From: Paracoccaceae bacterium
Lineage (GTDB): Bacteria; Pseudomonadota; Alphaproteobacteria; Rhodobacterales; Rhodobacteraceae
NCBI GenBank assembly: GCA_020446815.1
Contig: JAGRDY010000018.1
Location: 1 to 64,000, forward strand
Length of the DNA: 64,000 nucleotides
Direction: 5' to 3'
Shown here: positions 1-64,000 of the stretch, piece after piece
Numbering within the stretch: the first letter of the stretch is position 1
Layout: the number at the start of each line of letters is the position of its first letter
Notes under the pieces: model-generated
What the model saw: the letters and a program-made list of their open reading frames with translations, nothing else
Told to the model about the DNA's origin: nothing
Database searches by the model: none
Made by a program: the position numbers and the translations under genes

Positions 1-260
1 ACCCCATGCATTGTCCGGGGCTTTCTTGTTGTACATCGGGCTTACTCGACCTGAGTCAATGCGACAAGAAAAAATGGTATTTGGTAAGTTCATTTTGCCA
101 ATTCTGCCGAATATTTTGCTATGACAGCCAATATTTCCGCACATGATGCCCCTAAGCGGCGGGACTGACGCAGCGTAACGCCGCGCAAGCCAGGGTGCGG
201 ATGGATTATTGCGCTCTCTTTGTGGCAGGTTTTGTCTGCCCCAAATTGCAGGACAACAAC
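1..260. other. Intergenic region before the crotonase gene
   Basis: No complete gene is visible. On the minus strand an ATG at 36-34 opens a frame (Met-Tyr-Asn-Lys-Lys-Ala-Pro) that runs off the left edge. It could be the start of a divergent gene, but only 12 codons are present and there is no convincing ribosome binding site. The stretch around 80-140 is AT-richer than the flanking coding DNA, as expected for a promoter region, but I cannot assign -35 and -10 boxes. Confidence 0.4.
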
Positions 261-1061
261 ATGAGCCGAATCGAAGATATCCCGCTTGTCAACCTGAAGG
301 CCGCCGTTGACTCGGACGGGATCGCCACTGTCTCTCTTGCCCGCGCGGCCAAGCGCAACGCGCTTGATGCGGCGACAGTCGAAGAGTTGGTGGCGCTTTT
401 CTCGGCCCTCCCCAGATCAGGCGTCCGGGCGGTGCTGCTGCGTGCCGAGGGCGATCACTTTTGCGCGGGTCTCGATCTGGTCGAGCATTTCAACAAGGAT
501 CACAGCGCGGCCGATTTCATGCATCTTTGTCTGCGTTGGCACGAAGCATTCAACAAGATGGAGTATTCCGGTGTGCCGATCATCGCCGCCCTGAAAGGTG
601 CGGTTGTCGGTGGCGGGCTGGAACTGGCTTCGGCGGCGCATATCCGGGTGGCCGATCGATCGACCTATTTCGCCTTGCCCGAAGGTCAGCGCGGCCTTTT
701 CACCGGCGGGGGCGCGACGATTCGTGTGGCTGATCTGGTCGGCAAGGCAAGAATGATCGACATGATGCTGACCGGGCGGATCTACAAGGGGCAAGAGGCG
801 GTGGATGTCGGGCTGTGCCAGTATCTGGTTGCCGGTTCCAGTGAAGATCGGGCGCTGGAACTTGCCCGTCTCGCCGCCCAGAATCCGCCCTTGTCGAATT
901 TCGCCATCTGTTCTGCCATCAGCCACATGCAGAACATGTCATCGCTGGATGCGGCCTATGCCGAGGCGGTCGTGGCGGGCGTCGTGAACACGCAGGCCGC
1001 GTCCCGCGACCGGCTGGAGGCCTTTGCCAACAAGAGAGCCGCCAAGGTAAAGCCCGCCTGA
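261..1061 (+). CDS. Enoyl-CoA hydratase/isomerase (crotonase) family protein
   Basis: This is a 266-residue crotonase-fold enzyme, which would hydrate or isomerise acyl-CoA thioesters in the cytoplasm. The CoA/oxyanion-hole segment FCAGLDL lies near residues 68-73 and GGGLELA near 117-123. Both acidic residues of classical enoyl-CoA hydratases appear to be present: Glu121 in GGGLELA and Glu141 in LPEGQRG. The substrate cannot be read from sequence. I chose the ATG at 261 because AGGAC lies just upstream and the family's conserved region begins soon after; an in-frame start at 195 would add 22 residues with no family resemblance. It stands alone, upstream of a transporter gene on the same strand. 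Confidence 0.82.
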
Positions 1062-1146
1062 CGGTGGCACGGACCGGCCGAGCAGGCCGATTGGCACTTG
1101 CAATTGCCGCAATGTCCAGCCTTGCTTGGGTAAAACAGGGAAATCC

Positions 1147-2070
1147 ATGAACCCCCTGCGCGGTATCGTTTTGAAACTGTGTTCCGTGGCCATATTCGTG
1201 GCCATGGCGAGCCTCATCAAAGCTGCGGCAGATGTGGTGCCGCCGGGCGAGGCGGTGTTTTTCCGGTCGGCTTTCGCGATACCTGTCATCGTCATGTGGC
1301 TGGTTGCGACACGGGCGGTGAAGTCCGGCCTGGCGACACGCAATTTTCTTGGGCATTTCTGGCGGGGATTGGCCGGGGCGACGTCGATGGGGTTTGGATT
1401 TGCCGGGCTGGGCTTGCTGCCATTGCCGGAAGTGACCGCAATCGGATATGCGGCACCCTTGTTGGCAGTGATTTTCGCGGCGATGTTTCTGGGCGAAAAA
1501 GTGCGGGCCTTTCGTATCCTGTCGGTCGCGCTGGGGATGGTGGGGGTAGTGATCATCCTGTCACCGCGCCTGACGGCGCTATCCGACCACGGGCTTGGCG
1601 GCGCCGAGGCGCTTGGGGCCATCGTCGTCCTGACCGGGGCGGTTTTCGCGGCATTGGCGCAGGTTTTCGTAAGGCGCCTGGTCAAGGTCGAAAAGGTTTC
1701 GGCAATCGTTTTCTTCTTTTCACTGAATGCCGCCTTGCTGTCGCTGATCACATTGCCCTTCGGCTGGATCGTGCCGGATGCGACGACATTCGCGATGTTG
1801 ATCGGCGCCGGTATACTTGGCGGCCTGGGCCAGGTTCTGCTGACTTCGTCCTATCGTCATGCCGATGTTTCGGTGATTGCGCCTTTTGAATATGCCTCGA
1901 TGTTGCTGGCGCTGATCGTCGGTTATACGGTTTTTGACGAAACCCCTACTTTCGTAGTCCTTTTCGGCGCGTCACTGGTGGTCGCCGCCGGTATCGTCAT
2001 CATCCTGCGTGAACGGCATCTTGGTCTGGAACGCAGCCGGCAAAGAAGCTCCATGACGCCTCAGGGTTGA
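1147..2070 (+). CDS. DMT superfamily transporter (EamA domains)
   Basis: This 307-residue inner-membrane protein has about ten hydrophobic helices arranged as two EamA repeats, the layout of drug/metabolite exporters. The first repeat covers roughly residues 7-140 and contains the typical EAVFFRS and ALGMVGVVIIL segments. The second covers roughly 150-290 and ends in a basic tail. The ATG at 1147 is preceded by ACAGGG with good spacing; the upstream in-frame TTG at 1126 has no such signal. The likely role is efflux of a small metabolite, but this family does not reveal its substrate by sequence. No partner gene is linked. Confidence 0.85.
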   Translation: MNPLRGIVLKLCSVAIFVAMASLIKAAADVVPPGEAVFFRSAFAIPVIVMWLVATRAVKSGLATRNFLGHFWRGLAGATSMGFGFAGLGLLPLPEVTAIGYAAPLLAVIFAAMFLGEKVRAFRILSVALGMVGVVIILSPRLTALSDHGLGGAEALGAIVVLTGAVFAALAQVFVRRLVKVEKVSAIVFFFSLNAALLSLITLPFGWIVPDATTFAMLIGAGILGGLGQVLLTSSYRHADVSVIAPFEYASMLLALIVGYTVFDETPTFVVLFGASLVVAAGIVIILRERHLGLERSRQRSSMTPQG

Positions 2071-2146
2071 GCGCCGTCATGCTTTTGACGTGATTGTCGG
2101 GCAGAAACCCTTGGCATGAAGTGACATCCGCACAAGGGGTAGAGCG

Positions 2147-2725
2147 ATGAATCGTCTCGGAAAGAGTTTCAAAAAATATCTGCGCCATGCCGCATCGCGA
2201 TTTCACCGAAGGCGCGCGGCACCGCAGGGCGGGCGCAACGCGGGCCTTTTGCGAAATGCTCACCTGCCGATGCTAGCGCTTTTCCTGTCTTCCGGAATGG
2301 CCCAGGCGTCCCCCTGCGCGCAGCCCGATTTTGCCGCGCGATCGGTGCCGGAACTTGTGCGCCTGATCAACGATTTTCGCCGGCGCAATGGTGCTGGAAA
2401 GCTCGCTCTGGAACCCTCGCTGATGGCGGCGGCACAGGGGCACGCCTGTTTTCTCGCCCGCAGCAATCAGTTCACCCATATGGGTAAAGGCAGCCCCAAA
2501 TCCCGGATGAAGCGGGCAGGTTGCCGGGCCAGAACGACGGGCGAAAACATTGCCATGGGTTTCTCGTCGCCGGACAAAACCATGAAGCTCTGGCTGGAGT
2601 CCCCGCCGCACAGGCGTATCCTGTTGATGCGCAACATGACGGTCATGGGAATTGGCGTTGCCGGATCGCGACCGGCGCAAAGCGGCGGGCCTCGCTGGGT
2701 GCTGGATGTGGCGGCGCGTTGCTGA
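2147..2725 (+). CDS. CAP/SCP-domain protein
   Basis: This 192-residue protein carries a CAP (SCP/PR-1-like) domain from about residue 66 to the end. Visible family features are the opening LVRLINDFRRRNG helix, a His in FTHMGKG near 111, the GENIAMG motif near 134, and the SPPHRRILLMRN segment. A hydrophobic stretch at about 40-54 ending in AQA suggests export, but it follows an unusually long basic N-terminus of over 30 residues. An ATG at 2270 would give a conventional signal peptide, although AAGGGG supports the ATG at 2147. Bacterial CAP proteins are secreted or periplasmic and mostly uncharacterised. A diverged copy of a stem-loop repeat lies just downstream. Confidence 0.78.
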   Translation: MNRLGKSFKKYLRHAASRFHRRRAAPQGGRNAGLLRNAHLPMLALFLSSGMAQASPCAQPDFAARSVPELVRLINDFRRRNGAGKLALEPSLMAAAQGHACFLARSNQFTHMGKGSPKSRMKRAGCRARTTGENIAMGFSSPDKTMKLWLESPPHRRILLMRNMTVMGIGVAGSRPAQSGGPRWVLDVAARC

Positions 2726-3038
2726 GCGGTTTTGCAAAAACAGCCGATCCATCAGGCATCGTCAAATCCCCCCGAAGGCGCCGATGGCGGGCCGGGGGGC
2801 GTGGGGCAGGGTTTTGACGAAAGGCCAAGACGTTTCGGCATTTGCCTATGGCGGTTCAAGGCCAGGCCGAAACGCTGCAAATCAGCGCCCGATGCGTAGA
2901 AATCCTTGATTGCAGGCAGCAGCGATCCTGCCCCACTCATGGTGAAGCCCGAAGGAGCGGGCGGCAGAAACCCGATTCAGATTCCTGCACTTTGCACAAC
3001 TGCGCAACGTAATTGCTTCCTGCGCCCGCTCGTTCTGG
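2726..3038. other. Convergent intergenic region holding a repeat copy
   Basis: This 313 bp gap separates the ends of the CAP gene (plus) and clpA (minus). I see no gene. It contains the diverged stem-loop repeat listed at 2751-2820. The remainder shows no clear terminator with a T-run. Confidence 0.5.
2751..2820. repeat. Diverged copy of the stem-loop repeat also found at 50039-50134
   Basis: ATCAGGCATCGTCAAA (2751-2766) matches the left arm of the 50 kb element at 14 of 16 positions. GGGCAGGGTTTTGACGA, ending at 2820, matches its right half. Here TCGTCAAA (2759-2766) pairs with TTTGACGA (2813-2820). Position 2762 is T paired with A2817, where the other copy has C50072 paired with G50111: a compensatory change. 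The intervening 46 bases are GC-rich and longer than in the other copy, and the outer arms are not preserved. Confidence 0.6.
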
Positions 3039-5360
3039 TCAATCGGCCGTGAGCAATGGTGGTTTGCTGCCCGAAAGGCGCCGCGTCAGCGGTTTTTCGA
3101 CCACCAGTTCAATGGCGCCGTCACGGACGACAACCTGAACCACGCCGCCTTTCATCAGCTTGCCAAAGAGCAGTTCTTCGGCCAGCGGTTTCTTGATATG
3201 TTCCTGGATGACCCGCGCCAGCGGACGGGCACCCATCCGGTCGTCATAGCCCTTTTCGGCCAGCCACGACGCCGCTTCGGGGGTCAGTTCGATATGGACA
3301 TGGCGGTCCATTAGCTGGGCTTCGAGCTGAAGGACGAACTTCTCCACCACTTGCAGGATCACTTCGCGCGACAGCGCCGCAAAGGAGATCACCGCATCGA
3401 GCCGGTTGCGGAATTCGGGCGTGAATGTCCGTTCGATTGCCGCAGTGTCTTCACCTTCGCGCTTGTTGCGGCCAAAGCCGATGGCCGATTTGGCCATTTC
3501 CGACGCCCCCGCGTTCGACGTCATGATCAGGATCACATTGCGGAAATCGACCGTGCGGCCATTGTGATCGGTCAGCTTGCCGTGATCCATCACCTGCAGA
3601 AGAATATTGTAGACATCCGGATGAGCCTTTTCCATTTCATCCAGCAAAAGAACGCAATGCGGGTGCTGATCGACTCCATCGGTCAGTATGCCGCCCTGAT
3701 CAAATCCGACATAGCCCGGCGGGGCGCCGATCAACCGCGATACGGCGTGCTTTTCCATGTATTCCGACATGTCGAAACGAAGCAGTTCGACGCCGAGCGA
3801 ATCCGCCAGTTGTTTGGCCACTTCGGTCTTGCCTACGCCGGTGGGTCCGGCAAAGAGATAGTTGCCGATGGGTTTTTCGGGCTCGCGCAGGCCCGCGCGG
3901 GCCAGTTTGATCGCCGAGGCCAGTGCGGTGATCGCCTTGTCCTGCCCGAAAACCACCCTCTTGAGGGTCTTTTCGAGATCTTTCAGCATCTCGGCATCGT
4001 CTTTCGATACATTTTTCGGCGGGATACGCGCGATCTTGGCCACCACGGCCTCGATATCCTTGGGGCCGATGGATTTGCGCCGCTTGCTTTCGGCCACGAG
4101 ATGCTGGGCGGCGCCGGCCTCATCAATGACGTCGATCGCCTTGTCGGGCAATTTGCGGTCATGAATATATCGCGCGGAGAGTTCCACCGCCGTCTTGATC
4201 GCGTCCTGCGTATAGCGAAGATCGTGGTGTTTTTCGAAATACGGCTTCAGCCCCAGCAAAATCTTGATCGTGTCATCGACCGAAGGCTCATTGACATCGA
4301 TCTTCTGGAACCGGCGCGACAGGGCGCGGTCTTTCTCGAAATGCTGACGGAATTCCTTGTAGGTGGTCGACCCCATGCAGCGCAGCTTGCCACCCTGCAG
4401 GGCAGGTTTGAGCAGGTTGGAGGCGTCCATCGCCCCGCCCGAAGTCGCACCGGCACCGATCACCGTGTGAATTTCGTCGATGAACAGGATCGCGTCCGGA
4501 TGATCTTCCAGTTCCTTGACCACCGCCTTCAGCCGTTCCTCGAAATCGCCGCGATAGCGGGTTCCGGCCAGCAGCGCCCCCATGTCGAGCGAATAGATTG
4601 TCGACTTGGCCAGCACATCCGGGGTTTCGCCACGGGTAATCTTCAGAGCCAGCCCCTCGGCAATGGCGGTCTTGCCAACGCCGGGGTCGCCTACCAGAAG
4701 CGGGTTGTTCTTGCGGCGGCGGCACAGCACCTGAATGCAGCGCTCGACTTCATAGAGACGACCGATCAGCGGATCGATATCGCCCTTGGCCGATTTCGCG
4801 TTCAGATCGACACAATATTTCGCCAGCGCCGATTCCTTGCCGTCGCCGTCTACTTCGGTGGTTTTCTGATCGTCTTGTTCCTGCGCGCCCGTTACCGGCC
4901 GGGTTTCGCCAAAGCTGGGGTCCTTGGCCACGCCGTGAGCGATGAAATTCACCGCGTCATAGCGGGTCATATCCTGTTCTTGCAGAAAATATGCGGCATT
5001 GCTTTCGCGTTCGGCGAAGATGGCCACAAGCACATTCGCCCCGGTCACTTCGGACCGGCCCGAGCTTTGCACATGGATCGCGGCGCGCTGGATGACACGC
5101 TGAAACGCCGCCGTCGGCACCGCTTCGGAACCATCGACATCGGTCACCAGCGTCGACAGATCATCGTCGATGAAGTCGATCAGTGTCTTGCGCAATTCAT
5201 CGATATTGACCGAACAGGCGCGCATCACTTTCGCGGCCTGTGGTTCGTCGATCAGCGAAAGGAGCAGATGTTCGAGCGTGGCAAGCTCATGCCGGCGCGC
5301 ATTGGCAAGCGCCAGCGCGGCATGAATGGCCTGTTCCAGTGTGGTTGAAAATGACGGCAC
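3039..5360 (-). CDS. clpA: ATP-dependent Clp protease ATP-binding subunit ClpA
   Basis: ClpA (773 residues) is the AAA+ unfoldase that feeds substrates to ClpP. An N-terminal Clp-N double repeat spans residues 1-145. The first AAA domain has Walker A GDPGVGKT near 224-231 and Walker B LFIDEIHT; the second has GPTGVGKTE near 500 and [12 protein letters not shown]. An IGF tripeptide in KSAIGFGR marks the ClpP-docking loop. I chose the GTG at 5360: AAGGAG sits 8 nt upstream and the product then begins [11 protein letters not shown] as in other ClpA proteins. The in-frame ATG at 5378 overlaps that ribosome binding site. The adaptor gene clpS, which often precedes clpA, is not adjacent. Confidence 0.96.
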
Positions 5361-5543
5361 CTTGCAGGCTCCTTTCATTCTGTCAGATCGGGCGCCTTGC
5401 CCTGATCCACCTTTGCCTCATAACCTTAAACTTCGGTGGAATTCAGGCAGCTTCAAGAGTTTTCTGCCAAATTATGTTCATTCCGGGCCGGGTTGGCCCA
5501 ATTGTGATCTGAATGCGACTATTCGGCTCTGTGCCGTGAACAG

Positions 5544-6311
5544 TCAGAACCGGTCCTTGCGCGCGCGGATCTCGGCAAAAGCCGCGACATCGCTGGCGTC
5601 GGGCATGCCAATTGCGGCTTTCACCTCGGCCCGATTGGCGCGCAAAAACGGGTTTGTCGCCAGTTCCTCGGCCAGGGTTGACGGAACCGTGGGGTGCCCG
5701 GCGTCACGGGCGGCGGTGATTGCCTGGCTCCTTGATACAAGGGCCTTGTTGCCCGGCTCGATGGTCAGTGCGAAACGGGCGTTGGCTTGGGCATATTCAT
5801 GGCCCGAACAGACCAGCGTTTCGGGCGCCAGGGCGGCCAGCTTCGACAGGCTGGCCCACATGGTTGCAGGGGTGCCCTCAAACAGGCGTCCGCACCCCAG
5901 CGCCATCAGGCTGTCACCTGTGAAGACGACGCTGGAATCCGGGAAGTGGAAGGCGATATGGCCCATGGTATGGCCGGATACGTCGATTATGCGGCCCTCA
6001 TCCATGCCGATGCGCACGGCGTCGCCTTCGCTGTGCGCCTCGTCCAGCCGAGGCAGTCGGTGGGCATCCGCGGCGGCCCCGATGACGCGCGCGCCCGTCG
6101 CCGCAGCCAGCGCCTTTACCCCGTCTACATGATCGCCATGATGGTGGGTTATCAGGATATGGCTGGCCCGCCAGCCGCGCTCGCGCAGCGCATTCATGAT
6201 GGGCGCGGCTTCGGGCACATCGACGACGGCCGTGGCGCCGGTCGCCACATCATGGGCGAGAAAGGCGTAATTGTCGGTGCGGCAGGGAACCGTAACAATT
6301 TCCAGAGGCAT
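5544..6311 (-). CDS. gloB: Hydroxyacylglutathione hydrolase (glyoxalase II)
   Basis: This 255-residue metallo-beta-lactamase-fold enzyme hydrolyses S-D-lactoylglutathione to lactate and glutathione, the second step of methylglyoxal detoxification. The binuclear metal motif THHHGDHVDG lies near residues 55-64. Further metal ligands are the His in SGHTMGH, the Asp in FTGDSL and the His in CSGHEYA. The C-terminal glutathione-binding part (NPFLRAN and following) is present, and total length is normal for GloB. It is divergent from the methyltransferase gene at 6376, with about 65 bp shared upstream. It runs in the same direction as clpA but a 183 bp gap suggests separate transcription. Confidence 0.93.
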   Translation of the reverse strand: MPLEIVTVPCRTDNYAFLAHDVATGATAVVDVPEAAPIMNALRERGWRASHILITHHHGDHVDGVKALAAATGARVIGAAADAHRLPRLDEAHSEGDAVRIGMDEGRIIDVSGHTMGHIAFHFPDSSVVFTGDSLMALGCGRLFEGTPATMWASLSKLAALAPETLVCSGHEYAQANARFALTIEPGNKALVSRSQAITAARDAGHPTVPSTLAEELATNPFLRANRAEVKAAIGMPDASDVAAFAEIRARKDRF

Positions 6312-6375
6312 GGTGTTTTATTCGCTTTGAGTTATTCTTCCGGGATGATTTTTGCCTAACGAAGCGCCATGCGCA

Positions 6376-7122
6376 ATGCATCTCGACGTGATGGACCTGA
6401 GGAATTTCTATTACCGCACCCAGATCGGTCGTGCGGCGCAAAAGGCGATCCGCGATCAGGTCGTGAGCCTTTGGCCTGCTCTCAAGGGGCAGACGGTGGT
6501 GGGTTACGGCTTTGCCGTACCGCTCTTGCGGCCCTATCTTCAGGACGCCAGGCGGGTCATGGGTCTCATGCCGGGGCCGCAGGGTGTGATGCCCTGGCCG
6601 GCCGGGGCCGACAACGTGTCGGTTCTGTGCGAAGAAACCCAGTGGCCACTTGAAACCGGTATCGTTGACCGGCTGGTCCTGCTCCACGGCCTTGAAACGT
6701 CCGAACATCCCACCGCGCTGTTGGAAGAATGCTGGCGGGTGTTGGGGCCGGGGGGGCGGGCACTTTTCATCGTACCGAACCGCTCCGGGCTCTGGTCGCG
6801 TTCCGACAAGACTCCCTTCGGCCATGGCCGCCCATTTTCCATGCGCCAGCTTGATGCACAATTGCGGCGCCATGACTTTACTGCTGAACGACAGCAGACC
6901 GCACTGTTCGTCCCACCAAGCAGCAGGCGATTCTGGCTTCGCACCGCGCCGATGTGGGAGCGCCTGGGCGGGCGCGTAGCGTCGGTCATCGCCGGTGGTG
7001 TCTTGATGCTTGAAGTATCCAAGCAGGTCCATTCGCCGTTGCGGCCCGGTCTGGGTGCGACCGCCCGGCGGCCGTTGAAAGTGCTTGAGGGGCTGCCAAA
7101 GCCGGCGGCCGACCCTGTATGA
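6376..7122 (+). CDS. SAM-dependent methyltransferase (Methyltransf_11-like)
   Basis: This is a 248-residue putative class I methyltransferase. The nucleotide-binding loop is degenerate ([14 protein letters not shown] near residue 37). The later part is typical: [45 protein letters not shown] runs through motifs II-III (split here as one continuous region near 103-147), and VLGPGGRAL is the usual post-motif loop. The ATG at 6376 gives [13 protein letters not shown]; an upstream in-frame TTG at 6352 has no ribosome binding site. The gene is divergent from gloB, an arrangement I recall from related genomes, but no functional link is established. Confidence 0.72.
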
Positions 7123-7388
7123 ACAGTCGTTTGGCCGGATGCGATCGAGCTTTTGCGATACGCGCGCTGCGTCTGCGCAGGCCAAAAATTGTCGCAGCCG
7201 CGCGCCCCGGTCCAGATGCGGGCGGTATTGTCCGTTTCCCGATCACTTTCCCTTGACCAAGGTGGTTGCTAGGGCGCGAAGCCTCTGCTACACCCCCGCC
7301 GAATTCGGGCGCATGTGCCAACATGCGGCCGGGGTGGTTTCTGACCGGGAAAGAACCGGGGCGGGGCAAAATTATCGGAAGGATGGAC
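7123..7388. other. Region upstream of the ATP synthase operon
   Basis: This 266 bp stretch has no gene of its own. It should contain the atpHAGDC promoter; TTGACC at about 7254-7259 is a possible -35 element, but I cannot pair it with a convincing -10. Confidence 0.35.
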
Positions 7389-7949
7389 GTGTCCGAACCA
7401 GCATCGATTTCTGTGGGGATCGCCGCGCGCTATGCGACGGCGGTCTTTGAACTGGCCCGTGACAGCAAGGGGCTCGACGCGCTTGAAACCGACGTGACGG
7501 CGCTGGAAACGGCCTTGGGCGAACACGCCGATCTGCGCGGGCTGATCGCTTCGCCGGTCTATTCGCGCAATGATCAAGCCGGTGCCATCGGCGCCATCGC
7601 CAAGAAAATGTCTCTCTCGCCGACGGTTGCCAGCACACTTGGACTGATGGCCTCGAAGCGGCGCCTTTTCGTCCTGCCGCAATTGCTGACCGAATTAAAG
7701 GCGATGATCGCCGACGCGAAAGGCGAAGTCAGCGCGGATGTGACCGCAGCCCAGGCATTGACCAAGGCGCAGGCCGACAAACTGGCCGCATCGTTGAAAA
7801 AGACATTCGGCAAAACCGTGAAACTTAATCTGGCCGTTGATGATAGTCTCATCGGCGGTCTTGTCGTCAAAGTGGGCTCCAAGATGATCGACACTTCGAT
7901 CCGCTCAAAGCTCGCAGCCCTCCAGAATACAATGAAAGAGGTCGGATAA
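7389..7949 (+). CDS. atpH: F1 ATP synthase delta subunit
   Basis: The delta subunit (186 residues) links the F1 head to the peripheral stalk. The N-terminal helical domain opens with [16 protein letters not shown], and the C-terminal part ends in the conserved [29 protein letters not shown] chose the GTG at 7389 because AAGGA (7379-7383) sits 5 nt upstream. An ATG at 7383 overlaps that ribosome binding site, leaving no spacing. This is the first gene of atpHAGDC. Its stop overlaps the atpA start by one base (TAATG). Confidence 0.93.
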
Positions 7950-9487
7950 TGGGTATCCAAGCAGCTGAAATCTCTGCGATCCTCAAGGAGCAGATCAAGA
8001 ATTTCGGACAAGAAGCCGCAGTGGCCGAAGTCGGTCGCGTCCTGTCTGTCGGTGACGGTATCGCGCGTGTGCACGGGCTCGACAATGTCCAGGCGGGCGA
8101 AATGGTCGAATTCCCCGGCGGGATTCGTGGTATGGCGCTGAACCTCGAGATCGACAACGTCGGTATCGTTATCTTCGGCGATGACCGTTCGATCAAGGAA
8201 GGCGATGTGGTCAAGCGCACCAAGGCCATCGTGGACGTGCCCGTTGGCGACGAACTTCTGGGCCGCGTTGTCGACGGGCTTGGCAACCCGATTGACGGCA
8301 AGGGTGCGCTCAAGGCGAAAAAGCGGTCGGTCGCAGACGTGAAGGCACCCGGCATCATCCCGCGCAAATCGGTGCACGAACCGATGGCAACCGGCTTGAA
8401 ATCGGTTGACGCGATGATCCCGATCGGCCGCGGCCAGCGCGAACTGATCATCGGTGACCGCCAGACCGGCAAGACCGCCATCGCCCTTGATACGATCCTC
8501 AACCAGAAATCCTACAACGATGCAGCCGGCGATGACGAATCGAAAAAGCTTTATTGCATCTATGTGGCTATCGGGCAGAAACGATCGACCGTCGCCCAAC
8601 TTGTAAAGAAGCTCGAAGAAACCGGTGCGATCAACTACACCACCGTTGTGGCGGCCACCGCGTCCGACCCGGCGCCGATGCAGTTTCTTGCCCCCTATTC
8701 GGCGACCTCGATCGCCGAACATTTCCGTGACAATGGCCGCCATGCGCTGATCATCTATGATGACCTTTCCAAGCAGGCGGTTTCCTACCGCCAGATGTCG
8801 CTGCTGTTGCGCCGCCCGCCGGGGCGCGAAGCCTATCCGGGCGACGTTTTCTACCTGCACTCGCGTCTTCTGGAACGGTCTTCGAAGCTGAACGAAGACA
8901 ATGGCGCGGGTTCTCTGACGGCGCTGCCGATCATCGAAACCCAGGGCGGCGACGTGTCGGCCTTCATTCCGACCAACGTGATTTCCATTACCGACGGCCA
9001 GATCTTCCTTGAAACGGAACTGTTCTACCAGGGCATTCGCCCGGCCGTGAACACCGGTCTTTCGGTATCGCGGGTGGGTTCGTCCGCCCAGACCAGCGCG
9101 ATGAAATCCGTCGCCGGCCCAGTCAAACTGGAGCTCGCGCAATACCGCGAAATGGCCGCCTTTGCGCAATTCGGCTCTGACCTCGACGCCGCCACTCAGC
9201 GCCTGCTCAACCGAGGAGAGCGGCTGACCGAGCTGATGAAACAATCGCAGTATTCGCCGCTGACCAACGCCGAGATCGTCTGCGTCATCTTTGCTGGTAC
9301 CAAGGGCTATCTCGACAAGCTTGCGGTCAAGGATGTGGGCCGGTTCGAACGCGGTTTGCTCAAGCATCTGCGGACCGAGGCCAAGGATTTGCTTGACTGG
9401 ATTTCCAAAGAGGATCCGAAAATCAAGGGTGAAGCCGAAGACAGGATCCGCGCCGCGCTGGATGCATTCGCCAATACCTTCGCGTAA
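7949..9487 (+). CDS. atpA: F1 ATP synthase alpha subunit
   Basis: The alpha subunit (512 residues) forms the non-catalytic nucleotide-binding sites of the F1 hexamer. The beta-barrel domain covers roughly residues 25-95. Walker A is GDRQTGKT near 169-176, and the Walker B region is [13 protein letters not shown] near 262-274. The signature [17 protein letters not shown] lies near 366-382, including the arginine that completes the catalytic site of the neighbouring beta subunit. Length is typical. The start overlaps the atpH stop by one base and atpG follows after 21 bp. Confidence 0.98.
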
Positions 9488-9508
9488 GCGTGCCGAGAGG
9501 ACAGCAAT

Positions 9509-10378
9509 ATGGCCAACCTTAAGGATCTTAAGAACCGGATCGCCAGCGTCAAGTCGACCCGCAAGATCACCAAGGCTATGCAGATGGTTTCGGCGGCCAA
9601 GCTTCGCCGGGCCCAGGAAGCCGCCGAATCCGGCCGGCCCTATGCCGAGCAGATGAATGCCGTGATGGCCGGGCTTTCGGCCTCGGTCCGCGGGTCGGAA
9701 ACGGCGCCAAGGCTGTTGGCGGGCTCCGGGAGCGACAAGGTTCATCTTCTGGTGGTGATGACGGCCGAGCGCGGCCTTTGCGGCGGCTTCAACTCGTCCA
9801 TCGTGCGGCTGGCGCGTCAGGCGGCCAGCAAGCTTATGGCCGAAGGCAAGACGATCAAGATATTGACCGTGGGTAAAAAAGGCCGTGAACAGCTCAAACG
9901 CGAATTCGGGTCGTTTTTCATCAGCCACGTCGATCTGTCTGACGTGAAGCGCGTGGGCTACAGTGACGCGCAGGCAATCGCGGGCGAGCTGATTACCCGT
10001 TTCGATGCCGGCGAGTTCGATGTCGCGACCATTTTCTTCAACCGCTTCCAGTCGGTGATCAGCCAGATCCCGACTGAACAGCAGGTGATCCCCGCCGCTT
10101 ATGAATCGGACGTCGAGGTTTCGACGGTCTATGACTACGAACCCGACGAAGAGGAGATCCTGGCGGATCTCTTGCCGCGCGGGGTCGCTACGCAAATCTT
10201 CACCGCCCTTCTGGAAAACGGCGCCTCGGAACAGGGCGCGCGGATGTCCGCTATGGACAACGCCACCCGCAACGCCGGCGAGATGATCGAAAAACTGACG
10301 ATCATCTACAACCGTTCGCGCCAGGCAGCGATCACCACAGAGCTTATCGAAATCATTGCGGGCGCCGAGGCGCTCTAA
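9509..10378 (+). CDS. atpG: F1 ATP synthase gamma subunit
   Basis: The gamma subunit (289 residues) is the rotating central shaft of F1. The N-terminal helix [28 protein letters not shown] and the C-terminal helix [32 protein letters not shown] form the coiled coil that turns within alpha3beta3; both are complete (shown here in segments that run on in the protein). The central Rossmann-like part contains [11 protein letters not shown]. The ATG is preceded by GAGAGGAC. It is the third gene of atpHAGDC and is followed by atpD after 18 bp. Confidence 0.97.
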
Positions 10379-11827
<1,449 letters not shown>

Positions 11828-11837
11828 GGGGGCAACG

Positions 11838-12236
11838 ATGGCCGACACGATGCAATTCGATCTCGTCTCGCCGGAACGGAAGCTCGCTTCCGGCCCGGCA
11901 CGCGAGGTGCGCATTCCGGGCGCCGAGGGTGATTTTACCGCCATGCCCGACCATGCGCCGTTGATTTCCACACTGCGCCCCGGCATCCTGACGGTGGTGT
12001 CCCCCGATGCCACGACCGATTATGTCGTGACCGGCGGGTTCGCCGAAGTTACTGCGGATAGCGTTTCGGTCCTGGCCGAAGAGGCGCATGTATCCAAGGA
12101 TGTCACGCAGGACATGGTCGACAAGATGGTCGCGTCTGCCCGTAAGGTACATGCAGAAGCCCACCCCAGCGTCGTCGATGCGGCGGCAAAGCTGCTGGCC
12201 GATATGGAAGCTCTGGGCTCGCATATGAAGCTTTGA
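11838..12236 (+). CDS. atpC: F1 ATP synthase epsilon subunit
   Basis: The epsilon subunit (132 residues) couples gamma rotation to the membrane ring and can inhibit ATP hydrolysis. The N-terminal beta-sandwich begins with [14 protein letters not shown] and contains [17 protein letters not shown]. The C-terminal helices are present but lack an obvious ATP-binding motif. It is the last gene of atpHAGDC. A strong intrinsic terminator follows at 12263, so the Fo genes must be elsewhere, as is usual in this bacterial group. Confidence 0.95.
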
Positions 12237-12262
12237 GTGTAGTCTGTCATGTTTGCAGCAAA

Positions 12263-12289
12263 GGGCTCCGCCTTAGCGGGGCCTTTTTT
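12263..12289 (+). terminator. Intrinsic terminator of the atp operon
   Basis: GGCTCCGC (12264-12271) pairs with GCGGGGCC (12276-12283) across a four-base loop, with one G-T pair. A run of six T follows directly. It lies 27 bp after the atpC stop. Confidence 0.85.
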
Positions 12290-12343
12290 ATGTCACGGAT
12301 TGGCTTTAAGGCGAGAAGGGCGCTTTGACAGGAGAGTGACAGG

Positions 12344-12694
12344 ATGCGGCGGCTCAGCAGCCATGCCATGGGGGTCGATCAGGGCTCGGTTGTGCTCTTC
12401 TCCGACTATCAGGATGGCGGTGCGATGTGGACCGGAGACGGCCCGCGCGAATTGCGCAAGGTGGTTGAGTTTTCTGAAACCTTTATGTCAGACCCGGTCG
12501 TCCAGGTAACCATATCAATGTGGGATATGGACCAAAAAACCAACCAGCGCGCCGATATTTCCGCCGAAATGGTCAACCCTGAAGGGTTCGTCATCGTCTT
12601 TCGCACCTGGGGAGATACGCGCGTGGCCCGTATTCGTGCGGACTGGCTCGCTATTGGCGAAATCAGGGGCGAGGATGACTGGGACATTTGTTAA
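12344..12694 (+). CDS. H-type lectin domain protein
   Basis: This 116-residue protein resembles the H-type lectin fold, a six-stranded beta sandwich known for GalNAc-binding agglutinins. The diagnostic stretch is VTISMWDMDQKTNQRADISAE followed by VIVFRTWGDTRVARIRADW (segments near residues 55-98). There is no signal peptide, so it is likely cytoplasmic despite the lectin name. GGAGAG lies 7 nt before the ATG. It sits 50 bp past the atp terminator, suggesting its own promoter. I recall this gene next to atpC in related genomes; what it does there is unknown. Confidence 0.75.
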   Translation: MRRLSSHAMGVDQGSVVLFSDYQDGGAMWTGDGPRELRKVVEFSETFMSDPVVQVTISMWDMDQKTNQRADISAEMVNPEGFVIVFRTWGDTRVARIRADWLAIGEIRGEDDWDIC

Positions 12695-12852
12695 GGATAT
12701 CCTGGATGGAAAGCGGCAAATCAGATCGTCGTCCGAACAACATCCGACGGTGCGATAACGGGTTGCCTCCAAGATAGGCTACGGGCGGCCGCGCGGCGAT
12801 TGAAACCCGGGGCGTCGCGCCCTTTGCTTGGCGGATGACATTCTTGCGGGCG

Positions 12853-14766
12853 TCAGGTCCTGGGCTTTTTCGGGGCCATCATCCTGCCCTTGCGATGCGC
12901 GGGGGGCTTGCCCGGTTTGACCTTGGGTTTTTGCGAAGGCCTGGCGCGCGCCGGTGCCGCCGCCGCTACTCCTTTGCGCTGCTTTTTGCCTTGCGCCTTC
13001 CTGGATGGATTGCGCGCCGTTTCCGTGGCGGGAACCGCGTCTCTCAACCCATGCAGAACGAGGTCTGATTCAGTTGTGTCTGATTGCTTTTTCTTCAAGC
13101 GGGCGGGTTTGCTGCGTGGTGGGCAACCCTGTGGTCCCGGCGTTGCCCCCGTACCTTCTGCCCGGCCGCCAAAGGGTGGTTCGCTCAGCGCGCGAATGGT
13201 GACGTCGCCCTCAAGCCGGCCGCCAGCACCGATGGCCGCCGTTATCGCCGTTGTCCGCGTTGCCAGAATCTCGACGAACGTTTCTGTCTCCTGCAACCGG
13301 ATCGCGCCGACGTCATCGCGCCCGATATTGCCCGCCCGGCACAGCATCGGCAGGATCCAGCGCGGTTCGGCCCGATGCTTGCGCCCCAGTGAGAGGGCGA
13401 ACCACCGGCTTGGCCCGAAACTGCCGGCGCCGCGCGGCCCCGTTCCTGGCGCGCCAGTCGCGGCCAGCTCTTCGGGTGCCGAATGCCGGTCCCGATAGGC
13501 GCGAAGATAGGCCGCCGCGATACGTTCCGCGCCATGAAGTTTCAAGAGCCGGGCTGCGAATGCAGCCTCTTCATCGCTTGCCGGCTCGTTCCAGATGGGA
13601 TCGGCCAGCAAACGTTCCTCGTCGCGCCGCAGCACTGCCTCGGCCGAAGGGGCATCCGCCCATTCCGCCGTCAGCTTGGCAAGGTGCAAAAGACGTTCGG
13701 CTTTCTTGCGGGCGTTCCTGGGTATGACAAGCACCGATACGCCCTTGCGCCCGGCGCGGCCGGTCCGGCCGGAACGGTGCAGTAACGTATCGGAATTGGT
13801 TGGCAATTCGGCGTGAATGACCAGTTCCAGGTTCGGCAGATCAATGCCGCGCGCCGCCACATCGGTGGCAACGCAGACCCGCGCCCGCCCGTCGCGCATG
13901 GCTTGCAAGGCATGGGTGCGCTCGGTCTGGCTTAGCTCCCCCGACAGCGCGACCACCGAAAAGCTCCGGTTCGACAGCCGCGTGGTCAGGCGGTTCACCG
14001 CCATGCGGGTGTTGCAAAAGACAATGGCATTTCGGGCCTCATAAAATCGCAGCACATTGACGATGGCGTTTTCGGCATCGCGTGCGGCAACATGCAACGC
14101 GCGATACTCGATATCGGCATGTTGGCTGCGTGCGCCCGCCATCGTGATGCGCCTGGCATCTTTCTGGAATTCCTGTGCAAGCGTCGCGATCGCCTTGGGC
14201 ATGGTCGCCGAAAACATCAAGGTACGGCGGTTTTGCGGCGCGCCCCCCAGGATGAATTCCAGATCCTCACGAAACCCGAGGTCGAGCATTTCATCGGCTT
14301 CATCCAGAACGATAGCGCGCATGGCGCTCATGTCCAGCGAACCGCGCATGATATGGTCGCGCAGGCGCCCCGGGGTGCCGACGACGAGATGGGCGCCCCG
14401 ATCGAGGGCGCGGCGTTCTTCACGCATGTCCATGCCGCCCACGCAGGATGCCACACTGGCTCCGGTTCGTTCGTAAAGCCAGCCAAGCTCGCGCTTGACC
14501 TGCATGGCCAGTTCGCGTGTGGGGGCGATTATCAGGGCAAGGGGGGCACCCGCCGGGCCGAACCCATCCTTGCCGTCAAGGATGGTCGGCGCAATGGCCA
14601 TCCCGAACCCTACGGTCTTGCCAGACCCGGTCTGCGCCGACACGAGCAGATCGGCACTGGCAAGGTCCGGTTGGGTCACGGCCAGTTGGACCGGGGTCAG
14701 CACGTCATAGCCACGCATCGCAAGGGCTTCGGCCAAAGGTGCGATCATCGGGGGCATCTCGGTCAT
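12853..14766 (-). CDS. DEAD-box RNA helicase with DbpA-like C-terminal domain
   Basis: This 637-residue ATP-dependent RNA helicase likely acts in ribosome assembly or cold-shock RNA remodelling. RecA-like domain 1 has AQTGSGKT (motif I), PTRELA (Ia), GTPGRL (Ib), DEAD (II) and SAT (III). Domain 2 has ARGIDLP and HRSGRTGRAGRKG (motifs V-VI). Residues around 470-545 (NIGRDDVGAIRLQETETFVEIL, in part) resemble the DbpA RNA-binding domain that contacts 23S rRNA. A long basic tail rich in Lys, Arg and Pro closes the protein. I chose the ATG at 14766 (MTEMPPMIAPL); an upstream in-frame start adds 20 unconserved residues. It converges with the lectin gene. Confidence 0.88.
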   Translation of the reverse strand: MTEMPPMIAPLAEALAMRGYDVLTPVQLAVTQPDLASADLLVSAQTGSGKTVGFGMAIAPTILDGKDGFGPAGAPLALIIAPTRELAMQVKRELGWLYERTGASVASCVGGMDMREERRALDRGAHLVVGTPGRLRDHIMRGSLDMSAMRAIVLDEADEMLDLGFREDLEFILGGAPQNRRTLMFSATMPKAIATLAQEFQKDARRITMAGARSQHADIEYRALHVAARDAENAIVNVLRFYEARNAIVFCNTRMAVNRLTTRLSNRSFSVVALSGELSQTERTHALQAMRDGRARVCVATDVAARGIDLPNLELVIHAELPTNSDTLLHRSGRTGRAGRKGVSVLVIPRNARKKAERLLHLAKLTAEWADAPSAEAVLRRDEERLLADPIWNEPASDEEAAFAARLLKLHGAERIAAAYLRAYRDRHSAPEELAATGAPGTGPRGAGSFGPSRWFALSLGRKHRAEPRWILPMLCRAGNIGRDDVGAIRLQETETFVEILATRTTAITAAIGAGGRLEGDVTIRALSEPPFGGRAEGTGATPGPQGCPPRSKPARLKKKQSDTTESDLVLHGLRDAVPATETARNPSRKAQGKKQRKGVAAAAPARARPSQKPKVKPGKPPAHRKGRMMAPKKPRT

Positions 14767-14962
14767 GGTGGTGTCTTTCAAAATTGGCGCAACCGGCCGG
14801 GCGAAACCCTCCGGACAGCCCAGCAAGCGATCGGGGGTGGCCGCTGACTCAGCGAATGATCGGGCCTAAATGGGATTTGCCCAAATGTATAGGGACAATA
14901 CGCCGACGACAGCCCGCGCGTGTCGCCTGACAGGCCCGATTTGCATCACCATTCAAGTAGTA

Positions 14963-15541
14963 TCAGTTGCCATCACAACCGAAATGCAACAGAACGCTGC
15001 TGGTTCCGGGAAACAAGGCGCGGCGTGTTTCAGCGGCAATTTCGATCGTTTCTTTGCCGGCACTGGCCGCAACGAATTCGACATGCACCGGTTTGACCTT
15101 GCGCTTGTCGACCATTTCACCGGCCATAACGGCAACGTGGTTCATTCCCGCGCTGGCCGTTTCGTCAAAAACATAAGCGACCTTGCGCCCGCAACGGCGA
15201 ATGAACGTGGGCACCTGCCCGGCAACACCGATCCCCGCCAGAAGTTCATGGCACATTCTTTGTTCGGCGGGTGTGAACCTGTCGATCCGGACCCCGACCG
15301 AGGGCCGCATCGGCCTTCCGGACACCTTACTGCCTGGTTGGAAGGCATCTGGGTTCTTTTCGTCCCCGGTGTCCAGCAGCCGCCGATAGGCGTTGTTGAC
15401 GTCTACAAATGCATCGCTTGTCGTGTGCCCCCGATCGGGGTGCGATTCCAGAACCCGGCGTTTCCAGGCCTGGCGGATCTCAGAAGGCTTTGCGGCTATC
15501 GGAACGCCAAGAATCCTTGCTGCATCCGCACGTTCGATCAT
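14963..15541 (-). CDS. J-domain protein
   Basis: The first about 60 residues form a J domain, the module that stimulates Hsp70 ATPase: AARILGVP, then the signature HPD in ESHPDRGH, then FVDVNNAYRRLL. The remaining 125 residues match no family I recognise and lack the Gly/Phe-rich and zinc-finger parts of DnaJ, so this is a class C co-chaperone with unknown targeting. The start is uncertain: ATG 15541 (used here), GTG 15559 with GCGAG upstream, and TTG 15574 are all in frame. None alters the J domain. Confidence 0.65.
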   Translation of the reverse strand: MIERADAARILGVPIAAKPSEIRQAWKRRVLESHPDRGHTTSDAFVDVNNAYRRLLDTGDEKNPDAFQPGSKVSGRPMRPSVGVRIDRFTPAEQRMCHELLAGIGVAGQVPTFIRRCGRKVAYVFDETASAGMNHVAVMAGEMVDKRKVKPVHVEFVAASAGKETIEIAAETRRALFPGTSSVLLHFGCDGN

Positions 15542-15920
15542 CTTGTCATACGGGGTCACGAATACACTCGCCAATCTGTGACCGCGACACTGACATCACC
15601 GGATCAGCGCTTGGTCTCACTCATCAATTCACACGCGGGGGCAGCCCCGCACAGAGATAACCCGGACCCGGGTGCAAGGCAAAATTTTCCCCGGATTCTG
15701 CGAAAATTCGCACCAATTGCCCAATCATCCATGACAGTTGCAAGTTTGCCTGTGAATTGTCGCGACGGTTGAAAGATTTCGGATCATTGAACTTTGGAAA
15801 AACCCTGAATCGCCAAGACATTACCATGCCTTTGGCGATATCGGGTTTGGCGTTGCTGGGGGGGTAAGAAATTTTCCTATACACCCTGTCGCCGCCGCAA
15901 GGCAGGGCGCCGCGCGCGAT
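15542..15920. other. Intergenic region between two minus-strand genes
   Basis: About 350-380 bp with no supported gene. It must hold the promoter of the J-domain gene and the 3' end of the aminotransferase transcript. A GC hairpin (GCGGGG/CCCCGC near 15635-15652) is present without a T-run. Confidence 0.4.
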
Positions 15921-17063
15921 TCATTGCGGGTGGTTGTTCTCCATGACAAACGCGTCCAGCGCCGCCAGGCCGGCATCCATGCCCGCGCGCCCGAACCCGA
16001 TGCGGAACCGGTCTTGCGGTGTCGGGCCCAATTGCGACGCATAGATCGTGCTGGGCAACACCAGCACACCCGCTCTTTCGATCAATGCCGCGGCAAAGGT
16101 CTCGACCCCGTCTGCTCCCCGGTAACGGGGAAAGGCCATGCAGGATCCATCCGGGCGCTTCCAATCGAACAGGGCGGCATGGCGTTTGAAGAAAGCGTCC
16201 CATTTGGCCAGGTTTTCGTCGACGATCGCGCAATTGCGCGCCAGCAAGCGCTGCCGGTTGGCCAGGGCGATCTTGGCCAAGCGTTCGCTCGGCCCGGAAT
16301 TGCAGATCGACAGGTAGTGCTTCATGCGCTCCATCTTCGACAGGATCGCGGCGTCCTTGCAGGCGATCCAGCCGATGCGCAGACCGGGTAGCCCAAAGGA
16401 TTTGGACATCACATTCAACGACAATCCGCGTTCATATAGATCGGCTACAAATGGCAGGTGCCGGGCGCCGGTCGGGCCCAGGCCATTGAATATCTCGTCA
16501 TGCAGAATGTAGATGCCTTTCGTCCGGCAGAGGTCGATCAATGCCAGATACCGGTCCAGCGGCAGGATAGCGCCGGTGGGATTATGCGGAAAATTGATGG
16601 TCACAAGCCGGGTATTGGGCCGGATAGCGGCTGCAATGCGGTCAACGTCGAGCGACCAGCCGTCATCGGGATCAAGCGGCACGCCAGTCGCCGTACAGAT
16701 CGCCATCGGCAGCGTTTCATGCGACTGATAGTTCGGTGTGACGACAATGGCGTGGCTGTCCTTGTCGAGAATGACGTTATGGGCGGCGAAAATGCCTTCG
16801 CTGGCCCCGGCAAAACACAAGATGTCGGAGGCCTCTTGACGCGCATAGGTCCCGGCAATCGCTTCGCGCAGATCGGGGGCGCCATGGGTTTGCGTATAGC
16901 CCAGCGACATGCTTTCGAATGCGTCGCGTTCCTCGGGGGATGCCAGTGCCAGCAGGTCGCGCAAAGAGATGCTTTCGGCGTCCGAGGCGGTCATATGATA
17001 CCGCGCCTTGAATTCCCATTTCGAAAAATGGGCTTCGAGCCGAAATTCGGGCAGAGTTGTCAT
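15921..17063 (-). CDS. PLP-dependent aminotransferase, class I/II
   Basis: This 380-residue fold-type I PLP enzyme transfers amino groups between an unknown donor and keto acid. Family landmarks are FAGASEGIFAAHNVIL (cofactor phosphate region near 94), INFPHNPTGAILP near 175, LHDEIFNGL near 206, and the Schiff-base lysine in SKSFGLPGLRIGW near 240. The ATG at 17063 starts MTTLPEFRLEAHF; upstream in-frame sequence lacks family resemblance. It lies downstream of prs on the same strand with a 131 bp gap. The substrate cannot be inferred from this context. Confidence 0.85.
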   Translation of the reverse strand: MTTLPEFRLEAHFSKWEFKARYHMTASDAESISLRDLLALASPEERDAFESMSLGYTQTHGAPDLREAIAGTYARQEASDILCFAGASEGIFAAHNVILDKDSHAIVVTPNYQSHETLPMAICTATGVPLDPDDGWSLDVDRIAAAIRPNTRLVTINFPHNPTGAILPLDRYLALIDLCRTKGIYILHDEIFNGLGPTGARHLPFVADLYERGLSLNVMSKSFGLPGLRIGWIACKDAAILSKMERMKHYLSICNSGPSERLAKIALANRQRLLARNCAIVDENLAKWDAFFKRHAALFDWKRPDGSCMAFPRYRGADGVETFAAALIERAGVLVLPSTIYASQLGPTPQDRFRIGFGRAGMDAGLAALDAFVMENNHPQ

Positions 17064-17194
17064 AGATCGGGCTTTCGCTAAAAGATTTGCGGACCGATGC
17101 GTTCGGTCCTTGAAGGGAGTAACCGGATCAAAGGCAAATCGCCGCAAGGACCCGGGCAATAATCGGGGACCGCGCGCGCCAAACGGGGAAAGCC

Positions 17195-18214
17195 TCAGTC
17201 CCGGTTATACATTCCCTCATAGATCGGGCCCAGTGTTTCCGCGTCAAAAAGCGACGAAACCGAGGTTCCCGACCAGATGTTCATGATCGCCTGGGCAAAC
17301 ATCGGCGCGGTTGGAACGATGCGGATGTTCGGGGCATCCCTGACCGGCCCGGTAGGCTCGATCGAATCGGTGATGACCAGGCTTTTCATCACCGAATTGG
17401 TGATGCGCTCTACTGCCGGGCCGGACAAGACCCCGTGGGTAATGTAGGAATGAACCTCGCTTGCCCCGCCTGCGATCAGTACCTCGGCAGCCTTGCAGAG
17501 CGTACCGGCGGTATCGCAAATATCGTCGACGATGATGCAGGTCTGCCCCGATACGTCGCCGATCACATTCATTTCCGCGATTTCACCTGCCCTGAGCCGG
17601 CGCTTGTCGACGATTGCCAGACCGCAACCGATCCGCTGCGCCAGATCGCGGGCGCGGGCCACGCCGCCGACATCGGGCGAAACCACGGTGACCTTGTCGA
17701 GCTGCCCCTTGAAATGATGCTCGATATCCAGCGCGAAAATCGGCGCACCATAGAGGTTGTCCACCGGAATATCGAAAAAGCCCTGTATTTGCGTTGCGTG
17801 CAGATCCATCGTCAATACCCGGTCAACGCCGGCCTGGGCAATCAGGTTGGCCACCAGCTTGGCTGAAATGGGCGTGCGGGCCTTGGCGCGGCGGTCCTGA
17901 CGGGCATAGCCGAAATAGGGAATGACAGCAGTAATCCGGCTGGCCGATGACCGGCGCAGGGCGTCGGTCATGATCAACAGTTCCATCAGGTTGTCGTTGG
18001 CCGGGTTGGAGGTGGACTGAATGATATACATGTCCTCGCCACGGACGTTTTCATAAACCTCGACGAAAATTTCCTGATCGTTGAACCTCTCGACACGCGC
18101 CTCGACCAGCCCGACGCTCATTCCCCGATGCATCGACATTCGTCGGGCGATGGCCTTGGCAAGCGGTTTGTTGGAATTGCCGGAAATCAGCTTCGGCTCG
18201 GTCATTGAGGGCAT
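17195..18214 (-). CDS. prs: Ribose-phosphate pyrophosphokinase (PRPP synthetase)
   Basis: This enzyme (339 residues) converts ribose 5-phosphate and ATP to PRPP for purine, pyrimidine, His, Trp and NAD synthesis. The catalytic flexible-loop region [20 protein letters not shown] lies near residue 108. The metal/ribose site is [16 protein letters not shown] near 190, and the PRPP-binding loop is [13 protein letters not shown] near 240-252. I chose the ATG at 18214 because GAAGGA lies upstream with good spacing; a second ATG follows three codons later. It is divergent from the isomerase gene at 18335, with 120 bp between them. Confidence 0.95.
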
Positions 18215-18334
18215 GGGATGGTCCTTCTCGCGGGCGCCGCGCGGGCAGGTTCGGATAAGGGATTCGTGACGTTGCACACCGCTTAGCACCGGGCTAGCCT
18301 GCCCGCAAACCCAAGGATCGAAGGATCAGATAAT

Positions 18335-18946
18335 ATGCCGCATATAGATTACTTTTTTGCGACGGTGTCACCCTACACCTATATGGCCGGCACCCGGCTT
18401 GAGGCGATTGCAGCAAAGCATGGCGCGACAATGACGTACAAGCCGCTCGATATTATCGCGCTTTTCGGCCGCACGGGCGGGATCGCGCCAAAGGATCGCC
18501 ATGAATCCCGCAAGGCATACCGTTTGCAGGACCTGCGCCGGCAGTCCGCCAGGGCGGGCCTGACGCTCAATATTCAGCCTGCGTTCTGGCCGACCAATCC
18601 CGCCCCGTCGTCCTATGCCATCATCGCCGCACAGGCGGCGTTGAAAGACGGGGCAACGGGCGATCTCGGCATGTTGGTTCATGGATATACGCGCGCCTGC
18701 TGGGCCGAAGAACGCGACATAAGCCAGGATGATGTGGTGCGTGACGGATTGTCCGCAGCGGGGTTCGACCCGTCCCTGGCCGACAGCGGGCTGCTTTTGG
18801 GGGCCGAAACCTACGCGGCAAATCTCGAAGAGGCGGTCAGCCGCGGCGCATTCGGCGCGCCTTTCTATATTACCGATGGCGACGAGCGGTTCTGGGGGCA
18901 GGACCGGCTGGAAGACCTTGATCTTCACCTTTCCGGCAAGCTCTGA
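18335..18946 (+). CDS. 2-hydroxychromene-2-carboxylate isomerase (DsbA/GST-kappa family)
   Basis: This 203-residue protein has the thioredoxin-like fold with helical insertion seen in glutathione-dependent 2-hydroxychromene-2-carboxylate isomerase. Diagnostic segments are DYFFATVSPYTYMAG at the N-terminus, where the family's catalytic Ser sits (Ser12), YKPLDIIALFGRTGG, and FWPTNPAPSSYAI. The C-terminus has GAFGAPFYITDGDERFWGQDRL, the cis-proline region and closing helix. No aromatic-degradation genes are nearby, so the real substrate may be different. AAGGATC lies upstream of the ATG. Confidence 0.85.
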   Translation: MPHIDYFFATVSPYTYMAGTRLEAIAAKHGATMTYKPLDIIALFGRTGGIAPKDRHESRKAYRLQDLRRQSARAGLTLNIQPAFWPTNPAPSSYAIIAAQAALKDGATGDLGMLVHGYTRACWAEERDISQDDVVRDGLSAAGFDPSLADSGLLLGAETYAANLEEAVSRGAFGAPFYITDGDERFWGQDRLEDLDLHLSGKL

Positions 18947-18972
18947 TGCCTGTCGAGGCCCGCGCGGGCCGG

Positions 18973-18993
18973 CCCGCCATTCGGCGGGTTTTT
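18973..18993 (+). terminator. Intrinsic terminator after the isomerase gene
   Basis: CCCGCC (18973-18978) pairs with GGCGGG (18983-18988) across a four-base loop, followed by five T. It serves the plus strand; read on the minus strand there is no T-run for the threonine aldolase gene. Confidence 0.75.
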
Positions 18994-19029
18994 GCTCTTG
19001 GGCCGTGAGCGCCGCCGGGCGTTTCGGCG

Positions 19030-20088
19030 TCAACCTTGATCGCGGATAAGCTCCAGAAAACTGTCGACCTCCTTGTCGGTCGTGCACCACGAACAGACCA
19101 GGCGCGCGTCCAGCCGTTCGTCATCGAGGCCATCCAACGATGCCGCGAACGGGTGAAGGTAATAATGCGCCCCGGACTGCAAAGCCCGCCGGTGAATGGC
19201 GCGCGCCATACTGACGAACAGCATGTTCGCGGCGGGCGGATGAATGAAATCCACATGCGGCAGGGCGGCGATTCCGTCAGCCAGCCTTTTGGCTTTCTCG
19301 TTGGCATGGGCCGCCAGCCTTAGCCACAATCCGCCGTCCAGATAGGCCTCTATCTGTGCCGAAAGGTAACGGTGCTTGGAAAACAGATGTCCGCCCCGCT
19401 TGCGCCGCAGTTCGAACTCCCAGGCTTTGGCCGGATCGAAAATCACCACCGCCTCGACGCCCAGGCAGCCGTTCTTGGTGCCGCCGAAAGACAGGATGTC
19501 GATCCCGGCCCGCCACGTCATGTCTGCCGGGGTGCTGCCGGTTGCCATGATGGCGTTGGCAAATCGCGAACCATCCATATGGACGGGCAGCGCAAACTTG
19601 CGCGCGACGCCGGTCAAGGCCGCGACTTCGGCCGGGCTGTAGGCTGTGCCCGCCTCGGTCAGGTTGGTCAGCGTCACCATGCCGCGTTGCGGCGCGTGGA
19701 CATCGCCTTGGGGGGTGTCGCTAATCGCCGCAGCAAGCGCATCGGGTGTCATCTTGCCGTGACCGCCGGCAACAAGCTTAAGCTTGCCGCCGCCGATGTA
19801 AAATTCGGGCGCGCCGCATTCGTCGGTTTCGGCATGGGCATTGGGGTGGCAATATACCGTGCCCCATGGGGCGCAGTTGACCGAAAGGGACAGGGCATTG
19901 GCCGCGGTTCCGGTTCCGACGAGGTAGACGGCAGCTTCGGGGGCCTCGAATAGAGCGCGGATCCTGTCGCGAACGCGGTCCATGATCGGATCACTGCCAT
20001 AGGAAGGCGATGGCCCGTCGTTAGCCTTGCCGATTGCCGCGATAATCTCCGGCGCGGCACCCGCGTTGTTGTCCGACCCAAATTCCAT
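19030..20088 (-). CDS. Low-specificity L-threonine aldolase
   Basis: This 352-residue PLP enzyme of the beta-eliminating lyase family cleaves threonine or allo-threonine to glycine and acetaldehyde. The N-terminal signature MEFGSDNNAGAAPEI is typical. YLVGTGTAANALSLS follows near residue 55, and the PLP lysine lies in SFGGTKNGCLG near 200. The ATG at 20088 overlaps the ycgN stop by one base (TGATG), so it is the last gene of a maoC-ribF-ycgN operon on the minus strand. It ends next to the convergent isomerase gene. Confidence 0.9.
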   Translation of the reverse strand: MEFGSDNNAGAAPEIIAAIGKANDGPSPSYGSDPIMDRVRDRIRALFEAPEAAVYLVGTGTAANALSLSVNCAPWGTVYCHPNAHAETDECGAPEFYIGGGKLKLVAGGHGKMTPDALAAAISDTPQGDVHAPQRGMVTLTNLTEAGTAYSPAEVAALTGVARKFALPVHMDGSRFANAIMATGSTPADMTWRAGIDILSFGGTKNGCLGVEAVVIFDPAKAWEFELRRKRGGHLFSKHRYLSAQIEAYLDGGLWLRLAAHANEKAKRLADGIAALPHVDFIHPPAANMLFVSMARAIHRRALQSGAHYYLHPFAASLDGLDDERLDARLVCSWCTTDKEVDSFLELIRDQG

Positions 20089-20639
20089 CACAGATCCCCG
20101 ATAATGTAGTCTTCCCAGTCTTCTTCGGGTATGTCGAATTCCGGTATGCTCCAACCGCGTACCGACATGCCCGAGGCATCCACACTGCCTGGATCGCCAG
20201 AAATCAGCGGGTGCCAGTCGAATAACGGCTTGCCTTCGCTGAGCAGGCGATAGGCGCAGGTTGACGGCAGCCAATGTGCGACCTTGGCAATCGTCTTGGG
20301 CGTCAGCACGACGCATTCGGGCACGAAATGCTTGCGCGTTTCATACTGGCCGCAGCGGCAGGTTTCTGTGTCCAGCAGCCGGCAGCCAATGCGGGTAAAG
20401 AAAATCTCGCCGGTATCGGCGTCTTCGAGCTTGTTCAGGCAGCACTTTCCGCAGCCATCGCATAGCGCCTCCCATTCCCTTGGTGTCATCGAGGTCAGGG
20501 GCCGCTTCCAGAATTCCGGTTTGAGCCCGTCGCGGGGAATAGGATCGGGCGCCGGTGTAGAGCCTGGCCGAACGGGCTTGGAACGGGACGTGCCGCTTTC
20601 TGTTTGTTCAGGAAAACTGGAAAGGTCCGCGATTTTCAT
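20088..20639 (-). CDS. YcgN family cysteine-cluster protein
   Basis: This 183-residue protein belongs to the UPF0260/YcgN family, related to Fe-S or zinc cluster proteins with a CxxCxxCC-type motif. The motif CDGCGKCCLNKL lies near residue 60, and further cysteines occur in GCRLLDTETCRCGQY and PECVVLTP. The C-terminal WHPLISGDP and DYIIGDL segments are also typical of the family. The ATG at 20639 overlaps the ribF stop (ATGA), indicating translational coupling. The family's biochemical role is unknown. Confidence 0.88.
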   Translation of the reverse strand: MKIADLSSFPEQTESGTSRSKPVRPGSTPAPDPIPRDGLKPEFWKRPLTSMTPREWEALCDGCGKCCLNKLEDADTGEIFFTRIGCRLLDTETCRCGQYETRKHFVPECVVLTPKTIAKVAHWLPSTCAYRLLSEGKPLFDWHPLISGDPGSVDASGMSVRGWSIPEFDIPEEDWEDYIIGDL

Positions 20640-21562
20640 AGGCGATCCAGAACAGAGCGCGCAAGATCGCAATCCGTGTGCATCTGGGCAATCAGACCGG
20701 GCAATCCGTCAAACTTCATTTCCGCGCGCAGATAGTCGATCAGCGCGACAGAGAGATGCTCGCCGTAAAGGTCTCCTTCAAAATCGAAAAGATGGCTTTC
20801 CAGATTGGGTTTGTTTTCGCCGAACATGGGCCGGACACCCAGGCTTGCGGCTCCTTCATAGCTGCCCTGATGCGGGCCGCTCAGAACATCTATCTTGACG
20901 GCATAGACACCGAGTTTTGGCAAATGAAGCCCGTCGAGCGTCATGTTGGCAGTGGGAAAACCGAGGTTCTTGCCGCGTTTGTCGCCGTGCAGGACGGCGC
21001 CCTCGATCCGATGCCAATGCCCGAGCATTTCGGCCGCGTCGCGGGGGCGCCCGTCGGCCAGGGCGCGGCGGATCGCCGTGGAAGAGATTTCAGTGCCGCC
21101 AAACGCGACCAGTTCGGCGATGGTAACGCCGAACCGGTATTTGTCGGCCAGCTGGCGCAGTGTTTGCGCAGTCCCTTCGCGGCCCTTGCCAAAGCAGAAA
21201 TCCGTCCCCACCGTCACATGGGCGATGCCCAGCCCTTCAACCAGCACGCCGGATACGAATTCTTCGGCCCTCATTCCCGCAAGGCTGGCATCGAATTGGA
21301 GTTCATAGAGCTGTTTCACCCCGAGCTTTTCCAGCCGGTGGGTGCGGGCCTCGGCATTCATCAGGCGAAAGGCCGGGGCCGTGGGGGCGAAGAACTGGCG
21401 CGGATGCGGTTCGAACGTGACGATCCCCAATTGCGCGTTCTGGGCCCGCGCCAGGTCGATCACCGCCTGATGGCCGCGATGGAGGCCATCGAAATTGCCC
21501 ATGGCAATTGACGCGCCCTTGTCGGCAGGCTTCAGATCGGTCCAGTGAAAATGCCTGCGCAT
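20636..21562 (-). CDS. ribF: Bifunctional riboflavin kinase/FAD synthetase
   Basis: This 308-residue enzyme phosphorylates riboflavin to FMN and adenylates FMN to FAD. The N-terminal FAD-synthetase half shows AMGNFDGLHRGHQAVI near residues 20-35 and STAIRRALADGRP near 155. The C-terminal riboflavin kinase half has GDKRGKNLGFPTANM near 190 and ESHLFDFEGDLYGEHLSV near 250. Both halves are complete. The gene follows maoC by 31 bp and overlaps ycgN at its end. Confidence 0.95.
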   Translation of the reverse strand: MRRHFHWTDLKPADKGASIAMGNFDGLHRGHQAVIDLARAQNAQLGIVTFEPHPRQFFAPTAPAFRLMNAEARTHRLEKLGVKQLYELQFDASLAGMRAEEFVSGVLVEGLGIAHVTVGTDFCFGKGREGTAQTLRQLADKYRFGVTIAELVAFGGTEISSTAIRRALADGRPRDAAEMLGHWHRIEGAVLHGDKRGKNLGFPTANMTLDGLHLPKLGVYAVKIDVLSGPHQGSYEGAASLGVRPMFGENKPNLESHLFDFEGDLYGEHLSVALIDYLRAEMKFDGLPGLIAQMHTDCDLARSVLDRL

Positions 21563-21593
21563 CGGCCCCCGCGTGGCGGGAGCGCCCGCCGGA

Positions 21594-22040
21594 TCAGTCG
21601 AACTTGCGGCTTGGCGCCAGAACCAGCGCTTCGCCTTTCAGCACAACCGTATCGCCCACTGCGCAATGGGTTTCAAGGGTCACACGCCGCCGGGCATGGT
21701 CAATCGACAGAACTTTCACCTCGGCATAGACGACATCGCCGGGGCGCACGGGGGCCATGAACCTGAGGCTCTGGCCAAGATAGACCGTGCCGTGCCCGGG
21801 CAGCTGTTCGCCGATCACGGCTGAAATCAGCCCCGCGGTCAGCATCCCATGGGCAATCCGGCCTTCGAAGATGGTTTCGCGGGCATAATCCTCATCCAGA
21901 TGCACCGGATTGCGGTCTGTCGAAACTTCGGCAAAAAGCTCGATGTCGTGATCGGTAATCTCCTTTTGCAGATAGCGCGTCATGCCGATTTCGAGATCTT
22001 CGATACAGATCGTCCCGCGTGGTTGATTGTCGAGCATCAT
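21594..22040 (-). CDS. MaoC family dehydratase
   Basis: This 148-residue hot-dog-fold protein resembles (R)-specific enoyl-CoA hydratases. The hydratase-2 motif appears as FAEVSTDRNPVHLDEDYA near residues 38-54, including the catalytic Asp and His, followed by FEGRIAHGMLTAGLIS. The acyl substrate is unknown. The start is uncertain: ATG at 22040 is used, with ATG at 22037 and TTG at 22052 also in frame and none with a strong ribosome binding site. A good promoter lies just upstream. It is the first gene of the maoC-ribF-ycgN-threonine aldolase operon. Confidence 0.85.
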   Translation of the reverse strand: MMLDNQPRGTICIEDLEIGMTRYLQKEITDHDIELFAEVSTDRNPVHLDEDYARETIFEGRIAHGMLTAGLISAVIGEQLPGHGTVYLGQSLRFMAPVRPGDVVYAEVKVLSIDHARRRVTLETHCAVGDTVVLKGEALVLAPSRKFD

Positions 22041-22070
22041 CGCGAATCCCAAAGGTTCATGTTGCAGTGC

Positions 22071-22099
22071 AGCATAGCGGATGGAATGAGGTTGTGCAA
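22071..22099 (-). promoter_or_regulatory. Promoter of the maoC-ribF operon
   Basis: Read on the minus strand, TTGCAC (22099-22094) is followed after exactly 17 bp by TATGCT (22076-22071), close to the vegetative sigma consensus. Transcription would start about 25 nt before the maoC ATG. Confidence 0.6.
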
Positions 22100-22167
22100 T
22101 GCGGCCATGAAACTATAAACCAAAACAGACATAATAATCGTAATATTATTGCCGAACTGTCATCGGT

Positions 22168-23052
22168 CTAGCGGAAATTGCCGATACTGTATGTCGGAGA
22201 AAGTTGCAGCCCCCTTAGCCAGCCATCCAGCTTTCGGGCATCGGGCGATTGTGCATCAGGCCCAAAACGGGCGGACTCCAGCCCGCCGGTGACAAAGAGC
22301 GTATCAATCCCTTCGCCGATGCCGCCAAGGATATCTGTCCTGATACCGTCGCCGATGGCTAACGTCTTGTCGCTATCTGGTGCCCTGCCGGTAAGTTCGG
22401 CCACCCTGCGGCGTGCAAGGTCGTAGATCGGTGGATGCGGTTTGCCGAAATAGAGGCTTTCGCCGCCCATTTCTTCATAAAGCGCCGCAAGCGCGCCGCC
22501 ACAATAGATCCGCTTGTCGCCCAGATCGACCGCCAGGTCGGGGTTGGCACACAAGAGCTTCAGACCCCTAGCCTTGGCGGCCAGGAAAATGCCGCGGTAA
22601 TCCTCCGGCGTTTCGGTCTGATCGTCAAAAAGGCCCGTGCAGACAATGCCCTCGGCCTCATCCAGGGAAACGCGCAAAATCGGTTCCGCGCCGGCAAAAC
22701 CGGCTGGAACCTGCTCGAAGAAGCCCAGATCCTTTTTGGGCCCGAGATGATAGACACGCCGGCCGACCGCACCGGAAAACAGGGCCGCTTGTGCTGCGTC
22801 GCCGGAAGTGACGATGGTGTCAAAGGCGTCGGATGGCACGCCAAGCCGGGCAAGTTGCGCAGCCACAAAGGAATTCGGCCGTGGGGCGTTGGTCAGCAGA
22901 ACGACATGACCGCCGCTTTCGCGAAAACCCTGCAAGGCCAGTACCGCCGCCGGAAAAGCGGCCTTGCCGTTGTGCAGACATCCCCAGAGGTCGCACAACA
23001 GCGTTTCATACCGCGCGGCGATCTCGGCAAAGGTCTGGATGAGTCGGGTCAT
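22168..23052 (-). CDS. HAD-superfamily IIA hydrolase (TIGR01459-like)
   Basis: This 294-residue protein resembles NagD-type HAD phosphatases. Motif I reads CDLWGCLHNG near residue 22: the nucleophilic Asp is present, but Trp replaces the second Asp, as I recall for this subfamily. Motif II is LLTNAPRP near 55 and motif IV includes AIGDGIRTDILGGIGEGIDT near 235. The cap domain lies between. The start is ambiguous; ATG 23052 (MTRLIQTFAEIAARY) is used, with ATG 23067 also in frame. The substrate is unknown. The ppaC gene lies upstream on the same strand, separated by a terminator. Confidence 0.8.
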   Translation of the reverse strand: MTRLIQTFAEIAARYETLLCDLWGCLHNGKAAFPAAVLALQGFRESGGHVVLLTNAPRPNSFVAAQLARLGVPSDAFDTIVTSGDAAQAALFSGAVGRRVYHLGPKKDLGFFEQVPAGFAGAEPILRVSLDEAEGIVCTGLFDDQTETPEDYRGIFLAAKARGLKLLCANPDLAVDLGDKRIYCGGALAALYEEMGGESLYFGKPHPPIYDLARRRVAELTGRAPDSDKTLAIGDGIRTDILGGIGEGIDTLFVTGGLESARFGPDAQSPDARKLDGWLRGLQLSPTYSIGNFR

Positions 23053-23103
23053 GCAGGATGTTTCCATTTTGTCTAAGACCCGTGCATTCGATCACGGACG
23101 CAA

Positions 23104-23130
23104 GAACGAAAGGGTGCCCTACGGCACCCG
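23104..23130 (-). terminator. Terminator of the pyrophosphatase gene
   Basis: On the minus strand GGGTGCC, a short loop and GGCACCC form a strong hairpin (arms at about 23123-23129 and 23112-23118), followed by TTTCGTTCTT. It lies just past the stop at 23152. Confidence 0.7.
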
Positions 23131-23151
23131 TGTTTGGGGCTTCGTTCCTGA

Positions 23152-24069
23152 TCAGTGTTTCAGCGCCGGGATGATCTGTTTCTTGCGGCTCATGATACCG
23201 GGCAGAACCACCGTGTCGCCCGATACTTCGGCACCAAAGCTCGCCTCGGCCAACCGCTTGACCAAGTCGTTGGGCACAAGAAGTGTCGCCTCCTCGCGCA
23301 GGATGTCGATGACAAACAGCAAGACCTGATCGGCCCCGTCCTCTTTGGCGACATCGGCCATTGACGCCATGAGGCTGGCCTTGCGGTCCAGTACGACCTT
23401 GGGGGAGGTCGTTTCCAGAACCGAGACGCGCAATTGTTTGCCTGCAAGCTCGTATTCCTTGGAATCCATGCGCAAAAGCTCGGCATCGGTAAAGGCCGAC
23501 ACATCGGACTTGGCGGCAAAAAGTTCGGCAGAGTAGTCGGGAATCGAGACCCCGAGTTCAGCCGCAAGTCTTTCGGCCAGAGCCCGGTCATGATCGGTGG
23601 TCGTGGGAGAGCGGAAGGCCAGCGTATCGGACAGGATGCATGACAACATCGCGCCCTTGATCGGATCGGGCATTTTGGCGGCATCCATCCCCATGAGGTC
23701 ATGCATGATGGTGGCGGTACACGCCAACGGCCGGATGGTGATGTCGATCGGCCCCTTGGTTTTCAGGCCGCCCGCAAGCATGTGGTGATCGATGACCTGC
23801 ACCACTTGGGCGTCGTTGATCGAGGTGGGCAATTCGGCCAGGTTGTTGGTGTCGACGACGACACAGCAGTCGCCTGCGGCAACGTCGGTGATGATCTCGG
23901 GTTTGGGCAGGCCCCAGCGTTGCAGAACAAAAGCGGCCTCGGTGTTGGGTTCGCCCAGAAGCTTCGCCTCGGCGGGGGTGCCTTTGATCTCGGTCAGATA
24001 CCAGGCCCAGACGATGGGCGAACCGGTTGAATCGGTGTCGGGAGATTTGTGGCCGAAAACCTTTATCAT
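23152..24069 (-). CDS. ppaC: Manganese-dependent inorganic pyrophosphatase (family II)
   Basis: This 305-residue DHH-family enzyme hydrolyses pyrophosphate to phosphate, pulling biosynthetic reactions forward. The metal-binding HKSPDTDS motif lies at residues 7-14, the second acidic ligand is in VVVDTNN near 72, and the DHH signature is in VIDHHMLAGG near 93. The C-terminal DHHA2 domain ends with LVKRLAEASFG and the typical VLPGIMSRKKQIIPAL, which contains the substrate-binding RKKQ. Length is normal for the family. Confidence 0.95.
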   Translation of the reverse strand: MIKVFGHKSPDTDSTGSPIVWAWYLTEIKGTPAEAKLLGEPNTEAAFVLQRWGLPKPEIITDVAAGDCCVVVDTNNLAELPTSINDAQVVQVIDHHMLAGGLKTKGPIDITIRPLACTATIMHDLMGMDAAKMPDPIKGAMLSCILSDTLAFRSPTTTDHDRALAERLAAELGVSIPDYSAELFAAKSDVSAFTDAELLRMDSKEYELAGKQLRVSVLETTSPKVVLDRKASLMASMADVAKEDGADQVLLFVIDILREEATLLVPNDLVKRLAEASFGAEVSGDTVVLPGIMSRKKQIIPALKH

Positions 24070-24180
24070 GATATTTGCGTCTTTCGTTGCGGAAGTGGAC
24101 TGAAATCGTGGGCCTTATAGGAACATGCGCCGGGGAAGTCACGCAGCAAGACACCGGTGCCGCGACAGATGCCCGCGCGC

Positions 24181-24207
24181 TCGCGCGCCCGGTCTCGCGC
24201 GCCCGGT
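24181..24207. repeat. Short tandem direct repeat
   Basis: TCGCGCGCCCGGT occurs at 24181-24193 and again at 24195-24207, a 14-base period repeated twice. It lies between ppaC and the TraB/GumN gene, just past the latter's stop. Probably a simple duplication. Confidence 0.6.
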
Positions 24208-24219
24208 GTAGTCGGGCTG

Positions 24220-25212
24220 TCAGAGATCAAGCCGTTCGAGGGTGAAGCCTTCGCGTTCCAAAAGCGCCAGCACACCGTCCTTGCCCGACAGATGCAGTGC
24301 GCCGAAGGCCGCGAAGACGGGGCCCTGGTCGAGCGCGCCCAGCATGACCGGGATCCATGCGCGGTTGCGGCGATGGATCAGCACCTCTTCCATCGCGGCG
24401 AATTCGGCATCTACCGCGCTGCGGGAATGGTCGGGCAGGGCATAACTCATCAATTTTCCCAACTCCCAGATCGCCCGTGCGTCCTGGTCGAAATAGAGGT
24501 CGGCCATGGTGGCGCTCTGATCTTCTGCATTGCCGTCCATCGCCACTGTCGTGCGGATGATGTCGAGCTGCCGCTCAAGCCCCATCGCGTCAAAAATGGT
24601 GAATACCGCATCGAAGGGCTCCAGCGCGCGCACCGGAACCCCGGATGCCCGCGCCAAGTCGATGACGCGGGTATCCAGCCCCTCGGGTTTGTGCTGAAGA
24701 TAGTTCCTGGCGCAAGGCGGGATCGACAGCAGAGCCGCGACCAGCCAGGGCTGCATCTTGGCGGCCAAAAAGGCCGGGATATCCCGCGCGCGCATCGCCG
24801 CTGACAGCGCCTGCCAATCCGCCTCTCCCAGCATTTCGGGCAATGTCGGCCCATCGGTCAGAAACATGAGCGCGGGATCTTGTGCGACGGCGGCTTGCAG
24901 TTTCCTCTGTTCCGCCGGCCCGGCCTCTACCAGAACGACTGCAGCGGTATCAATCAGCGGCGCAAGTTTTTCGGCGGTGGCGTCATGTCGCGGGTCGTCG
25001 AGATGGTAGGTGCCGGCAAGATAAATCGTCGAGGCGCCCCGCGTGGCGCGCCAGAAGTTTCCCTTTGCATGGGGTTGCGCATCGACGGCCGCACGCAGTG
25101 CCGCCAGATCGTCCGGGGCCATCGCCGCAAGCAGGTTCGTTCCGCCGCAGTTGGCCTGAGCCGAAAGGTTTCCAAGAGCGAGCAACAGGCCCGCAACAAT
25201 GGATCGCAACAT
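24220..25212 (-). CDS. TraB/GumN family protein, exported
   Basis: This 330-residue protein has a signal peptide (MLRSIVAGLLLALGNLSAQA), so it is likely periplasmic. The body fits the TraB/GumN family: STIYLAGTYHLDDPRHD near residue 60, with the Gly-x-x-His motif, VVLVEAG near 91, EGLDTRVIDLA near 178, and a C-terminal FAAFGALHLSGKDGVLALL with the second Gly-x-x-His-Leu motif. The family is related to Tiki-type metalloproteases, but enzymatic activity in bacteria is not settled. It is divergent from groES. Confidence 0.82.
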   Translation of the reverse strand: MLRSIVAGLLLALGNLSAQANCGGTNLLAAMAPDDLAALRAAVDAQPHAKGNFWRATRGASTIYLAGTYHLDDPRHDATAEKLAPLIDTAAVVLVEAGPAEQRKLQAAVAQDPALMFLTDGPTLPEMLGEADWQALSAAMRARDIPAFLAAKMQPWLVAALLSIPPCARNYLQHKPEGLDTRVIDLARASGVPVRALEPFDAVFTIFDAMGLERQLDIIRTTVAMDGNAEDQSATMADLYFDQDARAIWELGKLMSYALPDHSRSAVDAEFAAMEEVLIHRRNRAWIPVMLGALDQGPVFAAFGALHLSGKDGVLALLEREGFTLERLDL

Positions 25213-25317
25213 GAAACCTTCCCTTGGTCAGGATGCAGACGGAAACGCTACACCTCATATATGGCACTGGCGCGGCGGCCCTTCCATGAAGGGTGAAAAT
25301 TTTCTCGACAAAGAGTG

Positions 25318-25346
25318 TTGACACGCATCCGTGTGATGCCTAGTTA
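25318..25346 (+). promoter_or_regulatory. Likely groESL promoter
   Basis: TTGACA (25318-25323) is a perfect -35. The matching -10 about 17 bp downstream is weak (TAGTTA, 25341-25346). The CIRCE operator begins 8 bp later, where transcription should start. Confidence 0.5.
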
Positions 25347-25353
25347 CCGCCCG

Positions 25354-25380
25354 TTAGCACTCACCACGTGTGAGTGCTAA
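25354..25380. promoter_or_regulatory. CIRCE operator (HrcA binding site)
   Basis: TTAGCACTC (25354-25362), nine bases, then GAGTGCTAA (25372-25380): an exact match to the CIRCE consensus. HrcA binds CIRCE to repress chaperone operons when GroEL is plentiful. It lies between the promoter and the groES ribosome binding site. Confidence 0.97.
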
Positions 25381-25415
25381 CGTATCTAAACCTGGAACCT
25401 AAGGAGTGTTACCAG

Positions 25416-25703
25416 ATGGCATTTAAACCGCTGCATGACCGTGTACTGGTTCGCCGCATCGAAAGCGACGAAAAGACCAAGGGCGGATTGATCATCCCCG
25501 ATAGCGCCAAGGAAAAGCCCGCCGAGGGCGAGATCATTTCCGTGGGCGAAGGTGCGCGCAAGGATTCCGGCGAGCTGATTGCTCCGTCGGTAAAAGCCGG
25601 TGACCGCGTCCTCTTTGGCAAATGGTCGGGCACCGAAGTGACCCTTGACGGCAAAGAGCTGCTGATCATGAAAGAAAGCGACATCCTGGGCACCATCGCC
25701 TGA
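25416..25703 (+). CDS. groES: Co-chaperonin GroES
   Basis: GroES (95 residues) forms the heptameric lid of the GroEL folding chamber. It opens with [16 protein letters not shown], has the mobile loop around [16 protein letters not shown] at residues 18-34, and ends with [15 protein letters not shown] chose the ATG at 25416 because AAGGAG (25401-25406) sits 9 nt upstream; the in-frame start at 25374 lies inside the CIRCE operator. groEL follows after 50 bp. Confidence 0.98.
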
Positions 25704-25723
25704 GATTGACCGCATATCCATAA

Positions 25724-27406
<1,683 letters not shown>

Positions 27407-27435
27407 TCACGCCGTTCCCGTCCGGAACGATCCTG

Positions 27436-27460
27436 GGGCCCCGCGTTGCGGGGCCCTTTT
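27436..27460 (+). terminator. Intrinsic terminator of groESL
   Basis: GGGCCCCGC (27436-27444) pairs perfectly with GCGGGGCCC (27448-27456) over a three-base loop, followed by TTTT. It lies about 30 bp after the groEL stop. Confidence 0.9.
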
Positions 27461-27612
27461 CGTTGGGTGAAGTTATCTTCCGGAGGCCCTTGCGGGCCAT
27501 GGTTTTTGCCTCGCGTTCCCGCGCTGCGGGATCGTTCGGGTCGCCTGCGGCGCGAGTATTTTTACAAAGAAGAATTTGCGGGCCGGGCGATCGGGATGGG
27601 TTCGATGGGGCC

Positions 27613-27711
27613 GTCGAACGCCTCAACAACCGCCCCGGAAAATGCCTTGGTTACCACACCCCAGATCAGGTATTCAGAGCCGAAACCCAATCCCTTGCGC
27701 TGGCAAGCTGA
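27613..27711 (+). pseudogene. Remnant of an IS30-family transposase (C-terminal end)
   Basis: The frame from 27613 to the stop at 27711 reads VERLNNRPGKCLGYHTPDQV then FRAETQSLALAS. The LNNRPRKCLGY-TP-EVF pattern is the well-known C-terminal tail of IS30-family transposases, after the last catalytic glutamate. Only about 32 residues remain. Upstream sequence in the same frame is unrelated and the catalytic DDE domain is gone. No flanking inverted repeats are recognisable. It marks an old insertion at the edge of the glycosyltransferase genes that follow. Confidence 0.75.
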
Positions 27712-27738
27712 ATCCAGGCAACGCTGGAATAGTTATTT

Positions 27739-28656
27739 TCATTCATCCAACCCCGTCATTTCGTCCAGGGGCGCGGCGTCTTCCGGATGGTCGGGGGTCA
27801 GTCGTCTTACATATTTCACCCCGGTTTGCTCGGTCAGAATGTCATGTGCAACCTTGTGCAGGCCGGCATCGCGCAGATTCCTGGTGCGGCGATAATGCAC
27901 TGTAAAGATGTCCCTGTCCTCGGGAAGTGGCTTGCCCCGCAACTTGCCGCCCATGATGAAATGTTGCTCTTCGGGCAGCAGGTTCCAATTCAGACCGGCG
28001 CGCCGGATCGCCACCGGAAGCGACATCTGGTCAAGGTAGGGGCGGCGGTTGTCGAGGGTTTCGATCTTGTCCAGGCGGCGTGCCGTCTGATACCAGACAT
28101 CGGCAAAGCGGCCGTGTTTGCCGCCGCTTTCAGGGAAAACGACCAGGCCAGAGCTGAAATAGGGAATTACCGGATCGGTGGATTGGCGCATCAGCGCCAA
28201 ACGCTCGGCCGGGATCGGCATGTCGAAGGCCCCATAAATGGTATTCCAGATGGATTGATCCGCCCAAAGCATGGATGCGGCAACCGAACAGGAGACATGC
28301 CCTTCGGCGATCAGGTTTTCGGGGCGGTTGTCACGCAAAAAGAGCACATCGGAATCGACGAATGCGGAATAGGCGCTTTCACGGGGTTGTACGGATGCAA
28401 TGATCTTGTTGCCATGAGGATAATCGCTGTCCCAGACACCTTGGGTTTTCATGGGCCTGATTTCGCTATCCATCATTTCATGGGCCTTGAAAACCGCGGG
28501 GTGCAGCTCGTCCATCCGATGCTCGGGGCAATAGCCTATCGCTTTGACATCGGCAGAAAAGAACCGGCGGATCGATGCGAGCAGGGTGCAGGCGTAGATC
28601 TGATAGTCAGGCGGCTCGACAATGTAGAAAAAGGTCAGTTCGGGCGCTTTGCTCAT
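27739..28656 (-). CDS. Putative glycosyltransferase, GT-A fold (DxD motif)
   Basis: This 305-residue protein likely transfers a sugar from a nucleotide donor. It begins with an early beta-strand region (LTFFYIVEPPDYQIYACTLL) and has the motif SAFVDSDVLFL near residue 100, whose Asp-Ser-Asp fits the metal-binding DxD of GT-A enzymes. FSSGLVVFPESGG near 167 resembles the acceptor region of GT8-like proteins. I chose the ATG at 28656, 10 bp after the upstream gene's stop; earlier in-frame sequence is a shadow of that gene. The two form a pair beside an IS30 remnant. The exact CAZy family is uncertain. Confidence 0.6.
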   Translation of the reverse strand: MSKAPELTFFYIVEPPDYQIYACTLLASIRRFFSADVKAIGYCPEHRMDELHPAVFKAHEMMDSEIRPMKTQGVWDSDYPHGNKIIASVQPRESAYSAFVDSDVLFLRDNRPENLIAEGHVSCSVAASMLWADQSIWNTIYGAFDMPIPAERLALMRQSTDPVIPYFSSGLVVFPESGGKHGRFADVWYQTARRLDKIETLDNRRPYLDQMSLPVAIRRAGLNWNLLPEEQHFIMGGKLRGKPLPEDRDIFTVHYRRTRNLRDAGLHKVAHDILTEQTGVKYVRRLTPDHPEDAAPLDEMTGLDE

Positions 28657-28666
28657 CTGTCCAAGC

Positions 28667-29482
28667 TTACTCTTCCAGCGCCTTGTCGGGATCGAGACCG
28701 ATTTCTTCGCACATTCGGAAGGCGAATGAGCCCGGCAAGGGCGGGTTCTTGCGCCACCAAGGCCTGGTGCCGTTGGTATAAAGATGCACCGACAGTGTGT
28801 TGTCGGTGAAATGGTCTTCGACCCGGCCGTAGGGATCAAAGAAGATATCGTTGAGCTGGAACGGCACCGGGTAGAGATAGTCGTGGCTGAGCGCCTTGTG
28901 GAAATCGCCGGTCCGTTGGGCGAAATGGGTAAAAGCCTGTGGCCCGAAGGCAGTACGCTCGGCATTGTAGATGCGCACCGCGAGGGGCAGCGACGGGTCC
29001 TGTCTGGCCAGCCGCTTGCGCTGTTGCTTGTTGAACCAGGCCGGCGCATCGGGCAGGTTTTCGTAGTAGTCCATCAGGAGATGAATCAACTCACCCTCTG
29101 GCGGGATATAGACGACGCCGCAGTTCAAGGCGCCGCGAAAGCCATGGCCGGCAAAGATGTTGTGCATCTCGTCCGGGAAGGGCCGGTGGCAAAAGGCATC
29201 GCAGTCGATCCACACGGCATCGGTTTTCTGGATCATCTTGTAGCGAAAGACGTTGGAGAGAAAGGATTCACTGGTCTGGCTGACGATATCCATGTCCAGG
29301 GGCATGATTTCCGCTGCAGGGCGCACGTCGACGCCCGCGGGCACATTGGTGACGGTGTCGGCGCAGTAAAGCGTTGTCGGATGTCCCTGCCTGACATGGC
29401 TGAGCAGGCACAATTGATTGAGATACTGAAGCTTCTCACCGATCCACAACGATGCAACCGGTCTGCGAACAGGAACTGCCAT
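28667..29482 (-). CDS. Putative glycosyltransferase (GT32/capsule type)
   Basis: This 271-residue protein resembles sugar transferases related to GT32 and capsule enzymes: WIGEKLQYLNQLCLLSHVRQGH near residues 13-34, then SNVFRYKMIQKTDAVWIDCDAFCHRPF near 76-102. The Asp-Cys-Asp there fits a DxD metal site. ALNCGVVYIPPEGELIH follows near 118. Start is the ATG at 29482. It is the first of a two-gene pair with the transferase ending at 27739, and is divergent from the fusion gene at 29598, so the three probably make one surface structure. Confidence 0.6.
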   Translation of the reverse strand: MAVPVRRPVASLWIGEKLQYLNQLCLLSHVRQGHPTTLYCADTVTNVPAGVDVRPAAEIMPLDMDIVSQTSESFLSNVFRYKMIQKTDAVWIDCDAFCHRPFPDEMHNIFAGHGFRGALNCGVVYIPPEGELIHLLMDYYENLPDAPAWFNKQQRKRLARQDPSLPLAVRIYNAERTAFGPQAFTHFAQRTGDFHKALSHDYLYPVPFQLNDIFFDPYGRVEDHFTDNTLSVHLYTNGTRPWWRKNPPLPGSFAFRMCEEIGLDPDKALEE

Positions 29483-29597
29483 CTTAGCCTCGTGTCAACA
29501 ATCACCTGACAAAGTGATTTTTTTTGCCTTTCCGTGAATAGTGCCCTATCGGTTTGGCTGTGTCCAGTATGGGTGGAAAGCTTCGCTGAACGAAGAG

Positions 29598-31451
29598 ATG
29601 AGGCAAAAACAGGTTTTGGCGCAACAGACGAAAAGAACCGCGACGGCGCCGGAAAATGTGCCTTTTCCCGATGGGTTGGCCACGCGCAAGAGCCCCCATG
29701 GCCGGATCACCGCCGTGTCGATGATGAAGGATGAAGGGCCTTTCTTGCTGGAATGGGTCGCCCATCATTTGGCGATCGGGTTCACCGATATTGTCGTCTA
29801 CACCAATGACTGCACCGACGGTACCGACAAGATGTTGATGCGGCTTGAAGAAATGGGGCTGGCCTATCACAGGGTCAACGATATCCCCGCTGGCCTGCGC
29901 CCGCAGCCATCGGCGATCAAATATGCCCAGAATGAGCCGCTGGTCGGGACAAGCGATTGGGTAATGGTGTTCGACGCGGATGAATTCCTGTGCATCAAAC
30001 TTGGCGACGGCAGTCTCGACGGGCTGATTTCGGCGGCCAAGAAAAGGGGTGCCAACGGCATTGTCGTGACCTGGCGGATTTTCGGATCGGGCGGAGTGGA
30101 GGATTGGTCGCGTGATCCGGTGACCGAGCAGTATCTGCGGGCCGCCCCCCCTGATTGGAACAAGGGCTGGGGCGTCAAAACGCTGTTTCAGTATGATCCG
30201 CAGTACTGGAAGCTGGGTATTCACCGGCCCAAGATGAAAAACAAGTGGCTGAAAACCGATTACCCCGAGACGGTTCATTGGGTGAACGGGTCGGGCCTGC
30301 CGATGGAGGAATATTTCAAGTTTCGCGGCTGGCGGTCGATCGCGCGTACGATCGGCTATGACTGGGCGCAGATGAACCACTATGCGATCAAATCGGTCGA
30401 CAGCTATGCAATCCGCAAGTTTCGCGGCAACGTCAATTTCAAGAAAGACAAATACAACGCGGATTACTGGGCCTTGCAGGACCGGAACGAGGTGCGCGAC
30501 GACACCATGCTGCGTTATTCAGAGGCCCGGCGGCAGATATTCGAGGCTTTGCTGCGCGATTCGGTGCTGCATGATCTGCATTTTGCGGCATTACAACGGG
30601 CCGAGGCGCAGTTGGCGGAATTCAAGCAAACCGATGCCTACCGGACCATGGCCGCAGGGTTGAAAAAGGCCGGTGGAGTGCCCATCACCGCTGTTGCGGC
30701 CAAGCCGCCCAAAGCCCGTGATCCGAAAAAGATCGAAGCGCTGATGTCGCGGGTGGAAAAGCTGGCCAGCGAAAAACAAGCCGCCCGACGCAGGGCCGCC
30801 CTGGAGGACGGCGAAGCGCGCAATGCGCCGCTTTATGTGCCTGAACCGTTGCCGATGGCGGCTGACGCGGGGCAAAGTTGGCATGAAAATCACGAGATAA
30901 GATTGCCTGGCGATCCAAACCTTTTCACCATGGCGGCATTGGGCCAGATCGCTGAGGGAAAGTTTGAACGCGCATTGGCGCGCAACCTTCCGAAAATCCT
31001 CTCTGCCAGCACATCGCATGCCGAATTCGGTGCCGGATGCGGGTTCCTGGCCGCGCATCTGTCGAAATTGCTGCCGCAAATGGCGCAGTTTGTAACCGAA
31101 GCGAACCGCAATCTCCATGATGCCATTTCGCGCATCTGGGCGCTGAACGGCGTGACGGGGGGATCGAATCTGGTGCTGAGGGCCGGGCAAACGCCCGAGA
31201 CCCTGCCAACGCTGCTGACGCAATTGCGCCCGACCAGCCTCGCGCTGGGCGATCCCGAACTTGATCCGGCACAATTGGCGATGGCGTTCACTGCGTCGGG
31301 CATCGCACCGCCGAGCGTTCTTTATCTGACCGGGCGCGCTCAGGCGCGGTTTGATGGCGAGCCAGACGCCTATGAGGAACTGTTTTGCGCATTGGGGCTA
31401 AATCACCGCCTGCCGTTTGATTTCACGATTGCCGTGCCCGCACCCGTGTGA
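29598..31451 (+). CDS. Glycosyltransferase fused to a methyltransferase-like domain
   Basis: This 617-residue protein appears bifunctional. Residues about 35-310 match GT2/GT92-like transferases: ITAVSMMKDEGPFLLEWVAHH, VVYTNDCTDGTDKM, and MVFDADEFLCI with its DAD metal motif near 135. A charged linker around 345-420 is rich in Lys, Ala and Glu. Residues from about 460 look like a class I methyltransferase, with AEFGAGCGFLAAHLSKLLP as the SAM-binding loop. The start is uncertain: ATG 29598 is preceded by GAAGAG with no spacing, and GTG 29541 lacks any ribosome binding site. Neighbours are two divergent glycosyltransferases. Confidence 0.65.
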   Translation: MRQKQVLAQQTKRTATAPENVPFPDGLATRKSPHGRITAVSMMKDEGPFLLEWVAHHLAIGFTDIVVYTNDCTDGTDKMLMRLEEMGLAYHRVNDIPAGLRPQPSAIKYAQNEPLVGTSDWVMVFDADEFLCIKLGDGSLDGLISAAKKRGANGIVVTWRIFGSGGVEDWSRDPVTEQYLRAAPPDWNKGWGVKTLFQYDPQYWKLGIHRPKMKNKWLKTDYPETVHWVNGSGLPMEEYFKFRGWRSIARTIGYDWAQMNHYAIKSVDSYAIRKFRGNVNFKKDKYNADYWALQDRNEVRDDTMLRYSEARRQIFEALLRDSVLHDLHFAALQRAEAQLAEFKQTDAYRTMAAGLKKAGGVPITAVAAKPPKARDPKKIEALMSRVEKLASEKQAARRRAALEDGEARNAPLYVPEPLPMAADAGQSWHENHEIRLPGDPNLFTMAALGQIAEGKFERALARNLPKILSASTSHAEFGAGCGFLAAHLSKLLPQMAQFVTEANRNLHDAISRIWALNGVTGGSNLVLRAGQTPETLPTLLTQLRPTSLALGDPELDPAQLAMAFTASGIAPPSVLYLTGRAQARFDGEPDAYEELFCALGLNHRLPFDFTIAVPAPV

Positions 31452-31840
31452 AGGCGGCCAAGAGCGAACCGGCGACGCCCCTCAGGGCTGACTATCGCGT
31501 ATCAACCTGATGTTGGGCCGCGTGTTCATTGCTCCTCCCTTCGGCCGAACGCGAAAAGCGATGCCCGATCCTGAATCCCATGCCGGTCGCCAGGCCCGTT
31601 TTGCTGGCCGGAAGAGTCGATAGCGGCGTAGAACGCCCCTTCACTCCGCTTCGAACCCAGATGCGCGCCCCTGTCATCGGGCGATCAGCCCTGGCGGGTC
31701 TTGATGTTTTGCCGGGTGCACCTGTGATTCTATTCTTCTTTCACTGGCATGGCGACTGTTGTTAGAATATCCGGCAAAGGCTTTGGCGGCGCCTTTCGCG
31801 AAAAACCGGTCAAGCATGGATTCCTGCCATTGGTGGTCGC
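31452..31840. other. Intergenic region upstream of the GlxA-type regulator
   Basis: This 389 bp has no supported gene; the short frames across it do not resemble proteins. It must contain the regulator's promoter, but I cannot identify the boxes. Confidence 0.4.
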
Positions 31841-32848
31841 ATGAAATACGATGAACACAAGACCGAGATCGGGTTTCTGATATTCCCGGGTTTTCCGATG
31901 GCGTGCCTGACCTCGGCGATCGAGCCGCTGCGCGCCGCCAATGAAATTGCGGGAAAACCTGCCTTTGGCTGGAAAGTGATCGGTGAAAGCCGCGAGCGTG
32001 TGGTTTCGAGCGCTCAGGTAGGGTTCGAGCCTGATCTGGCCCTGTCAGAGACAGATCACCTGGCGCAGCTATTCTTTCTGAGCAGCCCGGCGGGACGTTT
32101 CCGCAATGCCCAGAAAAGCAATGCAACGGTACGGTTGCTGGCCCGTCACGGGGTAAATATCGGGGCGATCAGCGGGGGCATTTTCCCGCTGGCGCGGGGT
32201 GGCTTGCTCAGCGGGTACAAATGCTCGGTTCATTGGTGCTATGAGGCCGCTTTCAAGACTGCATTTCCCGATGTCATCGCCTGTGAAAATGTCATCACGA
32301 TCGACCGGCAGCGCATAACGGTCGCGGGGGCGACGGCGGCATTCGATCTGATGTTGCGCTTCATCGAGGAACAGCTCGGCACGGAAATCATGACCGAAGT
32401 GGCCTGTTGGTTTCAGCACCCCTTCATGCGCGGCGATGATGTCGCCCAGAAAATCCCGACGATCCGCGGTAGCCGTACGGACGACATGCTGCCCGACGCC
32501 GTGGCGCGGGCGATCCGGCTATTTGCGGAACATGTGGAAGAACCCATTCAGATCGCCCAGGTGGCAGATGCCGTGGCTCTTTCGACGCGCCAGCTTGACC
32601 GAGCCTTTCAACGCGCGACCGGGCAGAGCCCGCTGAAATACTACCGGATGCTGCGCCTCAAGAAGGCGCGCCAGATGGCGCTGTATTCCAGTGATTCCGT
32701 GACCGATATCGCCTTGTCGGTGGGTTACGCCAGCTCTACCCCGCTGGTGCGGCACTATGTTCAGGCATTCGGTCTGACCCCGCAAGAGGACCGGCGCGCC
32801 ATCAACGGCATTCGGGTCAAGGCAAATGCACCATTACCGTCGGTCTGA
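31841..32848 (+). CDS. GlxA-family transcriptional regulator (DJ-1/PfpI plus AraC HTH)
   Basis: This 335-residue regulator has an N-terminal DJ-1/PfpI-like ligand domain (about 8-200, IGFLIFPGFPMACLTSAIEP) and a C-terminal AraC-type double helix-turn-helix (about 220-320: IAQVADAVALSTRQLDRAF, then DIALSVGYASSTPLVRHY). GbdR of Pseudomonas, which senses glycine betaine and dimethylglycine and activates sarcosine oxidase genes, has this architecture. The gene lies 11 bp from the convergent soxG end, so a role as soxBDAG activator is a reasonable inference. Two direct repeats upstream of soxB are candidate targets. Confidence 0.8.
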   Translation: MKYDEHKTEIGFLIFPGFPMACLTSAIEPLRAANEIAGKPAFGWKVIGESRERVVSSAQVGFEPDLALSETDHLAQLFFLSSPAGRFRNAQKSNATVRLLARHGVNIGAISGGIFPLARGGLLSGYKCSVHWCYEAAFKTAFPDVIACENVITIDRQRITVAGATAAFDLMLRFIEEQLGTEIMTEVACWFQHPFMRGDDVAQKIPTIRGSRTDDMLPDAVARAIRLFAEHVEEPIQIAQVADAVALSTRQLDRAFQRATGQSPLKYYRMLRLKKARQMALYSSDSVTDIALSVGYASSTPLVRHYVQAFGLTPQEDRRAINGIRVKANAPLPSV

Positions 32849-32859
32849 GCAGGGCGCGT

Positions 32860-33432
32860 TCATAGCGCGCTTTGCGCCGCCGTGACCAGTGCGTGGTGCA
32901 AAGAAGCCGCCCCGGATCGTGGACAAAGCACACTGAAGCGAATGCCCGCTTCACGGCAGATGACGATGCATCCAAGATGTTCGATGGCGGTGCGCGACGC
33001 GCTGTTTGACGGCATGGCGGCAACATTCAGGGCGCAAAGTCGTTCGAACACCGCGCCGGCGGCAGGCCCTTCCGCCGCAAAGCACGCCCAACCGTCGGTC
33101 TGTTCCGTGACCGAAGCACTGCCCCCAAAGGCGGCTTTCAGTTCCGCAGCGATCTCTTCGTGGGTTTCGAACGGGGCCTCGATCATCCATTGGTCGGGGC
33201 CGATCCAGATGGCCGTAAAAGGGGTCTTGCCTGCGCTGGCACCCGGCCCTGGCATCTCGAAGCCGAAGTGTTTTCTGGCTGCCTTGGTGAAATTGTTCGC
33301 CTGCCCGGCACGACAGGCAAGTGACGCAAGCGCCAGGTCCGGGTTTTCGCTGATGGTGAAGACGTCGAAAGTTTCCACTTTCGCGCTATCGCCGCCCAGC
33401 GGGTTGAGCGCTTTCAATCGATGTTCAGGCAC
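32860..33432 (-). CDS. soxG: Sarcosine oxidase gamma subunit
   Basis: The gamma subunit (190 residues) has the GcvT/folate-binding-like fold and helps assemble the heterotetrameric sarcosine oxidase. Recognisable parts are FTAIWIGPDQWMIEAPFE near residue 75 and the Ser/Ala-rich stretch leading to HLGCIVICREAGIRFSVLCPRSGAASLHHAL (a run near 150-180). I chose the GTG at 33432: AAGGAG lies 8 nt upstream and the start overlaps the soxA stop by 8 bases, giving translational coupling. It is the last gene of soxBDAG. Confidence 0.88.
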   Translation of the reverse strand: MPEHRLKALNPLGGDSAKVETFDVFTISENPDLALASLACRAGQANNFTKAARKHFGFEMPGPGASAGKTPFTAIWIGPDQWMIEAPFETHEEIAAELKAAFGGSASVTEQTDGWACFAAEGPAAGAVFERLCALNVAAMPSNSASRTAIEHLGCIVICREAGIRFSVLCPRSGAASLHHALVTAAQSAL

Positions 33433-36379
33433 GCAGGCGTTCTCCTTCCGGGTCAACGAAATGGGCGCTGACAACTTCGACATCTGTCTCGATGCCCTTT
33501 AGCGGGTTCACCGCCTTGATGATTTCGCCCTTTCTGGCACCGCCATTCCTGAGCAAGCCGAGGCCGATCGTGTGACCAAGATTCGGTGAATAGGCGACCG
33601 AGGTCATGTACCCCTGGTCATTGCTGGCGTTGGCAACAGCATCCTTGTTGATGAAATGCGATCCGGCGGAAAAGCTCTGGGCGGGGTCCACCGGACGGAA
33701 CCCCATCAGGACGAGCGTATCTTGCCGGTTCATGCCGTCGCGTTGGCAAAGCGTGGAGCCAATGCTGTCTTTCTTCTTCGAGACCATCGCACCCATGCCA
33801 AGATTGAGCGCTGAAGTCGTGCCATTCAGTTCGTTCCCCGCGGCATGGCCTTTTTCGATGCGCATGACACCCAGTGCTTCGGTGCCATAGACGACGGCAT
33901 CGAATTCGCGGCCAGCCTCGACCATGGCACGGATCAATCCGTCGCCATAGCGCGTCGGCACCGCGATTTCATAGGCCAGCTCGCCCGAAAAGGATATCCG
34001 GAACAAACGCGCGCGAAGCCCGCCGCAGACGGTGATTTCACCGCAGCCCATATAGGGGAATGCCTCGTTGGAAATGTCGTGATCCTTGTCGACGATCTTT
34101 TCCAGAAGCTTTCGCGCATTGGGGCCTGCGACGGAAAACTGCGCCCAGGCCTCGGTCGTGGAGATGATCTGGACATCCAGATCGGGCCACAGGCACTGGC
34201 GGCAAAATTCCATATGCCGAAAGACGCCGACCGCATTGGCGGTGGTGGTCGTGGTGATGAAGTGATCCTCGGCCAGGCGCGCCGTGGTCCCGTCATCCAT
34301 CACCATTCCGTCTTCGCGCAGCATCAAGCCATAGCGAACCTTGCCAACGGCGAGCTTGCCAAAGGGGTTGGCATAGATCCGGTTGAGAAATTCGGCGGCA
34401 TCGGTTCCCTGTACGTCGATCTTGCCCAGGGTCGTCACATCGCAGATGCCGACGGATTTGCGCGTGGCCAGAACCTCGCGGTCGACCGACTGGCGCCAAT
34501 GGGTTTCACCCGGTTTCGGGAACCATTGTGCCCTTAGCCACATGCCGACCTCGACAAAGACCGCGCCTTGTTCGGTGGCCCACTTGTGGCTGGGGGTCAG
34601 GCGCGTCGGCCGAAAACCCTTGCCCGTAGAGCGCCCCGCAAAGGCCGCGATCGGAACCGGTGTATATGGCGGGCGATAGATTGTGGTGCCGGTTTCGGGG
34701 ATGGATTTGCCGGTCAGTTCGGCCATGATCGCCAATCCGCCCATGTTGGCGGTCTTGCCCTGATCGGTGGCCATCCCGAGGGTCGTATAGCGTTTGAGAT
34801 GTTCGACAGAACGGTAACCCTCGAGATGCGCCAGCTTCACATCCTTCACGGTCACGTCGTTTTGCTGATCGAGCCAGGCGCGGCCCTTGCCGTGCTGGAC
34901 ATACCAGAAGGCCTTGACACTGGCGGCGGCATCTTCGGTGCGGGGCAGGTCAACCGGTGCCGCCTTGACTCCGATATCGGCAAGGGCCGCGACCGCACCC
35001 GATGTGCCGGCGGCCAGCGCCGCTGCGGTTGACAGTTGGCCGTTGGCGGCACCGGCCACGGTCATTCCGGGCGGGCAGGTATCGGGAACGAAGGCCGACA
35101 GCGTTTCATCCCATCTGGGGCGGCCGCGCTGATGGCATGTCAGATGGACATTGGGGTTCCAGCCCCCGGAAACGCCAAGGGCATCACAGGCAATGGTCCT
35201 TTTATTCCCGTCAGCCAGTTGAACGGTTACCGAAGCCAGCCCGAGCCGGCCCGAGGTATCAATCACTTGCGCGCCGCGCAGGGTTTCGGTGCCGGAAATG
35301 TCCGGTGTGTCCGCGCGGCAGTCGATCACAGCGGCGACATTCACGCCTTTTGATATGAGATCGGTGGCGGTCCGCAATCCGTTGTCGTTATTGGTAAAGA
35401 CCGCAACCGTCTTGCCCGGCAATGCCGCCCAGCGGTTGACATAGCTGCGCAAGCTACCGGCCAGCATGATACCCGGTCGGTCGTTGTTTTCGAATGCGAT
35501 GGGCCGCTCGAGCGCACCTGCACAAAGCAGGCTCCGTTTTGTGTAGATCCGCCAGAGTATCTGGCGCGGTTTGCCGGGAAGCGGCAAGGCCAGATGGTCG
35601 GACACCCTTTCAAGCGCACTGTAGATGCCGTGATCAAAGGCCCCGATGACGGTGGTGCGCGTCATCAGACGGACGTTGGGCATCTGTGCCAGTTCGGCCA
35701 CGGCCAGGGCAGCCCAATCCGTGCCCGATCCATCGCCAAAGGCGTAGGTTTCCGAATTCAGCCGCCCGCCAGCAACGAAATCCTCGTCGGCAAGTATCAC
35801 CTTTGCCCCGGCACGGCCCGCCGTCAGCGCCGCCGCCAGACCCGACGGTCCCGCACCGATAACCAGAAGGTCGGTATGCAGGAACCCTTTGTCATATTCG
35901 TCCGGATCCGCCTGCGCGGTCAGGCTGCCCAAGCCAGCGGCGCGGCGGATTATCGGCTCGTAGAGCTTTTCCCAAAAAGCCTTTGGCCACATGAAAGTCT
36001 TGTAATAAAAGCCCGCGGCAAAGAAACGCGAGAGCCGGTCATTGACGGCCATGGCGTCGAAGGCGAGCGAGGGCCAGCGGTTCTGGCTCCGGGCTTGCAG
36101 CCCCTCGAAAAGTTCGGCCGTGGTGGCGCGGGTATTGGGTTCCTGGCGTGCGCCCGTGCGCAGTTCGACCAGCGCGTTGGGTTCTTCCGAGCCGGCGGTC
36201 AAGGGGCCGCGCGGACGGTGATACTTGAACCCCCGCCCCATCAGACGCACACCATTTGCAAGCAGGGCAGACGCAAGCGTGTCGCCCGGATGACCCTGAT
36301 AGCTTTTGCCATCAAAGCTGAAATTCAGCACCTGCGAACGGTCGATCCGACCGCCGCCGATCCGGTTGATCTGACTCAT
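33425..36379 (-). CDS. soxA: Sarcosine oxidase alpha subunit
   Basis: The alpha subunit (984 residues) binds NAD and works with beta to demethylate sarcosine to glycine, passing the one-carbon unit to tetrahydrofolate. The N-terminal 2Fe-2S-ferredoxin-like segment (GHPGDTLASALLANGVRLMG near 35) is followed by a dinucleotide-binding fold, IGAGPSGLAAALTAGRAGA near 170. The C-terminal third, from about 600, is the GcvT-like aminomethyltransferase domain with DVTTLGKIDVQGTDAAEFL. Length is normal. The start overlaps the soxD stop (ATGA), and soxG follows with overlap. Confidence 0.96.
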   Translation of the reverse strand: MSQINRIGGGRIDRSQVLNFSFDGKSYQGHPGDTLASALLANGVRLMGRGFKYHRPRGPLTAGSEEPNALVELRTGARQEPNTRATTAELFEGLQARSQNRWPSLAFDAMAVNDRLSRFFAAGFYYKTFMWPKAFWEKLYEPIIRRAAGLGSLTAQADPDEYDKGFLHTDLLVIGAGPSGLAAALTAGRAGAKVILADEDFVAGGRLNSETYAFGDGSGTDWAALAVAELAQMPNVRLMTRTTVIGAFDHGIYSALERVSDHLALPLPGKPRQILWRIYTKRSLLCAGALERPIAFENNDRPGIMLAGSLRSYVNRWAALPGKTVAVFTNNDNGLRTATDLISKGVNVAAVIDCRADTPDISGTETLRGAQVIDTSGRLGLASVTVQLADGNKRTIACDALGVSGGWNPNVHLTCHQRGRPRWDETLSAFVPDTCPPGMTVAGAANGQLSTAAALAAGTSGAVAALADIGVKAAPVDLPRTEDAAASVKAFWYVQHGKGRAWLDQQNDVTVKDVKLAHLEGYRSVEHLKRYTTLGMATDQGKTANMGGLAIMAELTGKSIPETGTTIYRPPYTPVPIAAFAGRSTGKGFRPTRLTPSHKWATEQGAVFVEVGMWLRAQWFPKPGETHWRQSVDREVLATRKSVGICDVTTLGKIDVQGTDAAEFLNRIYANPFGKLAVGKVRYGLMLREDGMVMDDGTTARLAEDHFITTTTTANAVGVFRHMEFCRQCLWPDLDVQIISTTEAWAQFSVAGPNARKLLEKIVDKDHDISNEAFPYMGCGEITVCGGLRARLFRISFSGELAYEIAVPTRYGDGLIRAMVEAGREFDAVVYGTEALGVMRIEKGHAAGNELNGTTSALNLGMGAMVSKKKDSIGSTLCQRDGMNRQDTLVLMGFRPVDPAQSFSAGSHFINKDAVANASNDQGYMTSVAYSPNLGHTIGLGLLRNGGARKGEIIKAVNPLKGIETDVEVVSAHFVDPEGERLRA

Positions 36380-36663
36380 TTGCTGCGCCCCTTCTGGCGG
36401 GCCACATCACGGGCCAGTTCGACAGAGATAATTTCATGACTGGAAATATTGCGCGTCACGACCAGCCAGCTGCGGTCGCCCTGTTCGTGATACCAGAGTT
36501 CCTTGTGCAACCCCGCAGGATTGTCGCGCAGATACAGGTATTCGTAAAAGGCGTCGGCGGCATCCTCGGCCTGCCAATCCGGGCGTTCGATCAGACCGGC
36601 ATCCCCGAGATAGGTGAACTCCTGGGAATCGCGGGGGCCAAGCAGGGGGTGATTGATGATCAT
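36376..36663 (-). CDS. soxD: Sarcosine oxidase delta subunit, cysteine-free variant
   Basis: The delta subunit (95 residues) is a small structural part of the heterotetramer. In characterised enzymes it binds zinc through Cys6, Cys9, His59 and Cys63. Here the N-terminus reads MIINHPLLGPRDSQEF where CPYCG is expected, and WYHEQGDR keeps the His but has Asp in place of the last Cys. The protein has no cysteine at all, so that zinc site cannot form. Context is firm: it lies between soxB and soxA and overlaps soxA by 4 bases. Residues YLYLRDNPAGLHKELWYH match the family closely. Confidence 0.9.
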   Translation of the reverse strand: MIINHPLLGPRDSQEFTYLGDAGLIERPDWQAEDAADAFYEYLYLRDNPAGLHKELWYHEQGDRSWLVVTRNISSHEIISVELARDVARQKGRSK

Positions 36664-36677
36664 GTTTCGCGAACCTG

Positions 36678-37928
36678 TCAGTGTAAATTGGGCTGCGCGC
36701 CCATACCTTTTTCGTCGATCATCAGCCCCTTGCGGAACCGGTCGAAACGATAGGCGGTAGCGGTGGGGTGGGGGGCGTCGGTTGCCAGCAGATGGGCAAA
36801 GCACCAGCCCGAGGCAGGCGTGGCCTTGAACCCGCCATAACACCAGCCGCCATTGAAATAGAGGCCGTCGATTCCGGTGCGGTCGATGATCGGCGAGCCG
36901 TCCATCGACATGTCCATGATGCCGCCCCACATGCGCAAAAGACGGGCACGGCCGATCATCGGCATCAGGCTCATGCCGCCCTCGCAGACATCTTCGACAA
37001 CCGGCAGATTGCCGCGTTGCGCATAGGAGTTATATCCGTCGATGTCGCCGCCAAAGACCAGCCCGCCCTTGTCGGACTGGCTGACATAGAAATGCCCGGC
37101 GCCATAGGTGATGACGCCAGGAAGGATCGGCTTGAGCCCTTCGCTGACAAAGGCCTGCAAGACATGGCTTTCGATCGGCAGGCGCATTCCGGCAAAGGAC
37201 ATGACCTTGCCCGACGATCCGGCAACCGCGCAACCGACCTTCTTGGCGCCGATGAACCCGCGGCTGGTTTCCACGCCCAGACATTTGCCGTTCTCGATGC
37301 GAAATCCGGTGACTTCGCAGTTTTGCAGGATATCGACACCGCGGCTGTCGGCGCCGCGGGCATAGCCCCAGGCGACGGCATCATGGCGCACCGTGCCGCC
37401 CCGCGGTTGCAGCAGCCCGCCCTTGATCGGGAAGCGGGCATTGTCGAAATTGAGAAACGGCGCCATCTTGCGCACGCCTTCGGCATCGAGCAGTTCGGCA
37501 TCCACACCGTTCAACCGCATGGCGTTGCCGCGCCGGGTCATCGCGTCACGCTGTGCATCTGAATGGCACAGGTTCAGAACGCCGCGCTGGCTGACCATGG
37601 CGTTGAAGTTGAAATCCTGCTCCAGCCCCTCCCAGAGTTTCATCGAGAATTCGTAGAAAGGCTCATTGCCATCGAGCAGGTAATTCGAGCGGATGATCGT
37701 GGTGTTGCGCCCGACATTGCCGCTGCCGATCCAGCCTTTTTCGATGACGGCGATCCGTTTTTGATTGAATTCCTTGGCCAGATAATAGGCCGTGGCCAAA
37801 CCATGCCCGCCGCCGCCGATGACCACGATGTCATATTGCGACTGAGGTTCCGGGTCGCGCCACGCTGGCGTCCATCCCTTGTGGCCTGTCAAAGCCTCCT
37901 TGATCACCCTGAAGCCGGAATAGCGCAT
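36678..37928 (-). CDS. soxB: Sarcosine oxidase beta subunit
   Basis: The beta subunit (416 residues) holds FAD and the covalent FMN and oxidises the amine. The FAD-binding fold is VVIGGGGHGLATAYYLA near residues 36-52, followed by NVGRNTTIIRSNYL. The segment VRHDAVAWGYARGA near 175 contains a His that likely corresponds to the FMN attachment site known from characterised enzymes. The C-terminal FNGGWCYGGFKATPASGW is typical. I chose the ATG at 37928 (MRYSGFRVIKEAL), preceded by GGGGGT; the ATG at 37955 adds nine unconserved residues. First gene of soxBDAG. Confidence 0.95.
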   Translation of the reverse strand: MRYSGFRVIKEALTGHKGWTPAWRDPEPQSQYDIVVIGGGGHGLATAYYLAKEFNQKRIAVIEKGWIGSGNVGRNTTIIRSNYLLDGNEPFYEFSMKLWEGLEQDFNFNAMVSQRGVLNLCHSDAQRDAMTRRGNAMRLNGVDAELLDAEGVRKMAPFLNFDNARFPIKGGLLQPRGGTVRHDAVAWGYARGADSRGVDILQNCEVTGFRIENGKCLGVETSRGFIGAKKVGCAVAGSSGKVMSFAGMRLPIESHVLQAFVSEGLKPILPGVITYGAGHFYVSQSDKGGLVFGGDIDGYNSYAQRGNLPVVEDVCEGGMSLMPMIGRARLLRMWGGIMDMSMDGSPIIDRTGIDGLYFNGGWCYGGFKATPASGWCFAHLLATDAPHPTATAYRFDRFRKGLMIDEKGMGAQPNLH

Positions 37929-37989
37929 TGCACCCCCAATCTGTCCGTCCGCCATTAATGCCCGATTCTATCCACGAAAACCCCGTCAA

Positions 37990-38018
37990 TTCGGACAACG
38001 ATCCGTTCATTTCGGACA
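37990..38018. promoter_or_regulatory. Paired direct repeats, candidate operator for soxBDAG
   Basis: TTCGGACA occurs at 37990-37997 and 38011-38018, start to start 21 bp, about two helical turns, on the same face of the DNA. The flanks are also similar (AATTCGGACAAC and ATTTCGGACATT). AraC-family activators bind such tandem half-sites. The pair lies about 62-90 bp upstream of the soxB start and 96 bp before the divergent hydrolase start. Confidence 0.5.
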
Positions 38019-38113
38019 TTGCGCATCGCCTCGGCGCGCCCCTTGCGGCGCTGGACGGGGGCCAGATGCGCAAGTAGGCTGCGCCGGTGCCGGTCCACAG
38101 TTTCGAGAATCCC

Positions 38114-39721
38114 GTGACAACGCTCAAGAACGTCCTGTTCATCATGTGCGATCAACTGCGCTGGGATTACCTTTCGTGCTACGGGCATCCGTATCTGCGC
38201 ACGCCCAATATCGACTGGCTGGCAACTCAGGGTGTGCGGTTCGATCGCGCATATGTGCAATCGCCGATTTGCGGGCCAAGCCGGATGAGCACCTATACAG
38301 GGCGCTATGTCATTTCCCATGGCTCAAGCTGGAACGGGTTTCCCTTGCGGGTCGGGGAACTGACGCTGGGCGATCATCTGCGCCCGCTGGGGGTTGATAC
38401 GGTGCTGATCGGCAAGACCCATATGCGGGCGGATACCGAAGGCATGGCGCGCTATGGGATCGAGCCGGGAACGATTATCGGCGCACGGCTGGCCGAATGC
38501 GGATTCGACGTTTTCGAACGCCATGAGGGCTTGCACCCAGACCAGAGCAATCACGCTCCGCCGCGTTACAACGACTATCTGAAGAACAAGGGCTATGACG
38601 ACCCGAACCCCTGGAACACAAGGGCCAACGGCGTGGTGCCCAAGGCCGGAGAAACCGGCGAAGGCTGGTTTCTGAAATATTCCGACCGGCCCGCCAACAT
38701 CGCCGAGCAAGACAGCGAAACCCCCTATCTGACCCGCCGTTTCATGGAATTTGTCGACAGCCGTACCGATGACACCCCCTGGCTGTGCCATCTGTCTTTC
38801 ATCAAGCCCCATTGGCCCTATATCGTGCCCGCCCCCTATCATGACATGCACGGGCCCGATACCTGGCTTGCGCCGGTTCGCTCCGAAGCCGAGCGCCGCG
38901 ATCCGCACCCGGTTTACCAAGCATTCATGCATGCCCGTGTCAGCCGGGCGTTTTGCCGCGATGAGGTGCGGGCGGCCGTGATGCCTGCCTATATGGGGCT
39001 GATCAAGCAGATCGACGATCAGATGGGGTTGCTGTGGCAGTTCCTTCGCGACCGTGGTCTGATGGACAACACGATGATCGTCTTCACCTCGGATCACGGC
39101 GACTATCTGGGCGATCACTGGCTGGGCGAAAAGGAGCTGTTTCACGACCCGTCGGTGAAGGTGCCGCTGATCATTTGCGATCCGCGCACCGAGGCCGACG
39201 CAGCGCGCGGCACGGTCAGCAATGCATTGGTCGAAGCGATTGATCTGGTGCCAACATTCGTAAGCGCCTTCGGCGCCGAACCCGCCCCGAACCGGCTGGA
39301 AGGCCACAGCCTGGCGCCGCTCTTGCACGGGCGGGTGCCCGGGCACTGGCGTCAGGTCGCGATCAGCGAATATGACTATGCGGCGACGCCGGCGCGGGAA
39401 ATTCTGGGCACCGGACCGGCCTGTTCGCGCGCGATCATGGCGGTGGATGCGCGGTGGAAGTACATTTTCTTCGAACAGTTTCGCGCAATGCTGTTCGATC
39501 TGGAAAACGATCCCGATGAGCTGGTCGATCTTGGCGCAGACCCGGCATATTCAGACGTGTGCGACGTGATGCGCGGTCATGTGTTCGAATGGGCGCGCCG
39601 GCAAAGACAACGGATCACGACACCTGACAGCCAGATCCTTGCAGCCTCCGAAAAACGCACCGCCCTTGGGCAGGGCATTCTGATCGGGTTCTGGTCCGAA
39701 GAAGAGCTGGATGAACTCTGA
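38114..39721 (+). CDS. Sulfatase-superfamily hydrolase (phosphonate monoester hydrolase-like)
   Basis: This 535-residue alkaline-phosphatase-superfamily enzyme hydrolyses a sulfate, phosphonate or phosphate ester. Metal residues are in MCDQLRWD near 11 and TSDHGDYLGDH near 332. CGPSR near 55 fits the C/S-x-P-x-R signature whose Cys becomes formylglycine. The C-terminal KYIFFEQFRAMLFDLENDPDE resembles phosphonate monoester hydrolases and phosphodiesterases more than choline sulfatase. There is no signal peptide, so it should be cytoplasmic. I chose GTG 38114 (product MTTLKNVLFIMCDQ); an in-frame GTG at 38087 is possible. It is divergent from soxB. Confidence 0.78.
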   Translation: MTTLKNVLFIMCDQLRWDYLSCYGHPYLRTPNIDWLATQGVRFDRAYVQSPICGPSRMSTYTGRYVISHGSSWNGFPLRVGELTLGDHLRPLGVDTVLIGKTHMRADTEGMARYGIEPGTIIGARLAECGFDVFERHEGLHPDQSNHAPPRYNDYLKNKGYDDPNPWNTRANGVVPKAGETGEGWFLKYSDRPANIAEQDSETPYLTRRFMEFVDSRTDDTPWLCHLSFIKPHWPYIVPAPYHDMHGPDTWLAPVRSEAERRDPHPVYQAFMHARVSRAFCRDEVRAAVMPAYMGLIKQIDDQMGLLWQFLRDRGLMDNTMIVFTSDHGDYLGDHWLGEKELFHDPSVKVPLIICDPRTEADAARGTVSNALVEAIDLVPTFVSAFGAEPAPNRLEGHSLAPLLHGRVPGHWRQVAISEYDYAATPAREILGTGPACSRAIMAVDARWKYIFFEQFRAMLFDLENDPDELVDLGADPAYSDVCDVMRGHVFEWARRQRQRITTPDSQILAASEKRTALGQGILIGFWSEEELDEL

Positions 39722-39741
39722 TACGGACGGAAGGGACGGGC

Positions 39742-42700
39742 TCAGGCGGTGCCGCGGCCGTTCTGGGCCGCCGCCGCTATCGGGTCGACCGGTTCGTCCT
39801 TGGCTTTGCGAAACCAACGGCGTTTTCTGGCCGGGGAGCCGCCGCGCGAGGTGACCATCAGCAACGATGGCGTGACGATCAGCGTGAGGATCGTCGCGAA
39901 GGCCAGGCCGAAAACGATCGCGCTGGACAGGGAAATCCACCATTGGGTGGACGGCGCGCCATAGCTCGTCTCATGGGCCAGTATCTCGAGATTCAGGCCA
40001 AACGCGATGGGCAGCACCCCCAGAATGGCAGTGAGCGCGGTCAGTACCACCGGCCGAGCCCGTTCGCGACAGGTTTGCAGGATGGCATCGATCTTGGGCA
40101 TGCCTTCGCGGCGCAACGTGTCGTAGGTGTCGATCAAGACGATATTGTTGTTCACCACGACACCCGCCAGCGCGATGATCCCGATCCCGGTCATCACCAC
40201 ACCAAAGGGCTGGCCCATGATCATCAGCCCCAGAAAAACCCCGATGGTCGACATGATCACCGCCGAAAAGACCAGACCGACAGATGTGAATCGGTTGAAC
40301 TGGGCCAGAAGGACGACGAAGATCAGGAACAATGCCGCCCCGAATGCCTTGCCTAGGAAGGCGCCGGCGGCTTTTTGTTCCTCGTCCTCGCCGGCGAGCG
40401 CCCAGCGGATGCCCGCCTTTTCCAGGTCGGATTTTTTCAACTCCTCTGTGATGGCCGCGCGAATCGGATCGGCCTGAACCCCTGCGCGAACCCCCGCCTG
40501 AACGGTAACCGTCCGGCGCCCGTCCTTGCGCTCAAGCGTTCCTGTCGTCGGTGCCGCGACGCGCGTGACGAAATTGCTGATCGGCACGGGGCCATCCTTG
40601 GTTTCGATCCGCAACTGGTCCAGCGACGAGATGGTGCGCTGATCGGGCGGCAGACGCAGAACGATATCAACCGGTTCGTCCAGCCCGGCGGGGCGGAAAT
40701 CGGACAGTTTCAGTCCGCTGGTGACCATCTGGACCACCGCGCCCACCGCGCCGGGCGAAAGCCCGTACTGCGACGCGGCCCCCCGGTCGACGCGCAATTC
40801 CCAGTCAAGCCCCGGCGGCGGCAGGCCATTGTCGATGTCGATGACATCGGGAATCTTCGCCAGCCGGTCGGCGATTTTCGCGGCGGCTTCGTTCAACCCG
40901 TCCGGGTTGGCGGCGGAAAGCTCGATCTGGATGGCCTTGCCGGTCGGCGGCCCGGCCTCGGGCACGGAGACTTCGATTTCGACGCCGGGAATTCCCTTCA
41001 TGGCCTCGCGCAAATCGTCGAGAATGGCATTGGCGTTCTTGCGTTTGCGCCAGTCGACGAATTCATACTGAATGACCCCGACCACATCGGCGGCGATTTC
41101 GTTGCCGGCGTTCTGCCCCTTGCCCGATCGGGTATAGACCGTCTTGATGCCGGGCCAGCCGAGAATGCGCTGTTCCGCCTGACGGGTCAGTGCGTCCTTT
41201 TCATGGATCGAAAGATTGCCGCGGGCGTGAACATAAAGCAGGCCGTAATCCGGTTCGACATCGGGGAAAAACTCGACACCGCTGCCGTATTTGCCATAGG
41301 CATAGGGTACGGCGACCAGCAGGCCCAATGTCGCGAAAATGACCAGAAACGGGTGCCGGATGGCCCGTGCGACGACGCGCATGTAAAGACCGTCCTTCGC
41401 GGCGGTCTCCTCCTTTACGGGCTTGGCGATGATCGCGCCCAGCGTCGGCGCGAAAATCAGCGCATAAAGCATCGAGGCCGACAATGTCGCAATCAGTGTG
41501 ATCGGCATATATTTCATGAATTCGCCGACAATGCCGGGCCAGAAAAGCAACGGCGAAAACGCCGCAACCCGTGTCATCGTGGCGGCGACCACCGGTCCGG
41601 TCATCTTGTGCGATGCCAGGGCAAATGCGTCGCGCTTTTCCATGCCTTCCGACATGCGCCGTTCGGCGTATTCCGTGACGATGATCGCATCGTCGACCAA
41701 CATGCCCACCGCCAGGATGAGACTGAAGAGCACGACGATGTTCACCGTCAACCCGGCAAGTGACAAGGCCAGAATGCCCATCAGGAACGAAGCCGGGATG
41801 GCCAGTCCGATCAATAATGATGCGCGCCCGGACAGGGTATAGAGGATGACGATGAAAACCAGAATGACCGCTGTCAAAACCGAGTTTTGCAGATCTGACA
41901 GCAACTGGCGAATGGTTGTCGATTTGTCCTGGCTGAAAGAAACCACTGTTCCTTCCGGCAGCAGTTTCTGAAACTCGGCGGTGACGGTTTTCACCTTGTC
42001 CACGGTTTCGATCAGGTTGGCCCCGGTACGTTTCGACACTTCGATGGCCACCGCGGGAACCCCGTCGAGTCGGGTAATGGTTTCGGGGTCCTTTTGCGTC
42101 GCGCGAATGGCCGCAAGGTCACGCGCCCTCACGATCGCCGCACCATTGGACACCACCGGCAGATTGGCAATGTCCTCGATGTTTTCCAGCAAAGACGGAA
42201 CTTTTATCGCATAGCGGCCTTCGACCCCTTCCAGCGCGCCCGCCGCGATGAGCTGGTTGTTGGCCATGACGCCCGCGATCAGGGTGTCGGGCCGCAATCC
42301 GTAGGAAGACAGCTTTGCCGGGTCGACGATCACTTCGACAAGATCGTCGCGCACCCCTTGCAAGGCGGCATCGAGAACCCCTGGAATTTCTTCGATACGG
42401 TCGCGCAATTCACGACCGGCACGAGTGAGGATGCGTTCCGGCACATCGCCCGCCAGCGTCACGACCAGCACTGGAAATTCCGAAATATTCACCTCGTTCA
42501 CGGTCGGCTCGTCGGCGTCTGTCGGCAAATCCCTCTTGGCTTGTGAAACCTTGCTGCGTACATCCTCAAGCGCCTTGCCAAGGTCGGCGCCGGCCTGGAA
42601 TTCAAGCAAAACGTTTCCGCCGCCCTGATAGGCGGTCGAGGTCATCTTCTTGATCCCGGCAATCGATTTCAGGGCCGTTTCCATCGGCCGCAGCAGCAGG

Positions 42701-42882
42701 CGCTCGGAATCTTCGGGCGAAATGCCCTGATAGCCCATGCTGACATAGATGATCGGAATCTGGATGTCCGGTTCGGCCTCTTTCGGAATCGACCGATAGG
42801 CCATTGCCCCGGCCAGCATCAGGAAAATCAGCACCGACAAGGTCAGCCGGGCGTTGCGGATGGCGATTTCGACCAATTTCAT
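39742..42882 (-). CDS. RND-family efflux permease (AcrB type)
   Basis: This 1046-residue inner-membrane pump exports drugs or other compounds using the proton gradient. The first transmembrane helix lies at about 10-30, followed by a large periplasmic porter loop, then helices around 335-540; the pattern repeats in the second half. The proton-relay pair is in GMLVDDAIIVTEYAERR near 405, and GVVVNNNIVLIDTYD marks the equivalent place in the second half. I chose the ATG at 42882 (MKLVEIAIRNARLTL). The adaptor gene lies 13 bp upstream. No outer-membrane channel gene is linked. Confidence 0.93.
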   Translation of the reverse strand: MKLVEIAIRNARLTLSVLIFLMLAGAMAYRSIPKEAEPDIQIPIIYVSMGYQGISPEDSERLLLRPMETALKSIAGIKKMTSTAYQGGGNVLLEFQAGADLGKALEDVRSKVSQAKRDLPTDADEPTVNEVNISEFPVLVVTLAGDVPERILTRAGRELRDRIEEIPGVLDAALQGVRDDLVEVIVDPAKLSSYGLRPDTLIAGVMANNQLIAAGALEGVEGRYAIKVPSLLENIEDIANLPVVSNGAAIVRARDLAAIRATQKDPETITRLDGVPAVAIEVSKRTGANLIETVDKVKTVTAEFQKLLPEGTVVSFSQDKSTTIRQLLSDLQNSVLTAVILVFIVILYTLSGRASLLIGLAIPASFLMGILALSLAGLTVNIVVLFSLILAVGMLVDDAIIVTEYAERRMSEGMEKRDAFALASHKMTGPVVAATMTRVAAFSPLLFWPGIVGEFMKYMPITLIATLSASMLYALIFAPTLGAIIAKPVKEETAAKDGLYMRVVARAIRHPFLVIFATLGLLVAVPYAYGKYGSGVEFFPDVEPDYGLLYVHARGNLSIHEKDALTRQAEQRILGWPGIKTVYTRSGKGQNAGNEIAADVVGVIQYEFVDWRKRKNANAILDDLREAMKGIPGVEIEVSVPEAGPPTGKAIQIELSAANPDGLNEAAAKIADRLAKIPDVIDIDNGLPPPGLDWELRVDRGAASQYGLSPGAVGAVVQMVTSGLKLSDFRPAGLDEPVDIVLRLPPDQRTISSLDQLRIETKDGPVPISNFVTRVAAPTTGTLERKDGRRTVTVQAGVRAGVQADPIRAAITEELKKSDLEKAGIRWALAGEDEEQKAAGAFLGKAFGAALFLIFVVLLAQFNRFTSVGLVFSAVIMSTIGVFLGLMIMGQPFGVVMTGIGIIALAGVVVNNNIVLIDTYDTLRREGMPKIDAILQTCRERARPVVLTALTAILGVLPIAFGLNLEILAHETSYGAPSTQWWISLSSAIVFGLAFATILTLIVTPSLLMVTSRGGSPARKRRWFRKAKDEPVDPIAAAAQNGRGTA

Positions 42883-42895
42883 GCGTATCGCCCGT

Positions 42896-44032
42896 TCATT
42901 CCGCGGGGGCAGCGGGCATGGCAACGCTATCGGTACTGTCCACGACGCTGACGGTTTCGCCGTCTTGCACGAGATCCTGCCCCGAAACGACAATGCGAAC
43001 GCCCTCGGGAACGCCGGTGACAACCAGCCCCTCGGGCGTGTCGTCAATCAGCTTGACGGGAACGAAGCCTGTCACATTCTCGGCATTCACGACCCGCAGT
43101 CCTATTTCCCCCGAGGCTGACAGGGTGATGATCGACCGCGGCACCATGACAGAGCGGACCGGCTGGGTATAAAGGCTGATCTCGGCGGTCATTCCGGATG
43201 GGATGGCGCGGTCGGGATTGGGCAGGGCAACCTCGATCGGGAAGGTGCGGGTGACGCGCGAAGCTTCGCGCGCAACAAACCGAACGGTTCCTTCCATTTT
43301 AACGCCGCTTACCAGGCGGACGATGGTTCTGTCGCCGGTACGCACAAAGCCGACATCCACTTCGCTCACCTCCGCGCGCACGATGATCGGGTCGAGGGCG
43401 AGAATGGTTGCGATGGGTGTACCGGTCTGCACCCATTCGCCAAGTTCCACACTGACATTGTCGACCACACCGGCAAAAGGGGTGCGAAGGTTCAACCTGT
43501 CGGCGGCGGCAAGGGCCTGGCTTAACTGGGCTTCCGCGGCGGCCTTGTCTGCCCGCACGCCGATAAGTTGCAATTCTGCGGTATTGCCGCGCGCAAAGAG
43601 CTTTTCGGCGACAACCAGTTCCTGCGTGCGTTGGGCAAGTGTGGCCTCGGCCGTGGTGACTGCGGCCGTAACGTCGGAGCCTTCCAATGTCATGACGACC
43701 TGCGCGGCCTTGACCACATCGCCCTGCAGCACGTTCAACGCCGATATGATACCGCTGGATCTGGCCGCCAGAACCGTGCGTTTGTCAGCGCCGGTCGCGC
43801 CAGATACACGGATTTCACGGGCATGATCGGCGAAGTCGGGCTTGATGACCGCAACTGTCCTCAGCTTGGCGCGGGTCGTATCGGCCGCAGCCTTTGCTTC
43901 GCTGGCTTGCGCGGGGGAAGCATGCGCCTCTTCGCTGCCGACAGAGGCGAATTTCCCCGTGCCTACCCAGGCCGCCGCTGCGACAAACACGATGATCGCA
44001 AATAACCTATGTACCCTGAATCGCGCGGTCAT
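42896..44032 (-). CDS. RND efflux periplasmic adaptor (HlyD/MFP family)
   Basis: This 378-residue membrane-fusion protein bridges the RND pump and an outer-membrane channel. A signal-anchor helix (LFAIIVFVAAAAWVG) is near residues 9-23. A biotinyl-lipoyl-like half follows (ARSSGIISALNVLQGDVVKAAQ near 89-110), then a short alpha-helical hairpin around 120-170 (TLAQRTQELVVAEKLFARGN). The second lipoyl half is LRTPFAGVVDNVSVELGEWV, and beta-barrel strands follow. It is the first gene of the pair with the permease. A 6-bp-arm palindrome lies 48 bp upstream of its start. Confidence 0.92.
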   Translation of the reverse strand: MTARFRVHRLFAIIVFVAAAAWVGTGKFASVGSEEAHASPAQASEAKAAADTTRAKLRTVAVIKPDFADHAREIRVSGATGADKRTVLAARSSGIISALNVLQGDVVKAAQVVMTLEGSDVTAAVTTAEATLAQRTQELVVAEKLFARGNTAELQLIGVRADKAAAEAQLSQALAAADRLNLRTPFAGVVDNVSVELGEWVQTGTPIATILALDPIIVRAEVSEVDVGFVRTGDRTIVRLVSGVKMEGTVRFVAREASRVTRTFPIEVALPNPDRAIPSGMTAEISLYTQPVRSVMVPRSIITLSASGEIGLRVVNAENVTGFVPVKLIDDTPEGLVVTGVPEGVRIVVSGQDLVQDGETVSVVDSTDSVAMPAAPAE

Positions 44033-44079
44033 CGACCAAACTTTCTGATTTTACAATGTCTTGCACACTGACATGGAAA

Positions 44080-44100
44080 CAGGAACATACACTATTCCTG
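44080..44100. promoter_or_regulatory. Palindrome upstream of the efflux operon
   Basis: CAGGAA (44080-44085), nine bases, then TTCCTG (44095-44100): perfect 6-bp arms with centres one helical turn and a half apart. It lies 48 bp before the adaptor start and is a plausible repressor site. No regulator gene is adjacent on that side except the LysR gene, which seems tied to the next cluster. Confidence 0.35.
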
Positions 44101-44215
44101 CCGTCGGCGCCAACTAACAGAATTTGTGGGCAAAAGGCAAAAGATCAATGGTCGGCCCTTGCGAACGCGAAAAGATGTTGCAGATGTGAAATAGCATCGA
44201 CGCGCGGCCGGTCGG

Positions 44216-45088
44216 TCACATTGCACGCGCCATGTTCAAGACAACCTCGCGAAAGGCATTGGCCGCAGGGCTGGGGTGGCGTTGTCGGCTTGTGAGAAGT
44301 TTCAATTGACGCTCCACCACAGGCGCCTGCGGCGACAAGAAGGCCAGATCCGTCGCTTCACCAAGCAAGACGCGCCGGGGCAGGATGGTCGCGCCAAATC
44401 CATTTCGGACGAACGACAAGAGCGTCGTGGTGTTTCGCGCGGAAAGAAGGCTTGTCGCCACCAGGTGCTGAACCGTCGGATGATCGACCAGAGTGCATAG
44501 CGGATTGGCGACAAATGGTTCAAGATCAAGCATTTCCCAGTTCACGGCTTGCCCGGATGTCATGATCGGGCTGTCTTGTCGGCAGACAATGCCGAGCCGG
44601 TCGCTTGCCAGGGCCTCGGCCTCGATATCTGGCCCTGACTGGCCCGAGGCGATTCCGATGTCGGCCATGTCGAATTGCAGGTGGTTGATGACAGCGGCAC
44701 TGTCGACATCGCTCACTTCAAGTCGAATTTCGGGGCGCATGTGCCGGAAACTGCGGATCGCGTCGGGAAGAATGCTGGTTGCCGCCGAGGGGACGCTGGC
44801 GATGCGAACGGTTCCTGCGGTCGAATGGGCATGGCGTCTGATCGCCTCGGCGGCGCGGTCGAAAACATCTGTCGCGCGCGTCGCCTCTTCAAGAACGCGC
44901 AGGCCAAGCGGCGTCAGACGGTTCTTGCGATCGGTTTCAAAGAGCGGCGCGCCCAGATGCTCTTCAAACTGTTTGAGCATCATCGATATGGCCGATGGCG
45001 TGCGTCCGAGCACCGCGGCGGCACCTGCCAAAGTGCCTTCGAAGGCGACGGCGCGAAAACATCGCATCATTTCAAGTTTCAACATCAT
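44216..45088 (-). CDS. LysR-family transcriptional regulator
   Basis: This 290-residue regulator has an N-terminal winged helix (residues 1-62: LEMMRCFRAVAFEGTLAGAA, then GRTPSAISMMLKQFEEHLG) and a periplasmic-binding-like effector domain from about 90 (GTVRIASVPSAATSILPDAI). It is divergent from the aldehyde dehydrogenase gene, with 93 bp between the starts. LysR regulators typically control the divergent neighbour in response to a pathway intermediate, so it most likely governs the 45.2-52.8 kb operon. Two palindromes lie in the shared region. The start may be ATG 45088 or ATG 45085. Confidence 0.9.
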   Translation of the reverse strand: MMLKLEMMRCFRAVAFEGTLAGAAAVLGRTPSAISMMLKQFEEHLGAPLFETDRKNRLTPLGLRVLEEATRATDVFDRAAEAIRRHAHSTAGTVRIASVPSAATSILPDAIRSFRHMRPEIRLEVSDVDSAAVINHLQFDMADIGIASGQSGPDIEAEALASDRLGIVCRQDSPIMTSGQAVNWEMLDLEPFVANPLCTLVDHPTVQHLVATSLLSARNTTTLLSFVRNGFGATILPRRVLLGEATDLAFLSPQAPVVERQLKLLTSRQRHPSPAANAFREVVLNMARAM

Positions 45089-45089
45089 C

Positions 45090-45104
45090 TTCAGAATATC
45101 TGAA
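45090..45104. promoter_or_regulatory. Palindrome at the LysR start
   Basis: TTCAGA (45090-45095), ATA, TCTGAA (45099-45104): a perfect palindrome with 6-bp arms. It directly abuts the regulator's own start codon, which fits autorepression. Confidence 0.5.
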
Positions 45105-45118
45105 ATTTTATTAAGAAA

Positions 45119-45134
45119 TTCAAGATTGCTTGAA
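45119..45134. promoter_or_regulatory. Palindrome in the LysR/aldehyde dehydrogenase gap
   Basis: TTCAAG (45119-45124), four bases, CTTGAA (45129-45134): perfect 6-bp arms. TTCAAG recurs at 45162-45167 and at 45072. A LysR dimer site is likely; this copy would place the protein about 30 bp from the palindrome at 45090. Confidence 0.5.
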
Positions 45135-45181
45135 GTGCACTATACCCCTAGAAAAGAGGAATTCAAGCATGAGGGAATGCC

Positions 45182-46633
45182 ATGGCACAACAGACAGGGC
45201 TCCATGTCGCAGGGAGGTGGCAGACGGGTGAAGGCGAGATCGAGAACCGCAATCCGTCTGATGTGTCGGATCTGATAGGGTGTTATGCCCAGGCCAGCGC
45301 CGCGCAACTGGATGAGGCACTTGACGCCGCGCGCAGGGCCCAGCCGGTCTGGTGGGCCGCTGGGATTCAGAAACGCCACGATGTGTTGATGGCCATCGGA
45401 ACGGAGTTGATGGCGCGCGCGGACGAGATTGGCCGCATGATCGCCCGCGAAGAGGGCAAGCCTGCCGCCGAAGGCAAGGGCGAGGCCTATCGCGCCGGAC
45501 AGTTTTTTACCTACTTTGCCGCCGAGGCGCTGCGCAATCAGGGCGATTTGGCTCAAAGTGTCCGGCCCGGGGTCGAAATCGACGTCCGCCGTGAACCGGT
45601 CGGCGTTGTCGCCATCATCTCGCCGTGGAACTTTCCGGTGGCGACTCCCGCCTGGAAGATCGCGCCCGCGCTCGCCTTTGGCAACGCGGTGGTCTGGAAA
45701 CCGGCGAATCTGACGCCTGCATCGGCGGTGATGCTGACGGAAGTGATTGCAAGGCAGGACATTCCCCCCGGCCTTTTCAACCTTGTCACCGGATCGGGCC
45801 GTTCGGTTGGCCAGCGTCTGGTGGAAAGCCGTACCGTGGACGCGATCAGTTTCACCGGCTCTGTACCCGTCGGGCGCGGTATCGCAAGTGCGTGTTGCGT
45901 GAACATGACCAAGTTGCAGATGGAAATGGGGTCGAAGAACCCGATGATCATCATGGACGATGCCGATCTCGAACTGGCGGTTGCCCATGCGTCGGGCGCG
46001 GCCTTTGGCGGAACAGGGCAGAAATGCACCGCCGCCAGCCGTTTGATCGTGCATGAAAAGGTCCATGATGCCTTTGTCGACGGGCTGGTCGCGGCGGCCA
46101 AGGGGTGGAAAGTCGGGCATGCGCTGGAAGAAGGCACACAGATCGGGCCGGTGGTCAGCGAAGGCCAGTTGCGACAGAACCTCGATTATATCGGCATCGG
46201 CAAGGCCGAGGGGGCAGAGTTGCTTTGCGGCGGCGACCGCCTGGAGCGCGCGACCGAGGGCCATTACATGGCCCCATCGGTTTTCGCCGCTACCAGGAAC
46301 GATATGCGCATCAACCGCGAAGAGATGTTCGCCCCGGTGACCTGCGTGATGAAGGCGGGCAGCTATGACGAGGCGCTGGCCATCGCCAACGACAGCGAAT
46401 TCGGCCTGACGGCCGGCATCATGACCCGCAGCCTGGCGCGTGCAAGCCATTTTCGCGCCAACATGCGCGCGGGCTGCGTGATGGTCAATCTGCCAACTGC
46501 GGGAACCGACTATCATGTGCCCTTTGGCGGGCGTGGTTCGTCATCATTCGGGCCGCGTGAACAGGGATCATACGCGGCTGAATTCTACACGACCGTGAAA
46601 ACCGCCTATGTGGCGGCGGGCAACCCGGAATGA
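45182..46633 (+). CDS. Aldehyde dehydrogenase (NAD(P)-dependent)
   Basis: This 483-residue enzyme oxidises an aldehyde to its acid. The NAD-binding region is IISPWNFPVATPAWKIAPAL near 145-164, followed by WKPANLTP and FTGSVPVGRGI. The general-base Glu is in MEMGSKNP near 247 and the nucleophilic Cys in GGTGQKCTAASRL near 281. C-terminal PFGGRGSSSFGPREQG is also typical. It resembles ketoglutarate-semialdehyde dehydrogenases, but the substrate is not assigned. GAGGG lies 7 nt before the ATG. It is the first gene of the LysR-linked operon and its stop overlaps the next gene (ATGA). Confidence 0.9.
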   Translation: MAQQTGLHVAGRWQTGEGEIENRNPSDVSDLIGCYAQASAAQLDEALDAARRAQPVWWAAGIQKRHDVLMAIGTELMARADEIGRMIAREEGKPAAEGKGEAYRAGQFFTYFAAEALRNQGDLAQSVRPGVEIDVRREPVGVVAIISPWNFPVATPAWKIAPALAFGNAVVWKPANLTPASAVMLTEVIARQDIPPGLFNLVTGSGRSVGQRLVESRTVDAISFTGSVPVGRGIASACCVNMTKLQMEMGSKNPMIIMDDADLELAVAHASGAAFGGTGQKCTAASRLIVHEKVHDAFVDGLVAAAKGWKVGHALEEGTQIGPVVSEGQLRQNLDYIGIGKAEGAELLCGGDRLERATEGHYMAPSVFAATRNDMRINREEMFAPVTCVMKAGSYDEALAIANDSEFGLTAGIMTRSLARASHFRANMRAGCVMVNLPTAGTDYHVPFGGRGSSSFGPREQGSYAAEFYTTVKTAYVAAGNPE

Positions 46634-47607
46634 ACCCTCTGATTGACGGTCTGCAATACGCCAACTGGTCGGAAAGGGTTTTCCGCCAGATGCGTGAAGG
46701 TGGCCTCGATGCCGTGCATGTCACTATCACCTATCATGAGAATTTTCGTGAGACGGTATTGCAGATCGAGAAATGGAACCGTTTTTTCGAACGCTTCCCC
46801 GACCTGATCTTTCAGGGTTTTTCCGCCGATGATGTCGCGAAGGCCCGCGATACCGGGCGCACGGCGATCTTCTTCGGTTCGCAGAACCCTTCGATGATCG
46901 AGGATGATATCGGTCTGGTCGAGGTATTGCACCGCCTTGGCCTGCGCTTCATGCAACTGACCTACAACAATCAGTCCCTGCTTGCGACCGGTTGTTACGA
47001 GGCGCGGGATTCGGGTCTCACGCGGATGGGCCGGGAAGTCGTGGCCGAGATGAACCGCGTCGGCATGGTCGTCGACATGAGCCATTCAGGCGAAAGGTCG
47101 ACACTGGAAGCGATCGAGCACTCCTCCCGCCCGATCGCCATTACCCATGCCAATCCGCACGGCTGGCACCCGGCGCTGCGCAATAAATCCGAAACGGTGA
47201 TGAAGGCGCTTGCCGAAAGCGGCGGCATGTTGGGGTTTTCGGTTTATCCGCACCATCTCAAGGGCGGCAGCGCCTGCACGATTGACGAGTTTTGCACGAT
47301 GATCGCGCGGACGGCGGAGTTGATCGGCATAAGGCATATCGGCATCGGCACCGATCTTTGCCAGGATCAACCCGACAGCGTTGTCGAATGGATGCGTGTC
47401 GGGCGTTGGACCAGGAAGATCGATTATGGCGAGGGAAGCGCGGCTGCACCGGGGTTTCCACCGATGCCAGAGTGGTTCAACGACAATCGCGATTTTGCCA
47501 AAATCGCCGAAGGATTGAAATCCGTGGGCATGTCCGGGGCCGAGATTGCGGCCGTGATGGGGGGCAACTGGTCAGACTTTTTTGCCTCGTCGTTTGGCCG
47601 GGCATAA
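46630..47607 (+). CDS. M19 (renal) dipeptidase-like protein with incomplete metal site
   Basis: This 325-residue amidohydrolase-fold protein belongs with the membrane dipeptidases. Active family members bind two metals through His and Asp of DGHND, a bridging Glu in G-x-E-G, and two later His residues. Here the first motif reads IDGLQYANW, the Glu position reads GSQNP, and only the His in VVDMSHSGE and IAITHANP remain. So three of five ligands are missing, although the rest of the fold (FMQLTYNNQSLLATGCYE, RHIGIGTDLCQD, MGGNWSDFF) is well kept. It may be a non-peptidase enzyme or a partner protein. Translation is coupled to the aldehyde dehydrogenase by ATGA. Confidence 0.75.
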   Translation: MNPLIDGLQYANWSERVFRQMREGGLDAVHVTITYHENFRETVLQIEKWNRFFERFPDLIFQGFSADDVAKARDTGRTAIFFGSQNPSMIEDDIGLVEVLHRLGLRFMQLTYNNQSLLATGCYEARDSGLTRMGREVVAEMNRVGMVVDMSHSGERSTLEAIEHSSRPIAITHANPHGWHPALRNKSETVMKALAESGGMLGFSVYPHHLKGGSACTIDEFCTMIARTAELIGIRHIGIGTDLCQDQPDSVVEWMRVGRWTRKIDYGEGSAAAPGFPPMPEWFNDNRDFAKIAEGLKSVGMSGAEIAAVMGGNWSDFFASSFGRA

Positions 47608-47658
47608 AGCGACGGCCGGACAGGGTGTTGCCATGGCATTGGATCGGGAGAGGAGCGA

Positions 47659-49335
47659 ATGATGCAGGAACCGGCAGGACATCACGCCGAAAGCGCAGCG
47701 TTCCGGCGTCAACCGGCGACCGTCATGCGTCTGGCCCGCATGGGCAGCGCCCATCCGACGCGGTTGTCCTTCTTGCGGGTGCTCTTGCGCCGCATGAAGA
47801 ATGATAACTGGGCCTTCGACCGCCCTGTCTGGCAGATGGATGCCAAGGGTGTCGGCCGCGCCGTCTACCGCGCCATCGGGCCTGAACGAACCTATTCACT
47901 GGTTGCTTTTGCCCATGATCTTCCTGCCGAGATGCGGTCTGATAGGGTCATCGCAACCGCCTGGGATGCGACATTCACGCTTTTCGATGGCACACCGAGT
48001 GAGGCCGATCTGGAACGGCTGGCGGCCAATGTACCCTTGCAGGAGGCCGGCCGGATCGGCCCGAGCGAGCTTTCGCTCAGCCGGGCCAACCGCTCGGTGC
48101 GGTTGTTCGATCATGTGGTCGAAAGGCTTTCCCAGGGGCGTCAGCCGGACGCCGATGCTCTCGACGCCGTCGGATACCTGATGCGCACCACGGCGGTCTA
48201 TGGATCGGGAAAGTTCGGTGCCGCCGACAGAACCGTCTTGCAGAACCGGCCCGAGGCGCATGGGCCGTTCCAGATGGAAATGCTTTCGGTGTGGCTGATC
48301 CGGGCGTTCACGGTCGATCTGGCAGAACATCTGGCCGCGGCGCGCGGCGGTGAGATGGCTGTCGCAATGGCCCCCGATTTGCGCCGCAGGCTCGGGGTGG
48401 GCAACTCCACGGGCCTCGGCATGGCGCCGTTTCTGGTGCGCCATCCGGTCTTGCTGAACAATTGGGTGCAGGCCCGCGAAGAAGCATTGGCGCGGGTTCG
48501 CGCACAGAAATCAGCGACTTCCGATGCCATTGCAGGGTTTCGCGCGGCACTCAAGGATGCCGCCCGGACCCTGGCAACTTGGCGCAGCCCGCATCCGATC
48601 CAGGCCGGTAAGCTCGACGATCTCGGAAGGGATTTGCAGATGATCAGGGCTTATCAGGACGAACGGCTGGAAAAGGGCCCTCATCCCTGGGACACGCTCT
48701 GGCGTTGGGGGGAGCGTTCGCTTTCGCTCGAGGGGCAGGAAATGCTGTTATCACTCATGCTGGAGCCGCACGGCAATCTTGTTGACAGTCTGGCCGAATG
48801 CATGGATGCCGATGAAGATGCGGCTTTCCGGATTGATGGCGCGATGCCGGTGGACCGGGCCGAGAGCCTGTTGAACGAGTTCTATGACTGGGCGGTTTCC
48901 ACCGATTTCAGCACGGCGCAAAGCACGGCGCGCTTTTGGTATGTTTCCGAGGAAAAGCTGGAACCGCGCTTGGGCGAACGGCATGACGAGCCAGGGGCGG
49001 ATCTGGAATTGCCACTGTGTATCGGGCGGCTGGCCGCGCAGATGCGCAAGGACGTTTCGGCCTGGCAGGGTGAAAACACGCTCGCGGCGTTTCTGCTGGC
49101 GCACCCCGAGCACCGGTTCATGGCGCGGCGGGTGCAGGTGACGGCGCGGTATCCCTTTGCCGAAGTGCGCGACAATCTGATCGCGTCGGACATGCTGCCG
49201 ATCGATCTGCTGCGTTGCAAGCTTGCGTTTTTCGGAGCCAGCCATTTCGATCCGCGTTCCGACCGCTGGGTGCGTATCAGCCTGTTTCAGAACGCACCCT
49301 ATCCGCAGGATCTTGCTGCAGGAGAGCCGGTATGA
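47659..49335 (+). CDS. Conserved protein of unknown function, 558 residues
   Basis: I do not recognise a characterised family. The protein is soluble-looking, with no signal peptide or membrane helix. It is rich in Arg, Ala and acidic residues. Distinctive parts are SAHPTRLSFLRVLLRRMK near 50-63, ATAWDATFTLFDG near 98, LMRTTAVYGSGKFGAADR near 174, and GVGNSTGLGMAPFLVRHPVLL near 255, which could be a ligand-binding loop. The region EEKLEPRLGERHDEP near 435 is also notable. I recall similar unannotated proteins in related marine bacteria. AGAGGAG precedes the ATG, and the next gene overlaps by ATGA, so the two likely work together. Confidence 0.75.
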   Translation: MMQEPAGHHAESAAFRRQPATVMRLARMGSAHPTRLSFLRVLLRRMKNDNWAFDRPVWQMDAKGVGRAVYRAIGPERTYSLVAFAHDLPAEMRSDRVIATAWDATFTLFDGTPSEADLERLAANVPLQEAGRIGPSELSLSRANRSVRLFDHVVERLSQGRQPDADALDAVGYLMRTTAVYGSGKFGAADRTVLQNRPEAHGPFQMEMLSVWLIRAFTVDLAEHLAAARGGEMAVAMAPDLRRRLGVGNSTGLGMAPFLVRHPVLLNNWVQAREEALARVRAQKSATSDAIAGFRAALKDAARTLATWRSPHPIQAGKLDDLGRDLQMIRAYQDERLEKGPHPWDTLWRWGERSLSLEGQEMLLSLMLEPHGNLVDSLAECMDADEDAAFRIDGAMPVDRAESLLNEFYDWAVSTDFSTAQSTARFWYVSEEKLEPRLGERHDEPGADLELPLCIGRLAAQMRKDVSAWQGENTLAAFLLAHPEHRFMARRVQVTARYPFAEVRDNLIASDMLPIDLLRCKLAFFGASHFDPRSDRWVRISLFQNAPYPQDLAAGEPV

Positions 49336-50036
49336 CCGCACATTGCGATAGGGATGGGCGCGATGATCCAGACGGCACGTTGCGTATCAGGTTGTCCCTG
49401 CCGGAAATCGACGCCCTCTGCCTCAAGGCGGCGCGGGGTGCTGGCTACAGCTGGGGAGTGGCCGAAGAGGCAAGCTTCGCCGCGCGCTGGCTGGCGGCTA
49501 GAGGTCTGCCTGGCCCGGCGATGCTCCTGGCACATCTGCAACGGTTTGATGGCAAGGGCTGGGACGAGATCGTGCCGGTTGTCGGCGATGTCTGGTCCGC
49601 GCGCAAGGGTGGCGTCTTGTGCGCGCTGGCGGTGGGAAGTGCATTGTCCGACCGGGCAGACCTGCCCGGCAACCGGAGCACTGATGCGCTGCGAATCGAC
49701 GGTCTGGCCAGCCCCATGCTGATCTTGCCCTTCGTCCAACAGAATGCGCGGGCGCAACATGCGAATTTGAGCGTTTGCTGGGGCCGGTACGAAGCTGTGT
49801 TGAGTGAAAACGGGTTCACCCTGGCCGCTGAAGAAAGCCTTGTTGACCGGGACGAGCCCGCCGTTGTCGTGATCCGCAGGGTTGATCGGCCGGCCAGACC
49901 CACTGTGGCTGGCGCCGATTGCCTGCTGGAAAACGCCACCATGCGCGGGCTTTCGGCATTCGCGCACCGCACCTATGTGCCGGCAACCGCCCGATCGAGA
50001 GCCGGGGCAGGGGCCGCGTCCAGTGACAACGACTAA
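49332..50036 (+). CDS. DUF3726-like protein
   Basis: This 234-residue protein resembles the DUF3726 family as I remember it: RLSLPEIDALCLKAARGAGYS near residues 19-39, WGVAEEASFAARWLAARGLPGPA near 40-62, and an Asn/Ala-rich C-terminal end with HRTYVPATARSRAGAG. There is no known function, signal peptide or membrane helix. The ATG overlaps the stop of the 558-residue gene (ATGA). A long stem-loop follows immediately after its stop, before pxpB. Similar small proteins might form a complex or regulate the unknown partner, but this is only inference. Confidence 0.65.
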   Translation: MTAHCDRDGRDDPDGTLRIRLSLPEIDALCLKAARGAGYSWGVAEEASFAARWLAARGLPGPAMLLAHLQRFDGKGWDEIVPVVGDVWSARKGGVLCALAVGSALSDRADLPGNRSTDALRIDGLASPMLILPFVQQNARAQHANLSVCWGRYEAVLSENGFTLAAEESLVDRDEPAVVVIRRVDRPARPTVAGADCLLENATMRGLSAFAHRTYVPATARSRAGAGAASSDND

Positions 50037-50038
50037 GA

Positions 50039-50134
50039 CGTTTCGGGAAGTACCTGACCCATCAGGTATCGCCAAAAGCCCGAGAGGGCGGAAGGCGTGG
50101 CAGGGTTTTGGCGATGCCTGATTTTCCCGAAACG
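50039..50134. repeat. Long stem-loop repeat with outer and inner arms
   Basis: Inner arms ATCAGGTATCGCCAAAA (50061-50077) and TTTTGGCGATGCCTGAT (50106-50122) pair over 17 bp with one G-T. Outer arms CGTTTCGGGAA (50039-50049) and TTCCCGAAACG (50124-50134) pair perfectly over 11 bp. The element starts two bases after the DUF3726-like stop. A diverged copy lies at 2751-2820. It has no T-run, so it is not a standard terminator. Confidence 0.8.
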
Positions 50135-50234
50135 CCCTAAAGGCGCGCGCGGGGCAAGTTATCTCTTGCCGAACCGATCCGGCTGGGGTCATTTGACCGA
50201 AAGGCGGCCATATCTGCCGCCGCAAGGAGCGCTT

Positions 50235-51005
50235 TTGAGCGGATCGGTACATCAACTTTCGACGCGAACGCGCCGGGGATTTCCGCGTATTTCGACGATG
50301 GGCCTGTCCGGTGTGCTGGTGACTTTCGCCGACGAGTTGAGCGAAACGGCGAACCGTGCGGCGCTGGCCTTTCGTGACCGGGTCGAGGCTGACCGTTGGG
50401 AGGGCATCGAAGAAACCGCCGTTTCGCTGAGTTCCGCGTTCTTGCGTTTCGATCCGCTCTGCGTCGCCCAAAAGGAAATCACTGTTCGCCTGTCACGGTT
50501 GCTGGACAGCGAAGATTGGTATGCGGCCGCGTTGCCATCCGGGCGTCGCCGGTGGCGCATTCCGACGGTCTTTGGCGGGCCGCAAGCACCCCAGTTTGAC
50601 GAGGTGGCCGAACTGGCAGGGTTGTCATCCGATAAGGCGGTTGCCGAACTGACCGCACGTCCGGTCAGGGTGATGACCATCGGATTTGCACCGGGTCTGC
50701 CCTATATGGGGATACTGCCCGCGCACTGGGATATTCCCCGCCAGACCGCATTGACGCCGCTGGTTCCGGCGTCGGCGGTGGTCCTGGCTGTCCGCCAGCT
50801 GATCATATTTTCCACCCCCACCCCCACCGGATGGCGGCACATCGGTCAGACCTGTTTTCGCGGCTTTCGTCCCGAAACGGAAACCCCCTTCGTTTTGCGC
50901 AGCGGGGATGAAGTCTCGCTCGTTTCGGTCAGCGCCGAAAAGCTAAACCGTCTCAAGGCCGACCCGAAAACCAATGGCGGCGCGACCTGCGAGCCGATCC
51001 CATGA
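50235..51005 (+). CDS. pxpB: 5-oxoprolinase subunit B (KipI family)
   Basis: PxpB (256 residues) works with PxpA and PxpC to hydrolyse 5-oxoproline to glutamate with ATP. The KipI/AHS1 domain opens with GLSGVLVTFADELSETANRAAL. The core PTVFGGPQAPQFDEVAELAG and TIGFAPGLPYMGILP near 160 are typical. I chose TTG 50235: AAGGAG (50224-50229) lies 5 nt upstream, and the earlier in-frame ATG at 50097 sits inside the stem-loop repeat. The stop overlaps pxpC (ATGA). In this operon the actual substrate may be a lactam other than 5-oxoproline. Confidence 0.85.
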   Translation: MSGSVHQLSTRTRRGFPRISTMGLSGVLVTFADELSETANRAALAFRDRVEADRWEGIEETAVSLSSAFLRFDPLCVAQKEITVRLSRLLDSEDWYAAALPSGRRRWRIPTVFGGPQAPQFDEVAELAGLSSDKAVAELTARPVRVMTIGFAPGLPYMGILPAHWDIPRQTALTPLVPASAVVLAVRQLIIFSTPTPTGWRHIGQTCFRGFRPETETPFVLRSGDEVSLVSVSAEKLNRLKADPKTNGGATCEPIP

Positions 51006-52027
51006 GCCCCGCGCTGATCATCCACAGTGCAGGCCCCGGTGTGACGGTGCAAGACCTGGGGCGCGAAGGCTATCTCGCCCAGGGGTTATCGCGCGGCGGC
51101 GCCGCCGATCGGCTGGCCGTTGCGGAAGGTGCGGCGCTGCTCGGGCAGGATGCGTCGCTTGCGGTGCTCGAAATGGCGGGGTTTGGCGGCGTATTCGAAC
51201 CCGATGCGCCAATGCGCGTCGCGCTGACCGGCGCGCCGATGCGCGCGACGGTTGACGGTGAAACACTGGTCTGGAATGCCAGCCACACCGTCATGCCCGG
51301 TCAGCATCTGTCAATCAGTACGGCGTTGAAGGGTGTCTATGGTTATCTGCATGTCGGCGGCGGAATCGATACGCCGATGGCGCTGGGCAGCCGGTCGGCG
51401 CATCTGACGGCGGGTATCGGGGCGGCGGTTGCTGCGGGTGACCGTCTGCCTGTCGGGAAAGATCGCCAGGATGCGGGCCGCACGGGAATGGTTCTGTCGG
51501 GCGCCGACCGATTCCGCGGCGGCGTCGTGCGCGTCGTGCCCAGCGCGCAGACCCATCTGTTCCCGGATGCCCAGCGCGCCCGCTTTGAGGCGACCGGTTT
51601 TACCAGGGATGCGCGCGGTAATCGTCAAGGCGTCAGGCTTGCCCATGGGGCGGAGCCTTTTGCCGCCGAGGGACAGCTAAGCATTCTGTCGGAAGTCATC
51701 GTGCCGGGCGACATACAGATGACCGGCGACGGCACGCCCTATGTCCTGTTGCCTGAATGCCAGACCATGGGGGGCTATCCGCGCATTGGCACCGTGGTGC
51801 CCGAAGATCTTCCCATCGTGGCGCAGGCGGCGCCGGGAACGATACTGGGGTTCCGTTTCGTGACGCTGGAGTCGGCGCTGCAATCCCATCGCCAAAGCCA
51901 CGCTCAGGCCGCCAGCGACATGAAAAAGCGGCTCGGCCCGCTTGTGCGCGATCCGCGAAAGATCCAGGATCTGCTGTCGTTTCAGCTGATAAGCGGTGTC
52001 ATTTCGGGCATGGAACCGGATGAGTGA
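51002..52027 (+). CDS. pxpC: 5-oxoprolinase subunit C (biotin-dependent carboxyltransferase-like, KipA family)
   Basis: PxpC (341 residues) is the AHS2-domain partner of PxpB, historically called KipA or the urea-amidolyase-like carboxyltransferase domain. The N-terminus has IIHSAGPGVTVQDLGREGYLAQGLSRGGAADRLA near residues 5-38 as a continuous family block. The C-terminal part has QTMGGYPRIGTVVPEDLP near 256 and GFRFVTLESAL near 292. The ATG overlaps the pxpB stop. It sits third in the pxpBCA order common in bacteria. Confidence 0.88.
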   Translation: MSPALIIHSAGPGVTVQDLGREGYLAQGLSRGGAADRLAVAEGAALLGQDASLAVLEMAGFGGVFEPDAPMRVALTGAPMRATVDGETLVWNASHTVMPGQHLSISTALKGVYGYLHVGGGIDTPMALGSRSAHLTAGIGAAVAAGDRLPVGKDRQDAGRTGMVLSGADRFRGGVVRVVPSAQTHLFPDAQRARFEATGFTRDARGNRQGVRLAHGAEPFAAEGQLSILSEVIVPGDIQMTGDGTPYVLLPECQTMGGYPRIGTVVPEDLPIVAQAAPGTILGFRFVTLESALQSHRQSHAQAASDMKKRLGPLVRDPRKIQDLLSFQLISGVISGMEPDE

Positions 52028-52041
52028 AGAAGGGAAACAGG

Positions 52042-52797
52042 ATGCTGAAAGTAGATTTGAACGCAGACATGGGCGAATCTTACGGCCGATGGACATTGGG
52101 CGACGACGCGGCGCTTCTGGATATCGTGACTTCGGCGAACATTGCCTGTGGATTTCATGCGGGTGACCCGGATGTGATGGCTAACACGATGCGGATGGCG
52201 TTCAACAAGAACGTCGGCATCGGTGCGCATCCTGGGTTTCCCGATTTGCAGGGCTTTGGCCGCAGGCCCATGGCGATGCCCGCCGACAGCCTGCAAAATG
52301 CCATCCGGTATCAACTCGGCGCGGCGCGGGCGGTGGCCGCGGCTGCGGGCGGAGAGCTGCGCCACGTCAAACTGCACGGGGCACTCGCCAATATGGCGTC
52401 GCGTGACGGTGATCTGGCGCGGATCTGCTATGAAGCGGTGCGCGATTTCGATCCGAAGCTCGTCATCATGGTGCTGGCGGCGACAGCGATGGAAGAAGTG
52501 GTCAAGGATATGGGTTCCGACTATGCCGCGGAAATATTCGCCGATCGCGCCTATGAGGACGATGCGACGCTGGTGGACCGCTCACAGGAAGGTGCCGTGA
52601 TCCATGATGCAGGGGCTGCGGCGGAACGCATGGTCAAAATGGTCAAGCAAGGCGCCATCATTTCCGAAAACGGCAGGAAAATCCCCACCCGCATCGATAC
52701 GATCTGCCTGCATGGCGATACCCCGGAGGCCGTCGGCATCGGGCAAAGTGTTCGCGCAGCATTGACCGGCGCGGGGATAGAGGTGTGCAAACTCTAA
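52042..52797 (+). CDS. pxpA: 5-oxoprolinase subunit A (LamB/YcsF family)
   Basis: PxpA (251 residues) is the LamB/YcsF-family subunit that likely carries the ring-opening site. It begins with VDLNADMGESYGRW, then shows ANIACGFHAGDPDVM near 33, GIGAHPGFPDLQGFGRR near 55, and LRHVKLHGALANM near 105. The C-terminus has the ICLHGDTPEAV motif. I chose ATG 52042 with AAGGG upstream. The stop overlaps the convergent rmlA stop by 4 bases, so there is no room for a terminator. Confidence 0.92.
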   Translation: MLKVDLNADMGESYGRWTLGDDAALLDIVTSANIACGFHAGDPDVMANTMRMAFNKNVGIGAHPGFPDLQGFGRRPMAMPADSLQNAIRYQLGAARAVAAAAGGELRHVKLHGALANMASRDGDLARICYEAVRDFDPKLVIMVLAATAMEEVVKDMGSDYAAEIFADRAYEDDATLVDRSQEGAVIHDAGAAAERMVKMVKQGAIISENGRKIPTRIDTICLHGDTPEAVGIGQSVRAALTGAGIEVCKL

Positions 52798-53699
52798 TCC
52801 GATGACAATACCAGGTTCGAGTCATCGGCGATGCGGGCAAGATAGCGGCCATACTGGGTCTTCAGATAGGGCTTTGCCAATGCGTGAAGCCTTTCGGTAT
52901 CTATCCATCCGTTCAGAAACGCGATTTCCTCGGGGCAGCCGACTTTCAGATTTTGCCGCTCTTCGATGGTACGGATGAATTCGGCCGCTTCCAGAAGGCT
53001 TTCGTGGGTACCGGTATCAAGCCAGGCGAAGCCCCGCCCCAGGGTTTCGACACGCAACTGCCGGTCGCGGTGATAAGCGTTCAGCAGGTCGGTGATTTCC
53101 AGCTCTCCACGCGACGATGGGCGAATGTCGGCTGCGCGCCGGGATGCGTCGGCGTCAAGAAAGTAGATGCCGGTGACGGCATAGGCGCTTTTGGGTTTTT
53201 CGGGTTTTTCGACGATCGACATGACCCGACCTTCGCGATCGAATTCGACGACGCCGTACCGCTCGGGGTCGGAAACACGATAGCCGAATACGGTCCCGCC
53301 TGTTTCGCGGCTATCGGCGGCCTTGAGTTTTTCCGAAAGCCCTTCACCGAAAAAGACATTGTCGCCCAGAACCATCGCCGATGGCGCGCCGGCCAGAAAA
53401 TCCCTGGCCAGCAGATAGGCCTGTGCCAACCCGTCGGGCGATGGTTGAACGATGTATTCAAACTGCATTCCCCAGGCCGATCCGTCGCCAAGTAACGCCC
53501 GGAACTGCGGAAGGTCGTGCGGGGTGGAAATGATGGCGACCTCGCGGATGCCGGTCAGCATGAGAACGGAAAGTGGATAATAGATCATCGGTTTGTCATA
53601 AAGCGGCAGCATCTGCTTGGACACCGAATGGGTGATCGGATAAAGCCGCGTACCGGAGCCGCCCGCCAAAATGATTCCCTTGCGCCCAGATACCGTCAT
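52794..53699 (-). CDS. rmlA: Glucose-1-phosphate thymidylyltransferase
   Basis: RmlA (301 residues) makes dTDP-glucose from dTTP and glucose 1-phosphate, the entry step to dTDP-L-rhamnose. The nucleotide-binding signature LAGGSGTRLYPIT lies near residues 11-23, followed by KQMLPLYDKPMIYYPLS. The metal-binding Asp is in VLGDNVFFGEGL near 110. Length is typical. It is the last gene of rmlCBDA, overlaps rmlD at its start (ATGA), and converges on pxpA. Confidence 0.97.
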   Translation of the reverse strand: MTVSGRKGIILAGGSGTRLYPITHSVSKQMLPLYDKPMIYYPLSVLMLTGIREVAIISTPHDLPQFRALLGDGSAWGMQFEYIVQPSPDGLAQAYLLARDFLAGAPSAMVLGDNVFFGEGLSEKLKAADSRETGGTVFGYRVSDPERYGVVEFDREGRVMSIVEKPEKPKSAYAVTGIYFLDADASRRAADIRPSSRGELEITDLLNAYHRDRQLRVETLGRGFAWLDTGTHESLLEAAEFIRTIEERQNLKVGCPEEIAFLNGWIDTERLHALAKPYLKTQYGRYLARIADDSNLVLSSD

Positions 53700-54565
53700 G
53701 TCGATGTCTCCAATTCGCGGATAACCTCAGCCAGGTAATCGCGCCAGTGGGGTGGTTCTATGCCATAGGCCTTGCCAATGCGGGTGCAGTCCAGGCGTGA
53801 ATTGAGCGGCCGACGGGCCGGTGTGGGAAATTTGGTTGTCGGGATGCGGGTGATCTTCGGTGGTTTCAAGGTGCCGGATCGGGCAAAAATGGCTTCGGCG
53901 AAATCCGCCCAGCTGACCGTGGGCGTGCCTGCCAGATGAAAGACGCCGGTTTCGCCCCGCCCTTCATGCAGTGCCGCGGCGATGATCCAAAGCGCATCGG
54001 CGATGGCGGCGGCGGGGGTCGGCCCGCCAAGCTGATCGTCAACGATCTTGAGCGCGTCGCATTGCGCGCCAAGGCGCAGCATGGTTTTGACAAAGTTGGT
54101 CCCGTGCGATGAAAAGACCCATGAAGTGCGCAGGATGGCATGTGGCCCGCCGGCACCCGCGACAAGCTCTTCTCCCTTCAGTTTGGATGCGCCATAGGCG
54201 CCAAGCGGCGAAACCGCATCGCCTTCCTTGTGTGGCAGAGTTCCGGTGCCATCAAACACATAGTCCGTTGAAATGTGCAAAAACGGCACCCCGCGCAAGA
54301 CGCTGGCGCGCGCCATGGCGCCGGGGGCGCCTGCGTTGACGATTTCTGCGGTTTCCGGGTCATTCTCTGCCCGATCAACAGCAGTGTAGGCGGCGGCGTT
54401 GATGACGACGTCCGCGTCTGCCTCGGCAACCGCCCTGGCGCAGGACTGCGGATCGGTCAAATCCGCCATATCCCTGCCCAATGCAGCCAGCCGCACATGG
54501 CCAGGCGCCCGCCGCGCAAGTTCCCTTGCAACTTGCCCGGAAGTGCCGAAAATAAGTGCTTTCAT
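53696..54565 (-). CDS. rmlD: dTDP-4-dehydrorhamnose reductase
   Basis: RmlD (289 residues) makes the final reduction to dTDP-L-rhamnose. The Rossmann motif is [11 protein letters not shown] near residues 6-16, [19 protein letters not shown] lies near 60, and the [10 protein letters not shown] motif holds the catalytic Tyr and Lys near 128. I chose ATG 54565 ([10 protein letters not shown]), which overlaps the rmlB stop. It is third in rmlCBDA. Confidence 0.95.
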
Positions 54566-55599
54566 CCCGATCCAAGCCTTTTGCCGACGCCGTCGCGGTT
54601 TTCCAAAGCCCGCCACCAGGATTCGTTGCCCAAAAACCAATCGACCGTCATCTCAAGCCCCTGATCGAGCGTGACCGAGGGTTTCCATCCCAGCTCCAGG
54701 CGAACCCGCGTCGGATCGATTGCGTAGCGCTGGTCATGGCCGGGGCGGTCCTTCACGAAGCTGATCTGATCCGCATAGGGTTTGTTGCCCGGTCGCTTTC
54801 TGTCCAGGATTTCACAGATCTTGCGCACCAATTCGAGGTTCGTCGCTTCGTTCTCGCCGCCGATATTGTAGCTGCGGCCCAGCTTTCCACGCTGGATCAC
54901 CGCAAGCAGCGCGTCGGCGTGGTCTTCGACATAAAGCCAGTCGCGTGTATTGTCGCCCTTGCCATAGATCGGGATCGGCGCGCCGGACAGCGCCTTGATG
55001 ATCACCACCGGGATGAGCTTTTCAGGAAAATGGTAAGGCCCGTAATTGTTCGAGCAATTGGTCAGAACCACCGGCAGGCCGAAGGTTTCATGCCAGGCGC
55101 GGACCAGATGGTCGGATGACGCCTTGGAGGCAGAATAAGGGGATCGGGGGTCATAGGGGGTATCTTCGGTGAATTTGCCGGATGGGCCAAGCGATCCGAA
55201 CACTTCGTCGGTCGAGATGTGGTGAAAGCGGAATTGCGCGGGTTTTCCCTTGGCGGTCCAGTAGGCGCGGGCGGCCTCAAGCAACGTGTAAGTGCCCGTG
55301 ATATTGGTTTGGATGAATGCCGCCGGCCCATCGATGGAACGGTCCACATGGCTTTCCGCAGCCAGGTGCATGACCAGATCGGGCTGGTGAGTTTTCAATA
55401 TCCGCTCGACCGCCAGCCGGTCGCAGATATCGGCGTGTTCGAATGCGTAAAGCGGATTGTCCGAAACTTCGGCGACATTGCCGAGGCAGCCGGCGTAGGT
55501 CAACTTGTCGAGGTTGACGACGGCCATGCCGCGTTTGACCGCCTGCCGGACGACCGCCGAGCCAATGAACCCTGCGCCGCCTGTAACCAGTAGTTTCAT
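54562..55599 (-). CDS. rmlB: dTDP-glucose 4,6-dehydratase
   Basis: RmlB (345 residues) converts dTDP-glucose to the 4-keto-6-deoxy intermediate. It has an NAD-binding [14 protein letters not shown] at 6-19, the DEVFGSLG segment with catalytic acids near 133, and [15 protein letters not shown] with Tyr and Lys near 158. [19 protein letters not shown] is typical. Length is normal. It follows rmlC by 2 bp and overlaps rmlD. Confidence 0.97.
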
Positions 55600-55601
55600 G
55601 T

Positions 55602-56165
55602 TCAGCCGCCGAAATTGAAAGGAGAGACGAATTCGCGCATGGAAATAGCATTCAAGTCCTTGTCTGACAAAATGGCCGCTGACGGGTCAATTCCCCAGTC
55701 GATGCCGATATCGGCGTCGTCGAACCTGATGGCCCCTTCACAGTCGGGCGCATAGACATCGGAACATTTGTAAAGCAACTCGCTTTCCGGTTCGCGGGTG
55801 ACGAACCCGTGCAAGAATCCGGCCGGAATGAAGATTTGCAGCCCGTTATCGCGCGAAAGCTCCACGCCTGCCCATTTGCCGTAGGTGGGTGAGCCGCGCC
55901 GGATATCCACCGCTACATCAAAAACCCGCCCGCGCCCGCAGCGAACCAGTTTGGCCTGTGCACGGGGGGGCGATTGAAAATGCAACCCCCGGACGGTGCC
56001 GATGTCACGCGAATAGGAATGGTTGTCTTGCACGAAACTGGCGGTGATGCCATGCGACGCCAGAACATCGGCATTCCAGACTTCGCTAAACCAGCCACGG
56101 CTGTCTTCGAACCGTCGTGGTTTCAAGACGAATACGTCGGCGAGGACAGTTTTTTCGATGATCAT
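55602..56165 (-). CDS. rmlC: dTDP-4-dehydrorhamnose 3,5-epimerase
   Basis: RmlC (187 residues) is the cupin epimerase that acts between RmlB and RmlD. Family signatures are [21 protein letters not shown] near 42-62, with the catalytic His, and the later [28 protein letters not shown] region near 110-137 with the catalytic Tyr. It is the first gene of the minus-strand rmlCBDA operon. The upstream gap of 774 bp is shared with the divergent uxs gene. Confidence 0.96.
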
Positions 56166-56939
56166 GCAGGCCTTGCTTGCTCTTGTCGGTCGGGGGCGGC
56201 GCGCCGGTATCGCGGCGCGGGTTCCTTTTTCGGGGCGAGCCTACAGCCTTGGACCGCCATCGGAAAGAGCCAGCCGCCGATCTTGATCTTGTCGTTGCAT
56301 GATCGCGAAAAGAAGGGAACAATCCTTGCCGGCAGCAGGCGTTGGGGCCGTTTGCGACAACAATGAGGGAACCCTGCCGGCCAACCCTTGCAAGAGGCAT
56401 CGCGCTGACGTCGCCCAACAGCTCTGCCCGAGGGCCTGCCAGGGGCGCGGATTATTGTTGCCAAAATGTGCCAAGGCAGCGAGTCTTTGCAAAACCTGAC
56501 CGATTATCGAAACAATCAGGCCGCGTTTTCATGGGTTTTGCTGGAAAGTCCGGCCTGAATGCGAAAAGAGTTGGCCGGAACTCGCGCTGACTGCAATACA
56601 CGGCCCGAACGTTGAACGAGAAAGATACTTGCGACCATTTCCCGATCTACGGCATTTTTGCCTGGAAATAGACTGATATATTGCCGAACAAATGTCAGGC
56701 CGGGTCATTGGCCGGCGAAAGAATTCAAAAAAGTTGGTGTTGGTTTTGAAAATTGAGCGGTTCCGCAATGATGGCTGAAAATTGCCGCGCCCACGGCTTG
56801 CCTGCCATATTCCTGTCAGGAGTGTCTGAGATATGTCGCGCATGTCTCTGGCAAGCAAATGCCGTATTTTCGTGTTACGCTGCGCCGACTTGTATGAACG
56901 ATCCGTCACGCAACGCTGGCGCATGAAGGAAATCGACCG
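56166..56939. other. Long divergent intergenic region between rmlC and the uxs-type gene
   Basis: This 774 bp holds no convincing gene; short frames, including one of 131 codons on the minus strand, look random. It should carry promoters for both the rml operon and the plus-strand glycan cluster. The second half is AT-richer than surrounding DNA. TCAGGCCG (56516-56523) and CGGCCTGA (56551-56558) form an 8-bp inverted repeat across 27 bases; its function is unknown. Confidence 0.5.
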
Positions 56940-57914
56940 ATGAGCGTTGTTTCAAAGCGGATTCTCGTGACCGGCGGTGCTGGCTTTCTGGGGTCGCACC
57001 TGTGTGAAAGATTGCTTGAAGCGGGTCACGATGTGCTTTGCATCGACAACTATTTCACGGGCCGCCGCGCCAATGTCGCCCATTTGCTGGACAATCCTCG
57101 CTTTGAGATCATGCGTCACGATGTGACGTTTTCGCTTTATGTCGAGGTTGACGAGATTTACAATCTTGCCTGCCCGGCCTCGCCGGTGCATTACCAACAC
57201 GATCCGGTGCAGACCACCAAGACCAGCGTTCATGGCGCCATCAACATGTTGGGGCTGGCAAAACGTCTGCGCGCCAAGATCCTTCAGGCATCCACGTCAG
57301 AAGTTTACGGCGACCCGGTGGTGCATCCGCAAACCGAGACATATTGGGGCAACGTGAACCCGATCGGTTTCCGATCGTGTTATGATGAAGGCAAGCGCTG
57401 TGCCGAAACGTTGTTTTTCGATTATTACCGGCAGCACAAGCTACGCATCAAGGTTGCGCGGATCTTCAACACCTACGGGCCCCGGATGCATCCGCAGGAC
57501 GGCCGCGTCGTGTCGAATTTCATCATGCAGGCTTTGGCCGGCGCGCCCATCACGATCTATGGCGATGGGAGCCAGACACGGTCATTTTGTTTCGTCACCG
57601 ATCTGGTCGACGGACTGATCGGGCTGATGGAAACCGGTGACGAGATAACGGGGCCGATGAACATTGGAAACCCGGTGGAAATGTCGATACGCGAACTGGC
57701 CGAAGCGGTCATCGAAATGACCGGCGCGCGGTCGCAACTGGTTTTCGAACCGCTGCCCCATGACGATCCGGTCCAGCGCAGACCCGATATCGGCTTTGCC
57801 CGTCGGACTCTGGGATGGGAGCCGAAAGTCGCCCTGCGTGACGGGTTGCAGCAAACCATTGCCTATTTTTCAGCACTGCGGAGTGAACTCGAACTTCAGG
57901 AAGGGCGGAAATGA
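56940..57914 (+). CDS. UDP-glucuronate decarboxylase (UDP-xylose synthase)
   Basis: This 324-residue short-chain dehydrogenase-type enzyme likely converts UDP-glucuronate to UDP-xylose. It shows [16 protein letters not shown] near 12-27, [15 protein letters not shown] near 36, [17 protein letters not shown] near 75, and the catalytic TSEVYGDP plus YDEGKR (Tyr and Lys) near 119 and 148. [21 protein letters not shown] is typical of the family. Its stop overlaps the next gene (ATGATG), so it heads a glycan operon. A related 4-epimerase role cannot be excluded. Confidence 0.88.
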
Positions 57915-59449
57915 TGTCAGCCAACGCACCGACGATTCAACAATCTGCGAAATCGAGTGCCGTGAAATCGCTGATCTGGGTTGTGCTGGCGGTTCTGGCC
58001 TGTCTGAGCGTGTTGATCATCAACGGCCGCCCCCTGTTTTACTTCGATACGATTGGCTATATTTCACAAGGGCATACCGCACTGCGGCAGCTTGGCTGGA
58101 AATCAGAATCCCCGCTTGAAGGGCGGCCGGAAGCTGTCGTGGAGGAAAGCGTTGGATCACCCTCTCCGGGGTTGACCGAGATTGATGCAGACAACACCGT
58201 TGACGGGTCGCGATCGACGGTCTACGCGCTGTTGTCGGGGGCCTTGGCGCAACTCGGAATCCTCGAAGGGCTGATCGCGCTGAACGTGCTGGCGGTGTTT
58301 TTGGCCGTGTGGATGCCGATGCGCGTGGCGGCGCGGCATTGGCCAAACGGGCCGCCTGTCGCGCAAATGGTTGCGATCCCTATCCTGGTTGCCGCCACCG
58401 GGTCGCTGCCCTTTTACATTGCCTTTCTGATGCCCGATACATTCGCGCCGGTGTTGTTGCTGGTACTCGCGACGCTGACGGTTTTCGCCCGCCACATGCG
58501 GGCATGGGAAATCGTCTTTTCGATCTGCCTCGGGTCTTTGGCGATCACTTCGCATCTGTCGCATCTGGCGATCGCCGTGGTGATGCTGCCCGCGGCGGCG
58601 CTCGTGTCACTGGTCATGTCGCGCCGCCGCTGGTGGCTGCCGCCGGCGATGATACTGGTCATTCTGGGGATTGGATTTGCCGAACAGAGCATGCTTCGCT
58701 CTGCCGCCAAGGCCATTTCCAATTCGAGCGTTGTCGTCAAACCCTATATCACCGCCCGTCTGATACAGGACGGGCCGGGGTTCCAGTACTTGCGCACGCA
58801 TTGCCCGGACGACAGCATCCCGACCTGCAAACTCTATCGCACATTGATGCTGTCCTCGGATCCCTACCGTCTGACGGCTTCGCACATCGTCTTTGAAACC
58901 AGCGCGCGGCTGGGGTCCTTTCGTCTCATGACGCCGGAAGATCAAAAACAGGTGGCCGATAATCAGATCGGATTCTTTTTCAGGGTGCTGGCCAATGACC
59001 CGATGGGCACGACGCTGGCGTTTCTGAAGAATACCTTTACCCAGGCAGGCTGGGTAAGCGTCGACATGACGTTGCAAACTGACAACATGATCGAACAGCA
59101 CAGAGGTGTCGGGGGGCTCATTTCGGGGCCGTTTGCGCATGGCCGTCTGACCAAGGATGTGGATTGGCTCAAGGTCGTGACGCCAGTACAGCAAGCGGTT
59201 TATCTGGCCTCCCTTGCCGTGATCCTGATATTGCTGGTCTTCGGGCGCAATGTGCCAAGGGAAATCAAGGCGCTCTCCGTAATGCTGATCTTGGGCATTC
59301 TTGCGAATGCTCTGGTCTGCGGCGGCATTTCGCAACCGGCGACGCGATACGGCGCGCGGGTTATCTGGCTGCTGCCATTGGCGGCAACGATAATGGTCAT
59401 GTTCACGCGGCGCCCCCGAAACGGCGCGTTCAGTGCGGGTTGGCATTGA
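57911..59449 (+). CDS. Polytopic membrane protein of unknown function
   Basis: This 512-residue protein has about ten predicted transmembrane helices, for example near 19-37, 84-115, 130-175, 180-215 and three toward the C-terminus. The loop after the first helix has [17 protein letters not shown], which resembles the catalytic Asp loop of GT-C glycosyltransferases, but the match is weak. A large periplasmic loop lies around 265-400. It overlaps the genes on both sides and sits within a glycan operon, so polysaccharide export, polymerisation or lipid-linked transfer is likely. I do not recognise the family. Confidence 0.7.
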
Positions 59450-60468
59450 TGAGCGCGAATTTGGATCTGACGATTTCGGTTGTGATGCCGGCGTATAACG
59501 CCGCCCATCTGCTCCGGGATGTGCTGGAGCCGCCGATGGGGATGTTGGCGCGCGGCGAAGTCTGCGAGGTCATCGTTGTCGATGACCAGTCTTCTGACGC
59601 AACTGCGGAAGTGGCAAGCGCCATGGGCGCGCGCGTCCTGACGACGCCCATGAATGGCGGGCCGGGGGCGGCGCGCAACCTGGCGGCGCAACAGGCGGTA
59701 GGCGATATCTTGTGGTTCGTCGATTCAGACGTGATCGCATGGCCCGACGGTGCCGCGAAAGTCCGCGCGGCGATGTCCGAAGATGGGGTTGCCGCTGTCT
59801 TCGGGTCGTATGATGAATCGCCCGCGGGCACGCCGTGGTTTTCGCGTTACAAGAACCTGATGCACCGTTTCTATCACCAGAAGGCCGATCGCGAAGCCGC
59901 GACATTCTGGGCCGGGTGCGGCGCCGTGCGCGCCGACGTCTTTCGCCAGGTCGGAGGTTTCGATACCGAAACCTACCGGGTGCCGTCGATCGAAGATATT
60001 GAACTTGGCTATCGCATCCGCTCGACAGGAAGACGCATCGTGGTCGACCCGACCTTGCTGGGAAAGCACCTGAAAGTCTGGACGCCGAGAACCGCGATTT
60101 TCACCGATATCTTCCGACGGGCCTTGCCATGGTCGCGCCTGATGATTTCGCGCGAAGGCGTGGCCAATGATCTGAACACGAGCCGGGCCGAACGTGCCAA
60201 GGCGGTGATTGCCGGCGCGTTTCTTGTGTCGGTATTGGCCTTTGTGCTCTATCCCGGTCTTTGGCCGTTCATGGTGGGTCTTGCCATTTTCGCGGTTCTG
60301 GCGAACTGGAAACTGGCCAGGTTTCTCTATGGAAACGGCGGCTTGATGTTTGCGGCGGGCTCGTTGCTATATCACCAGTTTTACTATGTTTATTCGGCGG
60401 CGGCATTCAGCTGGTGCATGTTTGAGTATCATGTTTTGGGGGTAAAGGACCGCCTGCACGTCCCGTGA
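59449..60468 (+). CDS. Glycosyltransferase family 2, membrane-linked
   Basis: This 339-residue GT2 enzyme transfers a sugar from a nucleotide donor. It has TISVVMPAYNAAHLLRDVLE at the N-terminus, IVVDDQSSDATAEV near 43, LWFVDSDVIAW with the DSD metal motif near 87, and the acceptor region FRQVGGFDTETYRVPSIEDIELGYR with its Glu-Asp near 165-188. Two or three hydrophobic helices at the C-terminus (from about 255) anchor it to the membrane. The ATG overlaps the preceding stop (TGATG). Confidence 0.88.
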   Translation: MSANLDLTISVVMPAYNAAHLLRDVLEPPMGMLARGEVCEVIVVDDQSSDATAEVASAMGARVLTTPMNGGPGAARNLAAQQAVGDILWFVDSDVIAWPDGAAKVRAAMSEDGVAAVFGSYDESPAGTPWFSRYKNLMHRFYHQKADREAATFWAGCGAVRADVFRQVGGFDTETYRVPSIEDIELGYRIRSTGRRIVVDPTLLGKHLKVWTPRTAIFTDIFRRALPWSRLMISREGVANDLNTSRAERAKAVIAGAFLVSVLAFVLYPGLWPFMVGLAIFAVLANWKLARFLYGNGGLMFAAGSLLYHQFYYVYSAAAFSWCMFEYHVLGVKDRLHVP

Positions 60469-60537
60469 CCCAAAAAGGTCTTTCGGTTCGGTGGCGAAAA
60501 TTTGTGACTGCAAGGGCAGTGAAGGGAAGTTTTAACG

Positions 60538-61449
60538 ATGGTGACCAAGACGGCCAAAAAGGCCAAAACGCAGGACGTCAGGTCCGAACTGGAGGGCATG
60601 TCGCTCAGCGTGGTGATCCCGGCCTTCAACGAAGAAGGTGCGGTGCAGGCGACGATCGAAGATGTCCGTACCGCCATGGATCCGCTGGGAATTCCCTATG
60701 AAATCATCGTCGTCGACGACGGATCGGAAGACAACACTTTGGAAATCGCACGGCAAACCGGCGTGATCGTGGACAGCAATCAGGTCAACACCGGCTATGG
60801 GGCGGCGTTGAAACGCGGGGTAAAACGGGCGCAGTATGAATATGTGGCGATCCTTGATGCCGACGGAACCTATCCGCCGTATTACCTGCCGTCGATGCTG
60901 GCGATGTGCCGGGATCAGGATATGGTCGTGGGCGACCGCGGCGCGGGAATGAAAAACGTCCCCTGGATTCGCAAGCCCGCGAAATGGGTGCTCAACACCT
61001 TCGCGTCTTTCCTTGCGGAACGAAAGCTCAATGACCTCAATTCCGGCCTCCGGGTGTTTCGCAAATCCGAACTCGTGCCATTCATCCCCCTGCTGCCGCA
61101 GAAATTCTCGTTCACGACGACGATCACGCTGTGCATGTCGTGCAATGGAAAACGCATGATCTATACGCCGATTCAATATGGCAAGCGCGTCGGCAAGTCG
61201 AAAATCAGGCCCGTTGATTTCATCAACTTTCTCATTCTCGTCCTGCGTATGACCGTCCTTTTCAATCCGTTGCGGGTTTTCATTCCGATGGGGCTTGGGT
61301 TGATGGCCCTGGGCATGGTCAAGTTCATCTATGACATCTGGATGGACAACCTGTCGGAAACGACGATTTTCGCCTTTCTGTCGGCGCTGATCATCTGGTC
61401 GCTGGGTCTGATCGCCGACATGATTTCGCGACTGCATTTGCGGCCCTGA
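60538..61449 (+). CDS. GT2 glycosyltransferase (polyprenyl-phosphate sugar synthase-like)
   Basis: This 303-residue enzyme resembles dolichol-phosphate mannose synthase and GtrB, which charge a polyprenyl phosphate with a sugar. It has SVVIPAFNEEGAVQATI near 23, IIVVDDGSEDNTLEIA near 53, and AILDADGTYPPYYLPSML near 101, with the DAD motif. LNSGLRVFRKS follows near 166. Two helices near 240-295 close the protein (FIPMGLGLMALGMVKFIYDI and TIFAFLSALIIWSLGLIADM). AAGGGAAG lies upstream of the ATG. It is followed 1 bp later by a flippase-like gene. Confidence 0.88.
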   Translation: MVTKTAKKAKTQDVRSELEGMSLSVVIPAFNEEGAVQATIEDVRTAMDPLGIPYEIIVVDDGSEDNTLEIARQTGVIVDSNQVNTGYGAALKRGVKRAQYEYVAILDADGTYPPYYLPSMLAMCRDQDMVVGDRGAGMKNVPWIRKPAKWVLNTFASFLAERKLNDLNSGLRVFRKSELVPFIPLLPQKFSFTTTITLCMSCNGKRMIYTPIQYGKRVGKSKIRPVDFINFLILVLRMTVLFNPLRVFIPMGLGLMALGMVKFIYDIWMDNLSETTIFAFLSALIIWSLGLIADMISRLHLRP

Positions 61450-61450
61450 C

Positions 61451-62428
61451 ATGAACGACGCGAAAAAAACCGGCAAATCGGTGCGAAACTGGGGGATCAG
61501 GGCGGCCGGGTCGGCCTTGTTCCTGGGTGCACTGTTCTGGTTCCTGCCGCGCGATGCGATCATTGCCGGGTTTTCACGGATCACGTTCGGGCTGTTTTCG
61601 GGTGTGCTGGCGATCTTCTTTCTGGGCCATGTCGCGGCGGCGGCAAAGTGGTGGCTCCTGCTGGGGCGCGGCATACCTTTTGGCACGGCGATCAAGGCGC
61701 ATTTTGCGGGGCTCGCAGCCAACCTCTGCCTGCCCGGCGCGGTAGGCGGGGATGCCGTTCGCGCGGGCATCGCCCATTTGGAAATGCGCGACGGGCCGAA
61801 AATGGCCGCGGGCGCCGTGGCCGACCGCATGATCGACATGGTGGCGCTTGCGTTTCTGGCGCTGGCGGGCGCGCTGGCGCTTAGGGGGGAAGCGGGCAAG
61901 CTGCCGCTTGCCCTGGAGGCCGGGGGTGTTCTGGTTGTTCTGTTGATCCTGTCGATATACGCGCTGCCGGGGCTTGTCCGGGCAATCTGGGGTGCGTTTC
62001 CGAAGCTGCCCGCGCAAGACCTGGCCGAAAAGGTTTCGCGGTCGTTTTCCGATCTGGGGCGCAGGCCCGGTCTGTTGCTGGTGACCCTTCTGATGTCCGT
62101 CACCATCCAGGGTGCCTTTATTGGCCTGTCGATCAGGCTGGCTGTTGCCGTCGGTGTGGATGTTCCGAATGCGGCATGGTTTTTCGCCTGGCCGCTGGCC
62201 AAGATCATTGCCATTCTGCCTATCTCTCTGGGGGGGCTTGGGGTTCGCGAAAGTTCGCTCGCGGCGCTGCTCGTGCCTTACGGCGCACAAGCGGCACAAG
62301 TCGTCGCCGCAGGCCTCGTCTGGCAAGCGGTGCTGATCGTGGCCGGGCTTGCCGGCGCGATCATTCTGATGCTGTCAGGGGCGGGCTTGCGCCCGGCCAA
62401 GATGGCAAGCCAAAAGAGTGAAGGGTAG
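61451..62428 (+). CDS. LPG_synthase_TM (UPF0104) family membrane protein
   Basis: This 325-residue inner-membrane protein has about eight helices and belongs to the lysylphosphatidylglycerol-synthase-TM family, known for flippase-like roles. Diagnostic features are AAAAKWWLLLGRGIPFGTAIKAHFAG near 60-85, LCLPGAVGGDAVRA near 92, ADRMIDMVALAFLALAG near 124, and the C-terminal LPISLGGLGVRESSLAALLV near 255. In a glycan cluster it may flip a lipid-linked sugar. It starts 1 bp after the GT2 stop. Confidence 0.85.
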   Translation: MNDAKKTGKSVRNWGIRAAGSALFLGALFWFLPRDAIIAGFSRITFGLFSGVLAIFFLGHVAAAAKWWLLLGRGIPFGTAIKAHFAGLAANLCLPGAVGGDAVRAGIAHLEMRDGPKMAAGAVADRMIDMVALAFLALAGALALRGEAGKLPLALEAGGVLVVLLILSIYALPGLVRAIWGAFPKLPAQDLAEKVSRSFSDLGRRPGLLLVTLLMSVTIQGAFIGLSIRLAVAVGVDVPNAAWFFAWPLAKIIAILPISLGGLGVRESSLAALLVPYGAQAAQVVAAGLVWQAVLIVAGLAGAIILMLSGAGLRPAKMASQKSEG

Positions 62429-62432
62429 GTTA

Positions 62433-63878
62433 ATGAGTAAGAAATCAGCAGCGCAGGGCGACGCCGGGCCGAAAATAACCGTATTGGGCGCGGGGCCTGC
62501 CGGTATTGCCGCTGCCTATGCCTTGACCAAGGGCGACGCGCGTGTCGAGGTGTTGGAACGCGCGCCCGTCGCCGGGGGCAATTCCACCTCGTTCCAGATT
62601 GACGGGATATGGTGCGACTACGGATCGCACCGTTTTCACCCGGTGGCGGATCCTGCCGTCATCGCCGATGTGAAATCGCTTTTGGGCGACGATCTTCTGT
62701 TGCAGCCGCGCCATGGGCGTATCCGACTTGGCGGCAAGTGGATTCACTTCCCGCTGAAACCGGTGGACGCCCTGTTGCGCCTGCCAAAACGGTTTGCCGC
62801 GTCGTTGCTGGCTGACATGTTGATGAAACCATTTCGTGGCAAGCGTACCGGCGCCAGAAGCTTTTCGTCGGTTCTTTACGACGGGCTGGGCCGGACCATT
62901 TCAGAGAGCTTCTATTTCCCCTATGTCAGGAAGCTTTGGGGCCTTGACCCGGACAAGCTGGCGGTGACGCTGGCCGAGCGGCGCGTATCCAGCGGGTCTG
63001 TCGGCAAGATCCTGGGCAAGATGATGCGAATGCTGCCGGGGATGAGGGGGGCGACCACCGGGCGTTTCTACTATCCGCGCGAAGGGTTCGGGCAAATCTC
63101 GCAATCCATGGTGGATGCGGCGACAGGGCAGGGTGCCGCGTTTCGTTTCGGTGCGGATGTCGCGCGAATCGAACGCGATGATATGCAGGTCACGGGTGTC
63201 GTGACACTTGAGGATGGAAAAGAGATTCATCACCGGGCAGATCAGGTCTTTTCGACCATTCCCTTGACCACGGTCGTGCGGCTGATGGATCCGCCCCCGC
63301 CGGCCGAGGTGAAGAAAGCTGCGGATTCCATCCGTTTCCGGGGGATGATCCTGCTTTATCTGATCCTGAAAACCGATCGGTTTACCGAATATGATGCCCA
63401 CTATTTTCCCGAGCTGACGATCCCCATCAGCCGAATGTCGGAACCCAAGAATTACAGTTCCGCGACCGAACCCGAAGGGCGCACCATTCTATGCGCCGAA
63501 TTGCCCTGTGATCCCGGCGAGAAATGGTGGAGCATGTCCGATGAAGAATTGGGCGAATATTTTTGCCGGTGGCTGGGCGAGCTGGGGCTGCCTGTCACCG
63601 TGCCGGTCGATCGCTGCGAAACCCGCCGATTGGCACATGCCTATCCGGTCTATGACCTCGATTACCAGCGCCATTTTGACACCGTTGACAAATGGCTCTT
63701 GGGTCTCGACGGGTTTCTCAGTTTTGGCCGCCAGGGGCTTTTTGCGCATGACAACACCCATCACGCCTTTGCCATGGCCTATGCCGCGGTCGACAGCCTG
63801 AGCCCTGACGGCAGGATCGATCGGCCCAGGTGGGCAGCGCACCGGCATGAATTCGAAAGCCACCGGGTAGAGGATTGA
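62433..63878 (+). CDS. FAD-dependent oxidoreductase (protoporphyrinogen oxidase/UGM-like)
   Basis: This 481-residue flavoprotein opens with a dinucleotide-binding fold, TVLGAGPAGIAAAYALTKGD near 21-40, then the ERAPVAGGNSTSF segment that binds the second ribose. CDYGSHRFHPVADP near 68 resembles the substrate loop of UDP-galactopyranose mutase and related enzymes. The C-terminus has FGRQGLFAHDNTHHAFAMAYAAVDSL. It may oxidise, reduce or ring-contract a nucleotide or lipid-linked sugar. I chose ATG 62433, preceded by AGGGTAGG; the preceding gene ends at 62428. Confidence 0.8.
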   Translation: MSKKSAAQGDAGPKITVLGAGPAGIAAAYALTKGDARVEVLERAPVAGGNSTSFQIDGIWCDYGSHRFHPVADPAVIADVKSLLGDDLLLQPRHGRIRLGGKWIHFPLKPVDALLRLPKRFAASLLADMLMKPFRGKRTGARSFSSVLYDGLGRTISESFYFPYVRKLWGLDPDKLAVTLAERRVSSGSVGKILGKMMRMLPGMRGATTGRFYYPREGFGQISQSMVDAATGQGAAFRFGADVARIERDDMQVTGVVTLEDGKEIHHRADQVFSTIPLTTVVRLMDPPPPAEVKKAADSIRFRGMILLYLILKTDRFTEYDAHYFPELTIPISRMSEPKNYSSATEPEGRTILCAELPCDPGEKWWSMSDEELGEYFCRWLGELGLPVTVPVDRCETRRLAHAYPVYDLDYQRHFDTVDKWLLGLDGFLSFGRQGLFAHDNTHHAFAMAYAAVDSLSPDGRIDRPRWAAHRHEFESHRVED

Positions 63879-63881
63879 CGC

Positions 63882-64000
63882 TTGGCCGGGCCTGTTGTCG
63901 ACATCCTGATGTATCATTCGATTTCCGAGCGCGGCGGCGCCACATCCATCGCGCCAAAGGTTTTTGCCGAACAAATGCGTGCGATCGGTGAATCCGGCGT
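63882..64000 (+). CDS. Polysaccharide deacetylase family protein (5' end only)
   Basis: The frame from TTG 63882 to the window edge reads [19 protein letters not shown], then [28 protein letters not shown] and FAEQMRAI are the opening of polysaccharide deacetylase (NodB-type) domains. AGAGGA lies 7 nt upstream of the TTG. Only 39 residues are visible. It continues the glycan operon and could modify the polymer by removing acetyl groups. Confidence 0.7.

Follow-up and report, generated by a model that had tools for sequence, protein, structure and literature searches.

Probable role of a five-gene cluster with two poorly understood proteins in the breakdown of an N-methylated nutrient

Eight neighbouring genes in a contig of a Paracoccaceae bacterium, whose first 64,000 nucleotides (the window) were analysed here, raise the question of which of them belong together and on which compound they act. 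An earlier note had read all eight as a single pathway, built around a 5-oxoprolinase core, that acts on a cyclic amide or lactam. All eight open frames were found where it had placed them (Table 1), and Pfam agreed with its labels LysR, aldehyde dehydrogenase (ALDH), M19, DUF3726, PxpB, PxpC and PxpA (HTH_1/LysR_substrate, Aldedh, Peptidase_M19, DUF3726, CT_C_D, CT_A_B and LamB_YcsF). The 558-residue protein, here called U558, matched no Pfam or NCBIfam family up to E=1. Based on the results of this study, the conserved unit consists of only five of the eight genes, i.e., the LysR gene and those for ALDH, the degenerate M19 protein, U558 and the DUF3726 protein, and most likely serves the breakdown of an N-methylated nutrient.

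Table 1. Positions in the window of the genes and the hairpin discussed in the text.
Feature	Position	Strand	Context	Basis
LysR-family regulator	44216..45088	-	divergent from ALDH gene, 93 bp between	Pfam HTH_1 + LysR_substrate
Aldehyde dehydrogenase (ALDH)	45182..46633	+		Pfam Aldedh; NCBIfam
M19-fold protein with degenerate metal site	46630..47607	+		Pfam Peptidase_M19; closest solved structure 2i5g
U558, 558 aa	47659..49335	+		no Pfam/NCBIfam family
DUF3726 protein, 234 aa	49332..50036	+		Pfam; resembling in structure a truncated member of Ldh_2 (type 2 malate/lactate dehydrogenases)
Strong hairpin	50039..50134	+	between DUF3726 gene and pxpB; not followed by a T run	folding z -6.0; arms I6 and I15
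PxpB-like, carboxyltransferase C/D domain	50235..51005	+	neighbour outside conserved unit; longest frame from 50097	Pfam CT_C_D
PxpC-like, carboxyltransferase A/B domain	51002..52027	+	neighbour outside conserved unit	Pfam CT_A_B
PxpA-like, LamB/YcsF	52024..52797	+	neighbour outside conserved unit	Pfam LamB_YcsF
AraC-type regulator, GbdR-like	31841..32848	+	possibly associated	215 bits, below equivalog cut-off 480
SoxBDAG-family heterotetrameric N-methyl-amino-acid oxidase genes	32860..37955	-	possibly associated	
SoxBDAG-family subunits	B 36678-37955; D 36376 to ~36690; A 33425-36379; G 32860-33483	-		

ATGA overlaps had been claimed for four junctions. Three of them were confirmed, namely ALDH/M19 (46630), U558/DUF3726 (49332) and PxpB/PxpC (51002), but the fourth, PxpC/PxpA, is a GTGA at 52024 or, with the ATG at 52042 as the start of pxpA, does not overlap at all; the M19-U558 and DUF3726-PxpB junctions do not overlap. 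Promoter and terminator scans gave no more matches than in shuffled sequence. The genes of the unit would be co-transcribed and under the control of the LysR protein.

The gene order was followed through 126 loci with U558, in 120 of which U558 was followed by a DUF3726-like gene; in a Mesorhizobium locus, the one such case, the two were fused. Moreover, in all 32 of the 289 genomes of the class with a DUF3726 match, a U558 match lay within about 130 bp, as judged by eye from the match coordinates, and none of 14 control genomes was matched in the DUF3726 search. The coupling of the two proteins is therefore borne out. An M19-like protein was encoded within 6 kb of U558 in 114 of the 126 loci. 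Further neighbours were counted by tblastn (E<=1e-6) in 105 loci, the other 21 having been dropped beforehand because their flanks were shorter than 6 kb (upstream) or 5.5 kb (downstream). A degenerate M19 protein was near U558 in 97 of them, an ALDH (>=50% identity) lay within 6.5 kb in 51 and was missing there in 54, and 44 had a LysR gene (>=30% identity) within -8/+5 kb. In a diverged group of loci, M19, U558 and DUF3726-like genes occurred without an ALDH nearby. U558 itself, the marker of the unit, was found in 40 of the 289 genomes of the class and 70 of 149 of the family, its carriers including a Pelagibacteraceae contig and isolates from soil and sea; being so widespread, the unit probably handles a common nutrient.

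Little is revealed about U558 by comparison with known proteins. Its start at or near residue 1 is supported by the similarity of homologues, which begins at about residue 15, and its predicted structure folds well (pTM 0.84). Foldseek searches of the PDB with this model gave no match at E<=0.001, profiles of U558 and DUF3726 gave nothing useful when run against the PDB sequences, and no motif that would point to an oxygenase, a flavin or a metal was recognised in U558. Conservation was recorded in two lists, with six far sequences set aside for one of them. Among 122 sequences, 34 columns were conserved to at least 98.5%, and many of these were polar, a pattern as in an active site.

The DUF3726 protein has a clear Pfam match (73.5 bits, cut-off 22.1), and its model resembles a truncated member of the Ldh_2 family. 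The 27 PDB entries that matched the model best are, going by their titles, presumably all of that family, e.g., ureidoglycolate dehydrogenase 1xrh and Delta1-piperideine-2-carboxylate reductase 1wtj; the two matches at E<=0.001 were both to 1xrh. The overall shape agrees with that of Ldh_2 structures, but the protein has 234 residues against about 335, and TM-scores among these 27 best matches did not exceed 0.53. At the sequence level, the window protein had no Ldh_2 Pfam match, hhalign joined only 23 columns (probability 44%), and BLAST showed no similarity to the Ldh protein of another locus (L100); one DUF3726-like protein matched Ldh_2 weakly, below the cut-off (E 0.046). A literature search for the word DUF3726 found no paper.

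Active M19 enzymes have an HxD motif and a Glu as metal ligands. The earlier description of the M19 protein (Pfam Peptidase_M19, 246 bits, cut-off 26) as degenerate was accurate, LxY and Gln standing in these places, with the Glu to Gln slot visible in alignments. Among 114 sequences of its family, the replaced positions were L8 in 113, Y10 in 111 and Q85 in 114, and the retained ones H152 in 113, H173 in 114 and D242 in 114. As judged from sequence, three metal ligands appear to be lost. The closest solved structure, 2i5g, is P. aeruginosa PA5396, from the dgcAB locus. That locus, for dimethylglycine demethylation, comprises dgcAB, a gene for a predicted dipeptidase and one for a hypothetical protein (PMC12093977), and so has a dipeptidase-type gene beside an unexplained one in N-methyl catabolism; unlike there, no DgcAB was seen in the present unit.

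The best NCBIfam models for the ALDH were those of 2,5-dioxovalerate and alpha-ketoglutaric semialdehyde dehydrogenases, at 481 bits against equivalog cut-offs of 750 and 770, and the aldehyde intermediate, later oxidised, of the earlier note remains plausible. The unit could be an operon by which an N-methylated, betaine-like heterocycle is broken down, with homarine (N-methylpicolinate) as the best candidate, a reading to which we would give a little less than an even chance. The linkage of the genes (120 of 126 loci), betaine transporters, the Sox-like sets near some loci, the C5 semialdehyde models of the ALDH, the alternation of Ldh and RidA described below and, in a genome of the same genus, a pxp locus that lacks the unit all argue for it. 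U558 and DUF3726 would carry out the ring opening, giving an N-methyl-N-formylamino C5 semialdehyde, the ALDH would oxidise its aldehyde group, and the M19 protein would remove the formyl group or assist in this, with 2-(methylimino)glutarate as the product. This could then be reduced by an Ldh-family enzyme to N-methylglutamate, which a Sox/Mgd-type oxidase would convert to glutamate, or be hydrolysed with RidA to 2-oxoglutarate and methylamine. Substrate, step order and chemistry are all inferred. The more specific proposal is rather unlikely as a whole: that U558, as an enzyme with a fold still absent from the PDB, opens an N-methylpyridinium carboxylate ring together with DUF3726, an Ldh_2 relative that would have shrunk to a partner subunit, that the metal-poor M19 protein carries out a second unusual step, and that lineages either reduce (Ldh) or hydrolyse (RidA) the imine.

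In trigonelline degradation (Tgn), the ring of an N-methylpyridinium carboxylate is opened to an N-formyl semialdehyde, and this opening served as the model for the proposed scheme; in contrast to the Tgn pathway, no oxygenase family was found by Pfam and NCBIfam among the eight window genes. Ferrer-Gonzalez et al. are reported to have described, in 2026, a homarine catabolism operon, homABCDER, and the unit may, going by the operon name, be that published operon. Compared by gene number only, homABCDER with its one regulator would fit LysR plus ALDH, M19, U558, DUF3726 and Ldh; literature searches for homarine found no gene list of the operon. Both systems would concern an N-methyl compound, and Mgd (N-methylglutamate dehydrogenase) is reported to take part in homarine catabolism (PMC13390433), which also speaks for homarine. 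However, the window has no BCCT transporter and no neighbouring Ldh or RidA gene.

An Ldh-family reductase was encoded near U558 in 44 of the 105 loci and RidA in 15, and never both together. With only three Ldh and four RidA reference proteins used, distant members could have been missed. Among the 51 loci with ALDH, 25 had Ldh, 15 RidA, none both and 11 neither (Fisher 3.4e-6, kinship ignored). On the tree, from which four of the 126 loci were left out because their U558 stretches did not exceed 350 aa, the alternation showed seven state changes. The loci are not independent of one another, and with kinship taken into account only five independent pairs with support were left (median p 0.125). 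A BCCT was present at every one of the 15 RidA loci, and the alternation may therefore just follow the cluster type. In the window genome, the best Ldh_2 and RidA matches (40% and 43% identical) were on other contigs. As for transporters, 26 of the 105 loci had a BCCT within 6 kb and 13 had OpuX within 7 kb, 39 having one or the other. The M19-U558-DUF3726 triad stood with betaine-type ABC genes in L044, which is the Pelagibacteraceae contig, and in L053 and L056, both from small genomes; the Mesorhizobium cluster had a branched-chain-type ABC set instead, and two distant relatives (L104 and L106) had other ABC transporters. No BCCT was found in the window genome by a search with the BCCT of locus L033 as query, run without a positive control.

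The strongest alternative, though less probable than homarine, is that the same unit acts on another N-methylated substrate (trigonelline, proline betaine or some N-methyl amino acid, for example) and that homarine is dealt with elsewhere. The BCCT/OpuA-type transporters and the Sox-, FAD-oxidoreductase- and Rieske-type genes that recur nearby single out no one substrate, and the diverged loci without ALDH suggest that the module may serve several. However, the kinship of the ALDH to C5-semialdehyde enzymes and the pair of imine reductase and RidA best fit a C5 imino-diacid product.

Sox-like sets near some loci would fit a second alternative, which we consider improbable, that U558 and DUF3726, rather than being catalysts, serve a neighbouring oxidase or transporter as a pair with a chaperone, assembly or sensing role; U558 being without recognised fold or family and DUF3726 being shorter than its Ldh_2 relatives would agree with it. 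The near-invariant columns of U558 argue against it, as does the finding of Sox-like genes within 12 kb of U558 in only 10 of the 105 loci (counting the window), although this number is a minimum, most flanks being shorter than 12 kb. In P. inhibens pPGA1_262, a Sox-like set, the same block as in the window, stands next to the cluster together with genes for an AraC-type regulator, a Rieske oxygenase and an FAD oxidoreductase. The window set scored 656 bits against sarcosine oxidase 2gag, and the NCBIfam models for sox genes fail to tell Sox and Mgd apart. As reference, 20 gmaS loci were used, four with a SoxA homologue in the stretch, of which the three with AraC were taken as Mgd. The window SoxA was 33-34% identical to these three, falling outside their clade, and grouped with that of the gmaS-linked locus L111 (57% identical).

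The pxpBCA genes, immediately 3' of the unit, are best regarded on comparative grounds as its neighbours and not its core, because an orthologous pxpC (>=45% identity) lay within 7 kb of U558 in only two of the 105 loci, the window and a Defluviimonas with pxpBCA adjoining the cluster, and because a genome of the same genus has hlyD, pxpBCA and rfbA at this site with no LysR-ALDH-M19-U558-DUF3726 between hlyD and pxpB. The 5-oxoprolinase core of the earlier note is not supported: U558 occurs widely without pxp genes nearby, a finding that the note itself had named as one that would make a single pathway unlikely. A start of PxpB at the TTG at 50235, preceded by AAGGAG, is most likely and leaves a gap of about 198 bp after the DUF3726 gene, whose hairpin (-54.3 kcal/mol) speaks for two units with a break before pxpB. 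The domains of the adjacent pxpA, pxpB and pxpC were all above Pfam cut-offs, but NCBIfam equivalog cut-offs were not reached by PxpB (99.6 against 145.55 bits) or PxpC (164 against 500); PxpA exceeded two subfamily models (353 against 226 and 245 against 213 bits) and passed no equivalog. A pathway of all eight genes for a cyclic amide or lactam that PxpABC opens is very improbable and, as one built around a pxp core, is rejected on this synteny, in spite of seven closely packed genes on one strand, the higher frequency of pxpC in genomes with U558 (45/70 against 28/79, p 5.5e-4, kinship ignored), the Defluviimonas locus and one further locus (L178) with pxpBCA about 10 kb away, and an N-methyl lactam that N-methylglutamate could conceivably form.

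Since the pxp genes are not part of the core, a lactam substrate is not implied: their place next to the unit does not reveal its substrate, which corrects an error that is easily made. The alternation of Ldh and RidA offers a direct test of the proposed intermediate. The unit joins three proteins of unexplained chemistry: U558, for which no known fold was found, an apparently truncated relative of dehydrogenases, and a relative of hydrolases that seems to be without the usual metal site.

The eight genes described in the earlier note were all found in place (44216-52797), and the families assigned to them were matched by Pfam and NCBIfam profile searches. The DUF3726 protein is a genuine Pfam match, and searches of the Pfam and NCBIfam profiles gave no match for the 558-residue protein (U558). 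ATGA overlaps had been described at four junctions; three are of this form and the fourth is GTGA. A gap of about 198 bp separates DUF3726 from pxpB, for which a TTG start at 50235 is suggested by our own reading of the sequence. Directly after DUF3726, this gap holds a nested and very stable hairpin (-54.3 kcal/mol, z -6.0) with no T run; it could act as a terminator or as a processing site, or be a mobile palindrome. The stretch from the Sox-like block to the cluster contains both large and small genes that resemble an RND efflux pump with its adaptor.

Coordinates of the features discussed
Feature	Sequence	Coordinates	
AraC-type gene and SoxBDAG-family set	window	31841-37955	
RND-like pump and adaptor genes	window	39742-44032	
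M19-fold protein (M19*)	window	46630-47607	
U558	window	47659-49335	
DUF3726 protein	window	49332-50036	
Hairpin	window	50039-50134	
RND/hlyD, aligned with L189	window	39856-44023	
pxpBCA, aligned with L189	window	50636-52739	
Downstream of pxpBCA, aligned with L189	window	52812-54472, 54571-56099, 56940-57844	
Fused U558-DUF3726 gene	Mesorhizobium plasmid (L100)	7857-10301	
Carboxyl methyltransferase gene	Anderseniella MAG (L046)	12353-13474	
Oxygenase and accompanying genes	P. inhibens pPGA1_262 (L107)	5393-12876	

The coupling of the two unexplained proteins, proposed from their overlap, is real. Profiles built in three rounds detected a DUF3726-like protein following U558 in 120 of 126 gathered loci (117 with round one), and the two form a single fused gene on a Mesorhizobium plasmid. 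Among the six loci without it, two stop too soon past U558 (L066, L068), one has a broken U558 (L067), in one the U558 frame is unusually long and a DUF3726-profile match lies past the distance rule of the script (L060), and two are distant relatives (L061, L062). U558 was present in 40/289 genomes of the class, 70/149 of the family and 29/398 of the phylum draw, 9 of the 29 being outside the class; named relatives were chiefly from Rhodobacterales and other Alphaproteobacteria. DUF3726 was found in 32 of the 289 class genomes, each time no more than about 130 bp from a U558 match (coordinates compared by eye). A diverged U558, about 50% identical to that of the window (L045, L047, L051, L174-L188), occurs mostly with M19 and a DUF3726-like protein and with no ALDH or LysR of the unit's kind nearby; two class genomes, G154 and G252, carry both kinds.

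The pxp genes, taken in the earlier note as a 5-oxoprolinase core, do not belong to this conserved arrangement. Of the 105 loci whose flanks were long enough, only two, the window and Defluviimonas salinarum (L033), carry an orthologous pxpC (45% identity or more) within 7 kb, and the expected conservation of gene order thus fails for the pxp half. Another genome from the same genus as the window (G298, locus L189) has pxpBCA but no U558 match; it aligns with the window over RND/hlyD, pxpBCA and the region downstream, the stretch from LysR to DUF3726 being absent between hlyD and pxpB, and carries about 2.3 kb of additional sequence farther downstream. At this site pxpBCA exists without the unit, which may have been either gained or lost. 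Elsewhere, the cluster of L138 is followed, about 2.3-4 kb after the U558 start, by distant pxpCBA paralogues (31, 29 and 41% identical) in opposite orientation, and L178 carries pxpBCA (46, 54 and 62% identical) about 10 kb before the U558 of a diverged M19-U558 pair. Because pxpC (E ≤ 1e-60) and U558 co-occur at the genome level (45/70 genomes with U558 vs 28/79 without; p = 5.5e-4, kinship ignored), a loose functional link may still exist.

What recurs around U558 is M19 (97/105 loci, within about 4.5 kb), ALDH (51/105, at least 50% identity), LysR (44/105), an Ldh-family oxidoreductase (44/105), BCCT (26/105), RidA (15/105) and an OpuX-type betaine binding protein (13/105). Annotated records show LysR with ALDH, M19 and U558 (and with DUF3726 where this was annotated or detected by profile) in several settings: Phaeobacter, Sulfitobacter and, in rearranged form, Pseudomonas add a BCCT; Shinella, Aminobacter and Pararhizobium add an Ldh gene and a betaine ABC transporter; Mesorhizobium adds an Ldh gene and ABC genes of branched-chain type. 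The triad occurs with betaine ABC or sox-like genes in a Pelagibacteraceae contig (L044) and the small genomes L053, L054 and L056; the neighbours differ for distant relatives (29-33% identical) from S. meliloti, Neorhizobium and M. ciceri. In the Anderseniella MAG, the cluster's Ldh gene is closely followed by a gene for a SAM-dependent carboxyl methyltransferase (PF03492), and on the other side of the P. inhibens cluster are genes for a Rieske-type oxygenase, a PDR/VanB reductase, a second ALDH and an FAD-dependent oxidoreductase.

Ldh and RidA were never found together within 7 kb (0/105 loci). The 51 loci with ALDH comprise 25 with Ldh, 15 with RidA and 11, including the window, with neither (Fisher's test, 3.4e-6, assuming independent loci). 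Mapped on a tree of these 51 U558 proteins, the state changes seven times, and a kinship-aware test found only five supported independent pairs, its sign test falling short of 0.05. BCCT is also present in all 15 RidA loci and in 10 of the 25 with Ldh, which makes cluster type a possible confounder. L033 and others have BCCT between M19 and U558, where the window has none; a search of the window genome for the BCCT of L033, run with no positive control, found none. The closest Ldh_2 and RidA of that genome (40 and 43% identical) are on other contigs.

The AlphaFold model of U558, built from 17 sequences (pTM 0.84, mean pLDDT 79), is of low confidence in conserved loops, e.g., 182-189 and 251-256. 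As Foldseek matched no PDB entry at E ≤ 0.001 (the best E was about 1), the predicted structure likely represents a new fold. A comparison of 122 sequences shows at least 98.5% conservation at 34 positions, many of them Arg and none Cys or His. The best 27 PDB matches of the DUF3726 model (pTM 0.82), two of them at E ≤ 0.001, are by their titles Ldh_2-family enzymes; the N-terminus of one DUF3726-like protein gives a weak match to Ldh_2, and profile comparison joined only 23 columns, at the start. In M19*, L8 (113/114 loci), Y10 (111/114) and Q85 (114/114) presumably stand at the His, Asp and Glu of active dipeptidases, and H152 (113/114), H173, R184 and D242 (each 114/114) are kept. The Glu/Gln slot is visible in the alignments. 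The closest solved structure, 2i5g (E 1.8e-70), shares the Gln and is presumably PA5396, encoded in the P. aeruginosa dimethylglycine locus. According to PMC12093977, this locus includes a gene for a predicted dipeptidase in both V. natriegens and P. aeruginosa.

In P. inhibens the AraC and SoxBDAG block directly adjoins the unit (window SoxB 83% and SoxA 71% identical). Three soxB-family genes of the window genome exceed the cut-off, one of them in this block, and no gmaS exceeds its own (best 238 vs 469.6 bits). The window's SoxA groups apart from three SoxA homologues beside gmaS and an AraC gene, but with a gmaS-linked fourth (L111); against solved sarcosine oxidase it scores 656 bits, and two other copies in the genome score 704 and 575. 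Sarcosine, N-methylglutamate or some other N-methyl amino acid may be what the set oxidises. PMC13390433, with reference to Ferrer-Gonzalez et al. 2026, states that N-methylglutamate dehydrogenase (Mgd) takes part in homarine catabolism.

The unit probably serves the breakdown of an N-methyl heterocycle via a C5 imino-diacid. This would suit the betaine-type transporters, the kinship of the ALDH to C5 2-oxo-semialdehyde dehydrogenases, the protein related to hydrolases, and the presence of either an imine reductase or RidA. If homarine is the substrate, breaking its C5-C6 bond would produce an N-formyl-N-methylamino C5 semialdehyde, which would be oxidised and then deformylated, with a final branch by reduction to N-methylglutamate or by hydrolysis to 2-oxoglutarate and methylamine. 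This scheme is our inference, with trigonelline degradation as the template for the ring opening. The homarine operon of Ferrer-Gonzalez and co-workers (2026) is reportedly named homABCDER; a set of five genes plus one regulator would agree with the unit, a lead rather than a test. If the unit is homABCDER, it would already be known, and what is new would be the structure-level description, the alternation of Ldh and RidA, and the correction concerning pxp.
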